Source of the DNA: Sphaerotilus hippei
GTDB taxonomy: Bacteria; Pseudomonadota; Gammaproteobacteria; Burkholderiales; Burkholderiaceae_C
Length of the DNA stretch: 64,000 nucleotides
Direction: 5' to 3'
NCBI RefSeq assembly: GCF_003201595.1
Contig: NZ_QJJS01000011.1
Location: forward strand, 62,001-126,000
Shown here: in pieces, positions 1 through 64,000 of the stretch
Numbering within the stretch: position 1 is the first letter of the stretch
Layout of the letters: every line of letters starts with the position of its first letter
The notes under the pieces: generated by a model
What the model saw: the letters and a program-made list of their open reading frames with translations, nothing else
What the model was told of the DNA's origin: nothing
Databases searched by the model: none
Translations under genes and position numbers: made by a program

Positions 1-1286
1 CGCTGTGGCTGGGCGTGGGGCTGCCGTCGGTGCGGGGCGCTCCGGACCAGACCGCGCTGTCGCTGAGCGCGCTGGGGCACCTGCTGGGCGTGGCCGGCCG
101 CACGGTGCCGGTGGCCGAGCTCGACGCGGCCCTGCGCCGCCTGGTCGACGGCCAGCCGGGCCTGTGCCTGGGCCCGCCGGCCGCACCCACCAGCCAGCGT
201 CTGGTGGCCCGCGGCCAGGCGCCGGTGCTGCAGGCCGCGCCCGGCTACACCACCCGCATCGAGCGCGACTGGACCATCGGCAGCTTCTCGGCGCTGGTGC
301 GTGACCTGGCCAGCGCCGGGCCGGCCGTCACCTGGCCGGCCACCGTCGCCGACCGCGGGTCGGCCTCCGCGCCGGTCGCGCCCGGGCCGTCGGCCCGGGT
401 GCCGACGACGGGCGGCGGGCTCGAGCCCCTGCTGCCGCTCGGCGCGGTGCTCAACGACCCGCTGCGCGAGGAGGCCTGGCGCGAGGAGCAGGCCGCGATC
501 GAGCGCGACGAGCCGGCCGACGAGACGCCGCTGCCCGTGCCCGGGCAGGCCCAGCCCTGGCACCGTTACCCCCGGGGGCCGCTGGCCGGCAATTTCCTGC
601 ACGAGCAGCTCGAGCGGCTGGCTGACGTGGCGGGCTGGGACGCCGTGGGCACGCCCGAATTCCTGCGTGGCCTGCAGCGCCGCTGCGAGCGCCAGGGGGC
701 GGCCTACCGCGCCGAGGACGTGCAGGTCTGGCTGCAGGCGCTGGTCGACACGCCGCTGCCGCCGCTGGGCGCCTCGCTGTCGCAGCTGCGTCACCACCTG
801 GTCGAGATGGAGTTCTGGATGCCCAGCGCGGGCTGGCCGGTGGCCGCGCTCGACCGCCTCTGCCGCGAGGGCCTGCTGCCCGGCCTGCCGAGAGTGGCGG
901 TGCCGGAGCGGCCGCTGCGCGGCCTGATGATGGGTTTTGCCGACCTGGTGTTCGAGCACGGCGGGCGCTACTGGGTGCTCGACTACAAGAGCAACGCGCT
1001 GGGCGCCGACGACAGCGCCTACGGCCGCCCCGCGCTGGAGGCCGCGGTGCTGCAGCACCGCTACGACCTGCAGGCCGCCCTCTACCTGCTGGCGCTGCAC
1101 CGCCTGCTGCGGGCCCGCCTGGGTGAGGGCTATGACCCGGCGACCCACCTGGGCGGCGCGATCTACCTGTTCGCCCGCGGCATCGACGCCCCGGGCCGTG
1201 GCTGCGTGCACCTGCCGGCCGATCCGGCCCTGCTCGACGGGCTGGACCGCCTGCTCGACGGCCACGAGCACCCCGAGGACCTGTGA
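1..1286 (+). CDS. recB: RecB C-terminal part (exodeoxyribonuclease V beta subunit), 5' end outside window
   Basis: RecB is the 3'-5' helicase and nuclease subunit of RecBCD, which processes double-strand breaks for recombination. Only the last ~428 codons are here; the frame is open to the left edge, and the first residues (LWLGVG) match the end of the helicase part of RecB. The nuclease domain is clear near residues 300-330: a GFADLVF block followed by WVLDYKSN, the Asp...Asp-x-Lys metal-binding core of RecB nucleases. A low-complexity Ala/Pro/Gly linker lies around 300-430 nt. The stop overlaps the recD start (TGATG), as in a recBD operon. recC is not visible and may lie upstream. Confidence 0.92.
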   Translation, partial: LWLGVGLPSVRGAPDQTALSLSALGHLLGVAGRTVPVAELDAALRRLVDGQPGLCLGPPAAPTSQRLVARGQAPVLQAAPGYTTRIERDWTIGSFSALVRDLASAGPAVTWPATVADRGSASAPVAPGPSARVPTTGGGLEPLLPLGAVLNDPLREEAWREEQAAIERDEPADETPLPVPGQAQPWHRYPRGPLAGNFLHEQLERLADVAGWDAVGTPEFLRGLQRRCERQGAAYRAEDVQVWLQALVDTPLPPLGASLSQLRHHLVEMEFWMPSAGWPVAALDRLCREGLLPGLPRVAVPERPLRGLMMGFADLVFEHGGRYWVLDYKSNALGADDSAYGRPALEAAVLQHRYDLQAALYLLALHRLLRARLGEGYDPATHLGGAIYLFARGIDAPGRGCVHLPADPALLDGLDRLLDGHEHPEDL

Positions 1287-3604
1287 TGCCCCCCCGTCAG
1301 CCCCCACGCCCCGCCGATCCGCCGCTGCAGGCGTCGCTGTTCGACGCGGTCGTGCCGCGCTCGCCCACCGAGCCCACCGAGCCGCCAGCCGCGACATCCC
1401 GCGAACGCTCCGGTGCGGCCTGGCCGCCGCCGGAGGCCGGACCGGCGTCCGGCGCGCTGCCGCTGGTGTTGCCGCTGCCGTCGGTGCGGGACGCGGCCGG
1501 CCTGCTGGCCGAGCTGTCCCGCTGGGCCGAGGCCGGCTGGCTGCGCCTGCTCGATCTGGCCTTCGCCCGCTTCGTGCACGAGCAGGCGCCGCGCAGCGAG
1601 CCGGTGGTGCTGCTGGCCGCGGCGCTGCTGGCCCAGCTCGAGGGGCGTGGCCACACCTGCCTGAGCCTGGCCGACCTGCTCGACGGGCGCCGCGCCGCGC
1701 TGATCCACTGGCCCGCGGCCGGCATGGGCGCGCTGGAGGCCACGCTGGCGGCGCTCGAGGGGGACGTCGACCGCTGGTCCGCGGCGCTGGCGGCCAGCGC
1801 CGCGGTGGATGTCGATGCACCGGATGGCGTGTCGCCGTCTCCTGCCGCGCTCGGGCAGGCCCCGCTGGTCTGGGTGCCGCGGGGCGCACGCCTGTACCTG
1901 CGCCGCTACTGGCGCGACGAGCAGCGTGTGGCCGCCCAGGTGCTGCAGCGTGTCGGTGCGGCAGCGGCGGCGGGCGAGGGCGAGGGGGCCGACCCGATCG
2001 CGCACGCCACCGCACCGGCCGAGGTGCGCCGCTGGCTCGACCTGCTGTTCCACGCGCCACCACCGGCCGCCCCGGGGGACGAGGCGCTGGAGCCCGACTG
2101 GCAGCGCATCGCCTGCGCGGTGGCCTGGAGCGGGCGCCTCGGGCTGATCACCGGCGGGCCGGGCACCGGCAAGACCTACACCGTGGCGCGGCTGCTGGTG
2201 CTGCTCGAGGCGCTGCACCCCGGGCCCGAGCCGCTGCGCATCGCGCTGGCCGCCCCGACGGGCAAGGCCGCCGCGCGCCTGAAGCAGTCGATCGAGGCGG
2301 CCCTCGGGCCGCTGCAGGCGCAGGTGGGCTCGGCGCTCGACCTGTCGGCGCTGGTCACCCGCATCGGCGCGGCGCGTACGCTGCACGCGCTGCTGGGCGC
2401 CCGTCCCGACACCCGCCGGCTGGCCCGCCATGCCGGCCATCCGCTCGATGTCGACGTGCTGGTGGTCGACGAGGCGTCGATGGTGCACCTGGAGATGATG
2501 GCCGCGCTGCTGGAGGCGCTGCCGTCCCGCGCGCGCCTGGTGCTGCTGGGCGACAAGGACCAGCTCGCTTCGGTCGAGGCCGGGGCCGTGCTGGGGGACC
2601 TGTGCCGCCAGGCCCAGGCCGGGGCCTACGCCGAGGACACGGCCGCGCGGGTGCTGGCCTGGACCGGCCAGGTGCTGCCGCAGCCGATGCGCCTGAAGGC
2701 CGGTCAGCGGCCGTCGCCGCTGGCGCAGCAGACCGTGATGCTGCGCCGCAGCCAGCGTTTTGGCGGCCCGATCGGCCAGCTGGCGCTGGCGGTGAACGCC
2801 GGCGCCAGCGTGCGCGCCTGGCAGGTGCTGCGCGGGCCGGGCGGTTCGCCGTCGCCGGTCGCCTGCTGGCCGGTCGACCGGCCGGTGACCCGGCTGGCGC
2901 TCGAGGGCCGTGACGGTGCCCCCGGCGGCTACCGGACCTACGCCGAGCTGCTGGCCCGCGGGCCGCAGGTGCCGTCCGCGCACGGCCGCGACGATCCGGA
3001 GGTGCTGCACGAGGCCTGGGTCCGGTCGGTGCTGCAGGCCTTCGAGCGTTTCCGGCTGCTCACCGCCGTGCGGGAGGGCGACTGGGGGGTCGGCGGCCTG
3101 AACCGTGCGGTCGAGGCCGCGCTGATCGGCGCGGGCCTGCTGCAGCGCGGGGGCGAGTGGTACGAGGGCCGCCCGGTGATGGTCACGCGCAACGATGCGG
3201 CCCAGGGCGTGTTCAACGGTGACGTCGGCCTGACGCTGCGCGCCTCGCCCCGGGTCAGCGCGGCCGGGGCGGGCACCCGGGCGCTGCGGGTCTATTTCCT
3301 CGACGGCGATCAGCTGCGTTCGGTGCTGGCCAGCCGCCTGAACCAGGTCGAGACCGCCTTCGTGATGACGGTGCACAAGAGCCAGGGCTCGGAGTTCGAG
3401 CACACCGTGCTGGTGCTGCCCCCGCGGGGCGCGCAGGTGCTCACGCGGGAGCTGGTCTACACCGGCATCACCCGGGCCCGCCGCGCCTTCACGCTGGTGG
3501 CGCCCGAGCCGGCACTGTTCGACGCCGCGCTGCAGCGCCGCACCCACCGTGCCAGCGGCCTGCCGGCGCTGCTGGGCACGGACGACCCGGCCACGACGGC
3601 CTGA
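1286..3604 (+). CDS. recD: RecD, exodeoxyribonuclease V alpha subunit
   Basis: RecD is the 5'-3' SF1B helicase of RecBCD. The protein is 772 aa with the ATG at 1286 sharing its A with the recB stop; a GTG one codon earlier (1283) is possible but less likely. Walker A is GGPGTGKT near residue 290, Walker B is VVDEASM near 395, and helicase motif VI lies in the C-terminal TVHKSQGSEFEH block plus TGITRAR. The N-terminal ~100 residues and the segment before Walker A are Ala/Pro-rich and poorly conserved. The length is somewhat above that of Escherichia coli RecD (608 aa), as is usual in high-GC betaproteobacteria. No terminator-like hairpin with a T-run is seen in the 38 bp before the converging MFS gene. 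Confidence 0.95.
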   Translation: MPPRQPPRPADPPLQASLFDAVVPRSPTEPTEPPAATSRERSGAAWPPPEAGPASGALPLVLPLPSVRDAAGLLAELSRWAEAGWLRLLDLAFARFVHEQAPRSEPVVLLAAALLAQLEGRGHTCLSLADLLDGRRAALIHWPAAGMGALEATLAALEGDVDRWSAALAASAAVDVDAPDGVSPSPAALGQAPLVWVPRGARLYLRRYWRDEQRVAAQVLQRVGAAAAAGEGEGADPIAHATAPAEVRRWLDLLFHAPPPAAPGDEALEPDWQRIACAVAWSGRLGLITGGPGTGKTYTVARLLVLLEALHPGPEPLRIALAAPTGKAAARLKQSIEAALGPLQAQVGSALDLSALVTRIGAARTLHALLGARPDTRRLARHAGHPLDVDVLVVDEASMVHLEMMAALLEALPSRARLVLLGDKDQLASVEAGAVLGDLCRQAQAGAYAEDTAARVLAWTGQVLPQPMRLKAGQRPSPLAQQTVMLRRSQRFGGPIGQLALAVNAGASVRAWQVLRGPGGSPSPVACWPVDRPVTRLALEGRDGAPGGYRTYAELLARGPQVPSAHGRDDPEVLHEAWVRSVLQAFERFRLLTAVREGDWGVGGLNRAVEAALIGAGLLQRGGEWYEGRPVMVTRNDAAQGVFNGDVGLTLRASPRVSAAGAGTRALRVYFLDGDQLRSVLASRLNQVETAFVMTVHKSQGSEFEHTVLVLPPRGAQVLTRELVYTGITRARRAFTLVAPEPALFDAALQRRTHRASGLPALLGTDDPATTA

Positions 3605-3641
3605 ACCGGGGGCCGGTCGTCCGGGCGTGTCGACCTGCGGC

Positions 3642-4913
3642 TCAGGCCCTGGTCGCGCCGCGGGCGGCGTGGATGCGCCCGCCCACCAGCGCGGCCGAGC
3701 CGATGCCCAGCAGCAGCGCCAGCGCCGAGCCGTGGAAGATGCCCGCGTCCAGCCCGCGGTCGAGCATCATGCCGAACACCGGTGCGGCCAGCGCGAAGCC
3801 GGTGTCCAGGCCGGAGTAGACCGTGCCGTAGACCCGCCCCGTCGAGCCCGGAGGGGCGGCGCGCTTGATCAGCATGTCCCGCGACGGCCCCGCCAGGCCG
3901 GTGCCGAAGCCCGCCAGGGCCGCCGAGCCGGCGGCCAGCAGCGGCGGCAGCCAGCCGGTGCCGGTCAGCACCAGCAGCACCGCCGCCAGCGCCATCGCCA
4001 TCGCGATGATGCGCTCGAGCCGCTGCACCCGGGCGACCAGGAAGCCGCCGGCCACCATGCCCACCGCGCCGCAGAGCATGTAGCCGGTGACGACGAAGGC
4101 GGTGGTCGACGCCGGCAGGCCGTAGAGGTGGCCCAGCGCCGGGCTGGCGAAACTCTGGATCGCGCTCAGCGCCGCCGTGGTCCAGAAGAAGAACGAGAAG
4201 CACAGCCAGACCGAAGGCAGCTTCAGGAAGGCCATCGGGTGCTCGTCCTGGCCACCGCCCGCCCGGCCACCGGCCGGGGCCCGGCCGTGGTGGTCATCGA
4301 TCGCGTCGGACTGCCACACCAGCACGGCCAGCACCACCAGGCCCACCAGCGCCGTGCCGGCGTAGGCCAGGCGCCAGTCGTCGAGCGCGCTGACGCCGAT
4401 CAGGAAGACCGGCGCGAGCGCCCAGCCCAGGTTGCCGCTGATGCCGTGCACCGAGAACGCATGGCCCAGCCGTCCGGGGCTGACCCGCTTGTTCAGGATG
4501 GTGAAGTCGGCCGGGTGGAAGGGCGCGTTGCCCAGGCCGGCGAGCGCGGCGGCCAGCATCAGCCCGCCGTAACCCCGGGCCAGCGCGGCGGCCACCGACG
4601 CGGCCACGAAGCTCACCAGCGCCGCATACAGCACCGGCCGTGCGCCGATGCGGTCGACGATGAAGCCCGACAGCGCCTGGCCGATGCCCGAGATGATGAA
4701 GAACACCGTCACCAGCAGGCCCAGCTCCGAATAGCTCAGCCCGAAGTCGCGGATGAAGGCCGGGAACAGCGGTGGCAGCAGCAGGTGGTGGAAATGCGAG
4801 GTGCCGTGCGCCAGTCCGACGAGCGCGATGGTCTTGTAGTCGCGCCGGGCGGCGGCCCGGGCGTCGTCGACCTGCCGCAGGTCGGTCGCGCTGGAAAGAG
4901 GGGATGCACTCAT
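3642..4913 (-). CDS. MFS transporter (Fsr/fosmidomycin-resistance-like)
   Basis: A 423-aa, 12-helix major facilitator. The start ATG is at 4913. Hydrophobic segments alternate through the whole chain, with a basic and Gly/Pro-rich central loop near residues 210-235 (GRAPAG, GGGQ). The loop after helix 2 carries the MFS signature in the form DRIGARP. The opening stretch (GLAHGTSHFHHLLLPPLFP) and the LGNAPFHPAD motif resemble Fsr-type exporters, but the substrate cannot be told from the sequence. It is divergent from an AraC-type regulator gene starting 53 bp away, so that regulator likely controls it. It converges on recD. Confidence 0.85.
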   Translation of the reverse strand: MSASPLSSATDLRQVDDARAAARRDYKTIALVGLAHGTSHFHHLLLPPLFPAFIRDFGLSYSELGLLVTVFFIISGIGQALSGFIVDRIGARPVLYAALVSFVAASVAAALARGYGGLMLAAALAGLGNAPFHPADFTILNKRVSPGRLGHAFSVHGISGNLGWALAPVFLIGVSALDDWRLAYAGTALVGLVVLAVLVWQSDAIDDHHGRAPAGGRAGGGQDEHPMAFLKLPSVWLCFSFFFWTTAALSAIQSFASPALGHLYGLPASTTAFVVTGYMLCGAVGMVAGGFLVARVQRLERIIAMAMALAAVLLVLTGTGWLPPLLAAGSAALAGFGTGLAGPSRDMLIKRAAPPGSTGRVYGTVYSGLDTGFALAAPVFGMMLDRGLDAGIFHGSALALLLGIGSAALVGGRIHAARGATRA

Positions 4914-4965
4914 GATGACCGGACTGTAGGCGCATGGCTTTCGACCGGGTTACGATAGAAAGACG

Positions 4966-5877
4966 ATGTCTGTCGAGAATCAGCCAATCCGTCGACCCCG
5001 TGGCCGCACGGCCGCGGGCGAGCCGACCTATGTGCAGCCGCTCGATCCGCTGCGTTTCGCGCCCACGTCCGCCCGCCCGGTGCGTGCCAAGGCCCGCCGG
5101 CTGGCCGCCGACACCCGGGTCGATCCGCATGCCCACGCCTGGGCGCAGCTGTCGTATTCCGCCGCCGGGGTCACCCGGGTGACGGCCGGCACCAGCACCT
5201 ACATCGTGCCGCCGTCCCGGGCGGTCTGGATCCCGGCCGGGGTCGAGCATGCGGTCACGGTCGTCCAGGCCGCCGACCTGCGCACGCTCTATTTCCACCA
5301 GGCGCCCGAGCCGGTCGAGGCGCGGGCGGGCGGCCCGGGGCCTTGGGACCGCTGCCGCGTGGTCGAGGTGTCGAGCCTGCTGCGCGAGCTGGTGCAGCAG
5401 CTGGTCGTGCTGGAGACCGATGCGCCCGGGCTGGAGGGCGGGCCGCCGGCGCCGTCCGGACCGGCCCGGACGGCGCGGGAGCATTGCCTCGCGACGCTCG
5501 CCGTGGACGAGCTGCGGCAGGCCCGTTGCCTGCCGCTGGGGGTGGCGCTGCCGCAGGACCGGCGCCTGCGCGGGCTGTGCGAGGCGGTGCTCGACGATCC
5601 GGTGCGCCACGCCACGCTGGAGGGCTGGGCCGCCGAGGCCGGTGCCAGCGCCCGCACCATCGCCCGCCTGTTCCGCCACGAGCTGGGCGCCAGCTTCGTG
5701 CAGTGGCGCCAGCAGGTGCTGCTGGCCAGGGCGCTGTCGCTGGCCGCCCGCGGGCGGCCGATGAGCCACATCGCCGCCGAGCTGGGTTATGCCAGCCCGA
5801 GCGCCTTCAGTGCCATGGTGACCCGCACCGTGGGCATGTCGCCCAGCCGCTTCTTCGGGCTGGAGCGGCTCGGCTGA
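4966..5877 (+). CDS. AraC-family transcriptional regulator with N-terminal cupin
   Basis: A 303-aa regulator. The N-terminal half has a cupin sensor fold: DPHAHAWAQLSYS supplies the HxH-type metal/ligand motif, followed by VPPSRAVWIPAGVEH. The C-terminal ~100 residues form the double helix-turn-helix AraC domain: TLEGWAAEAGASARTIARLF, then MSHIAAELGYASPSAFSAMV and the terminal GMSPSRFF signature. This cupin-AraC layout is typical of regulators that sit beside and control an exporter gene, here the divergent MFS gene 53 bp away. The ligand is unknown. ATG at 4966; no strong Shine-Dalgarno sequence is visible in the upstream ATAGAAAGACG. Confidence 0.9.
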   Translation: MSVENQPIRRPRGRTAAGEPTYVQPLDPLRFAPTSARPVRAKARRLAADTRVDPHAHAWAQLSYSAAGVTRVTAGTSTYIVPPSRAVWIPAGVEHAVTVVQAADLRTLYFHQAPEPVEARAGGPGPWDRCRVVEVSSLLRELVQQLVVLETDAPGLEGGPPAPSGPARTAREHCLATLAVDELRQARCLPLGVALPQDRRLRGLCEAVLDDPVRHATLEGWAAEAGASARTIARLFRHELGASFVQWRQQVLLARALSLAARGRPMSHIAAELGYASPSAFSAMVTRTVGMSPSRFFGLERLG

Positions 5878-6018
5878 GTGGCCGCGGGCCTTGCGGCGGG
5901 CCGCCTGCAACAAATTGTCGATCCGCTGTCATCCGATCCGGCGCCCGCGTCGTTAGAGACGCACAGCCCCCGTCGCCATCGACGGGACAGCATCAAGAAT
6001 CGATCCCACCTCATCCTC

Positions 6019-6180
6019 ATGAAGTACTTCCTGCGCTCCGAGCAGCACCCCCCCCGCCGCCTGCCGCTGAAAGAGCGGCCGACCGAAAAGGGGCAGAAGC
6101 ACGAGTCCTTCGACTACGGCCGCATCGGCTGTGGTCAGCGCAGCGTGGCCCTGGCCCTGCGCATGGACCGCAAGCGCTGA
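6019..6180 (+). CDS. Possible small basic protein (53 aa)
   Basis: I do not recognise this ORF. It is the only plausible gene in the 395-bp gap 5878-6272. It would encode 53 residues, strongly basic (many Lys/Arg) and starting MKYFLRSEQ, with no membrane segment and one cysteine. Its codon use is like the neighbours', with G/C in most third positions. No good Shine-Dalgarno sequence precedes the ATG (CACCTCATCCTC). The rest of the gap shows no other structure I can support apart from GC-rich short repeats just after the AraC stop. Confidence 0.3.
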   Translation: MKYFLRSEQHPPRRLPLKERPTEKGQKHESFDYGRIGCGQRSVALALRMDRKR

Positions 6181-6272
6181 ACCGCGTCGCGGCCCTCATG
6201 CCGCGCTCAGGCGGTGGGGGCATCCGGATGGCATTACGCTTCAGGTCCGAATCCGCAACCTGAGGAATCCGA

Positions 6273-6995
6273 GTGAGCCTGTCCTGCGAACTGGTCATCG
6301 AGGCCGTCGAGCCGACCACCCTGCCCGTGGTCGGCACCCATCAGCGTTTTCCGGTGCGCCGCATCTGGTGCGTCGGTCGCAACTACGCGGCCCACGCCCG
6401 CGAGATGGGGTCCGATCCGACCCGCGAGCCGCCGTTCTTCTTCGCCAAGCCCACCGATGCGGTGCTGCCGGTCGAGGCGGGCAGCGTCGGCGAGATGAGC
6501 TATCCGCCGCAGACCGCCAACCTGCACCATGAGGTCGAGCTGGTGGCGGCCATCGGCAAGGCCGGCGCCGACATCGCCGTCGAGCAGGCGCTCGAGCATG
6601 TCTGGGGCTACGGCATCGGCCTGGACATGACCCGCCGCGACCTGCAGTTCGCGCTGCGCGACAAGGGCCGGCCCTGGGAGCTGGGCAAGGCCTTCGACCA
6701 GTCCGCCCCGATCGGTCCGATCCATCCGGTCAGCGCCATCGGCCATCCGGCCCGGGCCTCGATCTGGATCGACGTCGACGGCCAGCGCCGCCAGCACAGC
6801 GACATCGACCAGATGACCTGGAGCGTGGCCGAAGTGATCGCCCACCTGTCGCGCTACGTGGCCCTGCAGCCCGGCGACCTGATCATGACCGGCACGCCCG
6901 AAGGCGTGGCCGCCGTCGTGCCGGGCCAGACCCTGAGCGCCGGCATCGACGGCCTGGGCACGCTGCAGGTGCACATCGCCGAGCGCGGCGCCTGA
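6273..6995 (+). CDS. Fumarylacetoacetate hydrolase (FAH) family protein
   Basis: A 240-aa protein of the FAH superfamily, which includes acylpyruvate hydrolases, oxaloacetate decarboxylases and hydratases of aromatic catabolism. Visible family features are IWCVGRNYAAHAREMG, FFFAKPTDAV, the metal-binding HHEVELVAAIG, GYGIGLDMTRRD, and the C-terminal LQPGDLIMTGTPEGV. The full family length is present. The start is GTG at 6273, supported by GAGGAA 8 nt upstream. It stands alone between a gap and converging minus-strand genes, so context does not identify the substrate; acylpyruvase-like activity is a reasonable guess. Confidence 0.9.
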   Translation: MSLSCELVIEAVEPTTLPVVGTHQRFPVRRIWCVGRNYAAHAREMGSDPTREPPFFFAKPTDAVLPVEAGSVGEMSYPPQTANLHHEVELVAAIGKAGADIAVEQALEHVWGYGIGLDMTRRDLQFALRDKGRPWELGKAFDQSAPIGPIHPVSAIGHPARASIWIDVDGQRRQHSDIDQMTWSVAEVIAHLSRYVALQPGDLIMTGTPEGVAAVVPGQTLSAGIDGLGTLQVHIAERGA

Positions 6996-7006
6996 AGCCC
7001 GCGGCC

Positions 7007-7942
7007 TCAGCCGCCGGGTCGCTGCCGCAGCCACGCCAGGCGAGCGGCCAGTCGCTCGCGGCGACCCGCCAGGTCCGGCCCCAGCCACCAGGTCCATGCG
7101 ACCACGAAGAGGGCCCGCAGCTCGATGCAGTCGTCCAGCAGGTCCTCGTCCACGGGCCGGCCCACCTCGCGCCAGGCGCCCAGCGCGGCCTCGGCCCAGT
7201 CCACGTCCGAGCCCAGCACCCGGGCCGCGCCGACCAGGCCGGCCAAGTCCCATTCCAGCGGCGCCCTGCAGGCATCCTCCCAGTCGAGCCAGACGGGGCT
7301 GCCGTCGGCCAGGCGGCGCACATTGTTCAGGTGCGCGTCACCGTGCAGCCACTGCACGGGTGCCGGGTGGTGGCGCACCCGCCGGTCCAGCACGGCCAGC
7401 CGGCGCGCGACCCAGCCGGCATCGTCGCCGGCGCGGGCCTGGATCACCGGGTGAGCCAGCAGCCGGGCGGTTTCGTCCAGGGGTGACCACGGGGGTGTCG
7501 GCTCGCCGAGCCCGTCGTGCGGCAGGTCGTGCAGCACCGCGTGGCAGCGTGCCAATGCCCGGCCGGCCGCGCACGGGTCGGGTGCGGTGTCGTGCAGGGC
7601 CAGTCGTTGCCAGAGCGTCAGGCGCCAGCCGTCCTGCACATGCGGCCCGGCAAGATCCCCGGGCGCGGGCGTGGCCACGGCGGCACCGGCCCGCGACAGC
7701 GCCCGTGCCAGCGTGACTTCGCGGCGGGCCCATGCGGCCTGCGCGCGCGGCCCGGCGGTGCCGGTCGCCACGCGGGCCACCCAGGGGCCGGGGTCCAGCC
7801 ACAGGGCCAGGTTGGAATGGCGGCCGATCACCACCGGCTGCACGCGGCCCAGCCCCAGGTGCGAGGCCAGGCGCTGGCAGGCCTGGATGACGGCTTCCTG
7901 CGTGGCCGCTTCCGCGTGATCCGTCCGGGTCGGCGTGCTCAT
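7007..7942 (-). CDS. Phosphotransferase, APH/choline-kinase-like fold
   Basis: A 311-aa protein with the aminoglycoside phosphotransferase/small-molecule kinase fold. The catalytic loop WLHGDAHLNNV (Brenner HGDxxxxN) lies near residue 198, and the metal-binding VWLDWEDAC (DWE) follows about 20 residues later. An N-terminal ATP-lobe segment (VVIGRHSNLALWLDPGPWVARVAT) is visible. Many such proteins phosphorylate sugars, choline or amino-acid derivatives rather than drugs, so a resistance role should not be assumed. Its ATG overlaps the stop of the upstream aspartic protease gene by 4 nt (ATGA), indicating co-translation. Confidence 0.85.
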   Translation of the reverse strand: MSTPTRTDHAEAATQEAVIQACQRLASHLGLGRVQPVVIGRHSNLALWLDPGPWVARVATGTAGPRAQAAWARREVTLARALSRAGAAVATPAPGDLAGPHVQDGWRLTLWQRLALHDTAPDPCAAGRALARCHAVLHDLPHDGLGEPTPPWSPLDETARLLAHPVIQARAGDDAGWVARRLAVLDRRVRHHPAPVQWLHGDAHLNNVRRLADGSPVWLDWEDACRAPLEWDLAGLVGAARVLGSDVDWAEAALGAWREVGRPVDEDLLDDCIELRALFVVAWTWWLGPDLAGRRERLAARLAWLRQRPGG

Positions 7943-8430
7943 CGGGGCTGGATCTGCAGGCGGGAGCCGTCCTGCACCAGGCGCAGGCGCGACAGCACGT
8001 CCATGCCGAGCAGCGGCTGATCCCCCAGCCCCTGCAGCACGACCACCTCCAGCCGGTCGATGCGCAGGCCGCCGGTCAGCGCGAGGTCCACGCGGCTGAG
8101 GTGGCCCCGTGCCTCGCCATTGGCCGTGGCGGTGCGCAGGACCTGGCCTTCGGGCAGGCCGAGCCGCCGCGCGTGGGCGGCGCTCAGTGCGCTGCGGGTG
8201 GCCCCGGTGTCGATGAGGAACTCCACCTCCAGTCGGCCGTCGGGCCCCTGCAGCACGGCCGGCCAGTGGAAATGGCCGTCCGACGAGCGGCGCAGCGTCA
8301 GCGTGCCGTCCAGGGCGTGGAACTCGGGCTGCGTGCGTCGGTGCTCGACGGCCTGCACGCCCAGGAACACCAGCGTGCCCAGCAGCAGCCAGACGGTGAC
8401 GATCTTCAGGGCGCGGGGAAAGTCCTGCAT
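7939..8430 (-). CDS. Membrane-anchored retropepsin-like aspartic protease (clan AA)
   Basis: A 163-aa protein from the ATG at 8430. Residues ~10-28 form one hydrophobic helix (IVTVWLLLGTLVFLGV), giving an N-terminal anchor with the rest in the periplasm. The single catalytic motif FLIDTGATRSALS is the Asp-Thr-Gly of retropepsin-like proteases, and LLGMDVLSRL near the C terminus is the second family signature. One Asp-Thr-Gly per chain means it would act as a dimer. An earlier in-frame start (8643) would add a Pro/Arg-rich tail ahead of the helix and is unlikely. It is translationally coupled to the phosphotransferase gene. The substrate is unknown. Confidence 0.85.
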   Translation of the reverse strand: MQDFPRALKIVTVWLLLGTLVFLGVQAVEHRRTQPEFHALDGTLTLRRSSDGHFHWPAVLQGPDGRLEVEFLIDTGATRSALSAAHARRLGLPEGQVLRTATANGEARGHLSRVDLALTGGLRIDRLEVVVLQGLGDQPLLGMDVLSRLRLVQDGSRLQIQPR

Positions 8431-8634
8431 GGCGCTCAGCGTCGTGCGCCGTGGTGCATCACGGGGGCAGGGCAGCGGGTGAGGAGGTCGTGGGTCATGC
8501 CCCGCATTCTGGCCGCGGAGCGGGAGCCCGCGCCGACGCGGGGCCTCGAGGCCTCGAGACCGCCACCCCCGACCCGGGTGTGATGCTGTCCGCACTACAC
8601 CCTGTGCGCGTGGTTGTCCAGGTGCCGCGTCCGG

Positions 8635-8651
8635 TGTGACCATGTGTCACA
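8635..8651. promoter_or_regulatory. Palindrome TGTGA-N7-TCACA
   Basis: TGTGAC, five bases, then GTCACA: 6-bp arms in a relatively AT-rich stretch ahead of two tiny ORFs. It resembles CRP/FNR-family operators but has 7 rather than 6 central bases between TGTGA and TCACA, so the match is imperfect. Confidence 0.35.
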
Positions 8652-8710
8652 TCGCTGCTGGCGGTGAAATCACACGAATCGACCGAAATCGACTGAAAGG
8701 AACCCAGGCC

Positions 8711-8818
8711 ATGGCCAACCGCCACCTCGTTTCCGGGGGCTTGCCACACGAACCGAGCCCGATCTGCAACCCGGAGCCGCGCCAGGCTCTGCCGGGAGCC
8801 TCGCATGGGCGCGACTGA
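8711..8818 (+). CDS. Possible 35-aa leader-like ORF
   Basis: A 35-codon ORF from the ATG at 8711 with a good Shine-Dalgarno sequence (AAAGGA, 9 nt upstream). It overlaps the next ORF (start 8805) by 14 nt. The product is Pro-, Gly- and His-rich and matches nothing I recognise. It could be a real micro-protein or a leader that couples translation to the next gene. The preceding 280 bp (8431-8710) hold no other gene I can support, only the palindrome at 8635-8651. Confidence 0.33.
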   Translation: MANRHLVSGGLPHEPSPICNPEPRQALPGASHGRD

Positions 8819-9068
8819 GGTGCAAAAGGCGTTTCTGGAGCTGACGACGGTGCTGACGCAGGAGGTCCAGGCCCTGCACCGCCAGTCGGTGGCCGACCGA
8901 ATGCTCATCCACGCGCTGATCCAGACCCACCCGGACTCCGGGCGCCTGCTGATGGACGTGATGGACCGCATGGACACGCTCGCCCCCCAGCTCGGCACCT
9001 CGGCCATCCTGGAGCAGAGCGTCGCCTTGCGCCATTACCTCCAGCACCTGAGCGACCTGCAGTCGTAG
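8805..9068 (+). CDS. Hypothetical small helical protein (87 aa)
   Basis: Unrecognised. An 87-residue, probably all-helical protein rich in Leu, Gln, His and Met, with no membrane segment and no cysteine. Heptad-like hydrophobic spacing runs through VQKAFLELTTVLTQEVQALHR and again near the C terminus (LRHYLQHLSDL), so it may dimerise. Codon use is like the neighbours'. The ATG at 8805 has only a weak GGGAG upstream and sits inside the 35-aa ORF, so translational coupling is possible. The 14-bp-stem terminator at 9424-9464 lies 350 bp downstream and faces the right way to end this transcript. Confidence 0.45.
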   Translation: MGATEVQKAFLELTTVLTQEVQALHRQSVADRMLIHALIQTHPDSGRLLMDVMDRMDTLAPQLGTSAILEQSVALRHYLQHLSDLQS

Positions 9069-9151
9069 CACGGAAAGCCGCTCCGATGGCCGGCGTGTCC
9101 AACCTTCCAGTCTCTGGCCGGGCGGCTGCGTGATGGTACGTGGGCAGCGCT

Positions 9152-9256
9152 TCAGGCGGCATACAGGCGCTTGAGCACCCTGCGCATCTCGTCGGGCAGG
9201 CCGAACCATGCCTCGGCCACCGAGCCGATGATGTCCCCTGCGATGGCACCGAGCAT
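9152..9256 (-). pseudogene. Probable ADP-ribosylglycohydrolase remnant (34 codons)
   Basis: A 34-codon minus-strand ORF reading MLGAIAGDIIGSVAEAWFG and ending PDEMRRVLKRLYAA. The first 12 residues match the N terminus of bacterial ADP-ribosylglycohydrolases (MLGAIAGDIIGS), and the second half resembles their C terminus (AIAEAFYG-[IL]P-E-[IM]R). The whole catalytic middle is absent, so this looks like a large internal deletion or a short fragment. A GGGAGA stands 5 nt before the ATG. It is too short to be an enzyme. Identification rests on my memory of the family motif. Confidence 0.45.
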
Positions 9257-9386
9257 GAATTCTCCCTTGACGTTCCGGTCCTGCCCGTGTGGCGCGGAAC
9301 CCGAGTCCCCGTCCCGGTCTGACGCCACCGCTGGTGGCTGAGCGCACGGTGGGTCCAGCCGGCACCCTCGTCTGCCGTCACGGATG

Positions 9387-9410
9387 CACTGTTGTCAATG
9401 TGCAACAGTG
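9387..9410. repeat. Inverted repeat, 8-bp arms
   Basis: CACTGTTG (9387-9394), an 8-base loop, and CAACAGTG (9403-9410). It lies between the glycohydrolase remnant and the tRNA terminator in a locally AT-richer patch. It could be an operator or the scar of a lost element; nothing decides between these. Confidence 0.4.
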
Positions 9411-9423
9411 TTGCCACAAAGCA

Positions 9424-9464
9424 CAACGGGTCAGCGCCTCGTGAGCGCTGACCCGTTGATTTTT
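9424..9464 (+). terminator. Strong intrinsic terminator next to tRNA-Thr
   Basis: A perfect 14-bp stem (9424-9437 with 9445-9458), a 7-nt loop, then ATTTTT on the plus strand. The T-run makes it an effective plus-strand terminator, for transcripts from the small ORFs. It also begins 7 nt past the CCA end of the minus-strand tRNA, so it may mark the 3' side of the tRNA transcript, although the minus strand lacks a T-run. Confidence 0.7.
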
Positions 9465-9465
9465 C

Positions 9466-9541
9466 TGGTGCCGGAGAAAGGAATCGAACCCTCGACCTTC
9501 TCATTACGAATGAGCTGCTCTACCAACTGAGCTACACCGGC
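9466..9541 (-). tRNA. tRNA-Thr (anticodon CGT)
   Basis: 76 nt including an encoded CCA. The acceptor stem GCCGGTG pairs with its 3' partner (with one G-T-type pair); the D loop is AGCTCAGTTGGTAGAGC; the anticodon loop TTCGTAA gives CGT; the T arm is GAGGGTTCGATTCCTTT. The anticodon stem has CTCA/TGAG with a weak first pair. The layout closely matches E. coli tRNA-Thr(CGT). Confidence 0.95.
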
Positions 9542-9551
9542 GAAGAACGCA

Positions 9552-9580
9552 ACTATAGCAAGAAGTCAGGGCGTTGCCAA
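9552..9580 (-). promoter_or_regulatory. Sigma70-type promoter of tRNA-Thr
   Basis: On the minus strand TTGGCA (-35, 9575-9580), a 17-bp spacer, and TATAGT (-10, 9552-9557), ending 10 nt before the tRNA 5' base. The -35 hexamer lies inside the last codons of the upstream glycosyltransferase gene, which ends at 9566. Confidence 0.75.
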
Positions 9581-12500
9581 CTCTGGCGCGTGGTTGGGTT
9601 CAAGACGCTGCTGCCAGAGGTCGGTCACGAGGGCTTCGAGGTCACGCACGAAGCCGGCCGTGTTCCACAGCGGGGCGCTGCGCTGCCGGCTGGCGAGCTG
9701 ATCGCGCCAGCGCTGGCGCAGGTCGCGGTCGCGCAGCAGCTGCAGTGCCAGGGCCTCGTAGTCGCTGTCGCTGCGGGTGATGCCCTGCGGCAGGCCGGCG
9801 GCCTGCAGCAGGCTGGCGCCGACGCGGGCGGCGAAGGCCTGGCCCTGTCGGGTGATGACCGGCACGCCGGCCCACAGCGCATCGCTGACGGTGGTGTGGC
9901 CGTTGTAGACGCGGGTGTCGAGGAACAGGTCGGCCAGCTGCAGGCGCTCGAGGTGGCGGTCCTTGGCCCAGACCGGGGCGAACACCAGCCGGCGCGCATC
10001 CACGCCGGCGGCGGTGGCCGCGGCGCGCAGGCGCTCGCGCACGAGCGCCGGGCCGTCGATCAGCCAGAGCCAGGCGGTCGGCACGGCCTTGAGCAGCCGC
10101 ATCCACAGCGCGAAGGTGTCGGGGTCGAGCTTGTAGTGGGTGCAGAAGCAGGCGATCACCGTGGCGTGCTCGGGCAGGCCGCAGGCGGTGCGCGTCAGCC
10201 CGGTGCGCGCGATGGCCTGCTGGTGGTCGGTGCACTGGTAGCTGTGGGGCAGGCGGGCGATGGGTTCGACGTAGGCGCCGGCGACCGACTCGGGGGTCAC
10301 GACCGCGTCGCCGATGACCGCGTCGAACCAGGGGGCCCCGGCCGCGCCGGGGTAGCCCAGCCAGGTCAGCTGCAGCGGTGCCGGGCGGCGCACGAACACG
10401 CCCGGGCGGCTGTCGCGGGTGTAGCCCTTCAGGTCGATCAGCACGTCGATGTCGTCGGCGCGGATCCGCTCGGCGATGCGGCTCTCGTTCCAGCCGGCCA
10501 CGTCGACGAAGCGGTCGACGTTGTCGAGCAGCTGCTCGCGGTAGTGGCTGCCGTCGTCGGGGCCCCAGGAGTAGAGGCTGATGTGGAAGCGGGCGCGGTC
10601 GTGGCGCTCGAACACGCCGCGCATCAGGTGCATGGTGGCGTGGTTGTGGAAGTCGGCCGAGGCGTAGGCCAGGCGCAGTCGCTGGCCGGGCGCCCGCGCG
10701 CGCGCGGGCGGTGGCGCGAACGGCCCGCCGGCCTTGTGCATCAGGTGGAGCGCGTGGGCCCGGGCCGCGGGCGCGAGCTCGGCGTCGGTGAGCGCGCAGG
10801 GCAGCGACAGCAGCGCGAACGGCGAGGGCGGATCCAGCCCCGCGGGCGGCTCGGCGCAGGCCCGGGCCAGCGCCCGCTGCGACTCGGCGTCGGGCAGGCG
10901 GTCCCAGTCGCACAGCTGCTGGCGCAGGTGCACGACATCGAGCTGCACGCCGACATGGCCGGGCTGCAGGTCCAGACAGACCTCGTACTCGGTCAGCGCA
11001 CGTTCATGCTGGCCCAGCGCGAGGTAGATGGCCGCGAGGTTGAAGCGCGAGGCGAAGTGCTGGCGGTCCAGCGTCAGCAGGCGGCGGTATTCGGCCGCCG
11101 CGGCGGGCAGGTCGCCCCGGGTCTGCAGGCACAGGCCCAGGCTGTAGCTGGCCCGCAGGTGCAGGTGCACCGTCGCGTCCGCGGGCACGCCCTGCGGGCG
11201 GCGGGCCAGGTTCCACAGGTCGACCCCCTGGCGGGTGGTCGACAGCACATGCTCAAAATGGGGCTCGGCCTCTGCCGGCCGCTCGGCCCGCTGCAGCGCG
11301 ATGCCCAGGTTGTAGTGCAGGTCCAGCGCGGCCGGATGGTGCTGCAGGCCGGCGCGGTAGGTGGCGACGGCCTCGTCCAGCCGGCCCAGCGCCACCAGCG
11401 CGTTGCCTCGATGGATCAGCGCCTCCAGTGCATGGGGCTCGAGCAGCAGCGTGTCGTCGGCGGCCAGCAGCGCCTCGTCGTGGCGGCCCAGCAGGCGCAG
11501 CACGTCGGAGCGCTGGCTGTGGGCCTGGCGGTCCAGCGGGGCGTGGCTCAGCGCGGCGTCGAGCAGGCGCAGCGCCTCTTCATGGTGTCCCTGCGCCTTG
11601 CGCAGCAGGCCGAGGTTGCGCCAGGCGTCGGCAAAGCCGGGCCCGACGTCGATGGCCCGTTGATAGGCCTCGGCGGCCAGGTCGGCGTCCCCCAGGCGGC
11701 GGTGGATCGCCCCCAGCAGGGCCCAGGCGTCCGGGCGTCCGGGCTCGCCGATCAGCACGTCGGTGCAGCCGCTGCGGGCGGTCTCGAGCTGGCCGGCCGC
11801 GAAGGCCTCGAAGGCCTGGACCAGGCGGGTCTGGGCGTCGAGCGGCGGCAGCGGGACGGGCGTGTGTCCGGCCCGCTGGCGGACCTGCTCGTGCAGCGCC
11901 GCGGCCACCGCCTGCTCGACGGCCGGCCAGTCGCCGCGCTGCGGCTGGCGGAACAGCCGCATCGACGGGTACCAGTCGCTGCGGGTGGCGTCCATGCCGT
12001 AGCGCCAGTCACGCTGCCAGGGCAGCGTGACCCACACCGGCTTGCCCAGGCAGCCCGCGAGGTGGGCCACGGAGGTGTCGGAGGTGATGACCAGGTCGAG
12101 CTGGGCGATGACCGCGGCGGTGTCGGCGAAGTCGTCGATCTGCGCGTCGAGGTCGACCCAGCAGGCCGGCATCGTGCGACCGTCGAGGTCCTGCCGGCCG
12201 GGGCCTTTCTGCAGCGCGAACCAGCGCACGCCCTCGACCTCGAGCAGCCCGGCCAGCGCGTCCAGCCGCGGCGAGCGCCAGGCGTCGTTCCTGACGTTGG
12301 GATTGCCGGCCCAGACCCAGCCGACGGCCAGCTCGGTGCCGGGCTGCCAGCCGTGGGCCAGCAGCCGTTCGCGCCAGGCGTGCAGCCGCTCGGGCGGCGT
12401 GTGCACGCTGGGGGCCAGGCGTGGCAGCGTGAAGCGTTCGGCGGTGATGGCGTTGGCGGGCACGCCCGGGTGCTGCTGCAGCACCGCCGGCAGGCTCATC

Positions 12501-13315
12501 AGCGCGACGTGGCAGTCGATCGTGCCGGCCTGGGGCGACAGCACGCCCCCGCGGGGCGTGACCGCGGCCACGCCCGGGATGCGTTCGGCCAGCGCCATCA
12601 TCGGCTGCAGCACCTCCAGCACCACCCGCCCGCCGCGCCGCACCACCTCGGGCACGAAGCGCAGGCACTGCAGCGCGTCGCCGAAGCCCTGCTCGGCCCA
12701 GATCAGGATGGTGCGGCCCTGCAGCGGTGCGCCGTCCCACAGCGGTTCGGCGCAGACCCGTGGCTCGGGCTGGCGGCGGGTGAAGCGCCACTCGTAGTCC
12801 CGGAAGCCCTCGGCATGGCGGCCGTGCAGCAGCAGCGCCAGGGCGCGGTTCCAGTGGCCGTCGACATGGCCGGGGTCGAGCTCGACCGTGCGGCTGAAGG
12901 CGGCCAGCGCCGCGTCCCATTCGCCGAAGTGTTCCAGCGCCACCGCCCAGTTGTGGGTCGGCTCGGCGCCGTTCGGGTTGAGCTCGACCGCGCGGCGGTA
13001 GGCGGCCAGCGCCTCGTCGCGCTGCAGCCGGTCGCGCAGCAGGTTGCCCAGGTTGTTCCAGGCATCCGGGTAGTCCGGCTGCAGGCTCAGTGCCTGGCGG
13101 TAGGCGGCTTCGGCGGCGTCGAGCCGCTCGTGGCGTTTCTCCAGGATGCCCAGCAGCGTCCAGGCGTCGGCGCGCCGGGGCAGCAGCTCGACGGCACGGC
13201 GCGCCAGCGGCAGCGCGGCCTCGAACTGCTGCGCCTGGTAGAGCGCGAAGGCGCGTTCGAGCGGCGGGCCGTCGTCGGCGGTCGGCGCCACGGTCCGGGG
13301 TTCGGTCTCAGGCAT
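9566..13315 (-). CDS. TPR / GT9-like / TPR / GT41 (OGT/SPINDLY-like) glycosyltransferase
   Basis: A 1,249-aa cytoplasmic protein. Order: TPRs (~15-170); a GT9-like domain (~195-470) with the ADP-heptosyltransferase signature VITSDTSVAHLAGCLGKPVW near 410-430; a second TPR set (~495-790); and a C-terminal GT41 domain (~875-1240) like eukaryotic O-GlcNAc transferase. GT41 hallmarks are HNHATMHLM, DVLIDLKGYTRD, RPAPLQLTWLGYPG, FCTHYKLDPDTFALW and YNGHTTVSDALWAGVPVIT. By family it should transfer a sugar from a nucleotide donor to Ser/Thr of a protein held by the TPRs. I chose the ATG at 13315, which overlaps the upstream gene stop by 8 nt; a GTG at 13348 is the alternative. It is the second gene of a two-gene operon just downstream of the giant Ser/Thr repeat protein, the likely acceptor (inference). 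Confidence 0.9.
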   Translation of the reverse strand: MPETEPRTVAPTADDGPPLERAFALYQAQQFEAALPLARRAVELLPRRADAWTLLGILEKRHERLDAAEAAYRQALSLQPDYPDAWNNLGNLLRDRLQRDEALAAYRRAVELNPNGAEPTHNWAVALEHFGEWDAALAAFSRTVELDPGHVDGHWNRALALLLHGRHAEGFRDYEWRFTRRQPEPRVCAEPLWDGAPLQGRTILIWAEQGFGDALQCLRFVPEVVRRGGRVVLEVLQPMMALAERIPGVAAVTPRGGVLSPQAGTIDCHVALMSLPAVLQQHPGVPANAITAERFTLPRLAPSVHTPPERLHAWRERLLAHGWQPGTELAVGWVWAGNPNVRNDAWRSPRLDALAGLLEVEGVRWFALQKGPGRQDLDGRTMPACWVDLDAQIDDFADTAAVIAQLDLVITSDTSVAHLAGCLGKPVWVTLPWQRDWRYGMDATRSDWYPSMRLFRQPQRGDWPAVEQAVAAALHEQVRQRAGHTPVPLPPLDAQTRLVQAFEAFAAGQLETARSGCTDVLIGEPGRPDAWALLGAIHRRLGDADLAAEAYQRAIDVGPGFADAWRNLGLLRKAQGHHEEALRLLDAALSHAPLDRQAHSQRSDVLRLLGRHDEALLAADDTLLLEPHALEALIHRGNALVALGRLDEAVATYRAGLQHHPAALDLHYNLGIALQRAERPAEAEPHFEHVLSTTRQGVDLWNLARRPQGVPADATVHLHLRASYSLGLCLQTRGDLPAAAAEYRRLLTLDRQHFASRFNLAAIYLALGQHERALTEYEVCLDLQPGHVGVQLDVVHLRQQLCDWDRLPDAESQRALARACAEPPAGLDPPSPFALLSLPCALTDAELAPAARAHALHLMHKAGGPFAPPPARARAPGQRLRLAYASADFHNHATMHLMRGVFERHDRARFHISLYSWGPDDGSHYREQLLDNVDRFVDVAGWNESRIAERIRADDIDVLIDLKGYTRDSRPGVFVRRPAPLQLTWLGYPGAAGAPWFDAVIGDAVVTPESVAGAYVEPIARLPHSYQCTDHQQAIARTGLTRTACGLPEHATVIACFCTHYKLDPDTFALWMRLLKAVPTAWLWLIDGPALVRERLRAAATAAGVDARRLVFAPVWAKDRHLERLQLADLFLDTRVYNGHTTVSDALWAGVPVITRQGQAFAARVGASLLQAAGLPQGITRSDSDYEALALQLLRDRDLRQRWRDQLASRQRSAPLWNTAGFVRDLEALVTDLWQQRLEPNHAPELATP

Positions 13316-16300
13316 GGCTGCTCGGGATGCGCGAGGGTTTGACGGCACGCAGCGCGAACTGCAGCACCTGGCCGTCGTCGTGGCTGTGCACGACGCTGAA
13401 GTCGGCCTTGAAGATCCAGCGGAAGTCGCTCATCGCCGTCTTGCCGACCTGGGCGATGTACTGCATCTGGTCGAGGAAGATGAACTGCTCGGGCTGGATG
13501 ATGCGGGTGTGCGACGGGTCGCCCCAGGCCCAGGGCGAGTGGCGCGAGGGGCAGGTGCCGATCAGCACGCCACCCGGGCGCAGGATGCGCCAGAACTCGC
13601 TGAACTGGGCGAAGTAGAAGCGGAAGTCGCCCTGGGCACCGGTGTGCTCGAGCACCTCGTAGGCGTGGATCTCGTTGAACTCGTCGTCGCCGTAGGGCAG
13701 CGGCAGCTGGGTCAGGTCCCAGACCATGTCGGGGCGGTGGTCGGGGTTGATGTCCAGCGTGCACAGCTCGGTCCAGTGGCTGCGCCCGTTCAGGCTGAGC
13801 TTCTTGGCGTGGTTGCCGCCGCAGCCGATCAGCAGTTCGCGGTAGGACGTCAGCGCGGGCTGCAGCGCCGCCGGTCCGGCCGGCACGAGCGTGGCGGGCG
13901 GCAGGACGAGCGCGGAGGGTGTGGCGAGCGAGGAGGCGGGCAGGGCGAGTTCGGCATTCATGGTCAGCAGCGTCTCCGGGGCGGGAAGCAGGATGGGGCA
14001 GGGCGGTGCCGCCTGCGCGGTCAGCGGGCGCAGGCGTTCGGCCGGCAGGTGCACCGGTGGCAGGCCCTGTTCGGCGCGGGCCCACATGCGGCGGTAGAGC
14101 GCCTCGAGCTCGACGGTGAAGCGTCCGGCGTCGAACAGCGGCAGCGTCTCGCGCCGCTGCGTCAGGTGCTCGCGCAGGCGCAGGCGGCGCGGGGTGTCGT
14201 GCACCAGGGCCAGCGTCAGCTCGACGTAGTCGTCCTCGGTGCGCACCGCCAGCTCGGGCAGGCCGGCCGCGCTGACCAGGCTGGTGGCCACCCGCGAGGC
14301 GAAGGTCTCGCCGGTGCGGGTGATCACGGGCACGCCGGCCCACAGCGCATCGCTGGCGGTGGTGTGGGCGTTGTAGGGTTCGGTGTCCAGGCTCAGGTCG
14401 GCCTGCTGCAGGCGGCCCAGGTGCGCACCCAGCGGCAGCTCGCCACCGAAGACCAGGCGCGAGTCGTCCAGGCCTTCGGCGGCCAGCGCCTGCCGCAGGT
14501 GGGCCTCGGCCAGCGGGTTGGAGCGCAGCAGCCACAGCACCGTCCGCGGTGCGGCCTTCAGGATGCTGCACCAGCGGGCGAACACCGGTCGGGTGATCTT
14601 GTAGTTGTGGTTGAAGCAGGCCAGCACCACCGCGTCCTCGGGCAGGCCGAGCGCGGCGCGCTCGGGCCGCTCGCCGATGCGGCGGTGGCGGTCGTTGGGC
14701 TGGTAGCAGTCGGGCAGCTGGGCGATGCGCTCGTCGTAGTCGGACGCGTGGGCCAGCGGCGTGACGATCGGGTCGCCCAGCACGTAGTCGGCGAAGGGGT
14801 CGCCCAGCGTGCCGGGGTAGCCGAGGTGACTGACCTGCACCGGTGCCGGGCGCAGCGCCAGCACCTGGCTGCGCGTGTCGCGGGTGTAGCCCTTCAGGTC
14901 GACCAGGATGTCGATGCCGTCGGCATGGATGCGGCGGGCGAGGTCCTCGACCGACAGCGCGGCCACGTCGTGGAAGGCGTCGCAGGCCATGCGGATGCGG
15001 GTGCGCATCTCGCGGCCGTCGTCGGCGCCGCAGGAGTAGGCGACGACCTCGACCTTCGAGCGGTCGTGGCGCTCGAACACCTCGGCCATCAGGTAGGCGG
15101 TGGCGTGGTTGTGCAGGTCCGAGCTCAGGTAGCCGATGCGCAGCCGCTCGCGCGGGCCGGTCTGCCGCGGCAGGGCCAGCGTGCGGGCCCGCTCGAGCTG
15201 CGGTCGGTACTGCGCCGCGACCCACTGCTGCGCGCAGCGGCGCTGTTCGGCCCGGCTGGTGTCGATGGCCAGGAAGGCGAAGGGAAACACCGGCTGCGGG
15301 GGCGTGCCCGAGGCCACCATCGAGCGCAGGCGGGTGGCACTGGCCTCGGCCCCGCTCCAGTCGCAGGCGTTCTGCTGCACCCGCAGCAGCGAGGTCAGCG
15401 CGTTGACGTAGTCGGGGTCGATCGCCAGCGCGGCCTGGTAGGTGTCGATGGCCTCGGCCAGCCGGCCGCTGTCGTTGAGCACGCCGGCCAGGTTGTAGAG
15501 CACCGGGGCGTTGAGCGGCTCGGCCTGCAGCGCCCGGCGGAACAGCGCCTCGGCCTCGGCCAGCCGGCCGGCCTTCTGGGCCGCGGCGGCCAGCACGTTG
15601 TGCAGGCTGGCGGAGTCGGGGCGGTGCGTGAGCCCTTCGCGCCAAGCGGCCTCGGCCTCGGCCGGGCGGCCCTGGGCGGTCAGGCTGTTGCCCAGTTGGG
15701 TCCAGTGCTCGTCCTGTCCGGGCAGGCGCCGGGTCGCCTCGCGGTAGGCGGCCTCGGCGGCGGCCTCGTCGCCCAGGGCCCGCAGCAGGTGGCCGAAGTT
15801 GCCCAGCACCGTGGCGCGGAACGGCTGTTCCCCGCAGCGGGCGAGGGCCTGCTCGAAGGCGGCGCGGGCCTCGTCGCCGCGCTGCTGGCGCTTGAGCGCG
15901 AGGGCGCGCAGGTGCCAGCCGTCGACGCTGTCGTCGATGGCCAGCGCCGCCAGCGCGCTGGCCTCGGCCTCGGCGGGCTGGCCGGCCTGCAGCGAGCGGA
16001 TGGCCTGCGACAGCAGCGTCTCGGCCGCGGTCCGGTCGGCGGCACCCTCGTGGGCGGCCAGGCGCTGGCGCAGCGCGGTGGCGACCTCGTCGATCACGCC
16101 GGCCCAGTCGCGCGGCTGGCGCTGGCGGAACAGGCGCAGGCTGGGGTACCAGGCGCTGTGGCTGGTCTCGCGCAGCCAGCGCCAGTCCGGGCCGTGGGCC
16201 ACCAGCACCCAGGCCGGGCGGTTCAGCGCGCCGGCCAGGTGCACGATCGAGGTGTCCACGCTGATCAGCAGGTCGAGCGACTCGACGATGGCGGCGGTGT

Positions 16301-17831
16301 CGGTGAAGTCGCGCAGCTCCTCGTCGAGGTCCAGCACGCGGGAGACGAAGCCCGAGCCACGCAGCGCCTCGGCCGCCTCGCCCTTCTGCAGGCTGACCCA
16401 GGCGATCTGCCGGCCGTCCGGATCGAGCGCCAGCAGCGGCGCCAGCGTGTCCAGCGAGGTCGAGCGGTTGCGGTTGTTGGCGTGGTCCTTGTTGCCGGCC
16501 CAGACCAGGCCGACCCGCAGGCGGCCCGCGGCATGGCGGTCCAGGCGCTGGCGCCACGAGGCGGCCAGCGCGGCGGGGGCGTGCAGATAGGGCACGGCGG
16601 CCGGCACCGTGTCCGAGCGCGTGCCCAGCCGGTGCGGCAGGCTCAGCAGGAAGGCCCAGCAGTCGTAGGCGTGCTCGTGCATCTGCCCGGGCGCGATGAC
16701 CCGGGTCGGGCCGTCCAGGCCACGCAGCAGCGCCACCAGCGGGCCGTCGACGATCAGCGTGACCTCGGCGCCCGCGTCGCGCAGCTGCGCGGCGTAGCGG
16801 CAGAACTGCAGCTGGTCGCCCAGGCCCTGCTCGCGCACCAGCGCGATGTGCCGGCCCGCCAGCGGCTCGCCCTGCCACATCGGGCAGGGCAGGTCCGGCG
16901 GCTTGGGTGCGCTCTTGTTCTGCGAGCGGCCGTGGTAGCGCACCTCGTAGCCGGCAAAACCACGCTCGAGCTCGCCGAACAGCAGGTCGGCCAGCGCGAT
17001 GTTGTAGAGCGTGTCGGGGTTGTCCGGTGCCAGGGCCAGCGCCCGGTCGTAGCAGGCCAGCGCCTGGGCGTGGTCACCGAGCTCCTTGTGCAGCTGTCCC
17101 AGGCTGTTCCAGGTGCGCCAGAAGCCGGGATCGATGGCGAGGATCTGTTCGTAGAGCCGGCCGGCCTCGGCGAAGCGCCCGGCCTCCTTGACGATGGTGG
17201 CCAGGTTGTTGAGCGCGTTGCGGTGCTGCGGCTGGCGGGCCAGCACGTCGCGGTAGCACTGCTCGGCCTCGTCGCTGCGGCCCAGCTCCTGCAGCAGCGT
17301 GCCGAGGTTGTTGCGCGTCTCGGCGTGGTCGGTGCGGGCGGCCAGCGCGGCGCGGTAGCGCTGCTCGGCCTCGGCCCAGCGTCCGCGCGCCTGCAGCACC
17401 AGGCCCAGGTTGTTGAGCGCCTCGGCGTTGCCCGGCTCCAGCGCCAGGCCACGCTGCAGCGCCGCCTCGGCCTGCGGCCAGCGCTGCAGCGCGCGCAGCA
17501 CCTCGCCGAGGTTGACCTGCATGTCCGCCGAGTCCGGGCGCTGCGCGGTGGCGCGCTCCATCCAGGGCAGGGCCTCGTCGCTGCGGCCCTGCAAGTGCAG
17601 CGCCAGGCCCAGCAGGTGCATCAGGTCGGGCTCGCCGGCCCGCTGCTCCAGCCCTTGGCGGCAGACCTCGGCCATCGCGACCGGATCGCCGCTGCGGAAG
17701 TGCTGCAGCGCCAGGCGCAGCCGGGCGACCAGCGCCTCGTCCCGCTGCACGGGCGCGGCGGAGGCCATCGCGGACGGGGCGCTGGTGGAGGCGGTGGCGG
17801 TATCGGTTTCGGGCGGGCAGGCGAGATCCAT
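13308..17831 (-). CDS. TPR / GT9-like / TPR / GT41 / SAM-methyltransferase fusion
   Basis: A 1,507-aa cytoplasmic fusion. Order: TPRs (~30-290); a GT9-like domain (~315-590) with DLLISVDTSIVHLAGALNRP near 525; TPRs (~600-840); a GT41 domain (~895-1245) with HNHATAYLMAEVFERHD, DILVDLKGYTRDTRS, RPAPVQVSHLGYPGTLG, FNHNYKITRPVFARW and YNAHTTASDALWAGVP; then a class I methyltransferase (~1328-1507) with ELLIGCGGN as the SAM loop, TLDINPDHRPDMVWDL, an EVLEHT motif and WRILRPGGVLIG. GT41 members O-glycosylate Ser/Thr; a fused methyltransferase suggests methylation of the sugar or its precursor (inference). The gene starts 92 bp downstream of the giant repeat gene stop, beyond a terminator, and its start codon touches a 10-bp-stem hairpin. 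No clear Shine-Dalgarno sequence. Confidence 0.9.
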   Translation of the reverse strand: MDLACPPETDTATASTSAPSAMASAAPVQRDEALVARLRLALQHFRSGDPVAMAEVCRQGLEQRAGEPDLMHLLGLALHLQGRSDEALPWMERATAQRPDSADMQVNLGEVLRALQRWPQAEAALQRGLALEPGNAEALNNLGLVLQARGRWAEAEQRYRAALAARTDHAETRNNLGTLLQELGRSDEAEQCYRDVLARQPQHRNALNNLATIVKEAGRFAEAGRLYEQILAIDPGFWRTWNSLGQLHKELGDHAQALACYDRALALAPDNPDTLYNIALADLLFGELERGFAGYEVRYHGRSQNKSAPKPPDLPCPMWQGEPLAGRHIALVREQGLGDQLQFCRYAAQLRDAGAEVTLIVDGPLVALLRGLDGPTRVIAPGQMHEHAYDCWAFLLSLPHRLGTRSDTVPAAVPYLHAPAALAASWRQRLDRHAAGRLRVGLVWAGNKDHANNRNRSTSLDTLAPLLALDPDGRQIAWVSLQKGEAAEALRGSGFVSRVLDLDEELRDFTDTAAIVESLDLLISVDTSIVHLAGALNRPAWVLVAHGPDWRWLRETSHSAWYPSLRLFRQRQPRDWAGVIDEVATALRQRLAAHEGAADRTAAETLLSQAIRSLQAGQPAEAEASALAALAIDDSVDGWHLRALALKRQQRGDEARAAFEQALARCGEQPFRATVLGNFGHLLRALGDEAAAEAAYREATRRLPGQDEHWTQLGNSLTAQGRPAEAEAAWREGLTHRPDSASLHNVLAAAAQKAGRLAEAEALFRRALQAEPLNAPVLYNLAGVLNDSGRLAEAIDTYQAALAIDPDYVNALTSLLRVQQNACDWSGAEASATRLRSMVASGTPPQPVFPFAFLAIDTSRAEQRRCAQQWVAAQYRPQLERARTLALPRQTGPRERLRIGYLSSDLHNHATAYLMAEVFERHDRSKVEVVAYSCGADDGREMRTRIRMACDAFHDVAALSVEDLARRIHADGIDILVDLKGYTRDTRSQVLALRPAPVQVSHLGYPGTLGDPFADYVLGDPIVTPLAHASDYDERIAQLPDCYQPNDRHRRIGERPERAALGLPEDAVVLACFNHNYKITRPVFARWCSILKAAPRTVLWLLRSNPLAEAHLRQALAAEGLDDSRLVFGGELPLGAHLGRLQQADLSLDTEPYNAHTTASDALWAGVPVITRTGETFASRVATSLVSAAGLPELAVRTEDDYVELTLALVHDTPRRLRLREHLTQRRETLPLFDAGRFTVELEALYRRMWARAEQGLPPVHLPAERLRPLTAQAAPPCPILLPAPETLLTMNAELALPASSLATPSALVLPPATLVPAGPAALQPALTSYRELLIGCGGNHAKKLSLNGRSHWTELCTLDINPDHRPDMVWDLTQLPLPYGDDEFNEIHAYEVLEHTGAQGDFRFYFAQFSEFWRILRPGGVLIGTCPSRHSPWAWGDPSHTRIIQPEQFIFLDQMQYIAQVGKTAMSDFRWIFKADFSVVHSHDDGQVLQFALRAVKPSRIPSSHA

Positions 17832-17861
17832 CGGGACAGCTTAGGACCGCCGCTGTCCCGA
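17831..17861 (-). promoter_or_regulatory. Hairpin abutting the start codon of the large glycosyltransferase gene
   Basis: GCTGTCCCGA (17852-17861) and TCGGGACAGC (17831-17840) are perfect 10-base inverted arms with an 11-nt loop. In the minus-strand transcript the stem's last base is the A of the AUG. No purine-rich ribosome site is visible between stem and start. It could block ribosome loading or be a protein-binding operator. Confidence 0.55.
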
Positions 17862-17870
17862 CATGAGCGC

Positions 17871-17898
17871 AAAAAGGCGGGTGTGAGCCCGCCTTTTT
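17871..17898. terminator. Bidirectional intrinsic terminator after the giant repeat gene
   Basis: AAAAAGGCGGG, a 6-nt loop, CCCGCCTTTTT: an exactly symmetric hairpin with an A-run on one side and a T-run on the other, 23 bp past the giant gene stop. On the minus strand it should end or reduce transcription before the glycosyltransferase genes. Confidence 0.9.
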
Positions 17899-17921
17899 CG
17901 GCCCCGGTGGTGGATGGGCCG

Positions 17922-18370
17922 TCAGGAACCGAAGAAGTCGCCGCTGTCCAGGTTCTTGAGTTGCGTGCCCAGCAGCTTGATCTCCATGTCCGCCGAGCCG
18001 TCGCCGTCCAGGTCGATCTGGATGACCGAGTCCGATGTCGTCAGGCCGGCGCCGTAGGCCGCCCCGTCGACGGCGCGGATCTCGGTCTGGCCGATCGTGC
18101 CGGTGAAGGCGCTGCTGCCGACATAACCCATCGCGCCCTGCACCATGCCCAGCAGGTAGAGCTGGTCGATGGAGGTGGTGGCCGTGCCGGCGTTGAAGCC
18201 GGTGATGGTGTCCACCGACACCCCGGTCGACTCGGACGCGTTCTTGTAGAGGAAACGGTCCGCGCCGGCCCCGGCGGTGATCGTGTCGGCGTCGGCACCG
18301 GCATACACCGTCGCTCCGGTCTTGCCGGTGATCAGGATGGTGTCGGCGCCGCTGCTGCCGATCACGCTCT
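17922..18370 (-). other. C-terminal RTX/serralysin-like secretion region of the giant protein
   Basis: The repeats stop near 18360. What follows contains GADADTITAGAGADRFLY, one or two degenerate Ca-binding nonapeptides, then VDTITGFNAGT and an IDLDGDGSADMEI segment ending in GDFFGS. This end structure is known for serralysins and other type I substrates, whose signal is C-terminal and not cleaved. Boundaries are approximate. Confidence 0.7.
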
Positions 18371-21300
18371 CGACGCTGTTGGCCGCCAGGCGACCGGCAT
18401 CGAGCATCGTGACCGTGTCGGTGCCGTTGGCCGCACCGACCACGCTCTCGACCGAGGACACCGACACCGAGGCCGAGCTGAGCAGCGTCAGCACGTCGGT
18501 GGTGGCCGTGGAGCCGAGCACCGTCTCGATCGCCGAGGTCTTGATGGCCCCCGTCGTGCCCATGGTCAGCACGTCGATGCCCGACGAGCCGGTGATGCTC
18601 TCGACGGCACGCACCTCCAGTGCCCCTGCCGAGGTCATCACCACCGCGTCGGTCGCGGCGCTCGAGCCGACCACGGTCTCGACGCCGCTGACCCGGTAGG
18701 TGCCGGTGGCCAGCAGGTTGACCACGTCGGTGCCGGTGCTGCCGAGCACCGTCTCCACCGCGGACACCTTGATCGAGCCTTCGCTCAGCAGCGAGACCAC
18801 GTCGTTGGTGCGTGCGCTGCCCAGCACGGTGTCGATGCCCGACACGCTGAGCAGGCCGCCGGTGAGCATGGTGACGATGTCGGTGAGGCCGGTCGTGCCG
18901 ATGACACTCTCGACCGCGCTGACCCGCACGTTGCCCGCGGTGATCAGCGTGAGCACGTCGACGGTGCCGGTGCTGCCCAGCACGGTCTCCACGCCGCTGA
19001 CGGCCATCAGGCTGTCGAGCATGCGCACCGTGTCGACTCCGGCCGAGCCGAGCACCGATTCGACCGCGCTGGTGGCCAGGGTGCCGGCGGCCAGCAGCGT
19101 GACGATGTCGGTGCCGCCGGAGCCCAGGATGCTGTCGATCGCGCTGACCCTGATGCTGCCGGCCGTCAGCAGCGTCAGCGTCTCGACGTTGCGGCTGCCG
19201 ACCACGCTCTCGACGCTCGACAGCGCGACGCTGCCGGCGTTGAACAGCACGACCTGGTCGGTGGTGTCGCTGGAGCCCAGCACCGTCTCGATGCCGGTCA
19301 GCTTGAGCATGCCGCCGCTCAGCATCGTCACGGTGTCACCCGTGCCGGTGGTGCCGGTGATGTTCTCGACCGCGCTGACGCTCACCGACACCTGGCCGCT
19401 GCCCAGCAGCGTCAGCGCGTCGGCGCTGGCGGTCGAGCCGATCACGGTCTCGACCGCCGAGGTGGCCAGCGTCGCGGCGGCCAGCAGGCGCACCACGTCG
19501 GTGTTGCCGGTGCTGCCGGTGACCGTCTCGACGGCCGAGACCGACAGGTCGGCGCTGGTGAGCATCTGCACCGTGTCGCGGCCGCTGGAGCCGACCACGC
19601 TGTCGATCGACGAGACCGCCAGCGTGCCCGCGCTCAGCAGGCGCACGACGTCGGTGGTCTCGCTGGTGCCGGTGATGGATTCGACCGCGGACAGCGCCAC
19701 CGTGCCGGCGGCCAGCATCACCAGGCTGTCGGTGCTGCCGGCCGAGCCGAGCACGCTGTCGATGTCGGAGATCACCACCGTCGCCGCCGTGGCCAGCGCG
19801 AGGATCTCGGTCGTGCCGGTCGAGCCGATCACCGACTCGATCGCCGAGATCGTGACGGTGCCGTTGGTGCCGGTCAGCGTCAGCGTGTCGCTGGCGCCGG
19901 CCGAGCCGGTGACGGTCTCGATCGCGCTGGTGCTCAGCGCGCCGCCCGACAGCATCACCACGGCATCGGTCTTGCCGGTCGAGCCGACGACGGTCTCGAC
20001 GTCGCTGACGCTGAGCGTGCCCTGGGCCAGCAGTTGCACCACGTCGGCGGTGTCGAGGCTGCCGATCACCGTGTCGACCAGGCTGACCGACACCGTGCCG
20101 CCCTTGAGCAGGCTGACGATGTCGGTGGTGGCCGCCGTGCCCAGCACGGTGTCGATGTCGGAGACCGCCAGCGAGCCGGTGGTCAGCATCGTGATGATCT
20201 CGGTCACGCCGGTCTGGCCGTAGATCGACTCGATCGCCGAGACCGCGACGGTGCCGGCGGCCATGACCTTCAGCAGGTCGGTGCTGCCGGCCGAGCCGAC
20301 CACGGTCTCGACCGCGCTGGTGCTCAGGCTGCCGGTGGCGTCCATGCGCACGACGTCGCGCCCGGCGCTGCCGACCACGGTGTCGACGGCCGAGACGTTC
20401 AGCGTGCCGGCAGCCAGCAGCGTGACCACGTCGGTGGTGTCGGCCGTGCCGACCACCGATTCGATCAGGCTGACGCCCACCGAGCCGGCGGTCAGCAGCG
20501 TGATCACCTCGCCGGTGCCGGCGGTGCCGATCACCGATTCGACCCCCGAGACGACCAGGCTGCCGGTCGTGCCCAGCGTGACCACGTCGCTTGCGGCGGT
20601 CGAGCCGATCACCGTCTCGATGGCCGAGACCATGATCGAGCCGGCGGCCAGCAGGGTGACGATGTCGGTGGTGGCGGTGGTGCCGACCGCCGACTCGACG
20701 CCCGACAGCGCCACCTGGCCGGTTTCGCGCATCGCGACGGTGTCGCGCCCGATGGAGCCGACCACCGATTCGATCGCCGAGATCGACAGCGTGCCGGCGG
20801 TCAGCAGCGTGATCGCGTCGTCGCTCTGCGCCGAGCCGGTGACGCTCTCGACGCCGCTGACGGCGAGCGCGCCGCCGTCGAGCAGCGTGACGGCGTCGCT
20901 GGCCGCGGCGCTGCCGACGACCGTGTCGACGTCGGAGATGGCCACCGCACCGGCGGTCAGCAGGCGCACCACCTCGGTGGCGCCGGCGGTGCCGAGCACG
21001 GTGTCGACCTGCGAGACCGACACGTCGGCGCCGACGATCGACAGGATCTCGGTCTGGCCGTTCTGGCCGATGACCGACTCGATCCCGGTGACCTGCAGCT
21101 CGCCACCCCCGAGCACGGTGATGACGTCGGTGCCGGTGGTGCCGACCGCGCTCTCGACCGACTGCACGCTCAGCCGGCCGGCGGCCAGCAGCGTGACCTG
21201 GTCGGTGGTGTCGCCCCCGCCGATCAGGGTCTCGATGCCGCTGACGCTGACCGAGGCGCTGTCGAGCAGCGTGATGGTGTCACCGCTGCCGCTGGAGCCG

Positions 21301-24300
21301 ATCAGGGTCTCGATGCTGCTGACGGCCACGCTGGCCAGGCTCAGCAGGGTCAGCACTTCGGTGGCGGTGGAGCCCAGCACGCTCTCGACGCTGCTGACGG
21401 CCAGTGCGCCGGTGGTGCTGGCGCTGTCGATCGTCAGCGTGTCGGTGCCCGCCGAACCGATCACGGTGTCGACCTCGCTGAGGCTGACCGCGCCCTGGGT
21501 CAGCAGGCGCACGAGGTCGGTGGTGGCCGTGGTGCCGACCACGCTGTCGACCAGCGAGACGCTGATCGCGCCGGCCGACAGCAGCGTGACCTGGTCACCC
21601 GCGGCGGTCGTGCCCAGCACCGTCTCGATGCCGGAGACGGCGACCTCGCCGGTGGTCAGCAGGTTGAGCGTGTCGGTGGCCGCGGCCGAGCCGATCACCG
21701 TGGCGATGTCGGAGATGCCGACGGTGCCGGTGGCCAGCAGCGTCAGCACGTCGCCGCCGCCGGTGCCCAGCACCGATTCGATCCGCGAGACCGACAGGCT
21801 GCCGGTGTTGAGCAGCGTGACGGCGTCGCCCGTGCCGGTGCTGCCGATGACGGTGGCCACGTCGCTGACGGCCAGCGTGCCGGTGGCCAGCAGCGTGACC
21901 ACGTCGGTGCTCGCGCCGGTGCCGAGCACGGTGTCGACGCCCGACAGGCTGACGCTGCCGGTGGCGAGCAGCGCGACGACGTCGCTGGCCTGGGTGGTGC
22001 CGATGATCGATTCGACCGCGGAGATCGCCAGCGTGCCCGAGGCCAGCATCGTGATCACGTCGCCGACGGCCGTGCTGCCGGTCACGGTCTCGATGCCCGA
22101 GATCGCCAGGCTGCCCGCGCCGAGCATGTGCAGCGCGTCGCCCGCGCCGGTGGTGCCGATCACCGTCTCGATGGCGGTGATGCGGACCTCGGAGGCGGGG
22201 GTGTCGAGCAGGGTCAGCACGTCGGTGCGGCCGGTCGAGCCGGTCACGGTCTCGACCGACGAGACCGCGATCGCGCCGCCGGTCAGCAGCGTGACGGACT
22301 CGTTGCCTCCGGCGTCGCCGATGACGGTCTCGACGCCCGAGACCTTGATCGCATCCCCTGCGGACAGGTGCACCTGGTCGGTGACGCCCGAGGCGCCGAG
22401 CACCGTGTCGATGCCCGAGACCTGGACCGAGCCGCTGTGCAGCAGCGTGACGGTGTCGTTGGTGGTCGTGGTGCTGCCGACGACCGTGTCGATCGACGAG
22501 ATCGACACCGCCGACTGGTTGCCCGCCAGCGTCAGGCTGTCGCTGCCGGTGGTGCCCAGCACGGTCTCGACCGCGCTGACGGTGAGGCTGCCGGCGCTCG
22601 CCAGCGTGACGATGTCGCTGCCGGCGCTGCCGATGATGGTGTCGATCGCGTCGATGCGCAACTGGCCGCTGCTCAGCAGGGTCAGCGTCTCGTCGGTGGC
22701 GGTCGTGCCCACGACGGTGTCGATGGCCGAGAGGCTCAGCGCCGTCTGCGTGCCGCTCAGCGTGACGGCATCGGCCGCGCCGGCGCTGCCGATCAGCGTC
22801 TCGACGCCGTCGACCACGATCGAGCCGCCTTGCAGGATGCGCACGACGTCGGTGCCGGTGCTGCCGGTCAGGCTCTCGATGGCCGACAGGCTGACGCTGG
22901 CGCCGTTGCCTTCGAGCGTCAGGTGATCGCTGCCGGTCGAGCCGATGATGGACTCGAAGGCGCTGGCGCTGATGCTGCCCGCGCTCAGCAGGCTCAGGAC
23001 CTCGCCGGTGGCGGTGGTGCCGGTGGCCGAGTCGATGTCGCGCACGGCCAGCGAGCCGCCGCTCAGCAGCGTCACCGCCTCGCCGACCACGGTCGTGCCG
23101 ATGACGGTGTCGACCGCGCCCACGGCCAGGCTGTCGCCTTCGTTGGCCAGCGTGACCACCTCGGTCTGGCCGGTGCTGCCCAGCACGCTCTCGACGTCCG
23201 AGACGGTCAGCGAGCCGCCGTTGAGCAGGCGCACGACGTCGGTGCTGTCGACCGAGCCGACCACCGACTCGATCGAGGAGACGGCCACGGTGCCCGTGGC
23301 CAGCAGGGTCAGGGTCTCGGTCGCGCCGGTGCGGCCGATGACGGTGTTGATGTCGGAGACCGACAGTTCGGTGCCGGCGTTCAGCGTGACCACCTCGGTC
23401 AGCGCCGACGCGCCGGTGACGCTCTCGACGTCGGAGATCGCCAGCGCGCCGCTGGTCAGCATCACGACGGCGTCGCTGGTGTCGGTGCTGCCGATGACCG
23501 ACTCGACCGCCGAGACCTCCAGCGTGCCGCCGGCCAGCATCTGCACCTGGTCGTTGTTGGCGGAGGTGCCGATGACCTGCTCGACATCGGAGACGCCGAC
23601 CAGGCCGCTGCCCATCAGGCGCACGACGTCACCGGTCAGCACCGAGCCCTGCACGGTCTCGATGCCCGAGATGGCCAGCGTGCCGTTGGTGAGCATCGTC
23701 GCCACGTCGGTGCCGGTGGTGCCGGTCAGCGTTTCCACGGCGGACACGCTGACCGCCCCTTCGGTCAGCAGCACGACGCTGTCGTTGGTCGCGCTGCTGC
23801 CGGTGACGGTCTCGAAGGCCGAGATCCGCACCGTGCCGCCGCCGAGCAGCTGCAGCTCGTCGCTGCTGTCGGTCGTGCCGATCGCGCTCTCGACGGCCGA
23901 GATCGCCAGGGTGCCGGGGGTGGTCAGCGTGACGATGTCCGCGACACCCGACGAGCCCTGCACGGTCTCGACGTTGGCCACGCTGAGCGGGCCGGTGCTG
24001 AGCATGCGGACCAGGTCGGTGCCCGACGAGCCGGTGATGCTGTCGACGGCGGAGACGGCCACGGTGCCCGAGGACAGCAGCTCCAGCTCGTCGGTCGACG
24101 CGGTGGTGCCGATGACGGTCTCGATGTCGCTGGCCGACAGCAGGCCGGTGGTGGCCATCGTCAGGGTGTCGGTGCCGGTCGAGCCCAGCACGGTCTCGAC
24201 CTGGGAGATGCGCACGGTGCTGGCGCCCAGCAGCGTCAGCGTGTCGCCCGAGGACGTGCCGCCGATGACGGAGTCGATGTCCTGCACGCTCAGCTCGCCG

Positions 24301-27300
24301 CTGTCGAGCAGGCGCACGGTGTCGACCACGCCGCTGCGGCCGATCACGGTGTCGATGTCCGACACCGCCAGGCTGCCCGCGCTCAGCAGCGTCAGCACCT
24401 CGGTGGCGCCGTCGCTGCCCAGCACGGTCTCGATGGTCGACAGCGCGATGCTGCCGCCGTTGAGCAGGGTCAGCGTGTCGGTGCCCGAGCTGCCCAGCAG
24501 GGTCTCGACGTCGGAGACGGCCACCGAGCCGGCGGTCAGGAAGCGCACCGTGTCCGTGCCGGCGGTGCCGACCACGCTGGCCACGGCCGACACGCCCAGC
24601 GTGCCCGCGGCCAGCATCTCGACGGTGTCGTCACCGCCGGTGCCGATGACGGTCTCGACCTCCGAGACGGCCAGCGTGCCGCCGGTCAGCAGCTGCACGG
24701 CGTCGTTGCCGGTGGAGCCGAGCACGGTGTCGACCTCGCTGACCCGCACCGTGCCGCTGGCGAGCAGCTGCACGGTGTCGACCGAGGCGATGTTGCCCAG
24801 CACCGTCTCGACGGCGCTGACGGCGATCTCGCCGCCGTTGGCCATCGTGACCCGGTCGGTGGCGGCCAGCGAGCCCAGCACGGTCTCGACGTCGCTGACG
24901 GTCACGCCGCCCGCGGTCAGCAGGCGCACGACGTCGGCGCTGTCGCCGGTGCCGATCACGCTCTCGATGCCGGAGATGTTCAGGGTCAGGTCGGTGCTGA
25001 GCTGCACCACGGTGTCGCTGCCGGCGCTGCCGATGACGCTGTCGACCTGGTCGACCGTCAGCTCGCCGGCGGCCAGCAGCACGACGCTGTCGGCGCTGCC
25101 GGCCACGCCGGTGACGCTGGCCACGCTGGAGACCGACACCTGGGCCGCGCTCATCAGCGTCAGGTGGTCGCCGGCCTCGCCGGTGCCGATCACCGATTCG
25201 ACCTGGCTGACCTGCAGCGCGCCGGTGGTCAGCAGCGTGACCACGTCACGCGTGCCCAGGCCGCCGATCAGGGTCTCGACGTCGGAGATGGCCACCGAGC
25301 CGCTGGTCAGCAGCTGCACCAGGTCGGCGCCGGTCGAGCCCAGCAGGGTCTCCACCGCCGAGATCGCGATCGTGCTGTCGACCAGCAGCTGCACGGTGTC
25401 GGTGCCGGTCGAGCCGATGGCGCTGTCGATGTCGCTGACGCTCAGCGAGCCGGCGCTGAGCATGCGCACGGTGTCGGCCGTGCCGCCCGCGCCGGTGACG
25501 CTCTCGACCTCGCTGACGTAGACCGTGCCCGCGGTGCCCAGCGTGACGTGGTCGGTCAGCGCCGACGAGCCCAGCACGCTCTCGATGCCGCTGACGGTGA
25601 GCGCGTCGCCGGTCATCATCTGCACGATGTCGATGCCGTCGCTGCCCTGCACCGACTCGACGTCCTGGACCGCCACCGTGGCGGCGGTCAGCAGGCGGAC
25701 CTCGTCGGTGCTGCCCGACGAGCCGGTGACCGTCTCGACGGCGGAGATGCTGACGACCCCGTCGGTCAGCAGCGTGATCGCGTCGGTGCCGCCGGCCGTG
25801 CCGACGACGCTGTCGACGTCGGAGATGGCGAGGGCGCCACCCTGCAGCAGGTGCACGGTGTCGGCGCTGCCACCGCCGGCGGCGATGACGGTCTCGACAT
25901 CGCTGACCGCGAGCACGCCGTCGGCCGTGGCCTGCGTGACCACGTCGCTGGTGCCGGCCGAGCCGATCACCGAGGTGATCTGGGCCACCGTGACCGCGCT
26001 GCCGTCGAGCAGCGTCAGCACGTCGGTGCTGCTGCCGGTGCCGGTGACGGATTCGACCTCGCTGACCGCCAGCGAGCCGGCGACGGCCAGCGTCACATGG
26101 TCGGTGCTGCCGGTCGAGCCGATCACCGACTCGATCGCCGAGATCGACACCGTGCTGCCGTCGAGCAGGCGCAGCACGTCGCTGCCGGTCGAGCCGATGA
26201 CGTTCTCGATGTCGCTGATGGCCAGCGTGCCGGCGTTGCTCAGCGTGACGGTATCGCTGCCACCCCCCTGGCCGATCACGGTCTCGACGTCGGAGACGCT
26301 GACCGTGGCGTTGGTGTCCATCAGGCGCAGCTCGTCGTCCGAGGCGGCCGAGCCGACGATGCTCTCGACGGCCGACAGCGCGAGCGTGCCGCCCGACAGC
26401 ATCACCAGCGTGTCGCTGCCGCTCGCGCCGGTGACGGTCTCGATGCCCGAGACGGCCAGCGTGCCGGCGGTGAGCAGTTCCACCACGTCGGTGCCGGTCG
26501 AGCCGGTCACGGTGTCGATGGCCGAGACGCCGATCGTGCCGGCGTCGAGCAGGTGCACGACCTCGGTACTGGCGGTGCCGCCGATGACGGTCTCGACCGC
26601 CGAGACCGACAGCGTGCCGGGGGCGACGCGCAGGATGTCGGTGCCGCCGGAGCCGAGCACGGTGTCGATCTGGTTGACCGTGACCTGGCCCCCCGCCGAG
26701 GCGGCCAGGGTCACGACCTCGACCGCGTTGGCCGAGCCGGTGATGCTGTCGACCGCATCGGCGCCGCCCGAGACGGTGAGTGCGCCACCGCCTTGCAGCG
26801 TGACCCGGTCGGCGCCGCTGGTGCCGGTGACGGATTCGATGCCGGCCACCGTCAGGCTGCCGGCGGTGAGCAGGGTGACCTCGTCGGCCGTGCCGGCCGC
26901 GCCGATCACGGTCTCGACGTCCGAGACCGCCAGCGTGCCGTCGGTCAGCATCGTGACCACGTCGGTGCCGGTGGAGCCGAGCACCGATTCGATCTCGGTC
27001 ACCGACATGCCTCCGCCCGTCAGCATCGCCAGCGTGTCGGTGCCGGAGGTGCCGACCACGCTCTCGATGCTGGAGACGGCATGCGTGCCGCTGTCGCCGA
27101 AGGTGACGGTGTCGACCGAGCCGGCCGCGCCCAGCACCGTCTCGACGTCGCTGGCCAGCAGCGCACCGCCGCCGGCGAGTTGCAGCACGTCGGTGGTGCC
27201 GCTCGAGCCGGTCACGGTCTCGATGCCGGTCACCGACAGGCTGCCGCTGAGCATGGTCACGGCGTCGGCGCCGGTGGTGCCGACGACGGTGCCCACGCTG

Positions 27301-30300
27301 TCGGCCGCCAGCGTGGCGCCGCTGCCTTGCAGGTGGATCACGTCGGTGGCCGCGCCGGTGCCGACGACCGACTCGACGTCCGACAGGCTGACCGCGCCGC
27401 TGGCCAGCAGCGTGACCGTGTCGGTGCTGCCGGCCGTGCCGATGACGCTGTCGACCGCGTTGATGGCGACCACGCCGGCCGCGTCCCCCAGCACGATGGT
27501 GTCGATCAGGCCGGACTGGCCGATCACGGTCTCGACCTCGCTGACGGTGACGCTGCCCCCGCCGTTGAGGTGGAGCTGGTCGGCGCCGGTCGAGCCGATC
27601 ACGGTCTCGATCGCGGAGACGGTGACCGAGCCGCTGGCCATCGTGACCACGTCGGCGCCGGTCGTGCCCAGCACGGTGGCGACCGAATCGACGGTCAGGC
27701 TGGCGGAGGTGCCCAGCGCCTGGATCACGTCCGCACTGTGGCCGGTGCCGGTCACGCTGGCGATCGCCGAGACCGCCAGCGGACCGCTGGAGAGCAGGGT
27801 GACCGCATCGGCGGCATCACCGGTGCCGATCACGGTGTTGATGTTGCCCACGCTGATCGCGCTGCCGGTGTCCAGCAGCGTGACGGTCTCGTTCAGGCTG
27901 GCCGTGCCCAGCACGGACTCCACCGCGCTGACGGCCACGCTGCCGCCGCCCAGCAGCGTCAGCGCATCGGTGGCCGCGCTCGAGCCGGTGACGGACTCGA
28001 CCGCCGAGACGGTCAGCGAGCCGGTGGCCATCGTGATCGCGTCGGTGCCGGTGGTGCCCAGCACCGTCGCCACGCTGGAGACGGTCAGGCTCGAGCCCGT
28101 GCCCAGCAGCTGGGCGACGTCGGTGGCGTTGCCGGTGCCGGTGAGCTGGTCGATGTCCTGCAGCTTGACGGTGCCGGTGGCCAGCAGCGTGAGCTGGTCG
28201 GCGGTGTCGGTGGTGCCGATGACGGTGTCGATGGCCGAGATCGCCAGGCTGGTCTGCGTGCCGCCCAGCGTCACGACCTCGGTCAGGCCGGTGCTGCCGA
28301 TCACCGTGTCGACGTCCTGCAGCGTGATCGCGCCGCTGGTGATCAGCACGATCTCGTCGTCGCTGTCGGCGCTGCCGATGACGGACTCGACGCCGGAGAC
28401 CCGCATGATGCTGCCGGTGCGCATCGTGACGGTGTCGGTGCCGGTCGACCCCAGCACGGTGTCGACCTCCTCGACCATCACCGGCGAGCTGTCCTGCAGC
28501 TGAAGGGTCTCGTTCTGGCCGCTGGCGCCCAGCACGGTGTCGATGGCCGAGATGCGCACGGTGCCGTTGGACAGCAGCGTCAGCGTGTCGGTCGCGTCGG
28601 TCGTGCCGATGACGGTGTCGACCTGCTCGACCGCCAGCGTGCCGGTGGTGGCCAGGCGCACGCTGTCGCTGGCCGCGGCCGTGCCGGTCACGGAGTCGAT
28701 GTCGCTGATGACGATGCTGCCCGAAGTCAGCATCACCACCGTTTCCGTGCCGTCGGTGGTGCCGATCAGCGATTCGACGCCGGAGACGGCCAGCGTGCCG
28801 GTGGTCAGCAGCGTGACCGCGTCGGTGCTGCCGGTGCTGCCGATCACGCTGTCGATGTCGCTGACGGCGAGTGCCTCGGCCGTCAGCATCTGCACGGCCT
28901 GGGTCACGCCGCTGGCGCCGAGTACGGACTCCACGCCCGAGACCTTGAGCAGGCCGGCGTCGGTGAGCTGCACCACGTCGGTGATGGCTGCCGAGCCGAG
29001 CACCGTGTCGATGGCGGAGATGCCCACCGTGCCGCCGTTGAGCAGCGTCACGGTGTCGATGGTCGAGACCGTGCCCACGACGCTGTCGATGTCGCTGACG
29101 CTCAGCGTGCCGGCGGTCAGCAGCGTGACGGTCTCGGTGGTGTCGGAGGTGCCGATGACCGTCTCGACCCGCGAGACGGCCAGGTTGCCCAGCGTGGCCA
29201 GCGTCACCACGTCGGTGCCGGCCGAGCCGAGCACCGACTCGACGTCGCTGACCGAGACGCTGGAGGCGCTCAGCAGCTGCAGCGTGTCGGTGCCGCCCGA
29301 GCCGGTGACGCTGTCGATGGCCGAGATCGCGACCTGGCCGGCGGTCATCAGCGTCAGGGCCTCGGTGGTGTCGGTGGTGCCGATGACGGTGTTGATGTCG
29401 GAGATCGACAGGCTGTCGCCGGCCGCGCCCAGGCGCACCACCTCGGTGGTCGAGGCGCTGCCGGTGACACTCTCGACGCCCGAGACCGTCAGCGTGCCGC
29501 TGGCCATCAGGCGCACGTCGTCGCCCGCATCGGTCGAGCCGATCACGGTGTCGACCGCGCTGACCGACAGCGTGCCGGCCGCCAGCAGCTCGACCACGTC
29601 GGTGGTGGCGGTGGTGCCGTAGACGCTGTCGATGCCGCTGATCGACACGGTGCCGGTGCTCAGCAGCGTCAGCGCGTCGGTGGTCTCCGAGGTGCCGATC
29701 ACCGTCTCGACCGACGAGACGGCCATCGCGCCGGTCGTCGCCATCGTGATCACGTCGGTGCCGGCCGAGCCGATGACGGTGTTCACGTCGCTGACGCTGA
29801 CGCTGTCGGCGGCGAGCAGGCGCACCGTCTCGGTGGCCGCGCTGCTGCCGATCACGTTGGCCACGTCGGAGATGCGCACGCTGCCACCGTTGAGCAGGTG
29901 CAGCTCGTCGGAGCTCGAGCTGGTGCCGATCACGCTCTCGATGCCCGACACCGACAGCGTGCCGGTGGTCATCAGCGTGACCGCGTCGGCCGAGCCGGTC
30001 GAGCCGATGACGCTGGCGACGTCGCTGATCTGCAGCGAGCCGGTGGTCAGCAGCTGCACGATGTCGTTGATGTCGCCCGTGCCGGTCACCGTCTCGACGC
30101 CCGACAGGCGCACGGTACCGGTGGCCAGCAGCGTGACGGCGTCGCTCGCGCCGGTGCTGCCCAGCACGGTCTCGATGTCGCTGATCTCGACGGCTTCGCT
30201 GGCGAGCAGCTGCAGCGTCTGGCTGCCCGCGCTGCCCAGCACGCTCTCGACGCCCGAGATCCGCAGCGTGCCGGTGTTGAGCAGGCTCAGGGTGTCGTCG

Positions 30301-31307
30301 GCCGAGGCCGAGCCGATGACGGTGTCGATGGCCTGGACCGAGACGCTGGCGTTGTTGAGCAGCGTCAGCACGTCGGTGGTGGCGCTGGTGCCGACGACCG
30401 CGTCGATGTCGCTGACCGCGAGCGGGCCGGTCGACAGCAGCGTGACGGTCTCGGTGGTGTCGGCAGTGCCGACCACGGTCTCCACGCGCGAGACGGAGAG
30501 GTTGCCGGCCTGGGCCAGCGTCAGCACGTCGGTGCCGGTGGAGCCGAGGATGCTCTCGACGCCTTCGATCGTGACCGAGCTGGCGCTCAGCAGGTTCAGC
30601 GTGTCGGTGCCTGCCGAGCCGGTGACGCTGTCGATGGCCGACAGGGCCACCGTGCCGGCGGTCAGCAGCGTGACGGCCTCGGTCACGTCGGTGGTGCCGA
30701 TGACGGTGTTGACGTTGGCGATCGACAGGCTGTCGCCGGCGTTGGCCAGCTGCACCACCTCGGTCAGCAGGGTGCTGCCCAGCACGGTCTCGACGCTGGA
30801 GAGGTGCACCGTGCCGCTCGACAGCAGCGTCACCTCGTCGCTGGCGTCCGACGAGCCGGTGATGCTGTCCACGCCGCTGACGGCCACGCTGCCGACGGTG
30901 AGCATCGTGATCGCGTCGGTGGTCGCGGCCGTGCCGATGACGCTCTCGACGGCACCGACCTCGATCGAGCCGGTCGACAGCATGCGCAGCGTGTCGGTGC
31001 CCGCCGAGCCCAGCACCGTCTCGATGCCCGACAGCGCCAGCGACGAGTCGGTCAGCAGGCCGATGGTGTCGCTGCCGGTGGAGCCGATCAGGGTCTCGAT
31101 GCCCGACAGGTGCACGGTCTCCGGGTTGGCGGTGGCCAGCGTGATCGCATCCGATCCGCCGGCCGCGCCCAGCACCGACTCGATGCCGCTGATGGCGATG
31201 CTGCCGTTGGCCAGCAGCGTCAAGGTGTCGTCGATGGCAGTGCCGCCCTGAATGCTGTTCAGGTCGCCATTGATGACCACACCGTTGATGTCGATCGAAT
31301 TCGCCAT
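17922..31307 (-). CDS. Giant Ser/Thr-rich beta-strand repeat protein, type I secretion substrate (adhesin/fibre candidate)
   Basis: A 4,461-aa protein from the ATG at 31307 (start MANSIDING, with CCGGAG 8 nt upstream); an in-frame ATG 13 codons earlier lacks this support. There is no signal peptide. After ~25 residues come about 165-170 tandem units of 25-27 residues (estimated from length), pattern D-x-[VL]-x-[LM]-L-x-x-G-x-[LV]-x-[VI]-S-x-[VI]-[DE]-[ST]-V-x-G-[ST]. These are rich in Ser, Thr, Gly, Val and Asp, very poor in Lys, and with no Cys or Trp that I can see. The last ~150 residues hold a degenerate RTX block (AGADADTITAGAGADRF) and a serralysin-like end (DLDGDGSADMEIKLLG, NLDSGDFF), which is where a type I signal belongs. 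The divergent ABC/HlyD pair is the likely exporter, and the downstream GT41 enzymes the likely modifiers. Confidence 0.93.
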   Translation of the reverse strand: MANSIDINGVVINGDLNSIQGGTAIDDTLTLLANGSIAISGIESVLGAAGGSDAITLATANPETVHLSGIETLIGSTGSDTIGLLTDSSLALSGIETVLGSAGTDTLRMLSTGSIEVGAVESVIGTAATTDAITMLTVGSVAVSGVDSITGSSDASDEVTLLSSGTVHLSSVETVLGSTLLTEVVQLANAGDSLSIANVNTVIGTTDVTEAVTLLTAGTVALSAIDSVTGSAGTDTLNLLSASSVTIEGVESILGSTGTDVLTLAQAGNLSVSRVETVVGTADTTETVTLLSTGPLAVSDIDAVVGTSATTDVLTLLNNASVSVQAIDTVIGSASADDTLSLLNTGTLRISGVESVLGSAGSQTLQLLASEAVEISDIETVLGSTGASDAVTLLATGTVRLSGVETVTGTGDINDIVQLLTTGSLQISDVASVIGSTGSADAVTLMTTGTLSVSGIESVIGTSSSSDELHLLNGGSVRISDVANVIGSSAATETVRLLAADSVSVSDVNTVIGSAGTDVITMATTGAMAVSSVETVIGTSETTDALTLLSTGTVSISGIDSVYGTTATTDVVELLAAGTLSVSAVDTVIGSTDAGDDVRLMASGTLTVSGVESVTGSASTTEVVRLGAAGDSLSISDINTVIGTTDTTEALTLMTAGQVAISAIDSVTGSGGTDTLQLLSASSVSVSDVESVLGSAGTDVVTLATLGNLAVSRVETVIGTSDTTETVTLLTAGTLSVSDIDSVVGTVSTIDTVTLLNGGTVGISAIDTVLGSAAITDVVQLTDAGLLKVSGVESVLGASGVTQAVQMLTAEALAVSDIDSVIGSTGSTDAVTLLTTGTLAVSGVESLIGTTDGTETVVMLTSGSIVISDIDSVTGTAAASDSVRLATTGTLAVEQVDTVIGTTDATDTLTLLSNGTVRISAIDTVLGASGQNETLQLQDSSPVMVEEVDTVLGSTGTDTVTMRTGSIMRVSGVESVIGSADSDDEIVLITSGAITLQDVDTVIGSTGLTEVVTLGGTQTSLAISAIDTVIGTTDTADQLTLLATGTVKLQDIDQLTGTGNATDVAQLLGTGSSLTVSSVATVLGTTGTDAITMATGSLTVSAVESVTGSSAATDALTLLGGGSVAVSAVESVLGTASLNETVTLLDTGSAISVGNINTVIGTGDAADAVTLLSSGPLAVSAIASVTGTGHSADVIQALGTSASLTVDSVATVLGTTGADVVTMASGSVTVSAIETVIGSTGADQLHLNGGGSVTVSEVETVIGQSGLIDTIVLGDAAGVVAINAVDSVIGTAGSTDTVTLLASGAVSLSDVESVVGTGAATDVIHLQGSGATLAADSVGTVVGTTGADAVTMLSGSLSVTGIETVTGSSGTTDVLQLAGGGALLASDVETVLGAAGSVDTVTFGDSGTHAVSSIESVVGTSGTDTLAMLTGGGMSVTEIESVLGSTGTDVVTMLTDGTLAVSDVETVIGAAGTADEVTLLTAGSLTVAGIESVTGTSGADRVTLQGGGALTVSGGADAVDSITGSANAVEVVTLAASAGGQVTVNQIDTVLGSGGTDILRVAPGTLSVSAVETVIGGTASTEVVHLLDAGTIGVSAIDTVTGSTGTDVVELLTAGTLAVSGIETVTGASGSDTLVMLSGGTLALSAVESIVGSAASDDELRLMDTNATVSVSDVETVIGQGGGSDTVTLSNAGTLAISDIENVIGSTGSDVLRLLDGSTVSISAIESVIGSTGSTDHVTLAVAGSLAVSEVESVTGTGSSTDVLTLLDGSAVTVAQITSVIGSAGTSDVVTQATADGVLAVSDVETVIAAGGGSADTVHLLQGGALAISDVDSVVGTAGGTDAITLLTDGVVSISAVETVTGSSGSTDEVRLLTAATVAVQDVESVQGSDGIDIVQMMTGDALTVSGIESVLGSSALTDHVTLGTAGTVYVSEVESVTGAGGTADTVRMLSAGSLSVSDIDSAIGSTGTDTVQLLVDSTIAISAVETLLGSTGADLVQLLTSGSVAISDVETLIGGLGTRDVVTLLTTGALQVSQVESVIGTGEAGDHLTLMSAAQVSVSSVASVTGVAGSADSVVLLAAGELTVDQVDSVIGSAGSDTVVQLSTDLTLNISGIESVIGTGDSADVVRLLTAGGVTVSDVETVLGSLAATDRVTMANGGEIAVSAVETVLGNIASVDTVQLLASGTVRVSEVDTVLGSTGNDAVQLLTGGTLAVSEVETVIGTGGDDTVEMLAAGTLGVSAVASVVGTAGTDTVRFLTAGSVAVSDVETLLGSSGTDTLTLLNGGSIALSTIETVLGSDGATEVLTLLSAGSLAVSDIDTVIGRSGVVDTVRLLDSGELSVQDIDSVIGGTSSGDTLTLLGASTVRISQVETVLGSTGTDTLTMATTGLLSASDIETVIGTTASTDELELLSSGTVAVSAVDSITGSSGTDLVRMLSTGPLSVANVETVQGSSGVADIVTLTTPGTLAISAVESAIGTTDSSDELQLLGGGTVRISAFETVTGSSATNDSVVLLTEGAVSVSAVETLTGTTGTDVATMLTNGTLAISGIETVQGSVLTGDVVRLMGSGLVGVSDVEQVIGTSANNDQVQMLAGGTLEVSAVESVIGSTDTSDAVVMLTSGALAISDVESVTGASALTEVVTLNAGTELSVSDINTVIGRTGATETLTLLATGTVAVSSIESVVGSVDSTDVVRLLNGGSLTVSDVESVLGSTGQTEVVTLANEGDSLAVGAVDTVIGTTVVGEAVTLLSGGSLAVRDIDSATGTTATGEVLSLLSAGSISASAFESIIGSTGSDHLTLEGNGASVSLSAIESLTGSTGTDVVRILQGGSIVVDGVETLIGSAGAADAVTLSGTQTALSLSAIDTVVGTTATDETLTLLSSGQLRIDAIDTIIGSAGSDIVTLASAGSLTVSAVETVLGTTGSDSLTLAGNQSAVSISSIDTVVGSTTTTNDTVTLLHSGSVQVSGIDTVLGASGVTDQVHLSAGDAIKVSGVETVIGDAGGNESVTLLTGGAIAVSSVETVTGSTGRTDVLTLLDTPASEVRITAIETVIGTTGAGDALHMLGAGSLAISGIETVTGSTAVGDVITMLASGTLAISAVESIIGTTQASDVVALLATGSVSLSGVDTVLGTGASTDVVTLLATGTLAVSDVATVIGSTGTGDAVTLLNTGSLSVSRIESVLGTGGGDVLTLLATGTVGISDIATVIGSAAATDTLNLLTTGEVAVSGIETVLGTTAAGDQVTLLSAGAISVSLVDSVVGTTATTDLVRLLTQGAVSLSEVDTVIGSAGTDTLTIDSASTTGALAVSSVESVLGSTATEVLTLLSLASVAVSSIETLIGSSGSGDTITLLDSASVSVSGIETLIGGGDTTDQVTLLAAGRLSVQSVESAVGTTGTDVITVLGGGELQVTGIESVIGQNGQTEILSIVGADVSVSQVDTVLGTAGATEVVRLLTAGAVAISDVDTVVGSAAASDAVTLLDGGALAVSGVESVTGSAQSDDAITLLTAGTLSISAIESVVGSIGRDTVAMRETGQVALSGVESAVGTTATTDIVTLLAAGSIMVSAIETVIGSTAASDVVTLGTTGSLVVSGVESVIGTAGTGEVITLLTAGSVGVSLIESVVGTADTTDVVTLLAAGTLNVSAVDTVVGSAGRDVVRMDATGSLSTSAVETVVGSAGSTDLLKVMAAGTVAVSAIESIYGQTGVTEIITMLTTGSLAVSDIDTVLGTAATTDIVSLLKGGTVSVSLVDTVIGSLDTADVVQLLAQGTLSVSDVETVVGSTGKTDAVVMLSGGALSTSAIETVTGSAGASDTLTLTGTNGTVTISAIESVIGSTGTTEILALATAATVVISDIDSVLGSAGSTDSLVMLAAGTVALSAVESITGTSETTDVVRLLSAGTLAVSSIDSVVGSSGRDTVQMLTSADLSVSAVETVTGSTGNTDVVRLLAAATLATSAVETVIGSTASADALTLLGSGQVSVSVSAVENITGTTGTGDTVTMLSGGMLKLTGIETVLGSSDTTDQVVLFNAGSVALSSVESVVGSRNVETLTLLTAGSIRVSAIDSILGSGGTDIVTLLAAGTLATSAVESVLGSAGVDTVRMLDSLMAVSGVETVLGSTGTVDVLTLITAGNVRVSAVESVIGTTGLTDIVTMLTGGLLSVSGIDTVLGSARTNDVVSLLSEGSIKVSAVETVLGSTGTDVVNLLATGTYRVSGVETVVGSSAATDAVVMTSAGALEVRAVESITGSSGIDVLTMGTTGAIKTSAIETVLGSTATTDVLTLLSSASVSVSSVESVVGAANGTDTVTMLDAGRLAANSVESVIGSSGADTILITGKTGATVYAGADADTITAGAGADRFLYKNASESTGVSVDTITGFNAGTATTSIDQLYLLGMVQGAMGYVGSSAFTGTIGQTEIRAVDGAAYGAGLTTSDSVIQIDLDGDGSADMEIKLLGTQLKNLDSGDFFGS
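29445..30761 (-). repeat. First 17-unit higher-order block (439 codons), repeated next to it
   Basis: Within the giant gene, residues ~183-621 form a block of 17 units whose order reappears from residue ~622 (nt 29444 downward). Paired landmarks are AGDSLSI...NTVIGTT at units 1 and 18, LLSASSV at 3 and 20, GNL-x-VSRVET at 4 and 21, and EA-[VL]-x-[IV]-SDI at 8 and 25. The DNA also keeps matching stretches near 30730 and 29410. This shows a ~1.3-kb segmental duplication. Confidence 0.7.
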
Positions 31308-35342
<4,035 letters not shown>

Positions 35343-35350
35343 GGCCCATG

Positions 35351-35373
35351 AAAAAGCCCGGCGGAGCCGGGCT
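35351..35373 (-). terminator. Intrinsic terminator of fbp
   Basis: On the minus strand AGCCCGGC-TCC-GCCGGGCT followed by TTTTC, 27 bp past the fbp stop. The converging adaptor gene ends 9 bp beyond it. Confidence 0.8.
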
Positions 35374-35399
35374 GTGGTCTGGCGCTGCGGGCGGGTGCC

Positions 35400-36416
35400 T
35401 TATCGGGCGGCGTCCTGCAGGTGGTAGTCGGTCACGCGCTGCACCTCGTTCTTCGAGCCGAGCACGACGCTGACCCGCTCGTGCAGCTTGCCGGGCTGCA
35501 GTTCCATGATGCGCTGGTGGCCGTTGGTGGCGATGCCACCGGCCTGCTCGACCAGGAAGGCCATCGGGTTGGCCTCGTACATCAGGCGCAGCTTGCCCGG
35601 CTTGTCCGGATCACGCTGGTCCCAGGGGTACATGAAGATGCCGCCGCGCGTCAGGATGCGGTGCACGTCGGCGACCATCGAGGCCACCCAGCGCATGTTG
35701 AAGTCCTTGCCGCGCGGGCCTTCCTTGCCGGCCAGGCATTCGTCGATGTAGCGCTTCACCGGCGGGGCCCAGTGGCGCATGTTCGACATGTTGATCGCGA
35801 ATTCCTTGGTGTCGGCCGGGATCTGCACGTTCTCGCTGGTCAGCACCCAGGAGCCGGTCTCGCGGTCGAGCGTGAACATGGCCACGCCGTCGCCGACGGT
35901 CAGCACCAGCGTGGTCTGCGGGCCGTAGACGCAGTAGCCGGCCGCGGCCTGCTGCTTGCCGGGCTGCAGGAAGTCCTCCTCGCTGACGCCGCGCTGGTTG
36001 TTGACCTTGCGCAGCACCGAGAAGATGGTGCCGATGGAGACGTTGACGTCGATGTTGCTGGAGCCGTCGAGCGGGTCGAACAGCAGCATGTACTCGCCCT
36101 GCGGGTAGCGGTTGGGCACGACGTGGATGGAGTCCATCTCCTCGGACGCCATGGCCGCCAGGTGGCCGCCCCACTCGTTGGCCTCGATCAGCACCTCGTT
36201 GGAGATGATGTCGAGCTTCTTCTGCACCTCGCCCTGGACGTTCTCGCTGCCGGCCGTGCCGAGCACCTCGCCCAGCTCGCCCTTGTTGACGGCGATGGCG
36301 ATGCGCTTGCAGGCGCGTGCCACCACTTCGATCAGCAGGCGCAGCTGGGCCGGGATGTGGCCGTGCTCACGCTGCTGTTCGACCAGGTACTGGGTGAGAC
36401 TGATGCGTTTGGTCAT
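35400..36416 (-). CDS. fbp: Fructose-1,6-bisphosphatase, class I
   Basis: A 338-aa cytoplasmic enzyme that hydrolyses fructose-1,6-bisphosphate to fructose-6-phosphate in gluconeogenesis (and the Calvin cycle where present). Class I features are the metal-site motif [19 protein letters not shown] (~120), [11 protein letters not shown] (~66), [17 protein letters not shown] and GGIFMYPWD. The length matches the proteobacterial family (~330-340). ATG at 36416, TAA stop, own terminator. It is 106 bp downstream of pepN on the same strand; that gap holds no gene. Confidence 0.97.
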
Positions 36417-36522
36417 GTCGGTATGGGCCTTTCGGGGCGACGCAGTTACAGAGTGGTTTCTTGCCTGGGCGGCATCCTAACGGCAGTGGCGCCCAAAACC
36501 GAGCGCCACCACCCCCCCATCC

Positions 36523-39213
36523 TCAGTCTGCCAGCGCACGCGTGACGATTTCTCGCGTGTCGGGCGACAGATCGGGGTGGGCCGCCACCCGTTCGATGGC
36601 CGCCTGTGCGGCCGCGCGCAGCGGCTCGGCCAGCGCGCGCCAGCGGTCCAGCGCCCGCGCCAGGCGCGAGGCGAGCTGCGGGTTGATCGGGTCGATCGCG
36701 AGCACCTGGGCCGACCAGAAGGCGTAGCCGGCGCCATCGCCGCGGTGGAAGGCGGCCGGGTTCTGCGTCATGGCCATCAGCAGGCTGCGTGCCCGGTTGG
36801 GGTTGCGCAGCGTGAAGTCGGCATGCCCGGCCAGCGCCCGGATGCGCTCGAACACGCGGCCTTCGTGCTCGCAGGCCAGGGCCTGCAGCGTGAACCACTT
36901 GTCGATGACCAGAGCCTCGCCGCGGAAGAGGGCGTGGAAATGCGCCAGCGCCGGCTCGGCCAGCGGGTGGTGGGCCTGCACCAGGGCCGACAGCGCGCCC
37001 AGGCGGTCGGTCATGTTGCTGGCGTCCTTGACCCGCTGGTAGGCGCGGCCGGGCCAGGCGGCATCCCCGCTGGCCACCGACTGCAGCACCAGCATGTGCA
37101 GCGCCTGGTTGGCCAGCGCACGGCGGCCTGCGCCCAGCGCGTCGGGGCGGTAGCCACCGGTGTCGCCGTGGGCGGCCCAGGCGGCTTCCCACTGCGGCTG
37201 CAGCTGGCGCGCGAGCTCGGCGCGCAGGCCTTCACGCACGGCGTGGATGCGCTGCGGATCGACGGCCTGGCCGCTTTCGGCCAGGCGCTCGGCCACGTAG
37301 GCCTCGCTGGGCAGCGTCAGCACCAGCTCCTTGAAGGCGGCGTCCAGCGTGGGCTCGTCGAGCACGGCGCGCAGCGCGCCGGCCAGTGCCGCATCGAGGG
37401 CGACCGGCTGCTCGCCGCGCAGGGCCTGCAGCATGCGGTCCAGCGCCAGGCGCTGGCCGGCCTCCCAGCGGTTGAAGGCGTCGCTGTCGTGGGCCAGCAG
37501 CGTCAGCAGCTGCTCGTCTGCCGCCGTCCAGTCGAGCACGACCGGGGCGGAAAAACCGCGCAGCAGCGAAGGCACCGGCACACCGTCCAGGCCGGTCAAT
37601 CCGGTGAACACGAAGGTCTGCCGCTCGGTGTCGAGCACCAGCACCCGCTCGGTGTCGCCCGAGGGGGCTTCGCCCTCGAGCTGCAGCGCCAGCGCCCGCC
37701 CGTCGCGGCCGACCAGCCCCACGGCCACCGGGATCACGAAGGCCTGCTTGACCGGCTGGCCGGGCGAGGGCAGGGCGCTCTGGCTCAGCGTCAGCGTGAA
37801 GGTGCCGGCTTCGGCGTCGAAGTGGCTGGTGGCCTGCAGGCGGGGCGTGCCCGACTGGCTGTACCAGCGCTTGAAGCCGTCGAGCCGGGTCGCCAGCGCG
37901 CTGCCGGGGTTGGCGTCGGCGATGGCCTGGGCAAAGTCGTCGCAGGTCACGGCCTGGCCGTCGTGGCGGGCGAAGTACAGGTCCATGCCGGCCCGGAAGC
38001 CGGCGCGGCCGACCAGCGTGGCCATCATGCGCACGACCTCGGCACCCTTCTCGTAGACGGTGGCGGTGTAGAAGTTGTCGATCGCCTGGTAGCTGTCCGG
38101 GCGCACCGGGTGGGCCATCGGGCCGGCGTCCTCGACGAACTGGATCTGGCGCAGCTGGCGCACGTCCTCGATGCGCTTGACCGCGCGCGCGCTGGCCTCG
38201 CCGGCCATGTCCTGGCTGAACTCCTGGTCGCGGTAGACGGTCAGGCCTTCCTTCAGGCTGAGCTGGAACCAGTCGCGGCAGGTGATGCGGTTGCCGGTCC
38301 AGTTGTGGAAGTACTCGTGGCCGACGACGGCCTCGACGTTGCCGAAGTCGATGTCGGTGGCCGTCGCGGGGTTGGCCAGCACGAACTTCGTGTTGAAGAT
38401 GTTCAGGCCCTTGTTCTCCATCGCGCCCATGTTGAAGTCGCTGACCGCGACGATCATGAAGCGCTCGAGGTCCAGGCTCAGGCCGAAGCGGGCCTCGTCC
38501 CAGGCGACCGAGGCGATCAGCGAGTTCATCGCGTGTTCGGTCTTCTCGAGGTCGCCGGCGCGCACGTAGACCTGCAGCAGGTGGTCACGGCCCGAGCGGG
38601 CGCGGATCTTCTGCTCGCGGCAGACCAGGTTGCCGGCCACCAGCGCGAACAGGTAGCTGGGCTTGGGGTGCGGGTCGCTCCAGACGGCGTAGTGGCGGCC
38701 GTTCTCCAGCGTGCCCTGCTCGACCAGGTTGCCGTTGGACAGCAGCACCGGGAAGGCCCGGGCGTCCGCGCGCAGCGTGACGCGGTAGACGCTCATCACG
38801 TCCGGGCGGTCGAGGAAATAGGTGATGCGGCGGAAGCCCTGGGCCTCGCACTGGGTGAAGAAGTTGCCGCCCGAGGTGTAGAGCCCGGACAGCTGGGTGT
38901 TCTTCTCGGGCGCGCAGGTGTTGCGGATCTCCAGCGCGAAGGGCTCGGCCGGCAGCTTGTCGAGCACCAGCTGCCCGGCCTCGAAGCGGAAGGACACGCT
39001 CTCGCCGTTGACCAGCACCCGCGTGAGCACGATGTCCTCGCCGTCCAGGCGCAGGGCCTCGCCGGCCCGCTCGGGGTTGGGCTCGACCTGCAGGCGGCTG
39101 ATGACCAGGGTCTTGTGGCCTTCGAGCTCGAAGGTCAGGTCGACGCCGCGGATCCAGTGGGTCGGCGCCAGATAGTCCTCGCGGCGGACCAGGGCAACGC
39201 TGCCTTCACGCAT
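36523..39213 (-). CDS. pepN: Aminopeptidase N (M1 family)
   Basis: An 896-aa cytoplasmic zinc aminopeptidase of broad specificity acting in peptide turnover. M1 hallmarks are GAMENKGLN, the exopeptidase motif (~255), and VVGHEYFHNWTGNRI, the HExxH zinc site with the downstream Glu in LKEGLTVYRDQEF (~290-315). N-terminal beta domain, catalytic domain and C-terminal alpha-solenoid are all present; the length fits E. coli PepN (870 aa). The ATG at 39213 overlaps the stop of the HAD gene by 8 nt, suggesting translation in one transcript with that gene. Confidence 0.97.
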   Translation of the reverse strand: MREGSVALVRREDYLAPTHWIRGVDLTFELEGHKTLVISRLQVEPNPERAGEALRLDGEDIVLTRVLVNGESVSFRFEAGQLVLDKLPAEPFALEIRNTCAPEKNTQLSGLYTSGGNFFTQCEAQGFRRITYFLDRPDVMSVYRVTLRADARAFPVLLSNGNLVEQGTLENGRHYAVWSDPHPKPSYLFALVAGNLVCREQKIRARSGRDHLLQVYVRAGDLEKTEHAMNSLIASVAWDEARFGLSLDLERFMIVAVSDFNMGAMENKGLNIFNTKFVLANPATATDIDFGNVEAVVGHEYFHNWTGNRITCRDWFQLSLKEGLTVYRDQEFSQDMAGEASARAVKRIEDVRQLRQIQFVEDAGPMAHPVRPDSYQAIDNFYTATVYEKGAEVVRMMATLVGRAGFRAGMDLYFARHDGQAVTCDDFAQAIADANPGSALATRLDGFKRWYSQSGTPRLQATSHFDAEAGTFTLTLSQSALPSPGQPVKQAFVIPVAVGLVGRDGRALALQLEGEAPSGDTERVLVLDTERQTFVFTGLTGLDGVPVPSLLRGFSAPVVLDWTAADEQLLTLLAHDSDAFNRWEAGQRLALDRMLQALRGEQPVALDAALAGALRAVLDEPTLDAAFKELVLTLPSEAYVAERLAESGQAVDPQRIHAVREGLRAELARQLQPQWEAAWAAHGDTGGYRPDALGAGRRALANQALHMLVLQSVASGDAAWPGRAYQRVKDASNMTDRLGALSALVQAHHPLAEPALAHFHALFRGEALVIDKWFTLQALACEHEGRVFERIRALAGHADFTLRNPNRARSLLMAMTQNPAAFHRGDGAGYAFWSAQVLAIDPINPQLASRLARALDRWRALAEPLRAAAQAAIERVAAHPDLSPDTREIVTRALAD

Positions 39214-39913
39214 GGGGCTTCTCTTTCTGAACGATCGGTAGGGAGTCCGGGATCCGGTGGCCGACGAAGTCGGCGGCGGTCGCGATCACGTTGGGGAAGG
39301 CGCCGAACGCGTCGGCGTCCAGGGTGGTGGTCAGGGCCACGGCCGGCATGCCGGCGCGACGGGCCGCCTCGATGCCCAGCGGTGCATCCTCGTAGACGAG
39401 GCACTGCGTGGCGGCCAGGCCCAGGCGGCGTGCCGCCTCGAGGAAGATGTCCGGATGCGGCTTGCCGCGCAGCCCGTCGGCCGGGCAGACCACGGCGTCG
39501 AAGCGTGCGGCCAGGCCGAAGCGCCGCGCCGCCACCTCGATGTTGGCCGGTGGCGCGGCCGTGCAGATCGCCAGCTTCAGGCCGCGCTCGCGGGCCTGGG
39601 CGAGCACCTCGTCCACCCCGGGGATGAGCTGCAGCTCACGCTCGGCGATCTCGCGGTAGAGCACTTCCTTGCGCTCTGCCAGCGCGTCGCGCTCGGACAC
39701 GCTGCGCCCGGGCAGCATGTCGGCCAGGATCTCCTGGTTGGTCCGGCCTGCGGTGGCCTGGAAAAAACCGTCCTCGTCGAAGGGCAGGCCGATCTCGGCA
39801 TGCCACAGCGCCCAGGAGCGGTCATGCAGCTGCATGCTGTCGATCAGCGTGCCGTCCATGTCGAAGAGCAGACCGGCCACGTCGTGGCCGGACACCGCAG
39901 GAGGAAGGCTCAT
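39206..39913 (-). CDS. HAD-superfamily sugar-phosphate phosphatase/phosphoglucomutase-like
   Basis: A 235-aa HAD hydrolase of subfamily I with a cap domain. Motif I is FDMDGTLIDS (nucleophile and acid/base Asp), motif II lies in ICTAAPPANIE, motif III is the Lys of LRGKPHPDIFL, and motif IV is CLVYEDAPLGIEAARRAGM. The closest families are beta-phosphoglucomutase-like phosphatases and GS1-type hydrolases. With DGT rather than a clear mutase signature, I favour a phosphatase of sugar phosphates or phosphoglycolate-like substrates. It starts 3 bp after the prfB stop and overlaps pepN, so prfB-HAD-pepN look co-transcribed. Confidence 0.85.
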   Translation of the reverse strand: MSLPPAVSGHDVAGLLFDMDGTLIDSMQLHDRSWALWHAEIGLPFDEDGFFQATAGRTNQEILADMLPGRSVSERDALAERKEVLYREIAERELQLIPGVDEVLAQARERGLKLAICTAAPPANIEVAARRFGLAARFDAVVCPADGLRGKPHPDIFLEAARRLGLAATQCLVYEDAPLGIEAARRAGMPAVALTTTLDADAFGAFPNVIATAADFVGHRIPDSLPIVQKEKPHA

Positions 39914-39916
39914 GGC

Positions 39917-41021
39917 TCAGAGTCCCGATTTCAGGCTGGCTTCGATGAAGGCGTCGAGGTCACCGTCGAGCACCTTCTGGGTGTTGGAGATCTCGACGTT
40001 GGTGCGCAGGTCCTTGATGCGGCTGTTGTCCAGCACGTAGCTGCGGATCTGGTGGCCCCAGCCGACGTCGGTCTTCGTGTCCTCGAGCTTCTGCTGCTCT
40101 TCCTGGCGCTTGCGCAGCTCGTGGTCGTAGAGCCGCGAGCGCAGGCGCTTCCAGGCCACGTCGCGGTTGCTGTGCTGGCTGCGGCCGTCCTGGCACTGCA
40201 CGACGATGCCCGTCGGGATGTGCGTCAGCCGCACCGCCGAGTCGGTCTTGTTGATGTGCTGGCCGCCCGCGCCCGAGGCCCGGAAGGTGTCGGTGCGCAC
40301 GTCCGACGGGTTGATGTCGATCTCGATCGAGTCATCGACTTCCGGGTAGACGAACAGCGAGGCGAAGGACGTGTGGCGTCCGCCCGACGAGTCGAACGGG
40401 CTCTTGCGCACGAGCCGGTGCACGCCGGTCTCGGTGCGCAGGTGGCCGAAGGCGTAGTCGCCCTCGACCTTGATGGTCGCGCTCTTGATGCCGGCGGTGT
40501 CGCCTTCGGTCTGGTCCTCGACCGTGGCCTTGAAGCCCTTGCGCTCGCAGTACTTCAGGTACTGGCGCAGCAGCATGCTGGCCCAGTCGCAGGCCTCGGT
40601 GCCGCCGGCGCCGGCCTGGATGTCGACGAAGCAGCTCAGCGGGTCGGCCGGGTTGCTGAACATGCGGCGGAACTCGAGCTGCTCGACGGTGGCGCGCAGC
40701 GTGGCCGTCTCGGCCTCGATCGCCTCGAGCGACTCGAAGTCCTCTTCGGCCTTCGTCATCTCGAACAGCTCGGCGTTGTCGGCCAGCTGCGACTTCAGGT
40801 GGTCGATGGTGGCGACCACGTCCTCGAGCGACTTCTTTTCCTTGCCCAGCTCCTGGGCGCGTTTCGGGTCGTTCCAGACCGCCGGGTTTTCCAGGGCGGC
40901 GTTGACTTCATTCAGGCGGAGGGACTTTTGATCGTAGTCAAAGGTACCCCCTTAGCGCTTCTGTGCGCTCGCCCAGATCGGACAGCGAGCTGCCGATGGC
41001 GTTGATGCGTTCGATGTCCAT
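39917..41021 (-). CDS. prfB: Peptide chain release factor 2, with programmed +1 frameshift
   Basis: RF2 ends translation at UGA and UAA. The first part runs from the ATG at 41021 ([10 protein letters not shown]) for 27 codons to an in-frame TGA (40938-40940). The slip site reads AGGGGGTAC CTT TGA C: an internal Shine-Dalgarno-like AGGGGG, then CTT, then the weak stop TGAC, as in E. coli prfB. After a +1 slip, GAC (40939-40937) leads into [12 protein letters not shown] and the rest, for a total of 367 aa (E. coli 365). The catalytic GGQ is in [18 protein letters not shown]. The break is autoregulation, not decay: RF2 shortage favours slippage. It is the first gene of a likely prfB-HAD-pepN unit. 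Confidence 0.97.
40937..40953 (-). promoter_or_regulatory. prfB recoding site
   Basis: AAGGGGGTACCTTTGAC on the minus strand: an SD-like AGGGGG, a three-base gap, the slippery CTT codon and a UGA-C stop. It is nearly identical to the E. coli signal, which has TAT in place of TAC. Confidence 0.97.
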
Positions 41022-41190
41022 GTGGGTGTCCGTGAGGAACCAGATGAGGGAGGGGTGCATTTTCGCATGGCGGCACCGCGTGCTTTTCCCTCTTGCACGA
41101 ATCTGACGTGCCGCTCACCATGGAAGGCTGTGCTTTGATGATGAGGCCGGACCCGCGACGAGGCGGAGGCCGGCCCGGGAGACCCAGTCC

Positions 41191-41655
41191 ATGAGTGCGA
41201 CGATGTCCGGAACGCCCGGGGCGGCCAGCGGTCCGCCGGATGCCCCCGCGGCGCTTGTGTCTCCCCAGGCCGGCCGGGTCGTCGCGCTGCGGCCTGCGCG
41301 TTACCAGCAGCTGCGGGAGCTGTCGGGTGGCCTGGACATGGCGAAGGAGCCTGCCCGGCCGCTGCGCACCCACCCCGAGGTCGAGCAAGCCCGGGCCATC
41401 CGGGTGCGTTTCTGGCGCCGCACCCGCCTGCTGACGCTGGCGCTGCTGGCCGTCTGGCTGGTGGTGACGCTGACGGTGAGCTACTTCGCCCGCGAACTGA
41501 GCCCGATCGTCGCCGGCTGGCCGCTGAGCTTCTGGGGCGCCGCCCAGGGTGCGCTGATCGTCTACGTGCTGATCATCGTCGCCTATTCCTGGGTGATGGA
41601 CCGGCTGGAGCAGTCCTGCCAGGACGAGCTGCGGCTGTCGCGCCGCCAGGACTGA
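41191..41655 (+). CDS. DUF4212-like small subunit of a sodium/solute symporter, orphan
   Basis: A 154-aa protein. The first ~80 residues are polar and Ala/Pro-rich. Then a basic FWRRTRLL, helix 1 (LALLAVWLVVTLTV), the marker SYFARELSPI, WPLSFWGAAQGALIVYVLII (helix 2) and YSWVMDRLEQS. This pattern matches the small subunit paired with SSS-family symporters (acetate-type, DUF4212). Its partner large subunit normally follows directly, but here the next gene is an unrelated hydrolase on the opposite strand. The N-terminal extension is longer than usual. GGGAG stands 10 nt before the ATG. Confidence 0.7.
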   Translation: MSATMSGTPGAASGPPDAPAALVSPQAGRVVALRPARYQQLRELSGGLDMAKEPARPLRTHPEVEQARAIRVRFWRRTRLLTLALLAVWLVVTLTVSYFARELSPIVAGWPLSFWGAAQGALIVYVLIIVAYSWVMDRLEQSCQDELRLSRRQD

Positions 41656-41687
41656 ACGGCCTGGTCGCCGCCTTTCCCGGAGGGGGC

Positions 41688-42638
41688 TCAGGCCAGGTGG
41701 CGCCGCAGCGTGTCGGCCAGCGCCTCGGGCTGGTCGTGGTGCAGCATGTGGCCGCTGGGGCTCAGGCGCTGGCGCGACAGCTGCGGCACCACCGCCAGCC
41801 GCTGCTCGAACTCGCTGCGCGGGTAGCGGTGGCCCCACCACACGGCGGTGTCGGTCAGGTCGCCATCGACCCACAGCACCGGGGCGCTGATGGCCCGCCA
41901 GCAGGCCAGCACCTCGTCGACGTGGTAGAGCACCGGGTTGACCTGCTTGTGGGCCGCGTCGGCGAGCAGGTGCCAGCGGCCGGCCTCGTCGCGGTGCGAC
42001 CAGTGCGCGGCCAGCCAGGCGGCCCGTGGTGCGCTCAGCCTCGGGTTGTTGCGGCGCAGCCGGGCGGCCACGTCGTCGACGCTGCGGTAGCTCTGCAGCG
42101 TGCCCGGAGACTGCAGGCCGTCGAGCCACTGCCGGTAGCGCTCGGGCGCCTGTTCGGGCCGGGTCGCGGGCAGGCCGAAACCCTCCAGGTTGACCAGCCG
42201 GCGGATGCGCTGCGGGCGCACGCCGGCATAGACCATCGCGATGTTGCCGCCCATGCTGTGGCCGACCAGGTCGACCGGCGTGTCGCTGGCCAGGCCCAGC
42301 GCCGGCTGGCGCAGCAGCGCGTCCAGATCGGCCAGGTAGTCGGGAAACCAGTAGCTGTCGGCCCCGGGCACGCGGGTCCAGCCGAAACCGCGCCAGTCCG
42401 GTGCGACGATGAAACGGGCCTCACCCTCGCGCTCGGCCAGCGCGTCGACCAGGAACTGGAAGGACGCGGCCACGTCCATCCAGCCGTGCAGCAGCACCAG
42501 GGCCGGTCGCTGCGCCGTGACGGTCGAGGCGTCGCCCCAGCAGCGCACGTGGTACTGCAGGCCGCGCACGTCCAGCCAGAGCGAGCGGCCATGCTGCAGG
42601 GGCTGGTAGCGGGCCTCGGGGCGGGTGCAGTCGTCCAT
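41688..42638 (-). CDS. Alpha/beta hydrolase
   Basis: A 316-aa alpha/beta-hydrolase-fold protein. The oxyanion-hole region is VLLHGWMD, the nucleophile elbow is VGHSMGG (Ser ~130), an acid residue is likely in WVDGDLTDT, and the catalytic His is in SGHMLHHDQPE near the C terminus. A cap domain with many Trp and Arg lies between. Substrates of this family (esters, haloalkanes, epoxides) cannot be told apart here. It follows the 2OG oxygenase gene by 24 bp on the same strand, so they may form a unit. Confidence 0.88.
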   Translation of the reverse strand: MDDCTRPEARYQPLQHGRSLWLDVRGLQYHVRCWGDASTVTAQRPALVLLHGWMDVAASFQFLVDALAEREGEARFIVAPDWRGFGWTRVPGADSYWFPDYLADLDALLRQPALGLASDTPVDLVGHSMGGNIAMVYAGVRPQRIRRLVNLEGFGLPATRPEQAPERYRQWLDGLQSPGTLQSYRSVDDVAARLRRNNPRLSAPRAAWLAAHWSHRDEAGRWHLLADAAHKQVNPVLYHVDEVLACWRAISAPVLWVDGDLTDTAVWWGHRYPRSEFEQRLAVVPQLSRQRLSPSGHMLHHDQPEALADTLRRHLA

Positions 42639-42662
42639 CGTGCGGTCGGCCTCGCTGGGGGT

Positions 42663-43451
42663 TCAGATCGTTTCGGGCGGGTCCTGGAAACGACCGGCCC
42701 GGTAGGTCAGCACCAGCGTGTCGCGCCAGCCGCGCTCGCCCATCGGCTGGATGGGGGTGCTTTCATGGATGACCCGGTCGTCGTCGAGCAGCAGCGCGCT
42801 CCAGGGCTGGTCGAGCGTGAAGCGCACGCCGTGCGGGCCGTCGGCCTGGAACACCCGCGTCTCGCCGCCCAGCACGCCGCTGCGCTGCACCAGCACGACG
42901 GCCACGAAGTTCACGCCGTCGCGGTGCGCCCCTTCGGGCGTGGGCCGGCCCACGCCGCCGGTGGTGTCGATGCGGAAGGGATGGGCCTCGATGAACCAGC
43001 GGCCGTCGAAGGCCGGCTCGCTGGCCGTCGGGTGGGCGGCCTCGGCGAAGATCCGGCCCAGCCCCTGCACCAGCGCGAGGAAGGCGGGCGAGTCCGCCAG
43101 CCCGGCGTCGAGCGGCGCGAAGTGGCGCAGCATGCCGCCGTGCAGGGCGTTGTAGGTGGTCGGCTGCCAGTGCGGGCGGTGCGGCACGGTCGTCAGCGTG
43201 CCGCGGCTCACGTCCTGCACCAGGCTGCCATGGCGCCGGCTGCGGTAGCGACCGCCGTCCTTCAGGTGCGCGTCGGGCGGCAGGTCGTCCCAGGCCGGCT
43301 CGAGCGTGTGCAGCACCTCGAGCGAGGTGTCGGCGAGCCGGGCGACGGTGGCCGGCGACAGGCGGGCAAAACCTTGGCGGGCCAGCAGGGCCGAGGCGGT
43401 TCCGGCGGCCGCGGGGTCCAGGGGTTCGGGTTGGGGCAGGGGGGAAGACAT
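42663..43451 (-). CDS. 2OG-Fe(II) dioxygenase (PF10014-like)
   Basis: A 262-aa protein like the 2OG-Fe dioxygenases that include amino-acid hydroxylases (IDO/BsmA group). Iron ligands are HRDGVNF (HxD, ~167-169) and the distal His in DRVIHESTP (~222); the 2-oxoglutarate Arg is plausibly in WRDTLVLTYRAG. RWFIEAHPFRID and GGETRVF also fit. The N terminus is Pro/Ala-rich. The substrate is not known; free hydroxylated amino acids are typical for the family. Downstream on the same strand is the alpha/beta hydrolase. Confidence 0.8.
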   Translation of the reverse strand: MSSPLPQPEPLDPAAAGTASALLARQGFARLSPATVARLADTSLEVLHTLEPAWDDLPPDAHLKDGGRYRSRRHGSLVQDVSRGTLTTVPHRPHWQPTTYNALHGGMLRHFAPLDAGLADSPAFLALVQGLGRIFAEAAHPTASEPAFDGRWFIEAHPFRIDTTGGVGRPTPEGAHRDGVNFVAVVLVQRSGVLGGETRVFQADGPHGVRFTLDQPWSALLLDDDRVIHESTPIQPMGERGWRDTLVLTYRAGRFQDPPETI

Positions 43452-43523
43452 GCGCCGATTGTGCCCGCACCACCACGGCGGGTCCTGCGCCGGCTCTGTG
43501 TCTCGCCCCGTGCGCCAGGGCGC

Positions 43524-44420
43524 TCAGTGCACCTCGGGTTCGTGGTCGCGGCGCCATTGCGCCAGCAGCATCGCCACGACCATCAGCGCCGCGCCGCCCC
43601 AGCCGCGCAGGCCCAGCTGATCGCCCATGAAGGCCCAGCCCGCCAGCGCGGAGAACACGCCTTCGCTGCTGTAGATGATGGCCGCGTGCGAGGCCTGCGC
43701 GGTGCGCTGGGCCACGACCTGCAGCGTGTAGGCCAGGCCGACCGACAGCACCCCGCCGTAGGCGATGGCGCCGGCGGCCTGGCTGAGCGCGGCCGCGCTC
43801 AGCGGCTCGCGCCACAGCGCCACGGCCAGCGACAGCAGCCCGGCGATCGTGTACTGCAGCACCGCCAGGCGCAGCGTGTCGTGCCGGCGGGCGTAGACGC
43901 CCACCAGCATCATGTGCACCGCCCACAGCCCGGCCCCGCCGAGCTGCAGCCAGTCGCCCGCGGCGATGCCGGCGTCGGGCTGGACGCTCAGCAGGTAGAG
44001 CCCGCCAGCGGCCAGGCCCACGGCCGCCCAGGTCGACCCGGGGGCCCGTTCACCGAACGCCAGCATCAGCACCGGCACGATCACCACGTACAGCCCGGTG
44101 ATGAAGCCCGCATTGCTCACCGAGGTGCCCAGCAGGCCGACCTGCTGCAGGTTCACCGCGGCGAACAGCACCAGCCCCAGCACCAGGCCGGCGGGCACGA
44201 TGCCGCGGCTCTCGTGCACCGGGTGGGTCGCCAGCGGGCCCGGACGCCACCACCACAGCGGCGCGACCATCGCCGCCCCCAGCAGGAAGCGGGCGCCGGT
44301 GTAGAGAAAGGGGCCGATCGTGTCCATGCCCAGGCGCTGGGCGACGAAGGTCGAGCCCCAGATGGCCGCGGCCGCCAGCATCAGCAGGTCGGTGCGCAGG
44401 GTGCGGGAGGAAGGAGTCAT
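43524..44420 (-). CDS. EamA/DMT-family transporter
   Basis: A 298-aa inner-membrane protein from the ATG at 44420, with ten predicted helices in two EamA repeats. The first opens with LLMLAAAAIWGSTFVAQRLG, the second with GAGLWAVHMMLVGVY. The C-terminal region VFSALAGWAFMGDQLG is typical. These exporters move amino acids, metabolites or drugs; no specific substrate can be read. It is divergent from the tas-like gene, starting 90 bp away. Confidence 0.87.
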   Translation of the reverse strand: MTPSSRTLRTDLLMLAAAAIWGSTFVAQRLGMDTIGPFLYTGARFLLGAAMVAPLWWWRPGPLATHPVHESRGIVPAGLVLGLVLFAAVNLQQVGLLGTSVSNAGFITGLYVVIVPVLMLAFGERAPGSTWAAVGLAAGGLYLLSVQPDAGIAAGDWLQLGGAGLWAVHMMLVGVYARRHDTLRLAVLQYTIAGLLSLAVALWREPLSAAALSQAAGAIAYGGVLSVGLAYTLQVVAQRTAQASHAAIIYSSEGVFSALAGWAFMGDQLGLRGWGGAALMVVAMLLAQWRRDHEPEVH

Positions 44421-44510
44421 GCAGCAGGCCGGAGGCAAACCGCCGAGCCTACCTCAGCACGGCGGGCCCGCCTGCGGCACACTGGCGGCCCCGAGCTTGT
44501 GGAACCTGTC

Positions 44511-45581
44511 ATGACGACCCTGACCCCTGTCCGACTCGGCCGCAGCGACCTGCTGGTCAGCCCGATCTGCCTGGGCACGATGACCTTCGGCGAGCAGGTC
44601 GACGCGCCCCTGGCGCATGCGCTGCTGGACCGTGCCCTCGAGCGTGGCATCGACTTCATCGACACCGCCGAGATGTATGCGGTGCCGCCGCGGCGCGAGA
44701 CCTTCGGCGCCACCGAGCGCATCCTCGGCGAGTGGTTCGCGGCCCGGCCGTCGCGCCGTGACCAGGTGGTGCTGGCCAGCAAGGTGGCCGGCCCGTCGCG
44801 CGGCATGGACTGGATCCGCGGCGGCAGCGCCGACCTGAAGGCCGCCGACATCGTGCAGGCCTGCGAGGACAGCCTGAAGCGGCTGCGCACCGACATGATC
44901 GATCTCTACCAGATCCACTGGCCGGTGCGGCCGGTGCCGATGTTCGGCAGCGTCTACTTCGACCCCGCGCCGCCGGCCGAGGCGCACAGCTCGATCGAGG
45001 AGCAGCTGCGGGCGCTGGCCCGCCTGGTCGAGCAGGGCAAGGTGCGTGCGGTCGGGCTGTCCAACGAGACGCCCCACGGCGTCAGCGAGTTCGTGCGCCT
45101 GGCCGAACAGGCCGGACTGCCGCGCATCGCCACCGTGCAGAACCCCTACTGCCTGATCAACCGGGTGAGCGACAACGCGCTGGACGAGGTGATGCACCAC
45201 CTGGACGTGTCGCTGCTGGCCTATTCGCCGCTGGGCTTCGGCCTGCTGACGGGCAAGTACGACGAAGGGGGTTTCGACGATCCGCGGCAGACCGGCCGCA
45301 TGGCGCTGTTCGAGCGCATGAAGCAGCAGCGCTGGGGCCGGCCCGAGTCGCTCGCGGCCGCGCGGGCCTACAACCGGCTGGCCCGCGAGCACGGCCTCAC
45401 GCCCACCCAGCTGGCGCTGGCCTTCTGCTACCGGCGCTGGAGCGTGGCCAGCACCATCATCGGCGTGACGACGATGGCCCAGCTCGACGAGGACATCGAC
45501 GCCTGGTCGGTGCCGATCGGCCCGGAGCTGTCGGCGGCGATCGACGCGATCCGCTGGGTGCACCGCGACCCGGCGCAGTGA
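44511..45581 (+). CDS. tas: Tas-like NADP(H)-dependent aldo/keto reductase
   Basis: A 356-aa TIM-barrel reductase. It aligns with E. coli Tas along its length by eye: LGTMTFGEQ, DTAEMYAVPPRRET (catalytic Asp-Tyr), the Lys in LASKVAGPSRG, LYQIHWPVRP (active-site His), VGLSNETPHGVSEF, IATVQNPYCLINR and STIIGVTTMAQL. Tas was named for suppressing tyrosine auxotrophy, but its natural substrate is uncertain. A WIRGGSADL stretch and a short VYFDPAPP insert differ from E. coli. The ATG at 44511 has a weak upstream site (TTGTGGAACC). Confidence 0.92.
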   Translation: MTTLTPVRLGRSDLLVSPICLGTMTFGEQVDAPLAHALLDRALERGIDFIDTAEMYAVPPRRETFGATERILGEWFAARPSRRDQVVLASKVAGPSRGMDWIRGGSADLKAADIVQACEDSLKRLRTDMIDLYQIHWPVRPVPMFGSVYFDPAPPAEAHSSIEEQLRALARLVEQGKVRAVGLSNETPHGVSEFVRLAEQAGLPRIATVQNPYCLINRVSDNALDEVMHHLDVSLLAYSPLGFGLLTGKYDEGGFDDPRQTGRMALFERMKQQRWGRPESLAAARAYNRLAREHGLTPTQLALAFCYRRWSVASTIIGVTTMAQLDEDIDAWSVPIGPELSAAIDAIRWVHRDPAQ

Positions 45582-45590
45582 GCGCGGGGT

Positions 45591-45977
45591 TCAGGGCGGC
45601 AGGCGCTGCAGCCGCTCCAGGCGCTGCAGCACGCGCTGCGGATCGAAGCCGAGCTGCACCTGGCCGGCGACCCGCACGACGGGCGTGCCGGACGCCCCGG
45701 TGCGCTCGTGCTCACGCCGGCACTCGGCGTCGCGCTCGATCAGGCATTCGCTGAACGCCACCTGCTGGCGCTGCAGCCAGTCCCGGGCGCGGTCGCAGTG
45801 GTGGCAGTCCGTCGACGAGATCAGCCTCAGCTCGCCCGGACGGACCTGGGCCCGCAGCCCGGCGCCCAGCTGCCGGTCCTGCCAGTGGCGCAGCCCGGTC
45901 GAGGCCAGCGCGCCCAGTGCCACCAGTCCCGCGAGCGTCAGCGCGAGGCGCCAGGACGACACGGGCGCCGGGTTCAC
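45591..45977 (-). CDS. Membrane-anchored glutaredoxin-like protein
   Basis: A 128-aa protein starting at GTG 45977, which overlaps the RidA stop (GTGA). One helix (LALTLAGLVALGALAS, ~10-27) is followed by a short glutaredoxin-fold domain facing the periplasm: STDCHHCDRARDWL carries CxxC at ~57-60, and TGASGTPVVRVAGQVQLGF is the cis-Pro loop. Two other Cys (in SECLIE and AECRRE) lie between. It may be a thiol-disulfide oxidoreductase. It is the last gene of the plsY-ridA-grx run. Confidence 0.75.
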   Translation of the reverse strand: MNPAPVSSWRLALTLAGLVALGALASTGLRHWQDRQLGAGLRAQVRPGELRLISSTDCHHCDRARDWLQRQQVAFSECLIERDAECRREHERTGASGTPVVRVAGQVQLGFDPQRVLQRLERLQRLPP

Positions 45978-46354
45978 GCGCCGCCGTGGTCCGGGCGGGG
46001 CTCGGCGGTGGCGGCGGTGACCACCACCTCGATCTTCCACTCCGGGCGGGCCAGGCGGGCCTGCACCGTCGCCCGCGGCGGGGTGTGGCCGGGCACGACC
46101 CAGGTGTCCCAGACCGCGTTCATGCCGTCGAAATCGGCCAGGTCAGCCAGGTAGATCTGCACCATCAGCAGGCGCGAGCGGTCGCTGCCGGCCCGCTCGA
46201 GCAGGCGGTCGATCATCGCCAGCACCTGCGTGGTCTGGCCGGTGATGTCCTGGCTGGCGTCGTCGGGCACCTGCCCGGCGAGGTGGATGGTGCCGTGGTG
46301 GATGGCCGCCTCCGACAGGCGCGGACCGACGTCAAGGCGTTGCAGCGAGCTCAT
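45974..46354 (-). CDS. RidA/YjgF-family protein
   Basis: 126 aa. RidA-type enamine/imine deaminases relieve damage by reactive 2-aminoacrylate. Family features: [47 protein letters not shown], and the end-region [21 protein letters not shown], where the key Arg (PxRxxxxA) is kept. A canonical member ends near 128 aa, so the length fits. The ATG overlaps the plsY stop by 4 nt, and its own stop overlaps the next start: a tightly coupled trio. Confidence 0.9.
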
Positions 46355-47028
46355 TTTTTCCTGGCCTTTCGGGCCGGCGTCGTGTCCGGCGGGGTGGGGG
46401 CGGCCTTCTGGCCGATGCGGCTTTCCTGGCCGCGCAGCAGCTTGTCGATGTTGGCGCGGTGGCGCGCGATCAGCAGCGCGCTCATCACCGCCAGGGCCAG
46501 CGTGGCCAGCGACGGATCCCAGCCGATGACCTGGATCAGCGGCGCCAGGCCGGCGGCGATCAGCGCGGCCAGCGACGAATAGCGGGTGGTGTAGGCCACC
46601 AGCAGCCACAGCAGCAGCGTGATCAGCCCCAGCAGCGGATGGAAGCCCAGCAGCACGCCGGCGGCCGTGGCCACGCCCTTGCCACCCTTGAAGCCGAAGA
46701 ACACCGGCCACAGGTGGCCCAGGAACGCGGCCAGGCCGACCAGCGCGGCGGCGTTGTCGGTGGCGTCCGGCCCGAGGCCGAGCCGGTCGCCGAAGGCGCC
46801 GACCAGCGCGACGGGCACCAGGCCCTTCAGGGCGTCGAACAGCAGCGTCAGCGCGGCCGCCTTCTTGTTGCCCGAGCGCAGCACATTGGTCGCCCCCGGG
46901 TTGCCCGAGCCGTAGGCGCGGGGGTCGTCGAGGCCCATCAGGCGGCTGACGATGACGGCGAAAGAAAGCGAGCCGATCAGATAGGCCGCGACCATCAGGG
47001 CGAGGGTCCAGAGCAGGGTCATGGGCAT
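46351..47028 (-). CDS. plsY: Glycerol-3-phosphate acyltransferase PlsY
   Basis: A 225-aa inner-membrane enzyme that moves acyl groups from acyl-phosphate to glycerol-3-phosphate, the first step of phospholipid synthesis. Motifs: [33 protein letters not shown] (motif 1), [23 protein letters not shown] (motif 2, acceptor site), and [12 protein letters not shown] (motif 3). Five helices are visible, then a Lys/Pro-rich tail (ARKARKK). ATG at 47028. A 138-bp GC-rich gap with imperfect hairpins separates it from ybaK upstream, so it may have its own promoter. Confidence 0.96.
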
Positions 47029-47166
47029 GAAGCGTCGATCAAGGGGAAACAGGACAGCGGGCGGACCGCACCGCCGCGGCAGCGCCGCCTGAGCGGGCCG
47101 CGCGCCGCGCAGTGTACGCGCGGCATCGGCCGGCCCGTCGGGGCCGACGCCCCGCCATCACGCCGA

Positions 47167-47670
47167 TCAGCCGATCGACGAGGGGTCGATCGCCTCGACG
47201 GCCCGGGCACCGATCAGCGTGCCCAGCACCGAAGGATCGAGGCCGACCAGGTAGCCCCGGCGGCCGCCGTTGATGTAGATGCGCGGCAGCGCCAGGATGC
47301 CGGCCTCGACGTAGACCGGCACGGCCTTGCGGAAACCGAATGGCGAGGTGCCGCCCACCTGGTAGCCGCTGTGGCGCTGGGCCACTTCGGGCCTGCAGGG
47401 CTCGATCTTCTTGGCGCCGACCTGGCGGGCCAGGTTCTTGGTGCTGACCTGGCGGTCGCCGTGCATCAGCACGATCAGCGGCCGGGCGTCCTGGTCCTGC
47501 ATCACCAGCGTCTTGACCACCTGGTGCTCGGCCACGCCGAGCTGGCGCGCCGACTCGCCCGTGCCGCCGTGCTCGACGTAGTCGTAGGGGTGCTCGCTGA
47601 AGTCGACCCCGTGGCTGCGCAGGAACTGCGTGGCGGGGGTCTCGCTGACGTGGGCGGTCTTCCTGGCCAT
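47167..47670 (-). CDS. ybaK: YbaK/EbsC-type Cys-tRNA(Pro) deacylase
   Basis: A 167-aa editing factor that hydrolyses Cys mischarged on tRNA-Pro. Family features: ATQFLRSHGVDF, QVVKTLVMQ, LIVLMHGDRQVSTKNLAR (the catalytic Lys lies in this region), VGGTSPFGFRKAVPVYVE and IYINGGRRGYLVGLDP. The length fits YbaK (159 aa in E. coli). It begins 8 bp after the CMD-family gene stop in a five-gene run. Confidence 0.93.
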   Translation of the reverse strand: MARKTAHVSETPATQFLRSHGVDFSEHPYDYVEHGGTGESARQLGVAEHQVVKTLVMQDQDARPLIVLMHGDRQVSTKNLARQVGAKKIEPCRPEVAQRHSGYQVGGTSPFGFRKAVPVYVEAGILALPRIYINGGRRGYLVGLDPSVLGTLIGARAVEAIDPSSIG

Positions 47671-47678
47671 CGGGCGGG

Positions 47679-48101
47679 TCAGTCCTGGTGCTCGTCGAAG
47701 CTCAGGCCGTTGTCGGCCATCCATTCGCGGGCGGCGCGGAAGGCCTCGATCGCCGCCGGCGCCCCGGCATAAGGCGCCACGTGCAGCAGCACCTCGCGGA
47801 TCTCGCGCAGCGTCGCGCCGTTGTTCATCGCGCCGCGCAGGTGGCCTTTCAGCTCCTGGCTGCGGCCCATGGCGGCCAGCATCGCCACGGTGCACAGGCT
47901 GCGCTGCCGGAGCTCGAGCCCGTCGCGCAGCCAGGTCGAACCCCAGGCGTGTTCACTGACGTGGGCCTGCAGCGGGCGCGAGAAGTCGTCGGCCTGGGCC
48001 AGCGCGCGGTCGACGAAGGTGTCGCCCATCACCTGGCGGCGGCGCTGTTCACCCGGGTGGCGGGCAGCGGGTTCGGGCGTGGGGGCGGTGGTGTCGGTCA
48101 T
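47679..48101 (-). CDS. Carboxymuconolactone decarboxylase (CMD) family protein
   Basis: A 140-aa AhpD-like/CMD fold. Visible: FSRPLQAHVSEHAWGSTWLR, LELRQRSLCTVAMLAAMGR and LKGHLRGAMNNGATLREIREVLLH, matching PcaC (4-carboxymuconolactone decarboxylase) motifs, with the conserved Glu and His retained. One Cys only (SLCTV), so it lacks the CxxC of AhpD and is unlikely to be a peroxidase. It may be a true decarboxylase of aromatic catabolism or an orphan relative; no other pca gene is near. It lies in an operon with yciO upstream and ybaK downstream. Confidence 0.83.
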   Translation of the reverse strand: MTDTTAPTPEPAARHPGEQRRRQVMGDTFVDRALAQADDFSRPLQAHVSEHAWGSTWLRDGLELRQRSLCTVAMLAAMGRSQELKGHLRGAMNNGATLREIREVLLHVAPYAGAPAAIEAFRAAREWMADNGLSFDEHQD

Positions 48102-48148
48102 GTCGGCGAGGGGGGCAAAAGGTCGATCGGGTCGATGGCGCGCTTGGC

Positions 48149-48781
48149 TCAGTCCATGCTCAGGCCGAGGCTGGCGAGGTCGCCGCGGCCGGCCCGCACC
48201 ACCCGCGCGTCGCCGTCGCTGAGGTCGATCACCGTGGTGGGCTGCATCGGGCAGGCGCCCGCGTCGACGATGACCTGGATCTGGCGCTCGTAGCGCTCGC
48301 GGATCTCGTGCGGATCGTTCAGCGGTTCGGTCTCGCCCGGCGGGATCAGCGTCGTGCCCAGCAGCGGCTGGCCGAACAGCAGCAGCAGGTCCTGCGTGAC
48401 CTGGTGTTCGGGCACCCGCAGGCCGATGGTGCGGCGCGAGGGGTGGGACAGCCGGCGCGGCACCTCGCGGGTGGCCTCGAGGATGAAGGTGTAGGGGCCG
48501 GGCGTGGCCGTCTTCAGCAGCCGGTACTGGCTGTTGTCGACCCGGGCGTAGCTGGCGAGCTCCGACAGGTCGCGGCACAGCAGCGTCAGGTGGTGCTTGT
48601 CGTCGACGCCCCGCAGGCGGCGCAGCGCGTCGGCGGCGGCCTTGTCGTCCAGATGGCACACCAGCGCGTAGCTGGAGTCCGTCGGGATGGCGGCGATGCC
48701 GCCGGCCGACAGGATGGCGGCGGCCTGTTTCAGCAGCCGGGGCTGCGGATTGTCGGGATGGACTTCGAAGTACTGGGCCAT
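48149..48781 (-). CDS. yciO: YciO/Sua5/YrdC-family protein
   Basis: A 210-aa YrdC-fold protein. The ATP/threonylcarbamate pocket motifs are seen: GGIAAIPTDSSYALVCHLDD, DDKHHLTLLCRDLSELASYA, and TPGPYTFILEAT. The C-terminal TVIDLSDGDARVVRAGRGD is typical. The dipeptide DS-SYAL rather than the TsaC-like form and the overall length place it nearer YciO than TsaC/TsaC2. YciO can make threonylcarbamoyl-AMP poorly in vitro, and its main role is not settled. It starts 4 bp after the EamA gene stop. Confidence 0.88.
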   Translation of the reverse strand: MAQYFEVHPDNPQPRLLKQAAAILSAGGIAAIPTDSSYALVCHLDDKAAADALRRLRGVDDKHHLTLLCRDLSELASYARVDNSQYRLLKTATPGPYTFILEATREVPRRLSHPSRRTIGLRVPEHQVTQDLLLLFGQPLLGTTLIPPGETEPLNDPHEIRERYERQIQVIVDAGACPMQPTTVIDLSDGDARVVRAGRGDLASLGLSMD

Positions 48782-48785
48782 GGCC

Positions 48786-49709
48786 CTATTGTCGCGCCAC
48801 GCCGGCCGGGCGCAGGTTGAGCCAGGCACAGGTGGCGCCACAACAGGCGATCACGCTCATGCCGACCCAGCTCCAGCCGTCGGGCAGGTCACCGAACAGC
48901 AGCCAGCCGAGCAGCGCGGCCACGCCGATCTGGCCGTAGAGGAAGGGCATCAGCGTCGAGGCCGGCGCCCGGCCGAGCGCGAGCAGCAGCAGCAGGTGGC
49001 CCCCGGTGCCCAGCAGCCCGATCAGCAGCACCAGCGCCCGGGTCGCGCCATCGGCCTCGGCCATCAGCGCCAGCGGCGACACGCCGTGCAGCGCCAGCAC
49101 CGGCGCGAGCAGCACGGTGCCGATCAGGCCGGTGTAGAAGTGGGTGGTCATCGGGCTCTCCAGCGCCGCCAGCTTGCTGGTCAGCACCTGGAAGCTGGCG
49201 TAGGTCAGCGCGCCGCACAGCGGAAACAGCACCGCCCAGCCGAACACGCCGCTGCCCGGGCGCATCACGATCAGCGCCCCGGCGAAGGCCCCGACCACCA
49301 GCGCCCAGCGCCGGGCATCGACCCGCTCGTGCAGGAACCAGCCGGCGAACAGCGTCACCAGCACCGGCGTGAGCATGTTGATGGCGGTGAATTCGGCCAC
49401 CGGCATCGCCTGCACGCCCCAGAAGCTCATCGCCGAGGTGCCCAGCAGCAGGACGCCCCGCACCAGCTGGAAGCGTGGATGGGCGCTGCGCAGCGACTCG
49501 CCCGGCCGGCACAGCAGCCAGGCGCCGACCAGCACGGCCTGCGTCAGGTAGCGCAGCCAGAGGATCAGCAGCACCGGCAGCAGCCGGCCCGCGTGGCGGA
49601 TGCTGCTGTCCATCGTCGCGAAGCAGCAGGCGGCCGCCAGGATCAGCACGATGCCCAGCGTCTCGGTGCCCGCACGCGGGGCGGCGGGTCCGGTCGATGC
49701 GGCCGACAT
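48786..49709 (-). CDS. EamA/DMT-family transporter
   Basis: A 307-aa protein of ten helices in two EamA repeats. The first repeat opens LGIVLILAAACCFATMDSSIRH and carries AEFTAINMLTPVLVTLFAGWFLHE, a classical EamA end; the second has FPLCGALTYASFQVLTS and LMPFLYGQIGVAALLGWLLF. It resembles RhtA/YdcZ-type or S-adenosylmethionine exporters, but the substrate is unknown. The ATG at 49709 overlaps the upstream PHP gene stop (ATGA); the earlier in-frame ATG (49748) is inside that gene and less likely. Confidence 0.87.
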   Translation of the reverse strand: MSAASTGPAAPRAGTETLGIVLILAAACCFATMDSSIRHAGRLLPVLLILWLRYLTQAVLVGAWLLCRPGESLRSAHPRFQLVRGVLLLGTSAMSFWGVQAMPVAEFTAINMLTPVLVTLFAGWFLHERVDARRWALVVGAFAGALIVMRPGSGVFGWAVLFPLCGALTYASFQVLTSKLAALESPMTTHFYTGLIGTVLLAPVLALHGVSPLALMAEADGATRALVLLIGLLGTGGHLLLLLALGRAPASTLMPFLYGQIGVAALLGWLLFGDLPDGWSWVGMSVIACCGATCAWLNLRPAGVARQ

Positions 49710-50569
49710 CAGCCCGGCCGGGTGATGCGGTGGTCGAGCAGCTCCCACACCGGCGTCAGCGCGCCGGGCAGCCAGGGCAGGCCGCCCAGGTCGATGCGGC
49801 TTTCCGCGGGCGAGTGGAAATCGCTGCCCCGCGAGGCCGCCAGCCCGAACTCGCCGGCCATCTCGGCGTACTTGACGAAGTCCGCGGCGTTGTGGCTGCC
49901 GGTCACGACCTCGACCCCCTGGCCGCCGTGGGCCTTGAACTCGGAGAACAGCGCGAACTCCTCGGTCGGCGTGAAGCGGTAGCGTCCCGGGTGCGCGATC
50001 ACGGCCGCGCCACCGGCTTCGGTGATCCAGCGCACGGCGTCGCCCAGCTGGGCCCAGCGGTGCGGCACGAAACCGGGCTTGCCGTCGGCGAGGTATTTGC
50101 GGAACACCTCGGAGGTGTCGCCGCAGACCCCGGCCTCGACCAGGAAACGGGCGAAGTGGGTGCGCGAGATCAGGTCCGGGTTGCCGACGTACTTCAGCGC
50201 CCCTTCGTAGGCGCCGGGGATGCCCACCTTCAACAGCTCGGCGGCCATGTCGCGGGCCCGCAGCTCGCGCCCGCCGCGGGTGCGGGCCAGGCCTTCGACG
50301 ATGGCCGGATGGGCCTCGTCGAAGCCCAGGCCGACGATGTGCACGGTCTCGCCGGCGAAGGTGACCGAGATTTCGGTGCCGGTCAGGTAGGCCATGCCGG
50401 CGGCCAGCGCCGCCTGGCGGGCACGGGCCTGGCCGGCGAGCTCGTCGTGGTCGGTCAGGGCCCAGAGCTCCACGCCGTTCGCCCGCGCGCGGGCGGCCAG
50501 GGTCTCAGGGTCGAGGGTGCCGTCGGAGACGGTGGAATGGCAATGCAGGTCGGCGTTGAGGATGCTCAC
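49709..50569 (-). CDS. rnm: PHP-domain phosphoesterase, RNase AM/YciV-like
   Basis: A 286-aa PHP phosphoesterase. Metal-site motifs: NADLHCHSTVSDGTL, WALTDHDELAG, GTEISVTF, HIVGLGFDEAH, AAVIAHPGRYRF and RGSDFHSP at the C terminus. This order matches YciV (RNase AM), a 5'-3' exonuclease on short RNA that also trims rRNA 5' ends. The GTG at 50569, preceded by TGAGG, gives the family length; an upstream ATG (50635) would reach into the end of the neighbouring gene. It begins the run to EamA, yciO, CMD and ybaK. Confidence 0.87.
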   Translation of the reverse strand: MSILNADLHCHSTVSDGTLDPETLAARARANGVELWALTDHDELAGQARARQAALAAGMAYLTGTEISVTFAGETVHIVGLGFDEAHPAIVEGLARTRGGRELRARDMAAELLKVGIPGAYEGALKYVGNPDLISRTHFARFLVEAGVCGDTSEVFRKYLADGKPGFVPHRWAQLGDAVRWITEAGGAAVIAHPGRYRFTPTEEFALFSEFKAHGGQGVEVVTGSHNAADFVKYAEMAGEFGLAASRGSDFHSPAESRIDLGGLPWLPGALTPVWELLDHRITRPG

Positions 50570-50631
50570 GGCCTCATTGTAGGCAGCAGGGTCAACCCGC
50601 GCTCGGATCAGGGTGCCCGGGCGCAGGCCCG

Positions 50632-53600
50632 TCACCCCCGAGCCGGGGGCATCGGCCGCAGCCAGGACCGCAGCTCGGCCGCCGGCAGCGGCCGGCTGAA
50701 GAAGTAGCCCTGGGCCGCTTCGCAGCCGTTGTCGAGCAGGTAACGCACCTGCGCTTCGGTCTCGACGCCTTCGGCGAGCACCGAGATGCCCAGGTTGTGC
50801 CCCATCGCGATCATCGTGCGCACCAGCTGCTCGTCGTTGGGGTCGCCCGGCACGTCGCGCACGAAGCTGCGGTCGATCTTGAGCTTGCTCACCGGGAAAC
50901 GCTTCAGGTAGGCCAGCGAGGAATAACCGGTGCCGAAGTCGTCGATCGCCAGCTGCACGCCGAGCGCCCGCAGGCGGCCGAGGAACTGCTCGGCCTGGCC
51001 GCTCTGCTCCATCAGGCCCGATTCGGTGATCTCCAGCTCGAGCCGCTCGGCGGGCAGGCCCGAGGCGAGCAGCGCCGAGCGCAGCCGCTCGTCGGTGCCG
51101 CCGCGGCGCACCTCGACCGGCGACAGGTTGATCGCGATGCGGCCGAAGTCCAGCCCCTCGTCCAGCCAGGCGCGACCCTGGCGGCAGGCCTCGCGGGTCA
51201 CCCAGTCGCCCAGCGCGATGATCAGGCCGTTCTCCTCGAGCACCGGGATGAACTCGGCCGGCCCGAGCGGTGGCAGGTCGGGCTGGCGCAGCCGCACCAG
51301 CGCCTCCACGCCGATCAGCCGGCGATCGCTCAGCTGCAGCAGCGGCTGGTACCAGAGCTCGAACTCGTCGCGCTCCAGCGCCCGGCGCAGGCGGGTGTCC
51401 ATGCTCAGGCGCGCCTGGGCGGCGGTGGTCAGCGATTCGGTGTAGTAGCGGAAGGTGCTGCGGCCGGCCCGCTTGGCGAGGTACATCGCCGCATCGGCAT
51501 CGCGCACGAGGTCGCCGCTGCTGTCGCCATCGTCGGGGAAGATGCTGATGCCCACGCTGGCCTGCACGTAGATGACCTGGTCGCCGATCGTGAAGGGCTG
51601 CTGCAGCAGCGACAGCAGCTCCTGCGCGACCTGCGCGGCCTCGCCGGCCTCGCCGAGGTGCTCCAGCACCAGCACGAACTCGTCACCGCCCAGCCGTCCG
51701 AGCGTGTCGTCGCGCCGCGTGCGCGCCTCCAGCCGCTGCGCGACCATGCCCAGCAGCTGGTCGCCGGCCTCGTGGCCGAGGCTGTCGTTGACGGTCTTGA
51801 AGTGGTCGAGGTCGATGAAGAGCACCCCCACGCGGTGCCCGCCGCGGGTGGCGCTTTCCAGCGCGTGCTCGAGCCGGGTGAACACCAGCACCCGGTTGGG
51901 CAGCTGGGTCAACGGGTCGAAGTGGGCGAGGCGGTGCAGGCGCTCCTCGGAGAGCTTCTGCTCGGTCGTGTCGGTGAAGACCGCGACGTAGTGGCTGGGG
52001 CGCTGCTGGGCATCCCGCACGGTGCTGATCGAGGTCCACTGCGCGTACGGCTGGCCGTCCTTGCGCTGGCTCCACAGCTCGCCCTGCCATTGACCGTCGT
52101 CGCGCAGGCTGCGCCACAGGCGATCGAACTGCGCCGGGCCGTGCCGGCGCGAGCGCAGCCGCCGCGGCGTGCGGCCGACCACCTCGGCCTCGGCGTAACC
52201 GGTGATGTCGGTGAACGCGCGGTTGACCGAGACGATGCGCGCCTGCAGGTCGGTGACCACGACCGCGTCCTGCGTGCTCTCCAGCGCCGCGGCCAGCAGG
52301 CGCATGCGGGCCTGCTGCTCGGCCCAGAGCGTGTCGCGAGTGAATTGCGCCAGCGCGAAGGACAGGTCCATCGCGATCTCGGCGAACAGCGCGCTCTCGT
52401 CCGGGTCGTCGGGGTTGAGCTTGTCGCGCATCAGCAGCACGACCGCCCCGATGTCGGCGCCGTCCTCCACCGGCAGGGCCACGCGGTCGAGCGGCTGCAG
52501 GCCGTCGGCGCTGACGCCGCTGGCGAGCTCCCACTCCGGTTTCCAGGACGCCGCGCAGCGCCAGGCGATGGGCAGCGCATCGCGCAGGGTCCCGGGGTCG
52601 GGGCGGCTCGCCAGGTCACCGTTCACGTCCGCACCGGCCACGATCTCGAAGGGCCGGTCCGGGCCCGCACGGCGCAGCACCACGGCGCGGTGCAGCTGGC
52701 CGTGGCTGATCGCCACGTCGCAGACCCGCTGGAACAGCGTGGTCTCGTCCTTGCACCAGACGATGGACTGGTTGACCTGGCTCAGGAAGCTGTAGAGCCG
52801 GGTCAGCGCCAGCACCCGCTGCTCGGCCTGCTTGCGCTCGCTGATGTCCCAGCTGATCCAGACCACGGCATCCATCTCGTGCACGGCGCTGATGCGGCCC
52901 TCGAACCAGCGCAGGCCCATGGGCAGCAGCAGCTCGTAGTCGCAGGTCTGGGTGTCCCGGCGGGCCAGCGCCTGCCGGATGGCCGCCAGGAACTGGTGCG
53001 CCAGATCCGGGGGAAAGACCTCGTCCAGGCGCCGCCCGATCAGCTGTTCCCGGGGCTGGGCGAGCTTGCTCTCGTCACCGAAGACGTCGAGGTAGGTGCC
53101 TTGCCGGTCCAGCACGAAGGACAGGTCGGGGATGCTGGCGGCAAACGCGCGCAGGCGGGCCTCGCTCTCGATCAGCCGTGCCAGCGAGGCCTGCCGCAGG
53201 CGGCCCTGGTGGTGCATCAGCGCGATCAGGCACAGGCCCAGCACGGCCAGCATCGTCAGCATGGCCGAGGTCAGCAGCAGCTGCTGCAGCCGCTCGGTCT
53301 GCAGCCGCTGCTGCAGGGCCAGCTCGAGCTGGCGCGCCGCGGTGTCGACCTGGTTCTGCGCCTGCTGCATGTCGATCGCCGCCGCCCCTTCGTGGGCCCG
53401 GATGCGGTCCTGGGCCGCCTGGCGCAGCTGCTGCATCGCCTCGTTGAAGGCCCGGGCCGATGCGAGGGTCTGCGCGTTCACCCGCGAGTCCCACCACAGG
53501 GTGTGTTCGCCGAGCATGCGCTGCAGGTCCTGGCCGGTCAGCCGGGCGCTGTCGAGCTGGGCCATCATCAGCGGCAGGCTGGCGCTGGCGTCGTTCATGT

Positions 53601-53820
53601 GCAGGCGCTCGGCCGTCAGGGCGGCCTGCATCAGCACGATGCGGGCCCGCTGCAGCGCGCTGGCCGGCGCCGTGTGCTGCTCCAGGGTCGTGTTCCAGCG
53701 CAGGTGCGACCAGGCCATCAGCACGACGCAGGCGACCAGCAGCACGCTCAGCAGCGCACGCGCCTGCTGCCGGCCCCCCGGGCGAGCGGGGATGGCGGTG
53801 GGCTGCGGTGGCGGGCTCAT
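50632..53820 (-). CDS. Membrane PAS-GAF-PAS-GGDEF-EAL protein
   Basis: A 1,062-aa cyclic-di-GMP enzyme. Helix 1 (~21-40) and helix 2 (~182-204) flank a helical periplasmic sensor. Then PAS (~225-335), a GAF-like domain (~345-500), PAS (~510-625), GGDEF (~635-790; intact RLGGDEFVLVLEH at ~708) and EAL (~805-1055). The EAL catalytic set looks complete: EALVRL, INLSPVE, LELEITESG, IDDFGTGYSSLAYLK, LKIDRSF and GVETEAQ. So both diguanylate cyclase and phosphodiesterase activity are possible. An RxxD I-site near 700 (RRDD) may give product control. The ATG overlaps the stop of a solute-binding-protein gene, suggesting ligand sensing through that partner. Confidence 0.95.
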   Translation of the reverse strand: MSPPPQPTAIPARPGGRQQARALLSVLLVACVVLMAWSHLRWNTTLEQHTAPASALQRARIVLMQAALTAERLHMNDASASLPLMMAQLDSARLTGQDLQRMLGEHTLWWDSRVNAQTLASARAFNEAMQQLRQAAQDRIRAHEGAAAIDMQQAQNQVDTAARQLELALQQRLQTERLQQLLLTSAMLTMLAVLGLCLIALMHHQGRLRQASLARLIESEARLRAFAASIPDLSFVLDRQGTYLDVFGDESKLAQPREQLIGRRLDEVFPPDLAHQFLAAIRQALARRDTQTCDYELLLPMGLRWFEGRISAVHEMDAVVWISWDISERKQAEQRVLALTRLYSFLSQVNQSIVWCKDETTLFQRVCDVAISHGQLHRAVVLRRAGPDRPFEIVAGADVNGDLASRPDPGTLRDALPIAWRCAASWKPEWELASGVSADGLQPLDRVALPVEDGADIGAVVLLMRDKLNPDDPDESALFAEIAMDLSFALAQFTRDTLWAEQQARMRLLAAALESTQDAVVVTDLQARIVSVNRAFTDITGYAEAEVVGRTPRRLRSRRHGPAQFDRLWRSLRDDGQWQGELWSQRKDGQPYAQWTSISTVRDAQQRPSHYVAVFTDTTEQKLSEERLHRLAHFDPLTQLPNRVLVFTRLEHALESATRGGHRVGVLFIDLDHFKTVNDSLGHEAGDQLLGMVAQRLEARTRRDDTLGRLGGDEFVLVLEHLGEAGEAAQVAQELLSLLQQPFTIGDQVIYVQASVGISIFPDDGDSSGDLVRDADAAMYLAKRAGRSTFRYYTESLTTAAQARLSMDTRLRRALERDEFELWYQPLLQLSDRRLIGVEALVRLRQPDLPPLGPAEFIPVLEENGLIIALGDWVTREACRQGRAWLDEGLDFGRIAINLSPVEVRRGGTDERLRSALLASGLPAERLELEITESGLMEQSGQAEQFLGRLRALGVQLAIDDFGTGYSSLAYLKRFPVSKLKIDRSFVRDVPGDPNDEQLVRTMIAMGHNLGISVLAEGVETEAQVRYLLDNGCEAAQGYFFSRPLPAAELRSWLRPMPPARG

Positions 53821-54668
53821 GGGGTGAATCGGCGGGCGGCGTCGACTTCGGCGGCCGTGAAGCCGTGGCGAGCGATCAGCGCGAGGTGTTCGGGGCTGCC
53901 CTGGAAACGGGCCAGCGCCTCGTCGAGCGTCGCCCGCATCGCATCCCCGCGGCGCAGCGCGAACGCCGGGTAGCCGATGTTCGACAGGCCCGGCGGGGTG
54001 GTGTCGCGGAAAGGTTCGGCCATCGCCAGGCCCGGCTGCCCGGCCATGAGGCGCAGCGACGGGGCCGACAGCGCCAGTCCGGCGGCCTGGCCGTCACGCA
54101 CGGCGGCCACCGCGGTCAGGGCGTCCGGGGTCGACAGCAGCTGCGGTCCCGACAGGCCCAGTGCCCGGGCCACGGTCTCCTCGACCGAGCCGGCCAGCAC
54201 GGCCAGACGGGCCTGCGGATGCCGGCGCACGTCCTCGAGGGCGTGCAGGTCCAGCGGATTGCCATGGCGCACCAGCAGCCCCATGCGGGCCGACACGGTC
54301 GGGCGGGTGAAATCGACCCGCCGGGCGCGCTCGGGCGTGATGAACAGGCCTGCGGCGGCGATGTCGATGTGCCCCATCTCGAGTTCGTGGATCAGGTCGC
54401 CGAAGGGCACGTGCACCCACTGCGGTTCACCCCGCCCGGCCAGGCGCAGCAGCGCCCGCAGCGTCTCGGGGGACTCTCCCGTGACCCGGCCACCGTCGTC
54501 GAGCTCCGCGTAGGGCGCCTCGATCGCGTAGCCCACCCGCAGCACCGGTCCGTGCGAGGTTTCGCCGACGCGCGCATGGCGGCTGGCCTCGTCGTGCCAC
54601 AGCAGGACCACCGCCAGCAGCGTCGTGCCGATGATGAGCAGCGCCCAGTGGGTCGTCTTGAACTGCAT
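53817..54668 (-). CDS. Family-3 solute-binding protein, coupled to the GGDEF-EAL gene
   Basis: A 283-aa protein from the ATG at 54668, with AGGGGAAGG just upstream. Helix ~8-27 (WALLIIGTTLLAVVLLW) is a signal or anchor without a lipobox Cys. The rest is a type II periplasmic binding fold: PVLRVGYAIEAPYAELDDGGRVTG, VHVPFGDLIHELEMGHIDIAAAGLFIT, RRVDFTRPTVSARMGLLV, then LAVLAGSVEETVA. No transport permease is near; the stop overlaps the start of the cyclic-di-GMP gene (ATGA). I therefore infer a sensory, not a transport, role: it may bind an amine or amino acid and signal to the partner. Confidence 0.85.
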   Translation of the reverse strand: MQFKTTHWALLIIGTTLLAVVLLWHDEASRHARVGETSHGPVLRVGYAIEAPYAELDDGGRVTGESPETLRALLRLAGRGEPQWVHVPFGDLIHELEMGHIDIAAAGLFITPERARRVDFTRPTVSARMGLLVRHGNPLDLHALEDVRRHPQARLAVLAGSVEETVARALGLSGPQLLSTPDALTAVAAVRDGQAAGLALSAPSLRLMAGQPGLAMAEPFRDTTPPGLSNIGYPAFALRRGDAMRATLDEALARFQGSPEHLALIARHGFTAAEVDAARRFTP

Positions 54669-54774
54669 GGCCTTCCCCTGATCTCTTTTGTGGCGCATTG
54701 TCCGGCCCGCGCCAGCAGGGTAGGGTGTCAGTACGAGAAAGTACCGCTCCGAGGCCTCGGAACCCGGTCTGTCG

Positions 54775-56400
54775 TCACGCTCGCAGGGCCATGCCACCGG
54801 CGCTGCGGCCCCCCTCGTTCAGGTTCAGGCGGGTGCCCTGGGCGCAGTAGCGGTCACGCAGGGCGCTGGCCCCGGCCTGCATCGGCTCGAACAGGTCGAT
54901 GCGATCCCGGTGGCGGTTGAGCACCATCAGCGACAGCTCGATCAGCTTGGCGTTGAGGGTCTTCTCGCCCTGCTTGATCAGCGTGGCGACCGCGACGCTG
55001 GGCGAGCCCTTGACGCTGTGGGTCAGCGCCTGCTCGGCCATGCCCAGGACCTTGGTGTGGGTCTCGCGGATGATGCGATCGGATCCCGCGGAACCGTGGG
55101 CGGCCGCGGCCAGCAGGTCGGTGGAGGCCTTGGAGATGCAGAAGCGCAGCGCCAGCTGCTCGACCCAGATCTCGGCGTCGGGCAGCTGGATCTCGGTGCG
55201 GGCGATGCGCGTCAGCAGCGCCATCAGGTTGCTGGCGGCCTCGAAGTCGAAGGAGGGCTCGACGTGTTCGGCCACCGCATCCTTGATCATCTGCACGACC
55301 TTGGCGACCTGGCGCTCCTGCATCGTGCGCAGGATGGTGACGATGCGCAGGAAACGCTGCAGCCGCTGGTTGTCGGGCTGCTTCTCGACGAAGTGCCCCA
55401 GGTTCTCGTGGCAGCGCACGACGCCGCGGCTGTCACCGCGGTCGAACTTCACCATCGACAGCAGCACCAGGGTCTGCGGGTCGAACATCTTGCTGCTGAT
55501 GCCGATCGAGGTGGCGCGGTCGAAGCAGCGTTCGGCCTCCTCGAAGTTGCCGCCGTAGAACGCCAGCATGCCCTGCTTCTGCAGGCGCGAGACGCTGGAG
55601 GGCGTGATCTCGCAGGCGCGGCGGTAGGTTTCCAGCGCGCCGGTGATGTCGCCGTTCTCGACCTGGACCCGGCCCATCACGTCGTAGGCATCGGCGTAGG
55701 CCGGATTGTCGGCGATCAGTGACTCCAGCGTGCGGCGCGCCTGCAGCAGGGCGCCGGACTCGACCTCCGCGCGGGCGATGCCCAGCTTGGCCCAGGGCAG
55801 CGCGCGGGTGGCCCGCACGGCCTCGTAGAGCTGGCGGGCGGCATCGTGCTTGCCGATGCGCAGCATCAGCTCGGCGCCCATGCGGGCAGCGTAGAGCCAG
55901 TATTCACCCCGCCGGGCGAACCGCTCCAGGCACAGGCTGGCGGCGTCCTCGAAGCGGTTTTCCTCGATGGCGGTGAAGATGTCGCCCAGCACGACCTTGC
56001 GGTGCCGGGCCTGAACCAGGCGGGTCCCGAGCATCTGGGCGTTGTGCGGCTTGAGCAGGTAGCTGTCGAGGGCCGACTCGGCCGCCTCGGCCACCTTGGC
56101 ATACGACGCCTCGCCGGTGACCATCACGAACACGGTGGCGAACGGCAGCAGCTGGGCGCGACGCAGATCGTCGAGCAGCTCCTGGCCCCCCTGCGCCTCG
56201 CCCTCGAAATGCTGCTCGCACAGCACGATGTCGAAGGTCCGGTTCTCGAGGATGCGCCGGGCATCGACCGGGCGGGAGGTCTGCACCACGGTGCCCACGC
56301 CGAAGTCGCGCACCATGCCGATCAGCGTGCTGCGGGAGGTGGCGTTGCCGTCGACGATCAGGGCTCGGCATTCATGGATCATCGGGTCGAGCGGCTGCAT
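54775..56400 (-). CDS. Response regulator with TPR-type helical output, degenerate receiver
   Basis: A 541-aa protein. The N-terminal ~130 residues are receiver-like: ALIVDGNATSR (a single Asp where a pair is usual), TFDIVLCEQHF with Glu62 in the phospho-Asp place, VFVMVTGEAS and YLLKPHN (the conserved Lys). The remaining ~400 residues are helical TPR repeats (AKLGIARAEVESG, AYDVMGRVQVENGDITGALETYRRACEI), ending in a low-complexity tail. There is no DNA-binding or enzymatic domain, so output is probably protein-protein contact. A Glu in place of Asp can mimic the phosphorylated state. Similar tetratricopeptide response regulators occur in Burkholderiales (my recollection). No kinase gene adjoins. 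Confidence 0.85.
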   Translation of the reverse strand: MQPLDPMIHECRALIVDGNATSRSTLIGMVRDFGVGTVVQTSRPVDARRILENRTFDIVLCEQHFEGEAQGGQELLDDLRRAQLLPFATVFVMVTGEASYAKVAEAAESALDSYLLKPHNAQMLGTRLVQARHRKVVLGDIFTAIEENRFEDAASLCLERFARRGEYWLYAARMGAELMLRIGKHDAARQLYEAVRATRALPWAKLGIARAEVESGALLQARRTLESLIADNPAYADAYDVMGRVQVENGDITGALETYRRACEITPSSVSRLQKQGMLAFYGGNFEEAERCFDRATSIGISSKMFDPQTLVLLSMVKFDRGDSRGVVRCHENLGHFVEKQPDNQRLQRFLRIVTILRTMQERQVAKVVQMIKDAVAEHVEPSFDFEAASNLMALLTRIARTEIQLPDAEIWVEQLALRFCISKASTDLLAAAAHGSAGSDRIIRETHTKVLGMAEQALTHSVKGSPSVAVATLIKQGEKTLNAKLIELSLMVLNRHRDRIDLFEPMQAGASALRDRYCAQGTRLNLNEGGRSAGGMALRA

Positions 56401-56510
56401 GGTGTCCTGTTCGTTGCGGGTCGGTCGGAAGGCTCTTTCCGTCTATCGGCAGTCACCACGCTCGACTTGAGCATTTCGGGGTCGACGCCCTGACGGTGCG
56501 TGCGCCCAAG

Positions 56511-56541
56511 AAAAAACCGCCTGCAGGGCAGGCGGTTTCGG
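56511..56541 (-). terminator. Intrinsic terminator of dnaJ
   Basis: On the minus strand CGAAACCGCCTGCC-CTGCAGGCGGTTTTTTC: an 8-bp stem closed by a short loop, then a T-run, 10-40 bp past the dnaJ stop. Confidence 0.88.
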
Positions 56542-56550
56542 GTGGGTCGC

Positions 56551-57711
56551 TTACTTGAACAGGTCCTTGACCCGGTCGGTCCAGCTCTTCGCGTTGGGCG
56601 AATGCTTGTCACCGCTCTTGCGGAACGAGTCGTCGAGCTCCTTGAGCAGCTTGCGCTGGTGCTCGGTGAGCTTGACCGGCGTCTCCACCGCGATGTGGCA
56701 GTACAGGTCGCCCGGGTAGGTCGAACGGATGCCCTTGATGCCCTTGCCGCGCAGCCGGAAGGTCTTGCCGTGCTGCGTGCCCTCGGGCAGTTCGATCTCG
56801 GCCTGGCCGCTCAGCGTGGGCACCTCGATCGCGCCGCCCAGGGCCACCGTGGTCAGCGGGACCGGCACGGTGCAGTGCAGGTCGTCGCCGTCACGCTCGA
56901 AGATCTCGTGCTGCTTGATGCGGATCTCGACATACAGGTCACCCGCCGGCCCGCCATGCGTGCCGGGCTCGCCGTGGCCGCGCAGGGCGATGCGCTGGCC
57001 CTCGTTGATGCCCGCGGGGATCTTGACCTCCAGCGTCTTCTGCTTCTTGATCTTGCCCGCGCCGCTGCAGGTGGTGCAGGGCTCGGGAATGATCTTGCCG
57101 GTGCCGTGGCAGTGCGGGCAGGTCTGCTGGATGCTGAAGAAGCCCTGGCGCAGATGCACCGTGCCCGACCCGTGGCAGGTGCTGCAGGTCTTGGGCGAGG
57201 TGCCCGGCTTGGCGCCGGTGCCGTGGCAGGTGTCGCATTCCTCCCAGGTCGGGATGCGGATCTGCGTCTCCTTGCCGTGCGCGGCCTCCTCGAGGGTGAT
57301 CTCCATCGCGTACGACAGGTCGGCGCCGCGGTAGACCTGCTGGCCGCCGCCGCCCCGACGCTGACCGCCGGCCTGGCCGCCGAAGATGTCGCCGAAGATG
57401 TCGCCGAAGGCCTCGGCGAAGCCGCCGTAGCCTTCGGGGCCGCCACCACCCGGGCGGAAGCCCGCGCCGGCGCCGTTCGGATCCACGCCGGCATGACCGT
57501 ACTGGTCATAGGCGGCCCGTTTCTGGGCGTCGGAGAGCATCTCGTAGGCCTCCTTGGCCTCCTTGAACTTTTCCTCCGCTTCCTTGCCTTTGTCCCCCTG
57601 ATTGCGGTCAGGGTGGAACTTCATCGCAGCCTTGCGATAGGCCTTCTTGATCTCGTCCTCGTTGGCCGTCTTGGCGACGCCCAGGACTTCGTAGTAGTCA
57701 CGCTTGGCCAT
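56551..57711 (-). CDS. dnaJ: Chaperone DnaJ (Hsp40)
   Basis: A 386-aa co-chaperone that delivers substrates to DnaK and triggers its ATPase. The J domain (~1-70) includes [11 protein letters not shown] with the HPD; a Gly/Phe-rich linker follows ([12 protein letters not shown]). The zinc-finger region has four CxxCxGxG repeats ([34 protein letters not shown]). The C-terminal substrate-binding domains lead to VKDLFK. The ATG at 57711 lies 114 bp after the dnaK stop; the gap holds GC-rich inverted repeats but no T-run. Confidence 0.98.
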
Positions 57712-57825
57712 GAATGGTGTCCGCGATGCAGGAACAGGAACGCCGCGCCGGCCTGGAGGCTTGCGGCCTCCGGACTCGAATCGCGGCGCATGCCGAAGGC
57801 TGGCCCCTCAGGGCCGGCCCGTCGA

Positions 57826-59769
57826 TCACTTCTTGACTTCCTTGAACTCGGCGTCGACGACGTCGTCGTCCGCTGCGTTCTTCGGTTCGGCCTTGGTGGC
57901 CTCGGTCGCGTCAGCAGCGCCCGGTGCCCCCGCAGCCTGCTGGGCCTGCATGTCGGCGTACATCTTCTCGCCCAGCTTCTGGCTGGCCGTCATCAGCTCG
58001 TTGGTGCGGGCTTCGATGGCTTCCTTGTCGTCGCCCTTGAGCGCGTCCTCGACGGCCTTGATCGCGACCTCGATCTTCTCCTTCTCGCCCGCCTCGAGCT
58101 TGTCGCCGTAGTCGGTCAGCGACTTGCGCACCGAGTGCACCATCGCGTCGCCCTGGTTCTTGGCCTGGACGGTCTCGACCTTCTTCTTGTCCTCGGCGGC
58201 GTTGAGCTCGGCGTCCTTCACCATCTTCTGGATCTCGTCCTCGGACAGGCCCGAGCTCGCCTTGATGGTGATCTTGTTTTCCTTGCCCGTGCCCTTGTCC
58301 TTGGCGCCCACGTGCAGGATGCCGTTGGCGTCGATGTCGAAGCTCACCTCGATCTGCGGCGTGCCACGCTGGGCCGGCGGGATGCCCTCGAGGTTGAACT
58401 CGCCCAGCAGCTTGTTGCCGCTGGCCAGCTCACGCTCGCCCTGGAACACCTTGATCGTCACCGCCGGCTGGTTGTCGTCGGCCGTCGAGAAGGTCTGCGC
58501 GAACTTGGTCGGGATGGTCGTGTTCTTGGTGATCATCTTCGTCATCACGCCGCCCAGGGTCTCGATGCCCAGGCTCAGCGGGGTGACGTCGAGCAGCAGC
58601 ACGTCGGTGCGCTCGCCGCCCAGCACCTGACCCTGGATGGCCGCGCCCACGGCGACGGCTTCATCCGGGTTCACGTCCTTGCGCGGCTCCTTGCCGAAGA
58701 ACTCCTTGACCTTGTCCTGCACCTTGGGCATGCGGCTCATGCCGCCGACCAGGATGACGTCGTCGATCGAGCCGACGGACACGCCCGCGTCCTTCATCGC
58801 CGTGCGGCAGGGCGCGATCGTGCGCTCGATCAGCTCCTCGACCAGGCTTTCCAGCTTGGCGCGGGTCAGCTTGATGTTCAGGTGCTTCGGGCCCGAGGCG
58901 TCGGCCGTGATGTAGGGCAGGTTGACGTCGGTCTGCGACGAGTTCGACAGCTCGATCTTGGCCTTCTCGGCGGCTTCCTTCAGGCGCTGCAGGGCCAGCA
59001 CGTCGCGGGTCAGGTCGACGCCCTGTTCCTTCTTGAACTCGGTGACGATGAAGTCGATGATGCGCTGGTCGAAGTCCTCGCCGCCCAGGAAGGTGTCGCC
59101 GTTGGTCGACAGCACCTCGAACTGCATCTCGCCGTCGACGTCCGCGATCTCGATGATCGAGATGTCGAAGGTGCCACCGCCCAGGTCATAGACGGCGATC
59201 TTGCGGTCGCCCTTGCCGTGCTTGTCCAGGCCGAAGGCCAGGGCCGCGGCGGTGGGCTCGTTGATGATGCGCTTGACGTCCAGGCCGGCGATGCGACCGG
59301 CGTCCTTGGTGGCCTGGCGCTGGGCATCGTTGAAGTAGGCCGGCACCGTGATGACGGCCTCGGTCACTTCTTCACCGAGGTAGTCCTCGGCGGTCTTCTT
59401 CATCTTGCGCAGCACTTCGGCCGAGACCTGCGGGGGCGCCATCTTCTTGCCACGCACTTCCACCCAGGCGTCGCCGTTGTCGGCCGCGGCGATGGAGTAG
59501 GGCATCAGGTCGATGTCCTTCTGCACTTCCTTCTCGGTGAACTTGCGGCCGATCAGGCGCTTGACGGCGTAGAGCGTGTTGCGCGGGTTCGTGACCGCCT
59601 GGCGCTTGGCCGAGGCACCGACGAGGATCTCGCCGTCTTCCTGGTAGGCGATGATGGACGGCGTCGTGCGCGCGCCTTCCGAGTTCTCGATCACCTTCGT
59701 CGTGTTGCCTTCCATGATGGCAACGCACGAGTTGGTGGTTCCGAGGTCAATGCCGATGATCTTGCCCAT
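57826..59769 (-). CDS. dnaK: Chaperone DnaK (Hsp70)
   Basis: A 647-aa ATP-driven chaperone. Actin-like ATPase motifs: [50 protein letters not shown] and [14 protein letters not shown]. The substrate-binding domain ([24 protein letters not shown]) and the helical lid precede an Ala-rich stretch and the typical [10 protein letters not shown] tail. The gene follows grpE by 120 bp, where a second sigma32-like promoter is visible. Confidence 0.99.
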
Positions 59770-59806
59770 AGTGTGTGCTCCGCGGGAATTTGCTTGGTTG
59801 TCTTCG

Positions 59807-59834
59807 ATGTGTGGTGAACCCGCGTGGTTTCAAG
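59807..59834 (-). promoter_or_regulatory. Candidate sigma32 promoter before dnaK
   Basis: Minus strand CTTGAAA (59828-59834), a 13-bp spacer, CCACACAT (59807-59814), close to CTTGAAA-N13-CCCCATNT. It lies 38-65 bp upstream of the dnaK ATG (59769) in the grpE-dnaK gap and could give dnaK extra heat-shock transcription. Confidence 0.6.
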
Positions 59835-59889
59835 GGGTGTTCACCCAGAAATCGCGGGGAGGCGGCAGCCTGGGGCGCCGCCGTGGGGC

Positions 59890-60447
59890 TCACTTCGGGC
59901 CGGTCACGGTCACCAGGGCCGGGCGCAGCACACGCTCGGCGATCAGGTAACCCTTCTGCAGCACCGACACCACGGTGTTGGCTTCCTGGTCGGCCGGCAC
60001 GACGCTGATGGCCTGGTGCTGGTGCGGGTCGAAGCGCGTGCCGGCGGGCGGGCTGATCTCCAGGACCTTGTTGCGCTCGAGCGCCTGGCCCAGCTGGCGC
60101 AGCGTGGCGTGCACGCCCTCGAGCATCTGCTCGACCGAGCCCTGGCCGGCCGCGTGCGTGGCGATCGCGGCCTCGAGGCTGTCCTTGACCGGCAGCAGGC
60201 TGTCGGCAAAACCCTCGATCGCGAAGCGGCGCGACTTGGCGATCTCCTCGTCGGCGCGGCGGCGGGTGTTGTCCGCATCGGCCTTGGCGCGCAGGAAGGC
60301 GTCGGCCAGCTCGGTCTGCTTGGCTTCCAGCTCGGCCACGCGGGCCAGCGCTTCGCTCAGTGCGTCCACCGGAGCGGCCTGGCCGTGGTCACTGGCGGTG
60401 TGTTGATCTTGGCTATCGATATTCGTCGATTGATTTGCGTCTGACAT
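59890..60447 (-). CDS. grpE: Nucleotide exchange factor GrpE
   Basis: A 185-aa protein from the ATG at 60447 ([11 protein letters not shown]). GrpE releases ADP from DnaK. The acidic, Gln-rich N terminus leads into a coiled coil ([36 protein letters not shown]) and the conserved [20 protein letters not shown], then the beta domain with [13 protein letters not shown] and [20 protein letters not shown]. The longer frame to 60603 has an unlikely Cys/Pro-rich start. First gene of grpE-dnaK-dnaJ. Confidence 0.97.
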
Positions 60448-60576
60448 GGCGATGGGAAGCAAGACTGAAAGCGACGTCCGGGAGGCCGGACGGGGCGGAA
60501 TGCGGTGCACCTCGTCGGATGCGCTGAGGCCGCGCCTGCAGGGCAGGGCGGCGCAAAAGCCGCAAGGTTGCGCGAC

Positions 60577-60604
60577 AACTGGGGCCATGCCAACCGGTTT
60601 CAAG
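60577..60604 (-). promoter_or_regulatory. Sigma32 promoter of the grpE-dnaK-dnaJ operon
   Basis: Minus strand CTTGAAA (60598-60604), a 13-bp spacer, CCCCAGTT (60577-60584), near the heat-shock consensus. It lies 130 bp upstream of grpE and just past the hslR stop. Confidence 0.8.
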
Positions 60605-60630
60605 AGGCCGGCGCGGAACTTTTCGAGAAA

Positions 60631-61176
60631 TCAGCGCTCGTCGTCGATCTGCGCGCTCCAGCGCTGCCATTCGACCAGTTGCCGGCGGTCGGACTTGGTC
60701 GGCCGGCCGTGCTCGATGGTCAGCGCCGGGTCGGCCTGGTAGGGCCGCTGGGCGCGCCAGGCGGCCTGGGCGGCCAGGCTGGCTTCGGTCTCCGCATACA
60801 GCAGCCGCGCGGCCGGGGCGGGCCCGCGCACGGTGCTGACCGCCAGCACCTTCAGCTCTCGGGGCTGCGGGCAGCCCCCGCCGCGCACCGCCAGCAGGTC
60901 GCCGGCCCGGACCTCGCGGGCCGGCTTGGCCACCGCCTGGCCGTTGATCGTGAGGCGCCCGCGGCTGACCTCCTCGGCGGCCAGGGCGCGGGTCTTGAAG
61001 AGCCGGGCCGCCCACAGCCACTTGTCCAGGCGCAGGCTGCCGGCCGGGTCGACCTTGTACTGCTGCCTCAGCGCGGCCGCCTCGGCCGCGCCGGGGGGCG
61101 GGGTGGTGTCCGGTCCGTCGTCCAGCGGGCTGTCGCCGTCGTCGTCGGGGGTGGGCAGTGGCGGGTGTGGTGGCAT
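60631..61176 (-). CDS. hslR: Hsp15-like S4-domain RNA-binding protein
   Basis: A 181-aa protein with a ~45-residue Pro/Asp-rich lead, then an S4 RNA-binding domain: LRLDKWLWAARLFKTRALAAEEVSRGRLTINGQAVAKPAREV. This DKWLWAARFFKTR-like start is the Hsp15 signature. Hsp15 rescues 50S subunits with stalled nascent chains after heat shock. The basic C terminus (HGRPTKSDRR) fits ribosome contact. E. coli Hsp15 is 133 aa; the extra N-terminal part is variable. Its place next to the chaperone operon supports the call. Confidence 0.9.
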   Translation of the reverse strand: MPPHPPLPTPDDDGDSPLDDGPDTTPPPGAAEAAALRQQYKVDPAGSLRLDKWLWAARLFKTRALAAEEVSRGRLTINGQAVAKPAREVRAGDLLAVRGGGCPQPRELKVLAVSTVRGPAPAARLLYAETEASLAAQAAWRAQRPYQADPALTIEHGRPTKSDRRQLVEWQRWSAQIDDER

Positions 61177-61222
61177 CGGCGGATGGGGAAAAAAGGGGTG
61201 GAACAGCCGGGGCCGGCGCCGG

Positions 61223-62683
61223 TCAGGGCGCCGCGCCGCTGGCCAGCGGCAGGCGCACCGTGGCGTCCAGCCCGGTGATGCGGCTGTGCTCGATGCGGTT
61301 GTCGAGCGTCAGCTCGCCGCCGAGGTTGTGCACGATCTCGCGGCAGATCGCCAGGCCCAGGCCCGAGCCGCTGCGCAGGTCGCCGTGCGGCCCGCCGGTG
61401 GCGAACGGGCGGAACAGATTGTCGCGCAGCGCGTCGGCGATGCCGGGGCCGCCGTCGGCGATGGTCAGCGCGGCATGCCGGCCGTCGTGCACCAGGCGCA
61501 CCGCCAGCGCCGAGCCGGCCGGGCTGCACTTGATCGCGTTGTGCAGCAGGTTGCGCACCAGTTCGCGCAGGGCCCACTCGTGGGCCCGCACCGGCGCCTC
61601 GACGGTCTCGATCAGGAATTCCAGCTCGCGTCCGGCGATCAGCGCCGACAGGTCGAGCGCGATCTCGCGGGTCACGCCGGCCCAGTCCAGCCGCGGCTCG
61701 TTGCCCTGGTGGCGCAGCTGCTCGACCTTGGCCAGCGCCAGCATCTGGTTGGCCAGGTCGGTGGCGCGGTCGACGGTGTGCTCGATCTCGCGCAGCGCCT
61801 GGGCGGGCTCGACATCACCGCGCCGGGCCGACTGCACCTGGGTCTTGAGCACCGCCATCGGCGTGCGCAGCTGGTGCGAGGCGTCACGCACGAAGCGTTT
61901 CTGGTGCTCCAGCAGCTGGGCCAGCCGCGCCATCATCTCGTTGGTGGCATCCACCAGCGGCAGCAGCTCGGCCGGCGTGCCGGCGGCCTGCAGCGGGGTC
62001 AGGTCGCCTTCCGGGCGCTGCTCGATCTGCCGGCTCAGCCGCAGCACCGGCCGGGTGGCGCGCTGCACCACCCAGACCACCACGGCGGCGATCACCAGCA
62101 CCAGCACGATCTGGTGCCACAGCGTCTCCAGCAGGATCTGGCGGGCCAGCGTGTGGCGCAGCTCCAGCGTCTCGGCGACCTGGATGGTGGCCATGCCCTG
62201 TCCGGTCGCGCTGGCCACCGGCTGCAGCAGCACGGCCATGCGCACCGGCTGGCCGCGGTAGACGTCGTCGTAGAAGTCGACCAGCGCGGCGTAGACGGTG
62301 CGCCCGGACAGCCGGCCGCGCCAGCGGGGCAGGTCCTGGAAGCCCGATACCGGCTCGCCCTGGAAGCCGGTCACCCGGTAGTAGAGCCGGCTGCGGTTGT
62401 CGGCCTCGAAGGCCTCGAGGGCCGAATACAGCACGGTCGCCTTGACGGCGGCCTGCTCGCCGCTGCCGGTGACCTCCAGCAGCTCGCCGATCGACTTGGC
62501 CGAGGCCAGCAGCGTGCGGTCGTAGGCGGTGTCGGCCGACTCCAGCGCCTCGCGGTAGAGGCTGACGGTGTTGAGCGCGACCAGCACGATCACCGGCAGC
62601 AGGATGCCCAGCAGCAGGCGGCTGCGCAGCGAGGCGCCGTCGCCCAGCAGCGGCCAGCGGGAGCGCAGGCGGGACGGCTTCAT
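61223..62683 (-). CDS. tctE: TctE-like sensor histidine kinase
   Basis: A 486-aa inner-membrane kinase. Helices at ~22-42 and ~190-212 flank a periplasmic sensor of the TctE type (AALVDFYDDVYRGQPVRMAVL). HAMP-like linker, then the H-box DASHQLRTPMAVLKTQ (His ~272), N-box LVRNLLHNAIKCSP, and G boxes IADGGPGI and GSGLGLAICREIV. Its start overlaps the response regulator stop by 4 nt. Together with the divergent Bug-type binding protein it resembles tctDE, which control tricarboxylate uptake; the ligand itself is unproved. Confidence 0.9.
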   Translation of the reverse strand: MKPSRLRSRWPLLGDGASLRSRLLLGILLPVIVLVALNTVSLYREALESADTAYDRTLLASAKSIGELLEVTGSGEQAAVKATVLYSALEAFEADNRSRLYYRVTGFQGEPVSGFQDLPRWRGRLSGRTVYAALVDFYDDVYRGQPVRMAVLLQPVASATGQGMATIQVAETLELRHTLARQILLETLWHQIVLVLVIAAVVVWVVQRATRPVLRLSRQIEQRPEGDLTPLQAAGTPAELLPLVDATNEMMARLAQLLEHQKRFVRDASHQLRTPMAVLKTQVQSARRGDVEPAQALREIEHTVDRATDLANQMLALAKVEQLRHQGNEPRLDWAGVTREIALDLSALIAGRELEFLIETVEAPVRAHEWALRELVRNLLHNAIKCSPAGSALAVRLVHDGRHAALTIADGGPGIADALRDNLFRPFATGGPHGDLRSGSGLGLAICREIVHNLGGELTLDNRIEHSRITGLDATVRLPLASGAAP

Positions 62684-63372
62684 GCAGCCTTCAGCAGATA
62701 GCCCAGCCCGCGCAGCGTCACCAGCTGCGCGTCGGTCGACGCCAGCTTCTTGCGCAGCCGGTAGACGACCACCTCGATGGCCTCCTGGGCGACCTCCTTC
62801 TGGCCCGGGAAGACCAGCTCGGACAGGCGCTCCTTGGCCACGGCGTGTCCCGGCCGCGCCAGCAGCGCGCGCAGCAGCGCGCCCTCGCGGGCGGTCAGGT
62901 CCATCACCTCGCCGTTCAGGTGCACCGCGCCGCTGTCGGCGTCGACGTGCAGGCCGCAGTAGGCCTCGGCCGCCGGGCCGGCGCCGCTCGCGCCCTGGCC
63001 CGCGCCCGGCCCGCCGGCCCGGCGCACCAGCGCGCGCAGCCGGGCCTCCAGCTCGTCGAGGTCGAAGGGCTTGGCCAGGTAGTCGTCGGCCCCGGTGTTC
63101 AGGCCCAGGATGCGGTCACCCACGGTGCCGCGTGCCGTCAGGATCAGCACCGGCGTGCGCAGCCCGCCGGCGCGCGCCCGGGCCAGCACCTGCAGCCCGT
63201 CCAGGCCCGGCAGGCTCAGGTCGAGCACCACCACGTCGGGCTGGCTGGCCTCCCAGCGCGACAGCGCCCGGCTGCCGTCCTCGCAGCCGATGACGTGCAT
63301 GCCCTGGCGCTCGAACGTGCGCCTCAGTGTGGCCTGCATGGCCGCGTTGTCCTCGATGATCAGCAGTTTCAT
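62680..63372 (-). CDS. tctD: TctD-like OmpR-family response regulator
   Basis: A 230-aa regulator. The receiver has the acidic pair in LLIIEDNAAM, the phospho-Asp in VVVLDLSLPGLDG (~51), and the Lys in DDYLAKPFDLDEL. An Ala/Gly-rich linker (GPGAGQGASGAGPA) leads to the winged-helix DNA-binding end (LTAREGALLRALLARPGHAVAKERL, VVVYRLRKKL, TLRGLGYLL). It is divergent from the binding-protein gene 96 bp away, which it probably controls through the GACAGCC repeats at 63405-63422. Confidence 0.92.
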   Translation of the reverse strand: MKLLIIEDNAAMQATLRRTFERQGMHVIGCEDGSRALSRWEASQPDVVVLDLSLPGLDGLQVLARARAGGLRTPVLILTARGTVGDRILGLNTGADDYLAKPFDLDELEARLRALVRRAGGPGAGQGASGAGPAAEAYCGLHVDADSGAVHLNGEVMDLTAREGALLRALLARPGHAVAKERLSELVFPGQKEVAQEAIEVVVYRLRKKLASTDAQLVTLRGLGYLLKAA

Positions 63373-63404
63373 GTCGCGGCATCCGCATTTGCCCTAGGCC
63401 GACC

Positions 63405-63422
63405 GACAGCCGAATGACAGCC
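63405..63422. promoter_or_regulatory. Direct repeat GACAGCC-N4-GACAGCC, candidate TctD site
   Basis: Two identical 7-mers start 11 bp apart, about one helical turn, which is the spacing used by OmpR-family dimers. They lie between tctD and tctC. The role is inferred from position and spacing. Confidence 0.45.
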
Positions 63423-63468
63423 CCGGTCCCGAACATCAGCCTGTCCGCCAACATTATCAGGAGACGAC

Positions 63469-64000
63469 ATGCGCCGTGACACCTTCCTCAAGTCCATGCT
63501 GGCCATGGCCGCTGCCGGCACGCTGCCGCTGTCCGCGCGTGCGGCTGCCGCCAACATCAAGCTGATGATCCCGGCCAACCCGGGCGGTGGCTGGGACACG
63601 ACCGGGCGCGCTCTGGGCAAGGCGCTGCAGGATGCCGCTGCCGCCGCCACGGTGCAATACGAGAACAAGGGCGGCGCCGCCGGTGCGATCGGCCTGGCGC
63701 AGTTCGTCAACGCCGGCAAGGGCGATCCGAACACGCTGATGGTGATGGGTGCGGTGATGCTGGGCGGCATCATCACCGGCAAGCCGCCGGTCAGCCTGAC
63801 GCAGGCCACGCCGATCGCGCGCCTGACCAGCGAGTACAACGTCTTCGTCGTGCCCGCCGACTCGCCCTTCAAGACGATGAAGGACGTGATCGACCAGATG
63901 AAGAAGGACACCGGCAGCGTCAAGTGGGGTGGCGGCTCGCGCGGCTCGACCGAGCACATCGCCGCGGCGATGATCGCGCGTGCGGTGGGTGCCGATCCGT
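63469..64000 (+). CDS. tctC: Bug/TctC-family tripartite transporter binding protein, 3' end outside window
   Basis: The first 177 codons of a periplasmic binding protein for tripartite tricarboxylate transport. The ATG at 63469 has AGGAGA 6 nt before it. The twin-Arg start MRRDTFLKS with a hydrophobic stretch and ARA cleavage site suggests export, possibly by Tat. The mature part has IKLMIPANPGGGWDTTGR and YENKGGAAGAIGLAQF, the two Bug-family ligand loops, and NVFVVPADSPFKTMKDVID. Tctb and TctA would be expected beyond the edge. The divergent tctDE pair is its likely regulator. Confidence 0.93.
   Translation, partial: MRRDTFLKSMLAMAAAGTLPLSARAAAANIKLMIPANPGGGWDTTGRALGKALQDAAAAATVQYENKGGAAGAIGLAQFVNAGKGDPNTLMVMGAVMLGGIITGKPPVSLTQATPIARLTSEYNVFVVPADSPFKTMKDVIDQMKKDTGSVKWGGGSRGSTEHIAAAMIARAVGADP

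Follow-up and report, generated by a model that had tools for sequence, protein, structure and literature searches.

A five-part TPR–GT9–TPR–GT41–methyltransferase fusion beside a type I secreted giant repeat protein in Sphaerotilus hippei, and its predicted role in glycosylation of the giant

When two glycosyltransferases of different families (GT9 and GT41) and a methyltransferase are joined in one polypeptide, the question arises which substrate such an enzyme modifies and whether its catalytic parts act in succession on a single glycan. Gene A, located in the 64,000-nucleotide stretch of the Sphaerotilus hippei genome analysed here (the window), encodes such a protein. An earlier note described A as a fusion of TPR, GT9-like, TPR, GT41, and methyltransferase parts, called the combination unusual, and suggested that one enzyme might attach, extend, or cap an O-glycan. 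The domain layout was borne out: all five parts lie in one uninterrupted frame (Table 1), in which the first TPR array spans residues ~36–280 and a Pro/Ala-rich linker (residues 1263–1325) separates GT41 from the methyltransferase.

Table 1. Features of the locus, in window coordinates.
Feature	Position	Strand	Evidence
Gene B, 1260 aa, TPR-GT9-TPR-GT41 paralogue of A	9566..13348	(-)	
Gene A, five-part fusion, 1507 aa	13308..17831	(-)	single ATG-started ORF, domain searches
A residues 1326-1507, class I SAM methyltransferase-like domain	13311..13856	(-)	Methyltransf_11, relatives
A residues 851-1262, GT41 (OGT) domain	14046..15281	(-)	Pfam, XcOGT match, H909 + K1078
A residues 601-850, TPR array 2	15282..16031	(-)	Pfam
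A residues 285-600, GT9-type GT-B domain	16032..16979	(-)	sub-cut-off Pfam, model, fold matches, 37-row alignment
A residues 1-284, TPR array 1	16980..17831	(-)	Pfam TPR families
Second hairpin, extends into start codon of A	17830..17862	(-)	fold
Perfect 11-bp hairpin ending UUUUU in the gap separating A from G; probable terminator or attenuator	17871..17898	(-)	sequence, fold
Gene G, giant repeat protein, 4474 aa as called	17922..31346	(-)	
Type I secretion ABC transporter, PrtD type	31501..33588	(+)	TIGR01842 652 bits, cut-off 510
Type I secretion HlyD-type adaptor	33585..35342	(+)	TIGR01843 332.5 bits, cut-off 208.65

The GT41 domain of A scores 302.5 bits against Pfam PF13844 (cut-off 25). 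Its closest solved structure by sequence comparison is XcOGT, a bacterial GT41 O-GlcNAc-transferase homologue (E 5e-85, aligned over its length) in which TPR likewise precedes GT41; to our knowledge, XcOGT lacks a GT9 or methyltransferase fusion, and its native substrate is not established. H909 and K1078 of A align with the catalytic histidine and lysine of XcOGT (which we take to be H218 and K388), and both are kept in B, the paralogue of A. The HMW1C/NGT enzymes, GT41 N-glucosyltransferases dedicated to an exported adhesin, also share a GT41 domain with A, but HMW1C-like sequences match that of A far more weakly (E 5e-7 to 8e-6) than does the much nearer OGT branch, and membership in the HMW1C branch was therefore ruled out.

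On the GT9-type domain, PF01075 reaches 18.3 bits, under its cut-off of 22, with a matched part of 32 residues around DTSxxH; the same family matches 34 of 37 aligned GT9 relatives at E <= 0.01 (best 1.8e-7), and a profile comparison with the PDB links the domain of A to WaaC (E 0.014). Its AlphaFold model is confident (pLDDT 93.9). The best fold matches are a GT9 protein of Veillonella (Z 19.2), WaaF (18.7), WaaC (17.9), and TibC (17.0), followed by three plant NDH-complex chains (15.9–16.9) and, from 13.2 down, UDP-GlcNAc 2-epimerases; the predicted GT-B fold is thus nearest to heptosyltransferases. D339 (in EQGLGD) is invariant in the 37-row alignment (38 tree rows minus one near copy, the two rows from the window being cut at their window coordinates and slightly longer), T527 and H531 occur in at least 90% of rows, and D526 of the D526-T527-S528..H531 motif is present in A and in less than 90% of the set. 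The GT9 and GT41 motifs, which the earlier note had judged intact by eye, are accordingly complete in alignment, with D339, D526, T527, and H531 in the one domain and H909 and K1078 in the other, and a loss of catalytic residues was not found there. The fold comparison places residue 1 of WaaC opposite residue 43 of the model; given no intervening gap, D339 (model residue 55) would correspond to WaaC residue 13, presumably its catalytic aspartate (D13). The ADP-heptose epimerase HldD is encoded in the same genome (417 bits, cut-off 274.6). TibC, a heptosyltransferase with a protein acceptor, heptosylates an autotransporter adhesin; it has Asp-110 as candidate catalytic base and forms a dodecamer with an N-terminal beta-barrel and a four-cysteine iron-finger (PMC4358343). 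TibC/BAHT and the GT9-type domain of A share a GT9-like fold, but the latter lies between TPR arrays and has three, non-clustered cysteines; as the iron-finger is absent, TibC-family membership was ruled out.

The C-terminal domain scores 19.2–20.4 bits with Methyltransf_11, under the cut-off of 21.2, and this family matches all six aligned members, A included, at E <= 0.01 (best 1.2e-6). Five relatives from distant genomes are 63–67% identical to it, and the two glycines of motif 1 and the acidic residue past the second strand are invariant in all six; we therefore assign it, from sequence, as a putative class I methyltransferase. Structure prediction, which the earlier note had proposed, gave a confident heptosyltransferase-like model for the GT9-type domain and a methyltransferase model with a pLDDT of only 42, so no fold is claimed for the latter. 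A PDB sequence search with this domain returned no match, and a search of plasmids found none. Phage origin was considered and rejected (one weak phage match, 29%, and no PHROG match).

The earlier note overlooked that A forms a unit with its paralogue B, the giant-protein gene G, and type I export genes. B mirrors the first four parts of A (35% identity over A176–1263), and its likely true start, the ATG at 13313–13315, overlaps the stop of A (ATGCCTGA). G, located upstream of A and divergent from the type I secretion genes beginning with the PrtD-type transporter, likely starts at the ATG at 31307; it is composed of ~168 units of 26 aa with 28.7% Ser+Thr and has a serralysin/RTX-type C terminus (Peptidase_M10_C 29.1 bits, cut-off 20.7). 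The hairpin between G and A was not among the output of a consensus scan; as a terminator or attenuator, it would leave A and B dependent on read-through or on a promoter of their own. The annotated ATG of A sits inside the second hairpin, and a later ATG could serve as an alternative start.

Relatives of G were found in 8 of 399 genomes of the order and in 4 of 398 genomes of the phylum, the S. hippei genome being in both counts; the 11 distinct genomes are pooled from two samples that differ in reach and E limits. GT9 and/or GT41 ORFs directly adjoin a giant in 10 of these 11 (S. hippei included), and the pairing spans several families plus another class. Five of these genomes (f30) belong to one genus, in which 5 of 12 genomes hold a giant, so that the pairing represents about six independent lineages rather than ten. 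The giant of G1299 has no neighbouring GT9/GT41 gene on the contigs examined, and G1295 has GT genes at one of three giant loci examined. Fusion order and number vary between genomes. G566, on two contigs, has the same plan as the window, with ABC and HlyD genes divergent from the start of the giant; one giant of G1295 is flanked by a chain of four GT9 modules, with GT41 absent from the stretch examined; and the closely related G088 and G682 have a GT41 lacking both catalytic residues, whereas both GT9 modules are intact. In G619, the RTX-type end and the repeats are in different frames, so this giant may contain a frameshift. A close form of the methyltransferase of A occurs in 3 of the 11 giant-bearing genomes; methyltransferase-like genes near the f30 giants (35–37% over ~90 residues) were not counted as members of its family.

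How unusual the fusion is depends on how much of it is considered. The complete GT9–GT41–methyltransferase chain was found in no other sampled genome, in scans that scored 5 or 2 candidates per genome and that fusions elsewhere can escape, and to this extent the earlier description stands. GT9–GT41 alone recurs, though more rarely than the single domains, in four other genomes (G619, G824, G847, and G1215), and GT41–methyltransferase chains occur in two (G566 and G1196). The chains of G847 (beside flagellin) and G824 (unknown target) lack a G-like giant. Separate, neighbouring GT9 and GT41 genes are found in Azospirillum ramasamyi, where a class I methyltransferase gene precedes the pair, and in Burkholderia glumae plasmids.

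Most modules beside giants, those of B included, fall in clades specific to giant loci. In quick trees without bootstrap, built after removal of duplicate and short modules (GT41, 110 to 94 rows; GT9, 49 to 38), the GT9 of B belongs to a clade of 13 modules (SH-aLRT 100) and its GT41 to one of 12 (SH-aLRT 95), all giant-linked. Other giant-linked modules lie elsewhere in the trees: all four GT9 from G1295, a single GT41 from G619 and another from G1215, and the GT9-type and GT41 domains of A, which is a mosaic from two other lineages.

TPR-GT41 genes also have other neighbours, counted by BLAST with proteins of the window or of the S. hippei genome as queries. Of ten stretches around such a gene in the same genus, seven directly adjoin an unrelated ALTTAQ-repeat giant (five of them also carrying ABC and HlyD), two (G004 and G012) adjoin flagellin and FliD, and in one (G006) the gene precedes ABC and HlyD, the other side being a contig end. 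Another GT41 adjoins flagellin and FliD on contig C29 of the S. hippei genome itself. A further 34 GT-bearing stretches, neither from this genus nor from giant loci, were of unequal length and often ended by contig borders; in 24 of them, none of the four neighbour types (flagellin, ALTTAQ, G-like, or ABC plus HlyD) was found.

We consider it likely that A and B act as soluble glycosyltransferases dedicated to one substrate, G, to which they attach sugars in the cytoplasm prior to its export by the type I system. In this view, the long repetitive chain of G would be held by the TPR arrays while GT41 would transfer sugar from a UDP-sugar onto Ser/Thr; the GT9-type domain would add a second kind of sugar, most likely from ADP-heptose, to the same chain, and the methyltransferase may O-methylate, i.e. 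cap, a sugar. The protein O-glycosylation predicted earlier is supported both by the adjacency of GT genes to G-like giants and by the locus-specific clades. The broader proposal, of a widely exchanged, module-shuffling cassette whose TPR-GT41/TPR-GT9 chains hyperglycosylate type I giants with two sugars (A adding a methyl cap) before or during export, has in our estimate about an even chance of being correct. A precedent is FlmG of Caulobacter, also a cytoplasmic protein with a TPR array and a glycosyltransferase, which serves an exported surface protein and for which cytoplasmic flagellin glycosylation was demonstrated (PMC7591256). FlmG has one catalytic domain, a flagellin substrate, and pseudaminic acid as donor, whereas A has three catalytic domains and lies beside a giant predicted to be type I secreted. 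In the titles and abstracts listed by literature searches, we found no described enzyme or system devoted to glycosylating type I secreted giants, and nothing on the fusion or on the A-B-G locus, one of the searches on the latter having listed 20 of 110 records.

Whether the domains of A act in strict succession, GT41 priming Ser/Thr, GT9 adding heptose there, and the methyltransferase capping the product, can be weighed against the variation among relatives. The union of all three domains in one chain speaks for this order, as do the Azospirillum ramasamyi and Burkholderia glumae gene pairs, since neighbouring GT9 and GT41 genes probably act jointly. The free variation in module order and number speaks against it, and the four GT9 modules of G1295 and the inactivated GT41 of G088 and G682 suggest that GT9 is independent of the GT41 product, which in turn suggests direct, parallel glycosylation as in TibC. 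Assembly of one glycan by one enzyme, as the earlier note envisaged, is hence possible but not the best-supported order, and we regard the strict sequence as the less probable course; GT41 and GT9 probably decorate G in parallel, with GT9 more likely having Ser/Thr sites of its own than using solely the GT41 sugar as acceptor. A related doubt is whether the GT9-type domain or the methyltransferase is a scaffold or pseudo-enzyme. Both fall under their Pfam cut-offs, and relatives include a motif-less B-like protein besides the dead GT41; against this, A retains D339, T527, and H531 in a confident GT9 fold, and the methyltransferase family is well conserved across distant genomes with invariant motif residues, which makes loss of function unlikely.

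That A and B instead modify flagellin, pilin, LPS, or capsule, with the giant nearby by chance, seems improbable to us. TPR-GT41 genes do adjoin flagellin in S. hippei, G004, G012, and G847, among others, but the pairing with giants recurs across several families and another class, with clades restricted to giant loci, and flagellin is disfavoured as the target because the flagellin locus of S. hippei carries a separate GT41. An assembly or sequencing fusion, a possibility raised in the earlier note, could explain why the exact chain is confined to this genome and why overall GC is lower in the methyltransferase part (0.668) than in the other domains (0.73–0.76). We give this explanation almost no credence: the frame is open, third-position GC is 0.96–0.97 across all five domains (0.889 in the linker), B repeats four of the parts in the same order, and GT9–GT41 and GT41–methyltransferase chains exist in other genomes.

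For predicted dedicated glycosylation of G by A and B, the wider meaning is that GT genes track type I giants closely enough for most of their modules to form clades of their own. Through the natural shuffling of GT9 and GT41, enzymes that combine two or three predicted activities are at hand, together with a defined repeat protein as their proposed substrate; with these, it can be tested directly which donors are chosen, whether the domains act in parallel or in sequence, and what the length of the TPR arrays contributes.

The five parts that the earlier note had read in gene A (TPR, GT9-like, TPR, GT41 and methyltransferase) were all found in a single frame and in that order. In Pfam searches, the GT41 (OGT-type) domain scored 302.5 bits and TPR arrays flanked residues 285–600 on both sides; these residues matched Glyco_transf_9 at 18.3 bits only (cut-off 22), and the end piece matched Methyltransf_11 at 19.2–20.4 bits (cut-off 21.2), so that two of the domains spotted are ones that Pfam would leave uncalled at its curated cut-offs. 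The GT41 domain is closest to XcOGT (E 5e-85) and human OGT (E about 2e-78), with HMW1C-like enzymes matching at E 5e-7 to 8e-6 only. Its motif, described as intact, has H909 and K1078 in place, and the same pair is kept in B, the paralogue encoded by the next gene.

The GT9 (heptosyltransferase-type) signature, also described as intact, is borne out by D339 and the D-T-S-x-x-H segment of A. Across 37 aligned related domains (34 matching Glyco_transf_9 at E ≤ 0.01, best 1.8e-7), the Asp of EQGxGD is among the invariant columns; in D-T-S-x-x-H, Thr and His are conserved in at least 90% and Asp in fewer. The structure prediction proposed in the note was run for this domain (AlphaFold, pLDDT 93.9), and the best solved folds are heptosyltransferases (Veillonella GT9, Z 19.2; WaaF, 18.7; WaaC, 17.9; TibC, 17.0), followed by three plant NDH-complex chains (15.9–16.9) and UDP-GlcNAc 2-epimerases (13.2 and lower). 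WaaC residue 1 pairs with model residue 43, and the conserved Asp (model residue 55, D339 of A) would fall at WaaC Asp13 if no gap lies between.

For the end domain, a PDB sequence search gave no match and the fold model was unsuccessful, so its assignment as class I methyltransferase-like stays sequence-based. Five relatives share 63–67% identity; the two glycines in the first motif do not vary, nor does the acidic residue after them, and all six aligned members, including A, match Methyltransf_11. Close relatives were found in five genomes (the window's own, G566, G217, G1215 and G1196), with matches in 4/399 (two weak), 4/14 and 3/289 genomes of the sets searched. Giant loci hold three of the five; G1196 and G217 gave no match to G, the giant Ser/Thr-rich repeat protein. 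GT9 shares a chain with the methyltransferase in just one of these five genomes.

The GT9 tree places 13 giant-linked modules, that of B included, in a single clade (SH-aLRT 100); the four G1295 modules group by themselves, and the A module joins two stand-alone TPR-GT9 genes (G058 and G093; SH-aLRT 95). The GT41 tree unites 12 giant-linked modules, again with that of B, in a clade (SH-aLRT 95); the first modules of the G619 and G1215 GT41-GT41 chains sit in a distant branch, and the A module joins GT41-methyltransferase proteins of G566 and G1196 (SH-aLRT 97). Because its modules group with different lineages, A is a mosaic of one lineage's GT9 module and another's GT41-methyltransferase unit.

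Features of the window, of fetched stretches (L) and of other giant-bearing genomes (G plus number)
Feature	Location	Strand	Description
A	window 13308-17831	-	1507 aa, ATG start
B	window 9566-13348	-	TPR-GT9-TPR-GT41; 35% identity to A over A176-1263
G-A gap	window 17830-17898		perfect 11-bp hairpin ending in U5; second hairpin reaching into A start codon
ABC exporter as called	window 31501-33588		long Gln-Ala dipeptide run near C terminus
Antisense frame	window 9590-13342	+	1250 aa, opposite A/B
Antisense frame	window 13314-31388	+	6024 aa, opposite giant
Azospirillum ramasamyi plasmid	L200:13013-17479		class I methyltransferase, TPR-GT9, TPR-GT41: three separate adjoining genes, unfused counterpart
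B-homologous TPR protein	L192:16390-19431; L193:16507-19500; L194:3579-6770; L195:16504-19500		about 1000-1064 aa, on other side of ALTTAQ giant
RTX-type end (G619)	L107, about 15567-17500		other frame than giant's repeats; frameshift possible
G088, G682, G624, G653	beside giant		GT41-GT9-GT9 as one chain, 1713-1725 aa
G710	beside giant		GT41; short contig
G619	beside giant		GT41-GT41 and GT9-GT41
G566	beside giant		GT41-MT, GT9-GT9, GT41, GT41
G1215 (another class)	divergent from giant (GT41-GT41)		GT41-GT41; GT9-GT41; methyltransferase (71%) at contig end
G1295	convergent with giant		four GT9 in 2495 aa

The probable ATG of B overlaps the TGA of A (ATGCCTGA), and the two are likely translated together. 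G lies upstream on the same strand (4474 aa as called; Ser+Thr 28.7%); splitting by motif gives 168 repeat starts, spaced mostly by 26 (99) or 25 (38) residues, and in the 99 26-residue units the share with Ser/Thr is 96% at position 3, 86% at position 25 and 79% at position 7. Its C terminus matches the serralysin C-terminal family (29.1 bits, cut-off 20.7), and a PrtD-type ABC exporter and HlyD-type adaptor, both over curated cut-offs, are divergent from it. The 101-base G-A stretch folds better than all of 200 shuffles; a consensus terminator scan listed none there, probably owing to the U run being part of the stem. The terminator-like and start-codon hairpins suggest strong expression of G and weak expression of the enzymes. 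The very long antisense frames, expected at a third-position GC of 0.94–0.98, are not taken as genes.

Searches with the N-terminal 294 aa of G found relatives in 8/399 order and 4/398 phylum genomes (each count including the window's own genome), 11 distinct genomes in all, and in ten of these GT modules directly adjoin a giant. Five of the ten belong to one genus (f30/g77; giant present in 5/12 of its genomes), leaving about six independent lineages. Of 100 relatives, 67 have GT41/GT9 relatives in any case, so the argument rests on adjacency. No GT module was seen beside the giant on the contigs fetched for G1299, or beside two other giants of G1295. ABC and HlyD genes lie in the fetched flanks of the window's own locus, G566 (second contig, divergent from the giant's start), G624 and G653, and ABC alone in G682; G619 has neither in its two fetched flanks, and in the remaining loci none was seen or the flank is cut by the contig end.

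We propose that the TPR arrays of A and B would hold the repetitive chain of G in the cytoplasm, where GT41 would place a UDP-derived sugar on Ser/Thr, GT9 another sugar and the methyltransferase a cap. ADP-heptose is the likely GT9 donor; the genome encodes HldD (417 bits, cut-off 274.6). The earlier suggestion that one enzyme might attach, extend or cap a glycan has in its favour the presence of all three domains in one chain; its sequential element, GT9 acting on the product of GT41, is weakened. The G1295 chain of four GT9 modules adjoins a giant in a stretch lacking GT41, and in the giant-linked chains of G088 (L101) and G682 (L114) the GT41 module has lost both catalytic His and Lys beside two intact GT9 modules; both results speak against GT9 needing the GT41 product. 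G088 has further GT41 genes elsewhere in its genome, and sequential action is therefore weakened at most.

Other targets are indicated by ten stretches from the same genus, each retrieved around a TPR-GT41 gene. In seven (G001, G002, G005, G007, G009, G010 and G011) this gene directly adjoins an ALTTAQ-repeat giant (L053, L190–L195; open frames of 1830–2906 aa, Ser+Thr 21–23%), identified by PF20080 in the one scanned and by BLAST in all seven, with ABC and HlyD in five of the seven stretches. G had no match to these giants at 1e-3 (BLASTP, low-complexity filter on), and the word ALTTAQ did not occur in the open-licence PMC literature searched. The B-homologous protein near four of them (32% over B202–1248 in L194) has no GT9/GT41 catalytic motif at the expected places in a simple pattern scan, two of the four frames being cut by the stretch end; it appears to be a dead paralogue in four species. 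TPR-GT41 lies beside flagellin and FliD in G004 and G012 and ahead of ABC and HlyD in G006 (other side cut off). A GT41 gene on contig C29 of the window's own genome and a GT9-GT41 chain of G847 likewise adjoin flagellin (Pfam-confirmed) and FliD. Among 34 further GT-bearing stretches, seven have flagellin, two ALTTAQ frames (one also flagellin) and two ABC and HlyD; 24 have none of these neighbours with the queries used, which counts against an exported-protein neighbour as a general rule. GT9 and GT41 are adjacent single genes on plasmids of Azospirillum ramasamyi and Burkholderia glumae, with two YadA-like adhesins roughly 5 kb away from the Burkholderia pair; the Azospirillum methyltransferase (Methyltransf_11, 59.8 bits) has no detectable similarity to that of A at E 1e-3. 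Where a target can be guessed, it is a repetitive protein that is exported. Experiments on FlmG show that flagellin is its target and that its TPR part is needed (PMC7591256).

TPR-GT41 and TPR-GT9 are both common as single proteins, and two known dedicated protein glycosyltransferases are FlmG and TibC. HMW1C is another. Among the matches listed, title and abstract searches of open-licence PMC gave no report of shuffled giant-linked chains or of a GT9-GT41-methyltransferase chain. What is new is the occurrence of GT9, GT41 and methyltransferase in a single chain, and of shuffled chains with several catalytic domains that are tied to giant proteins of type I secretion.
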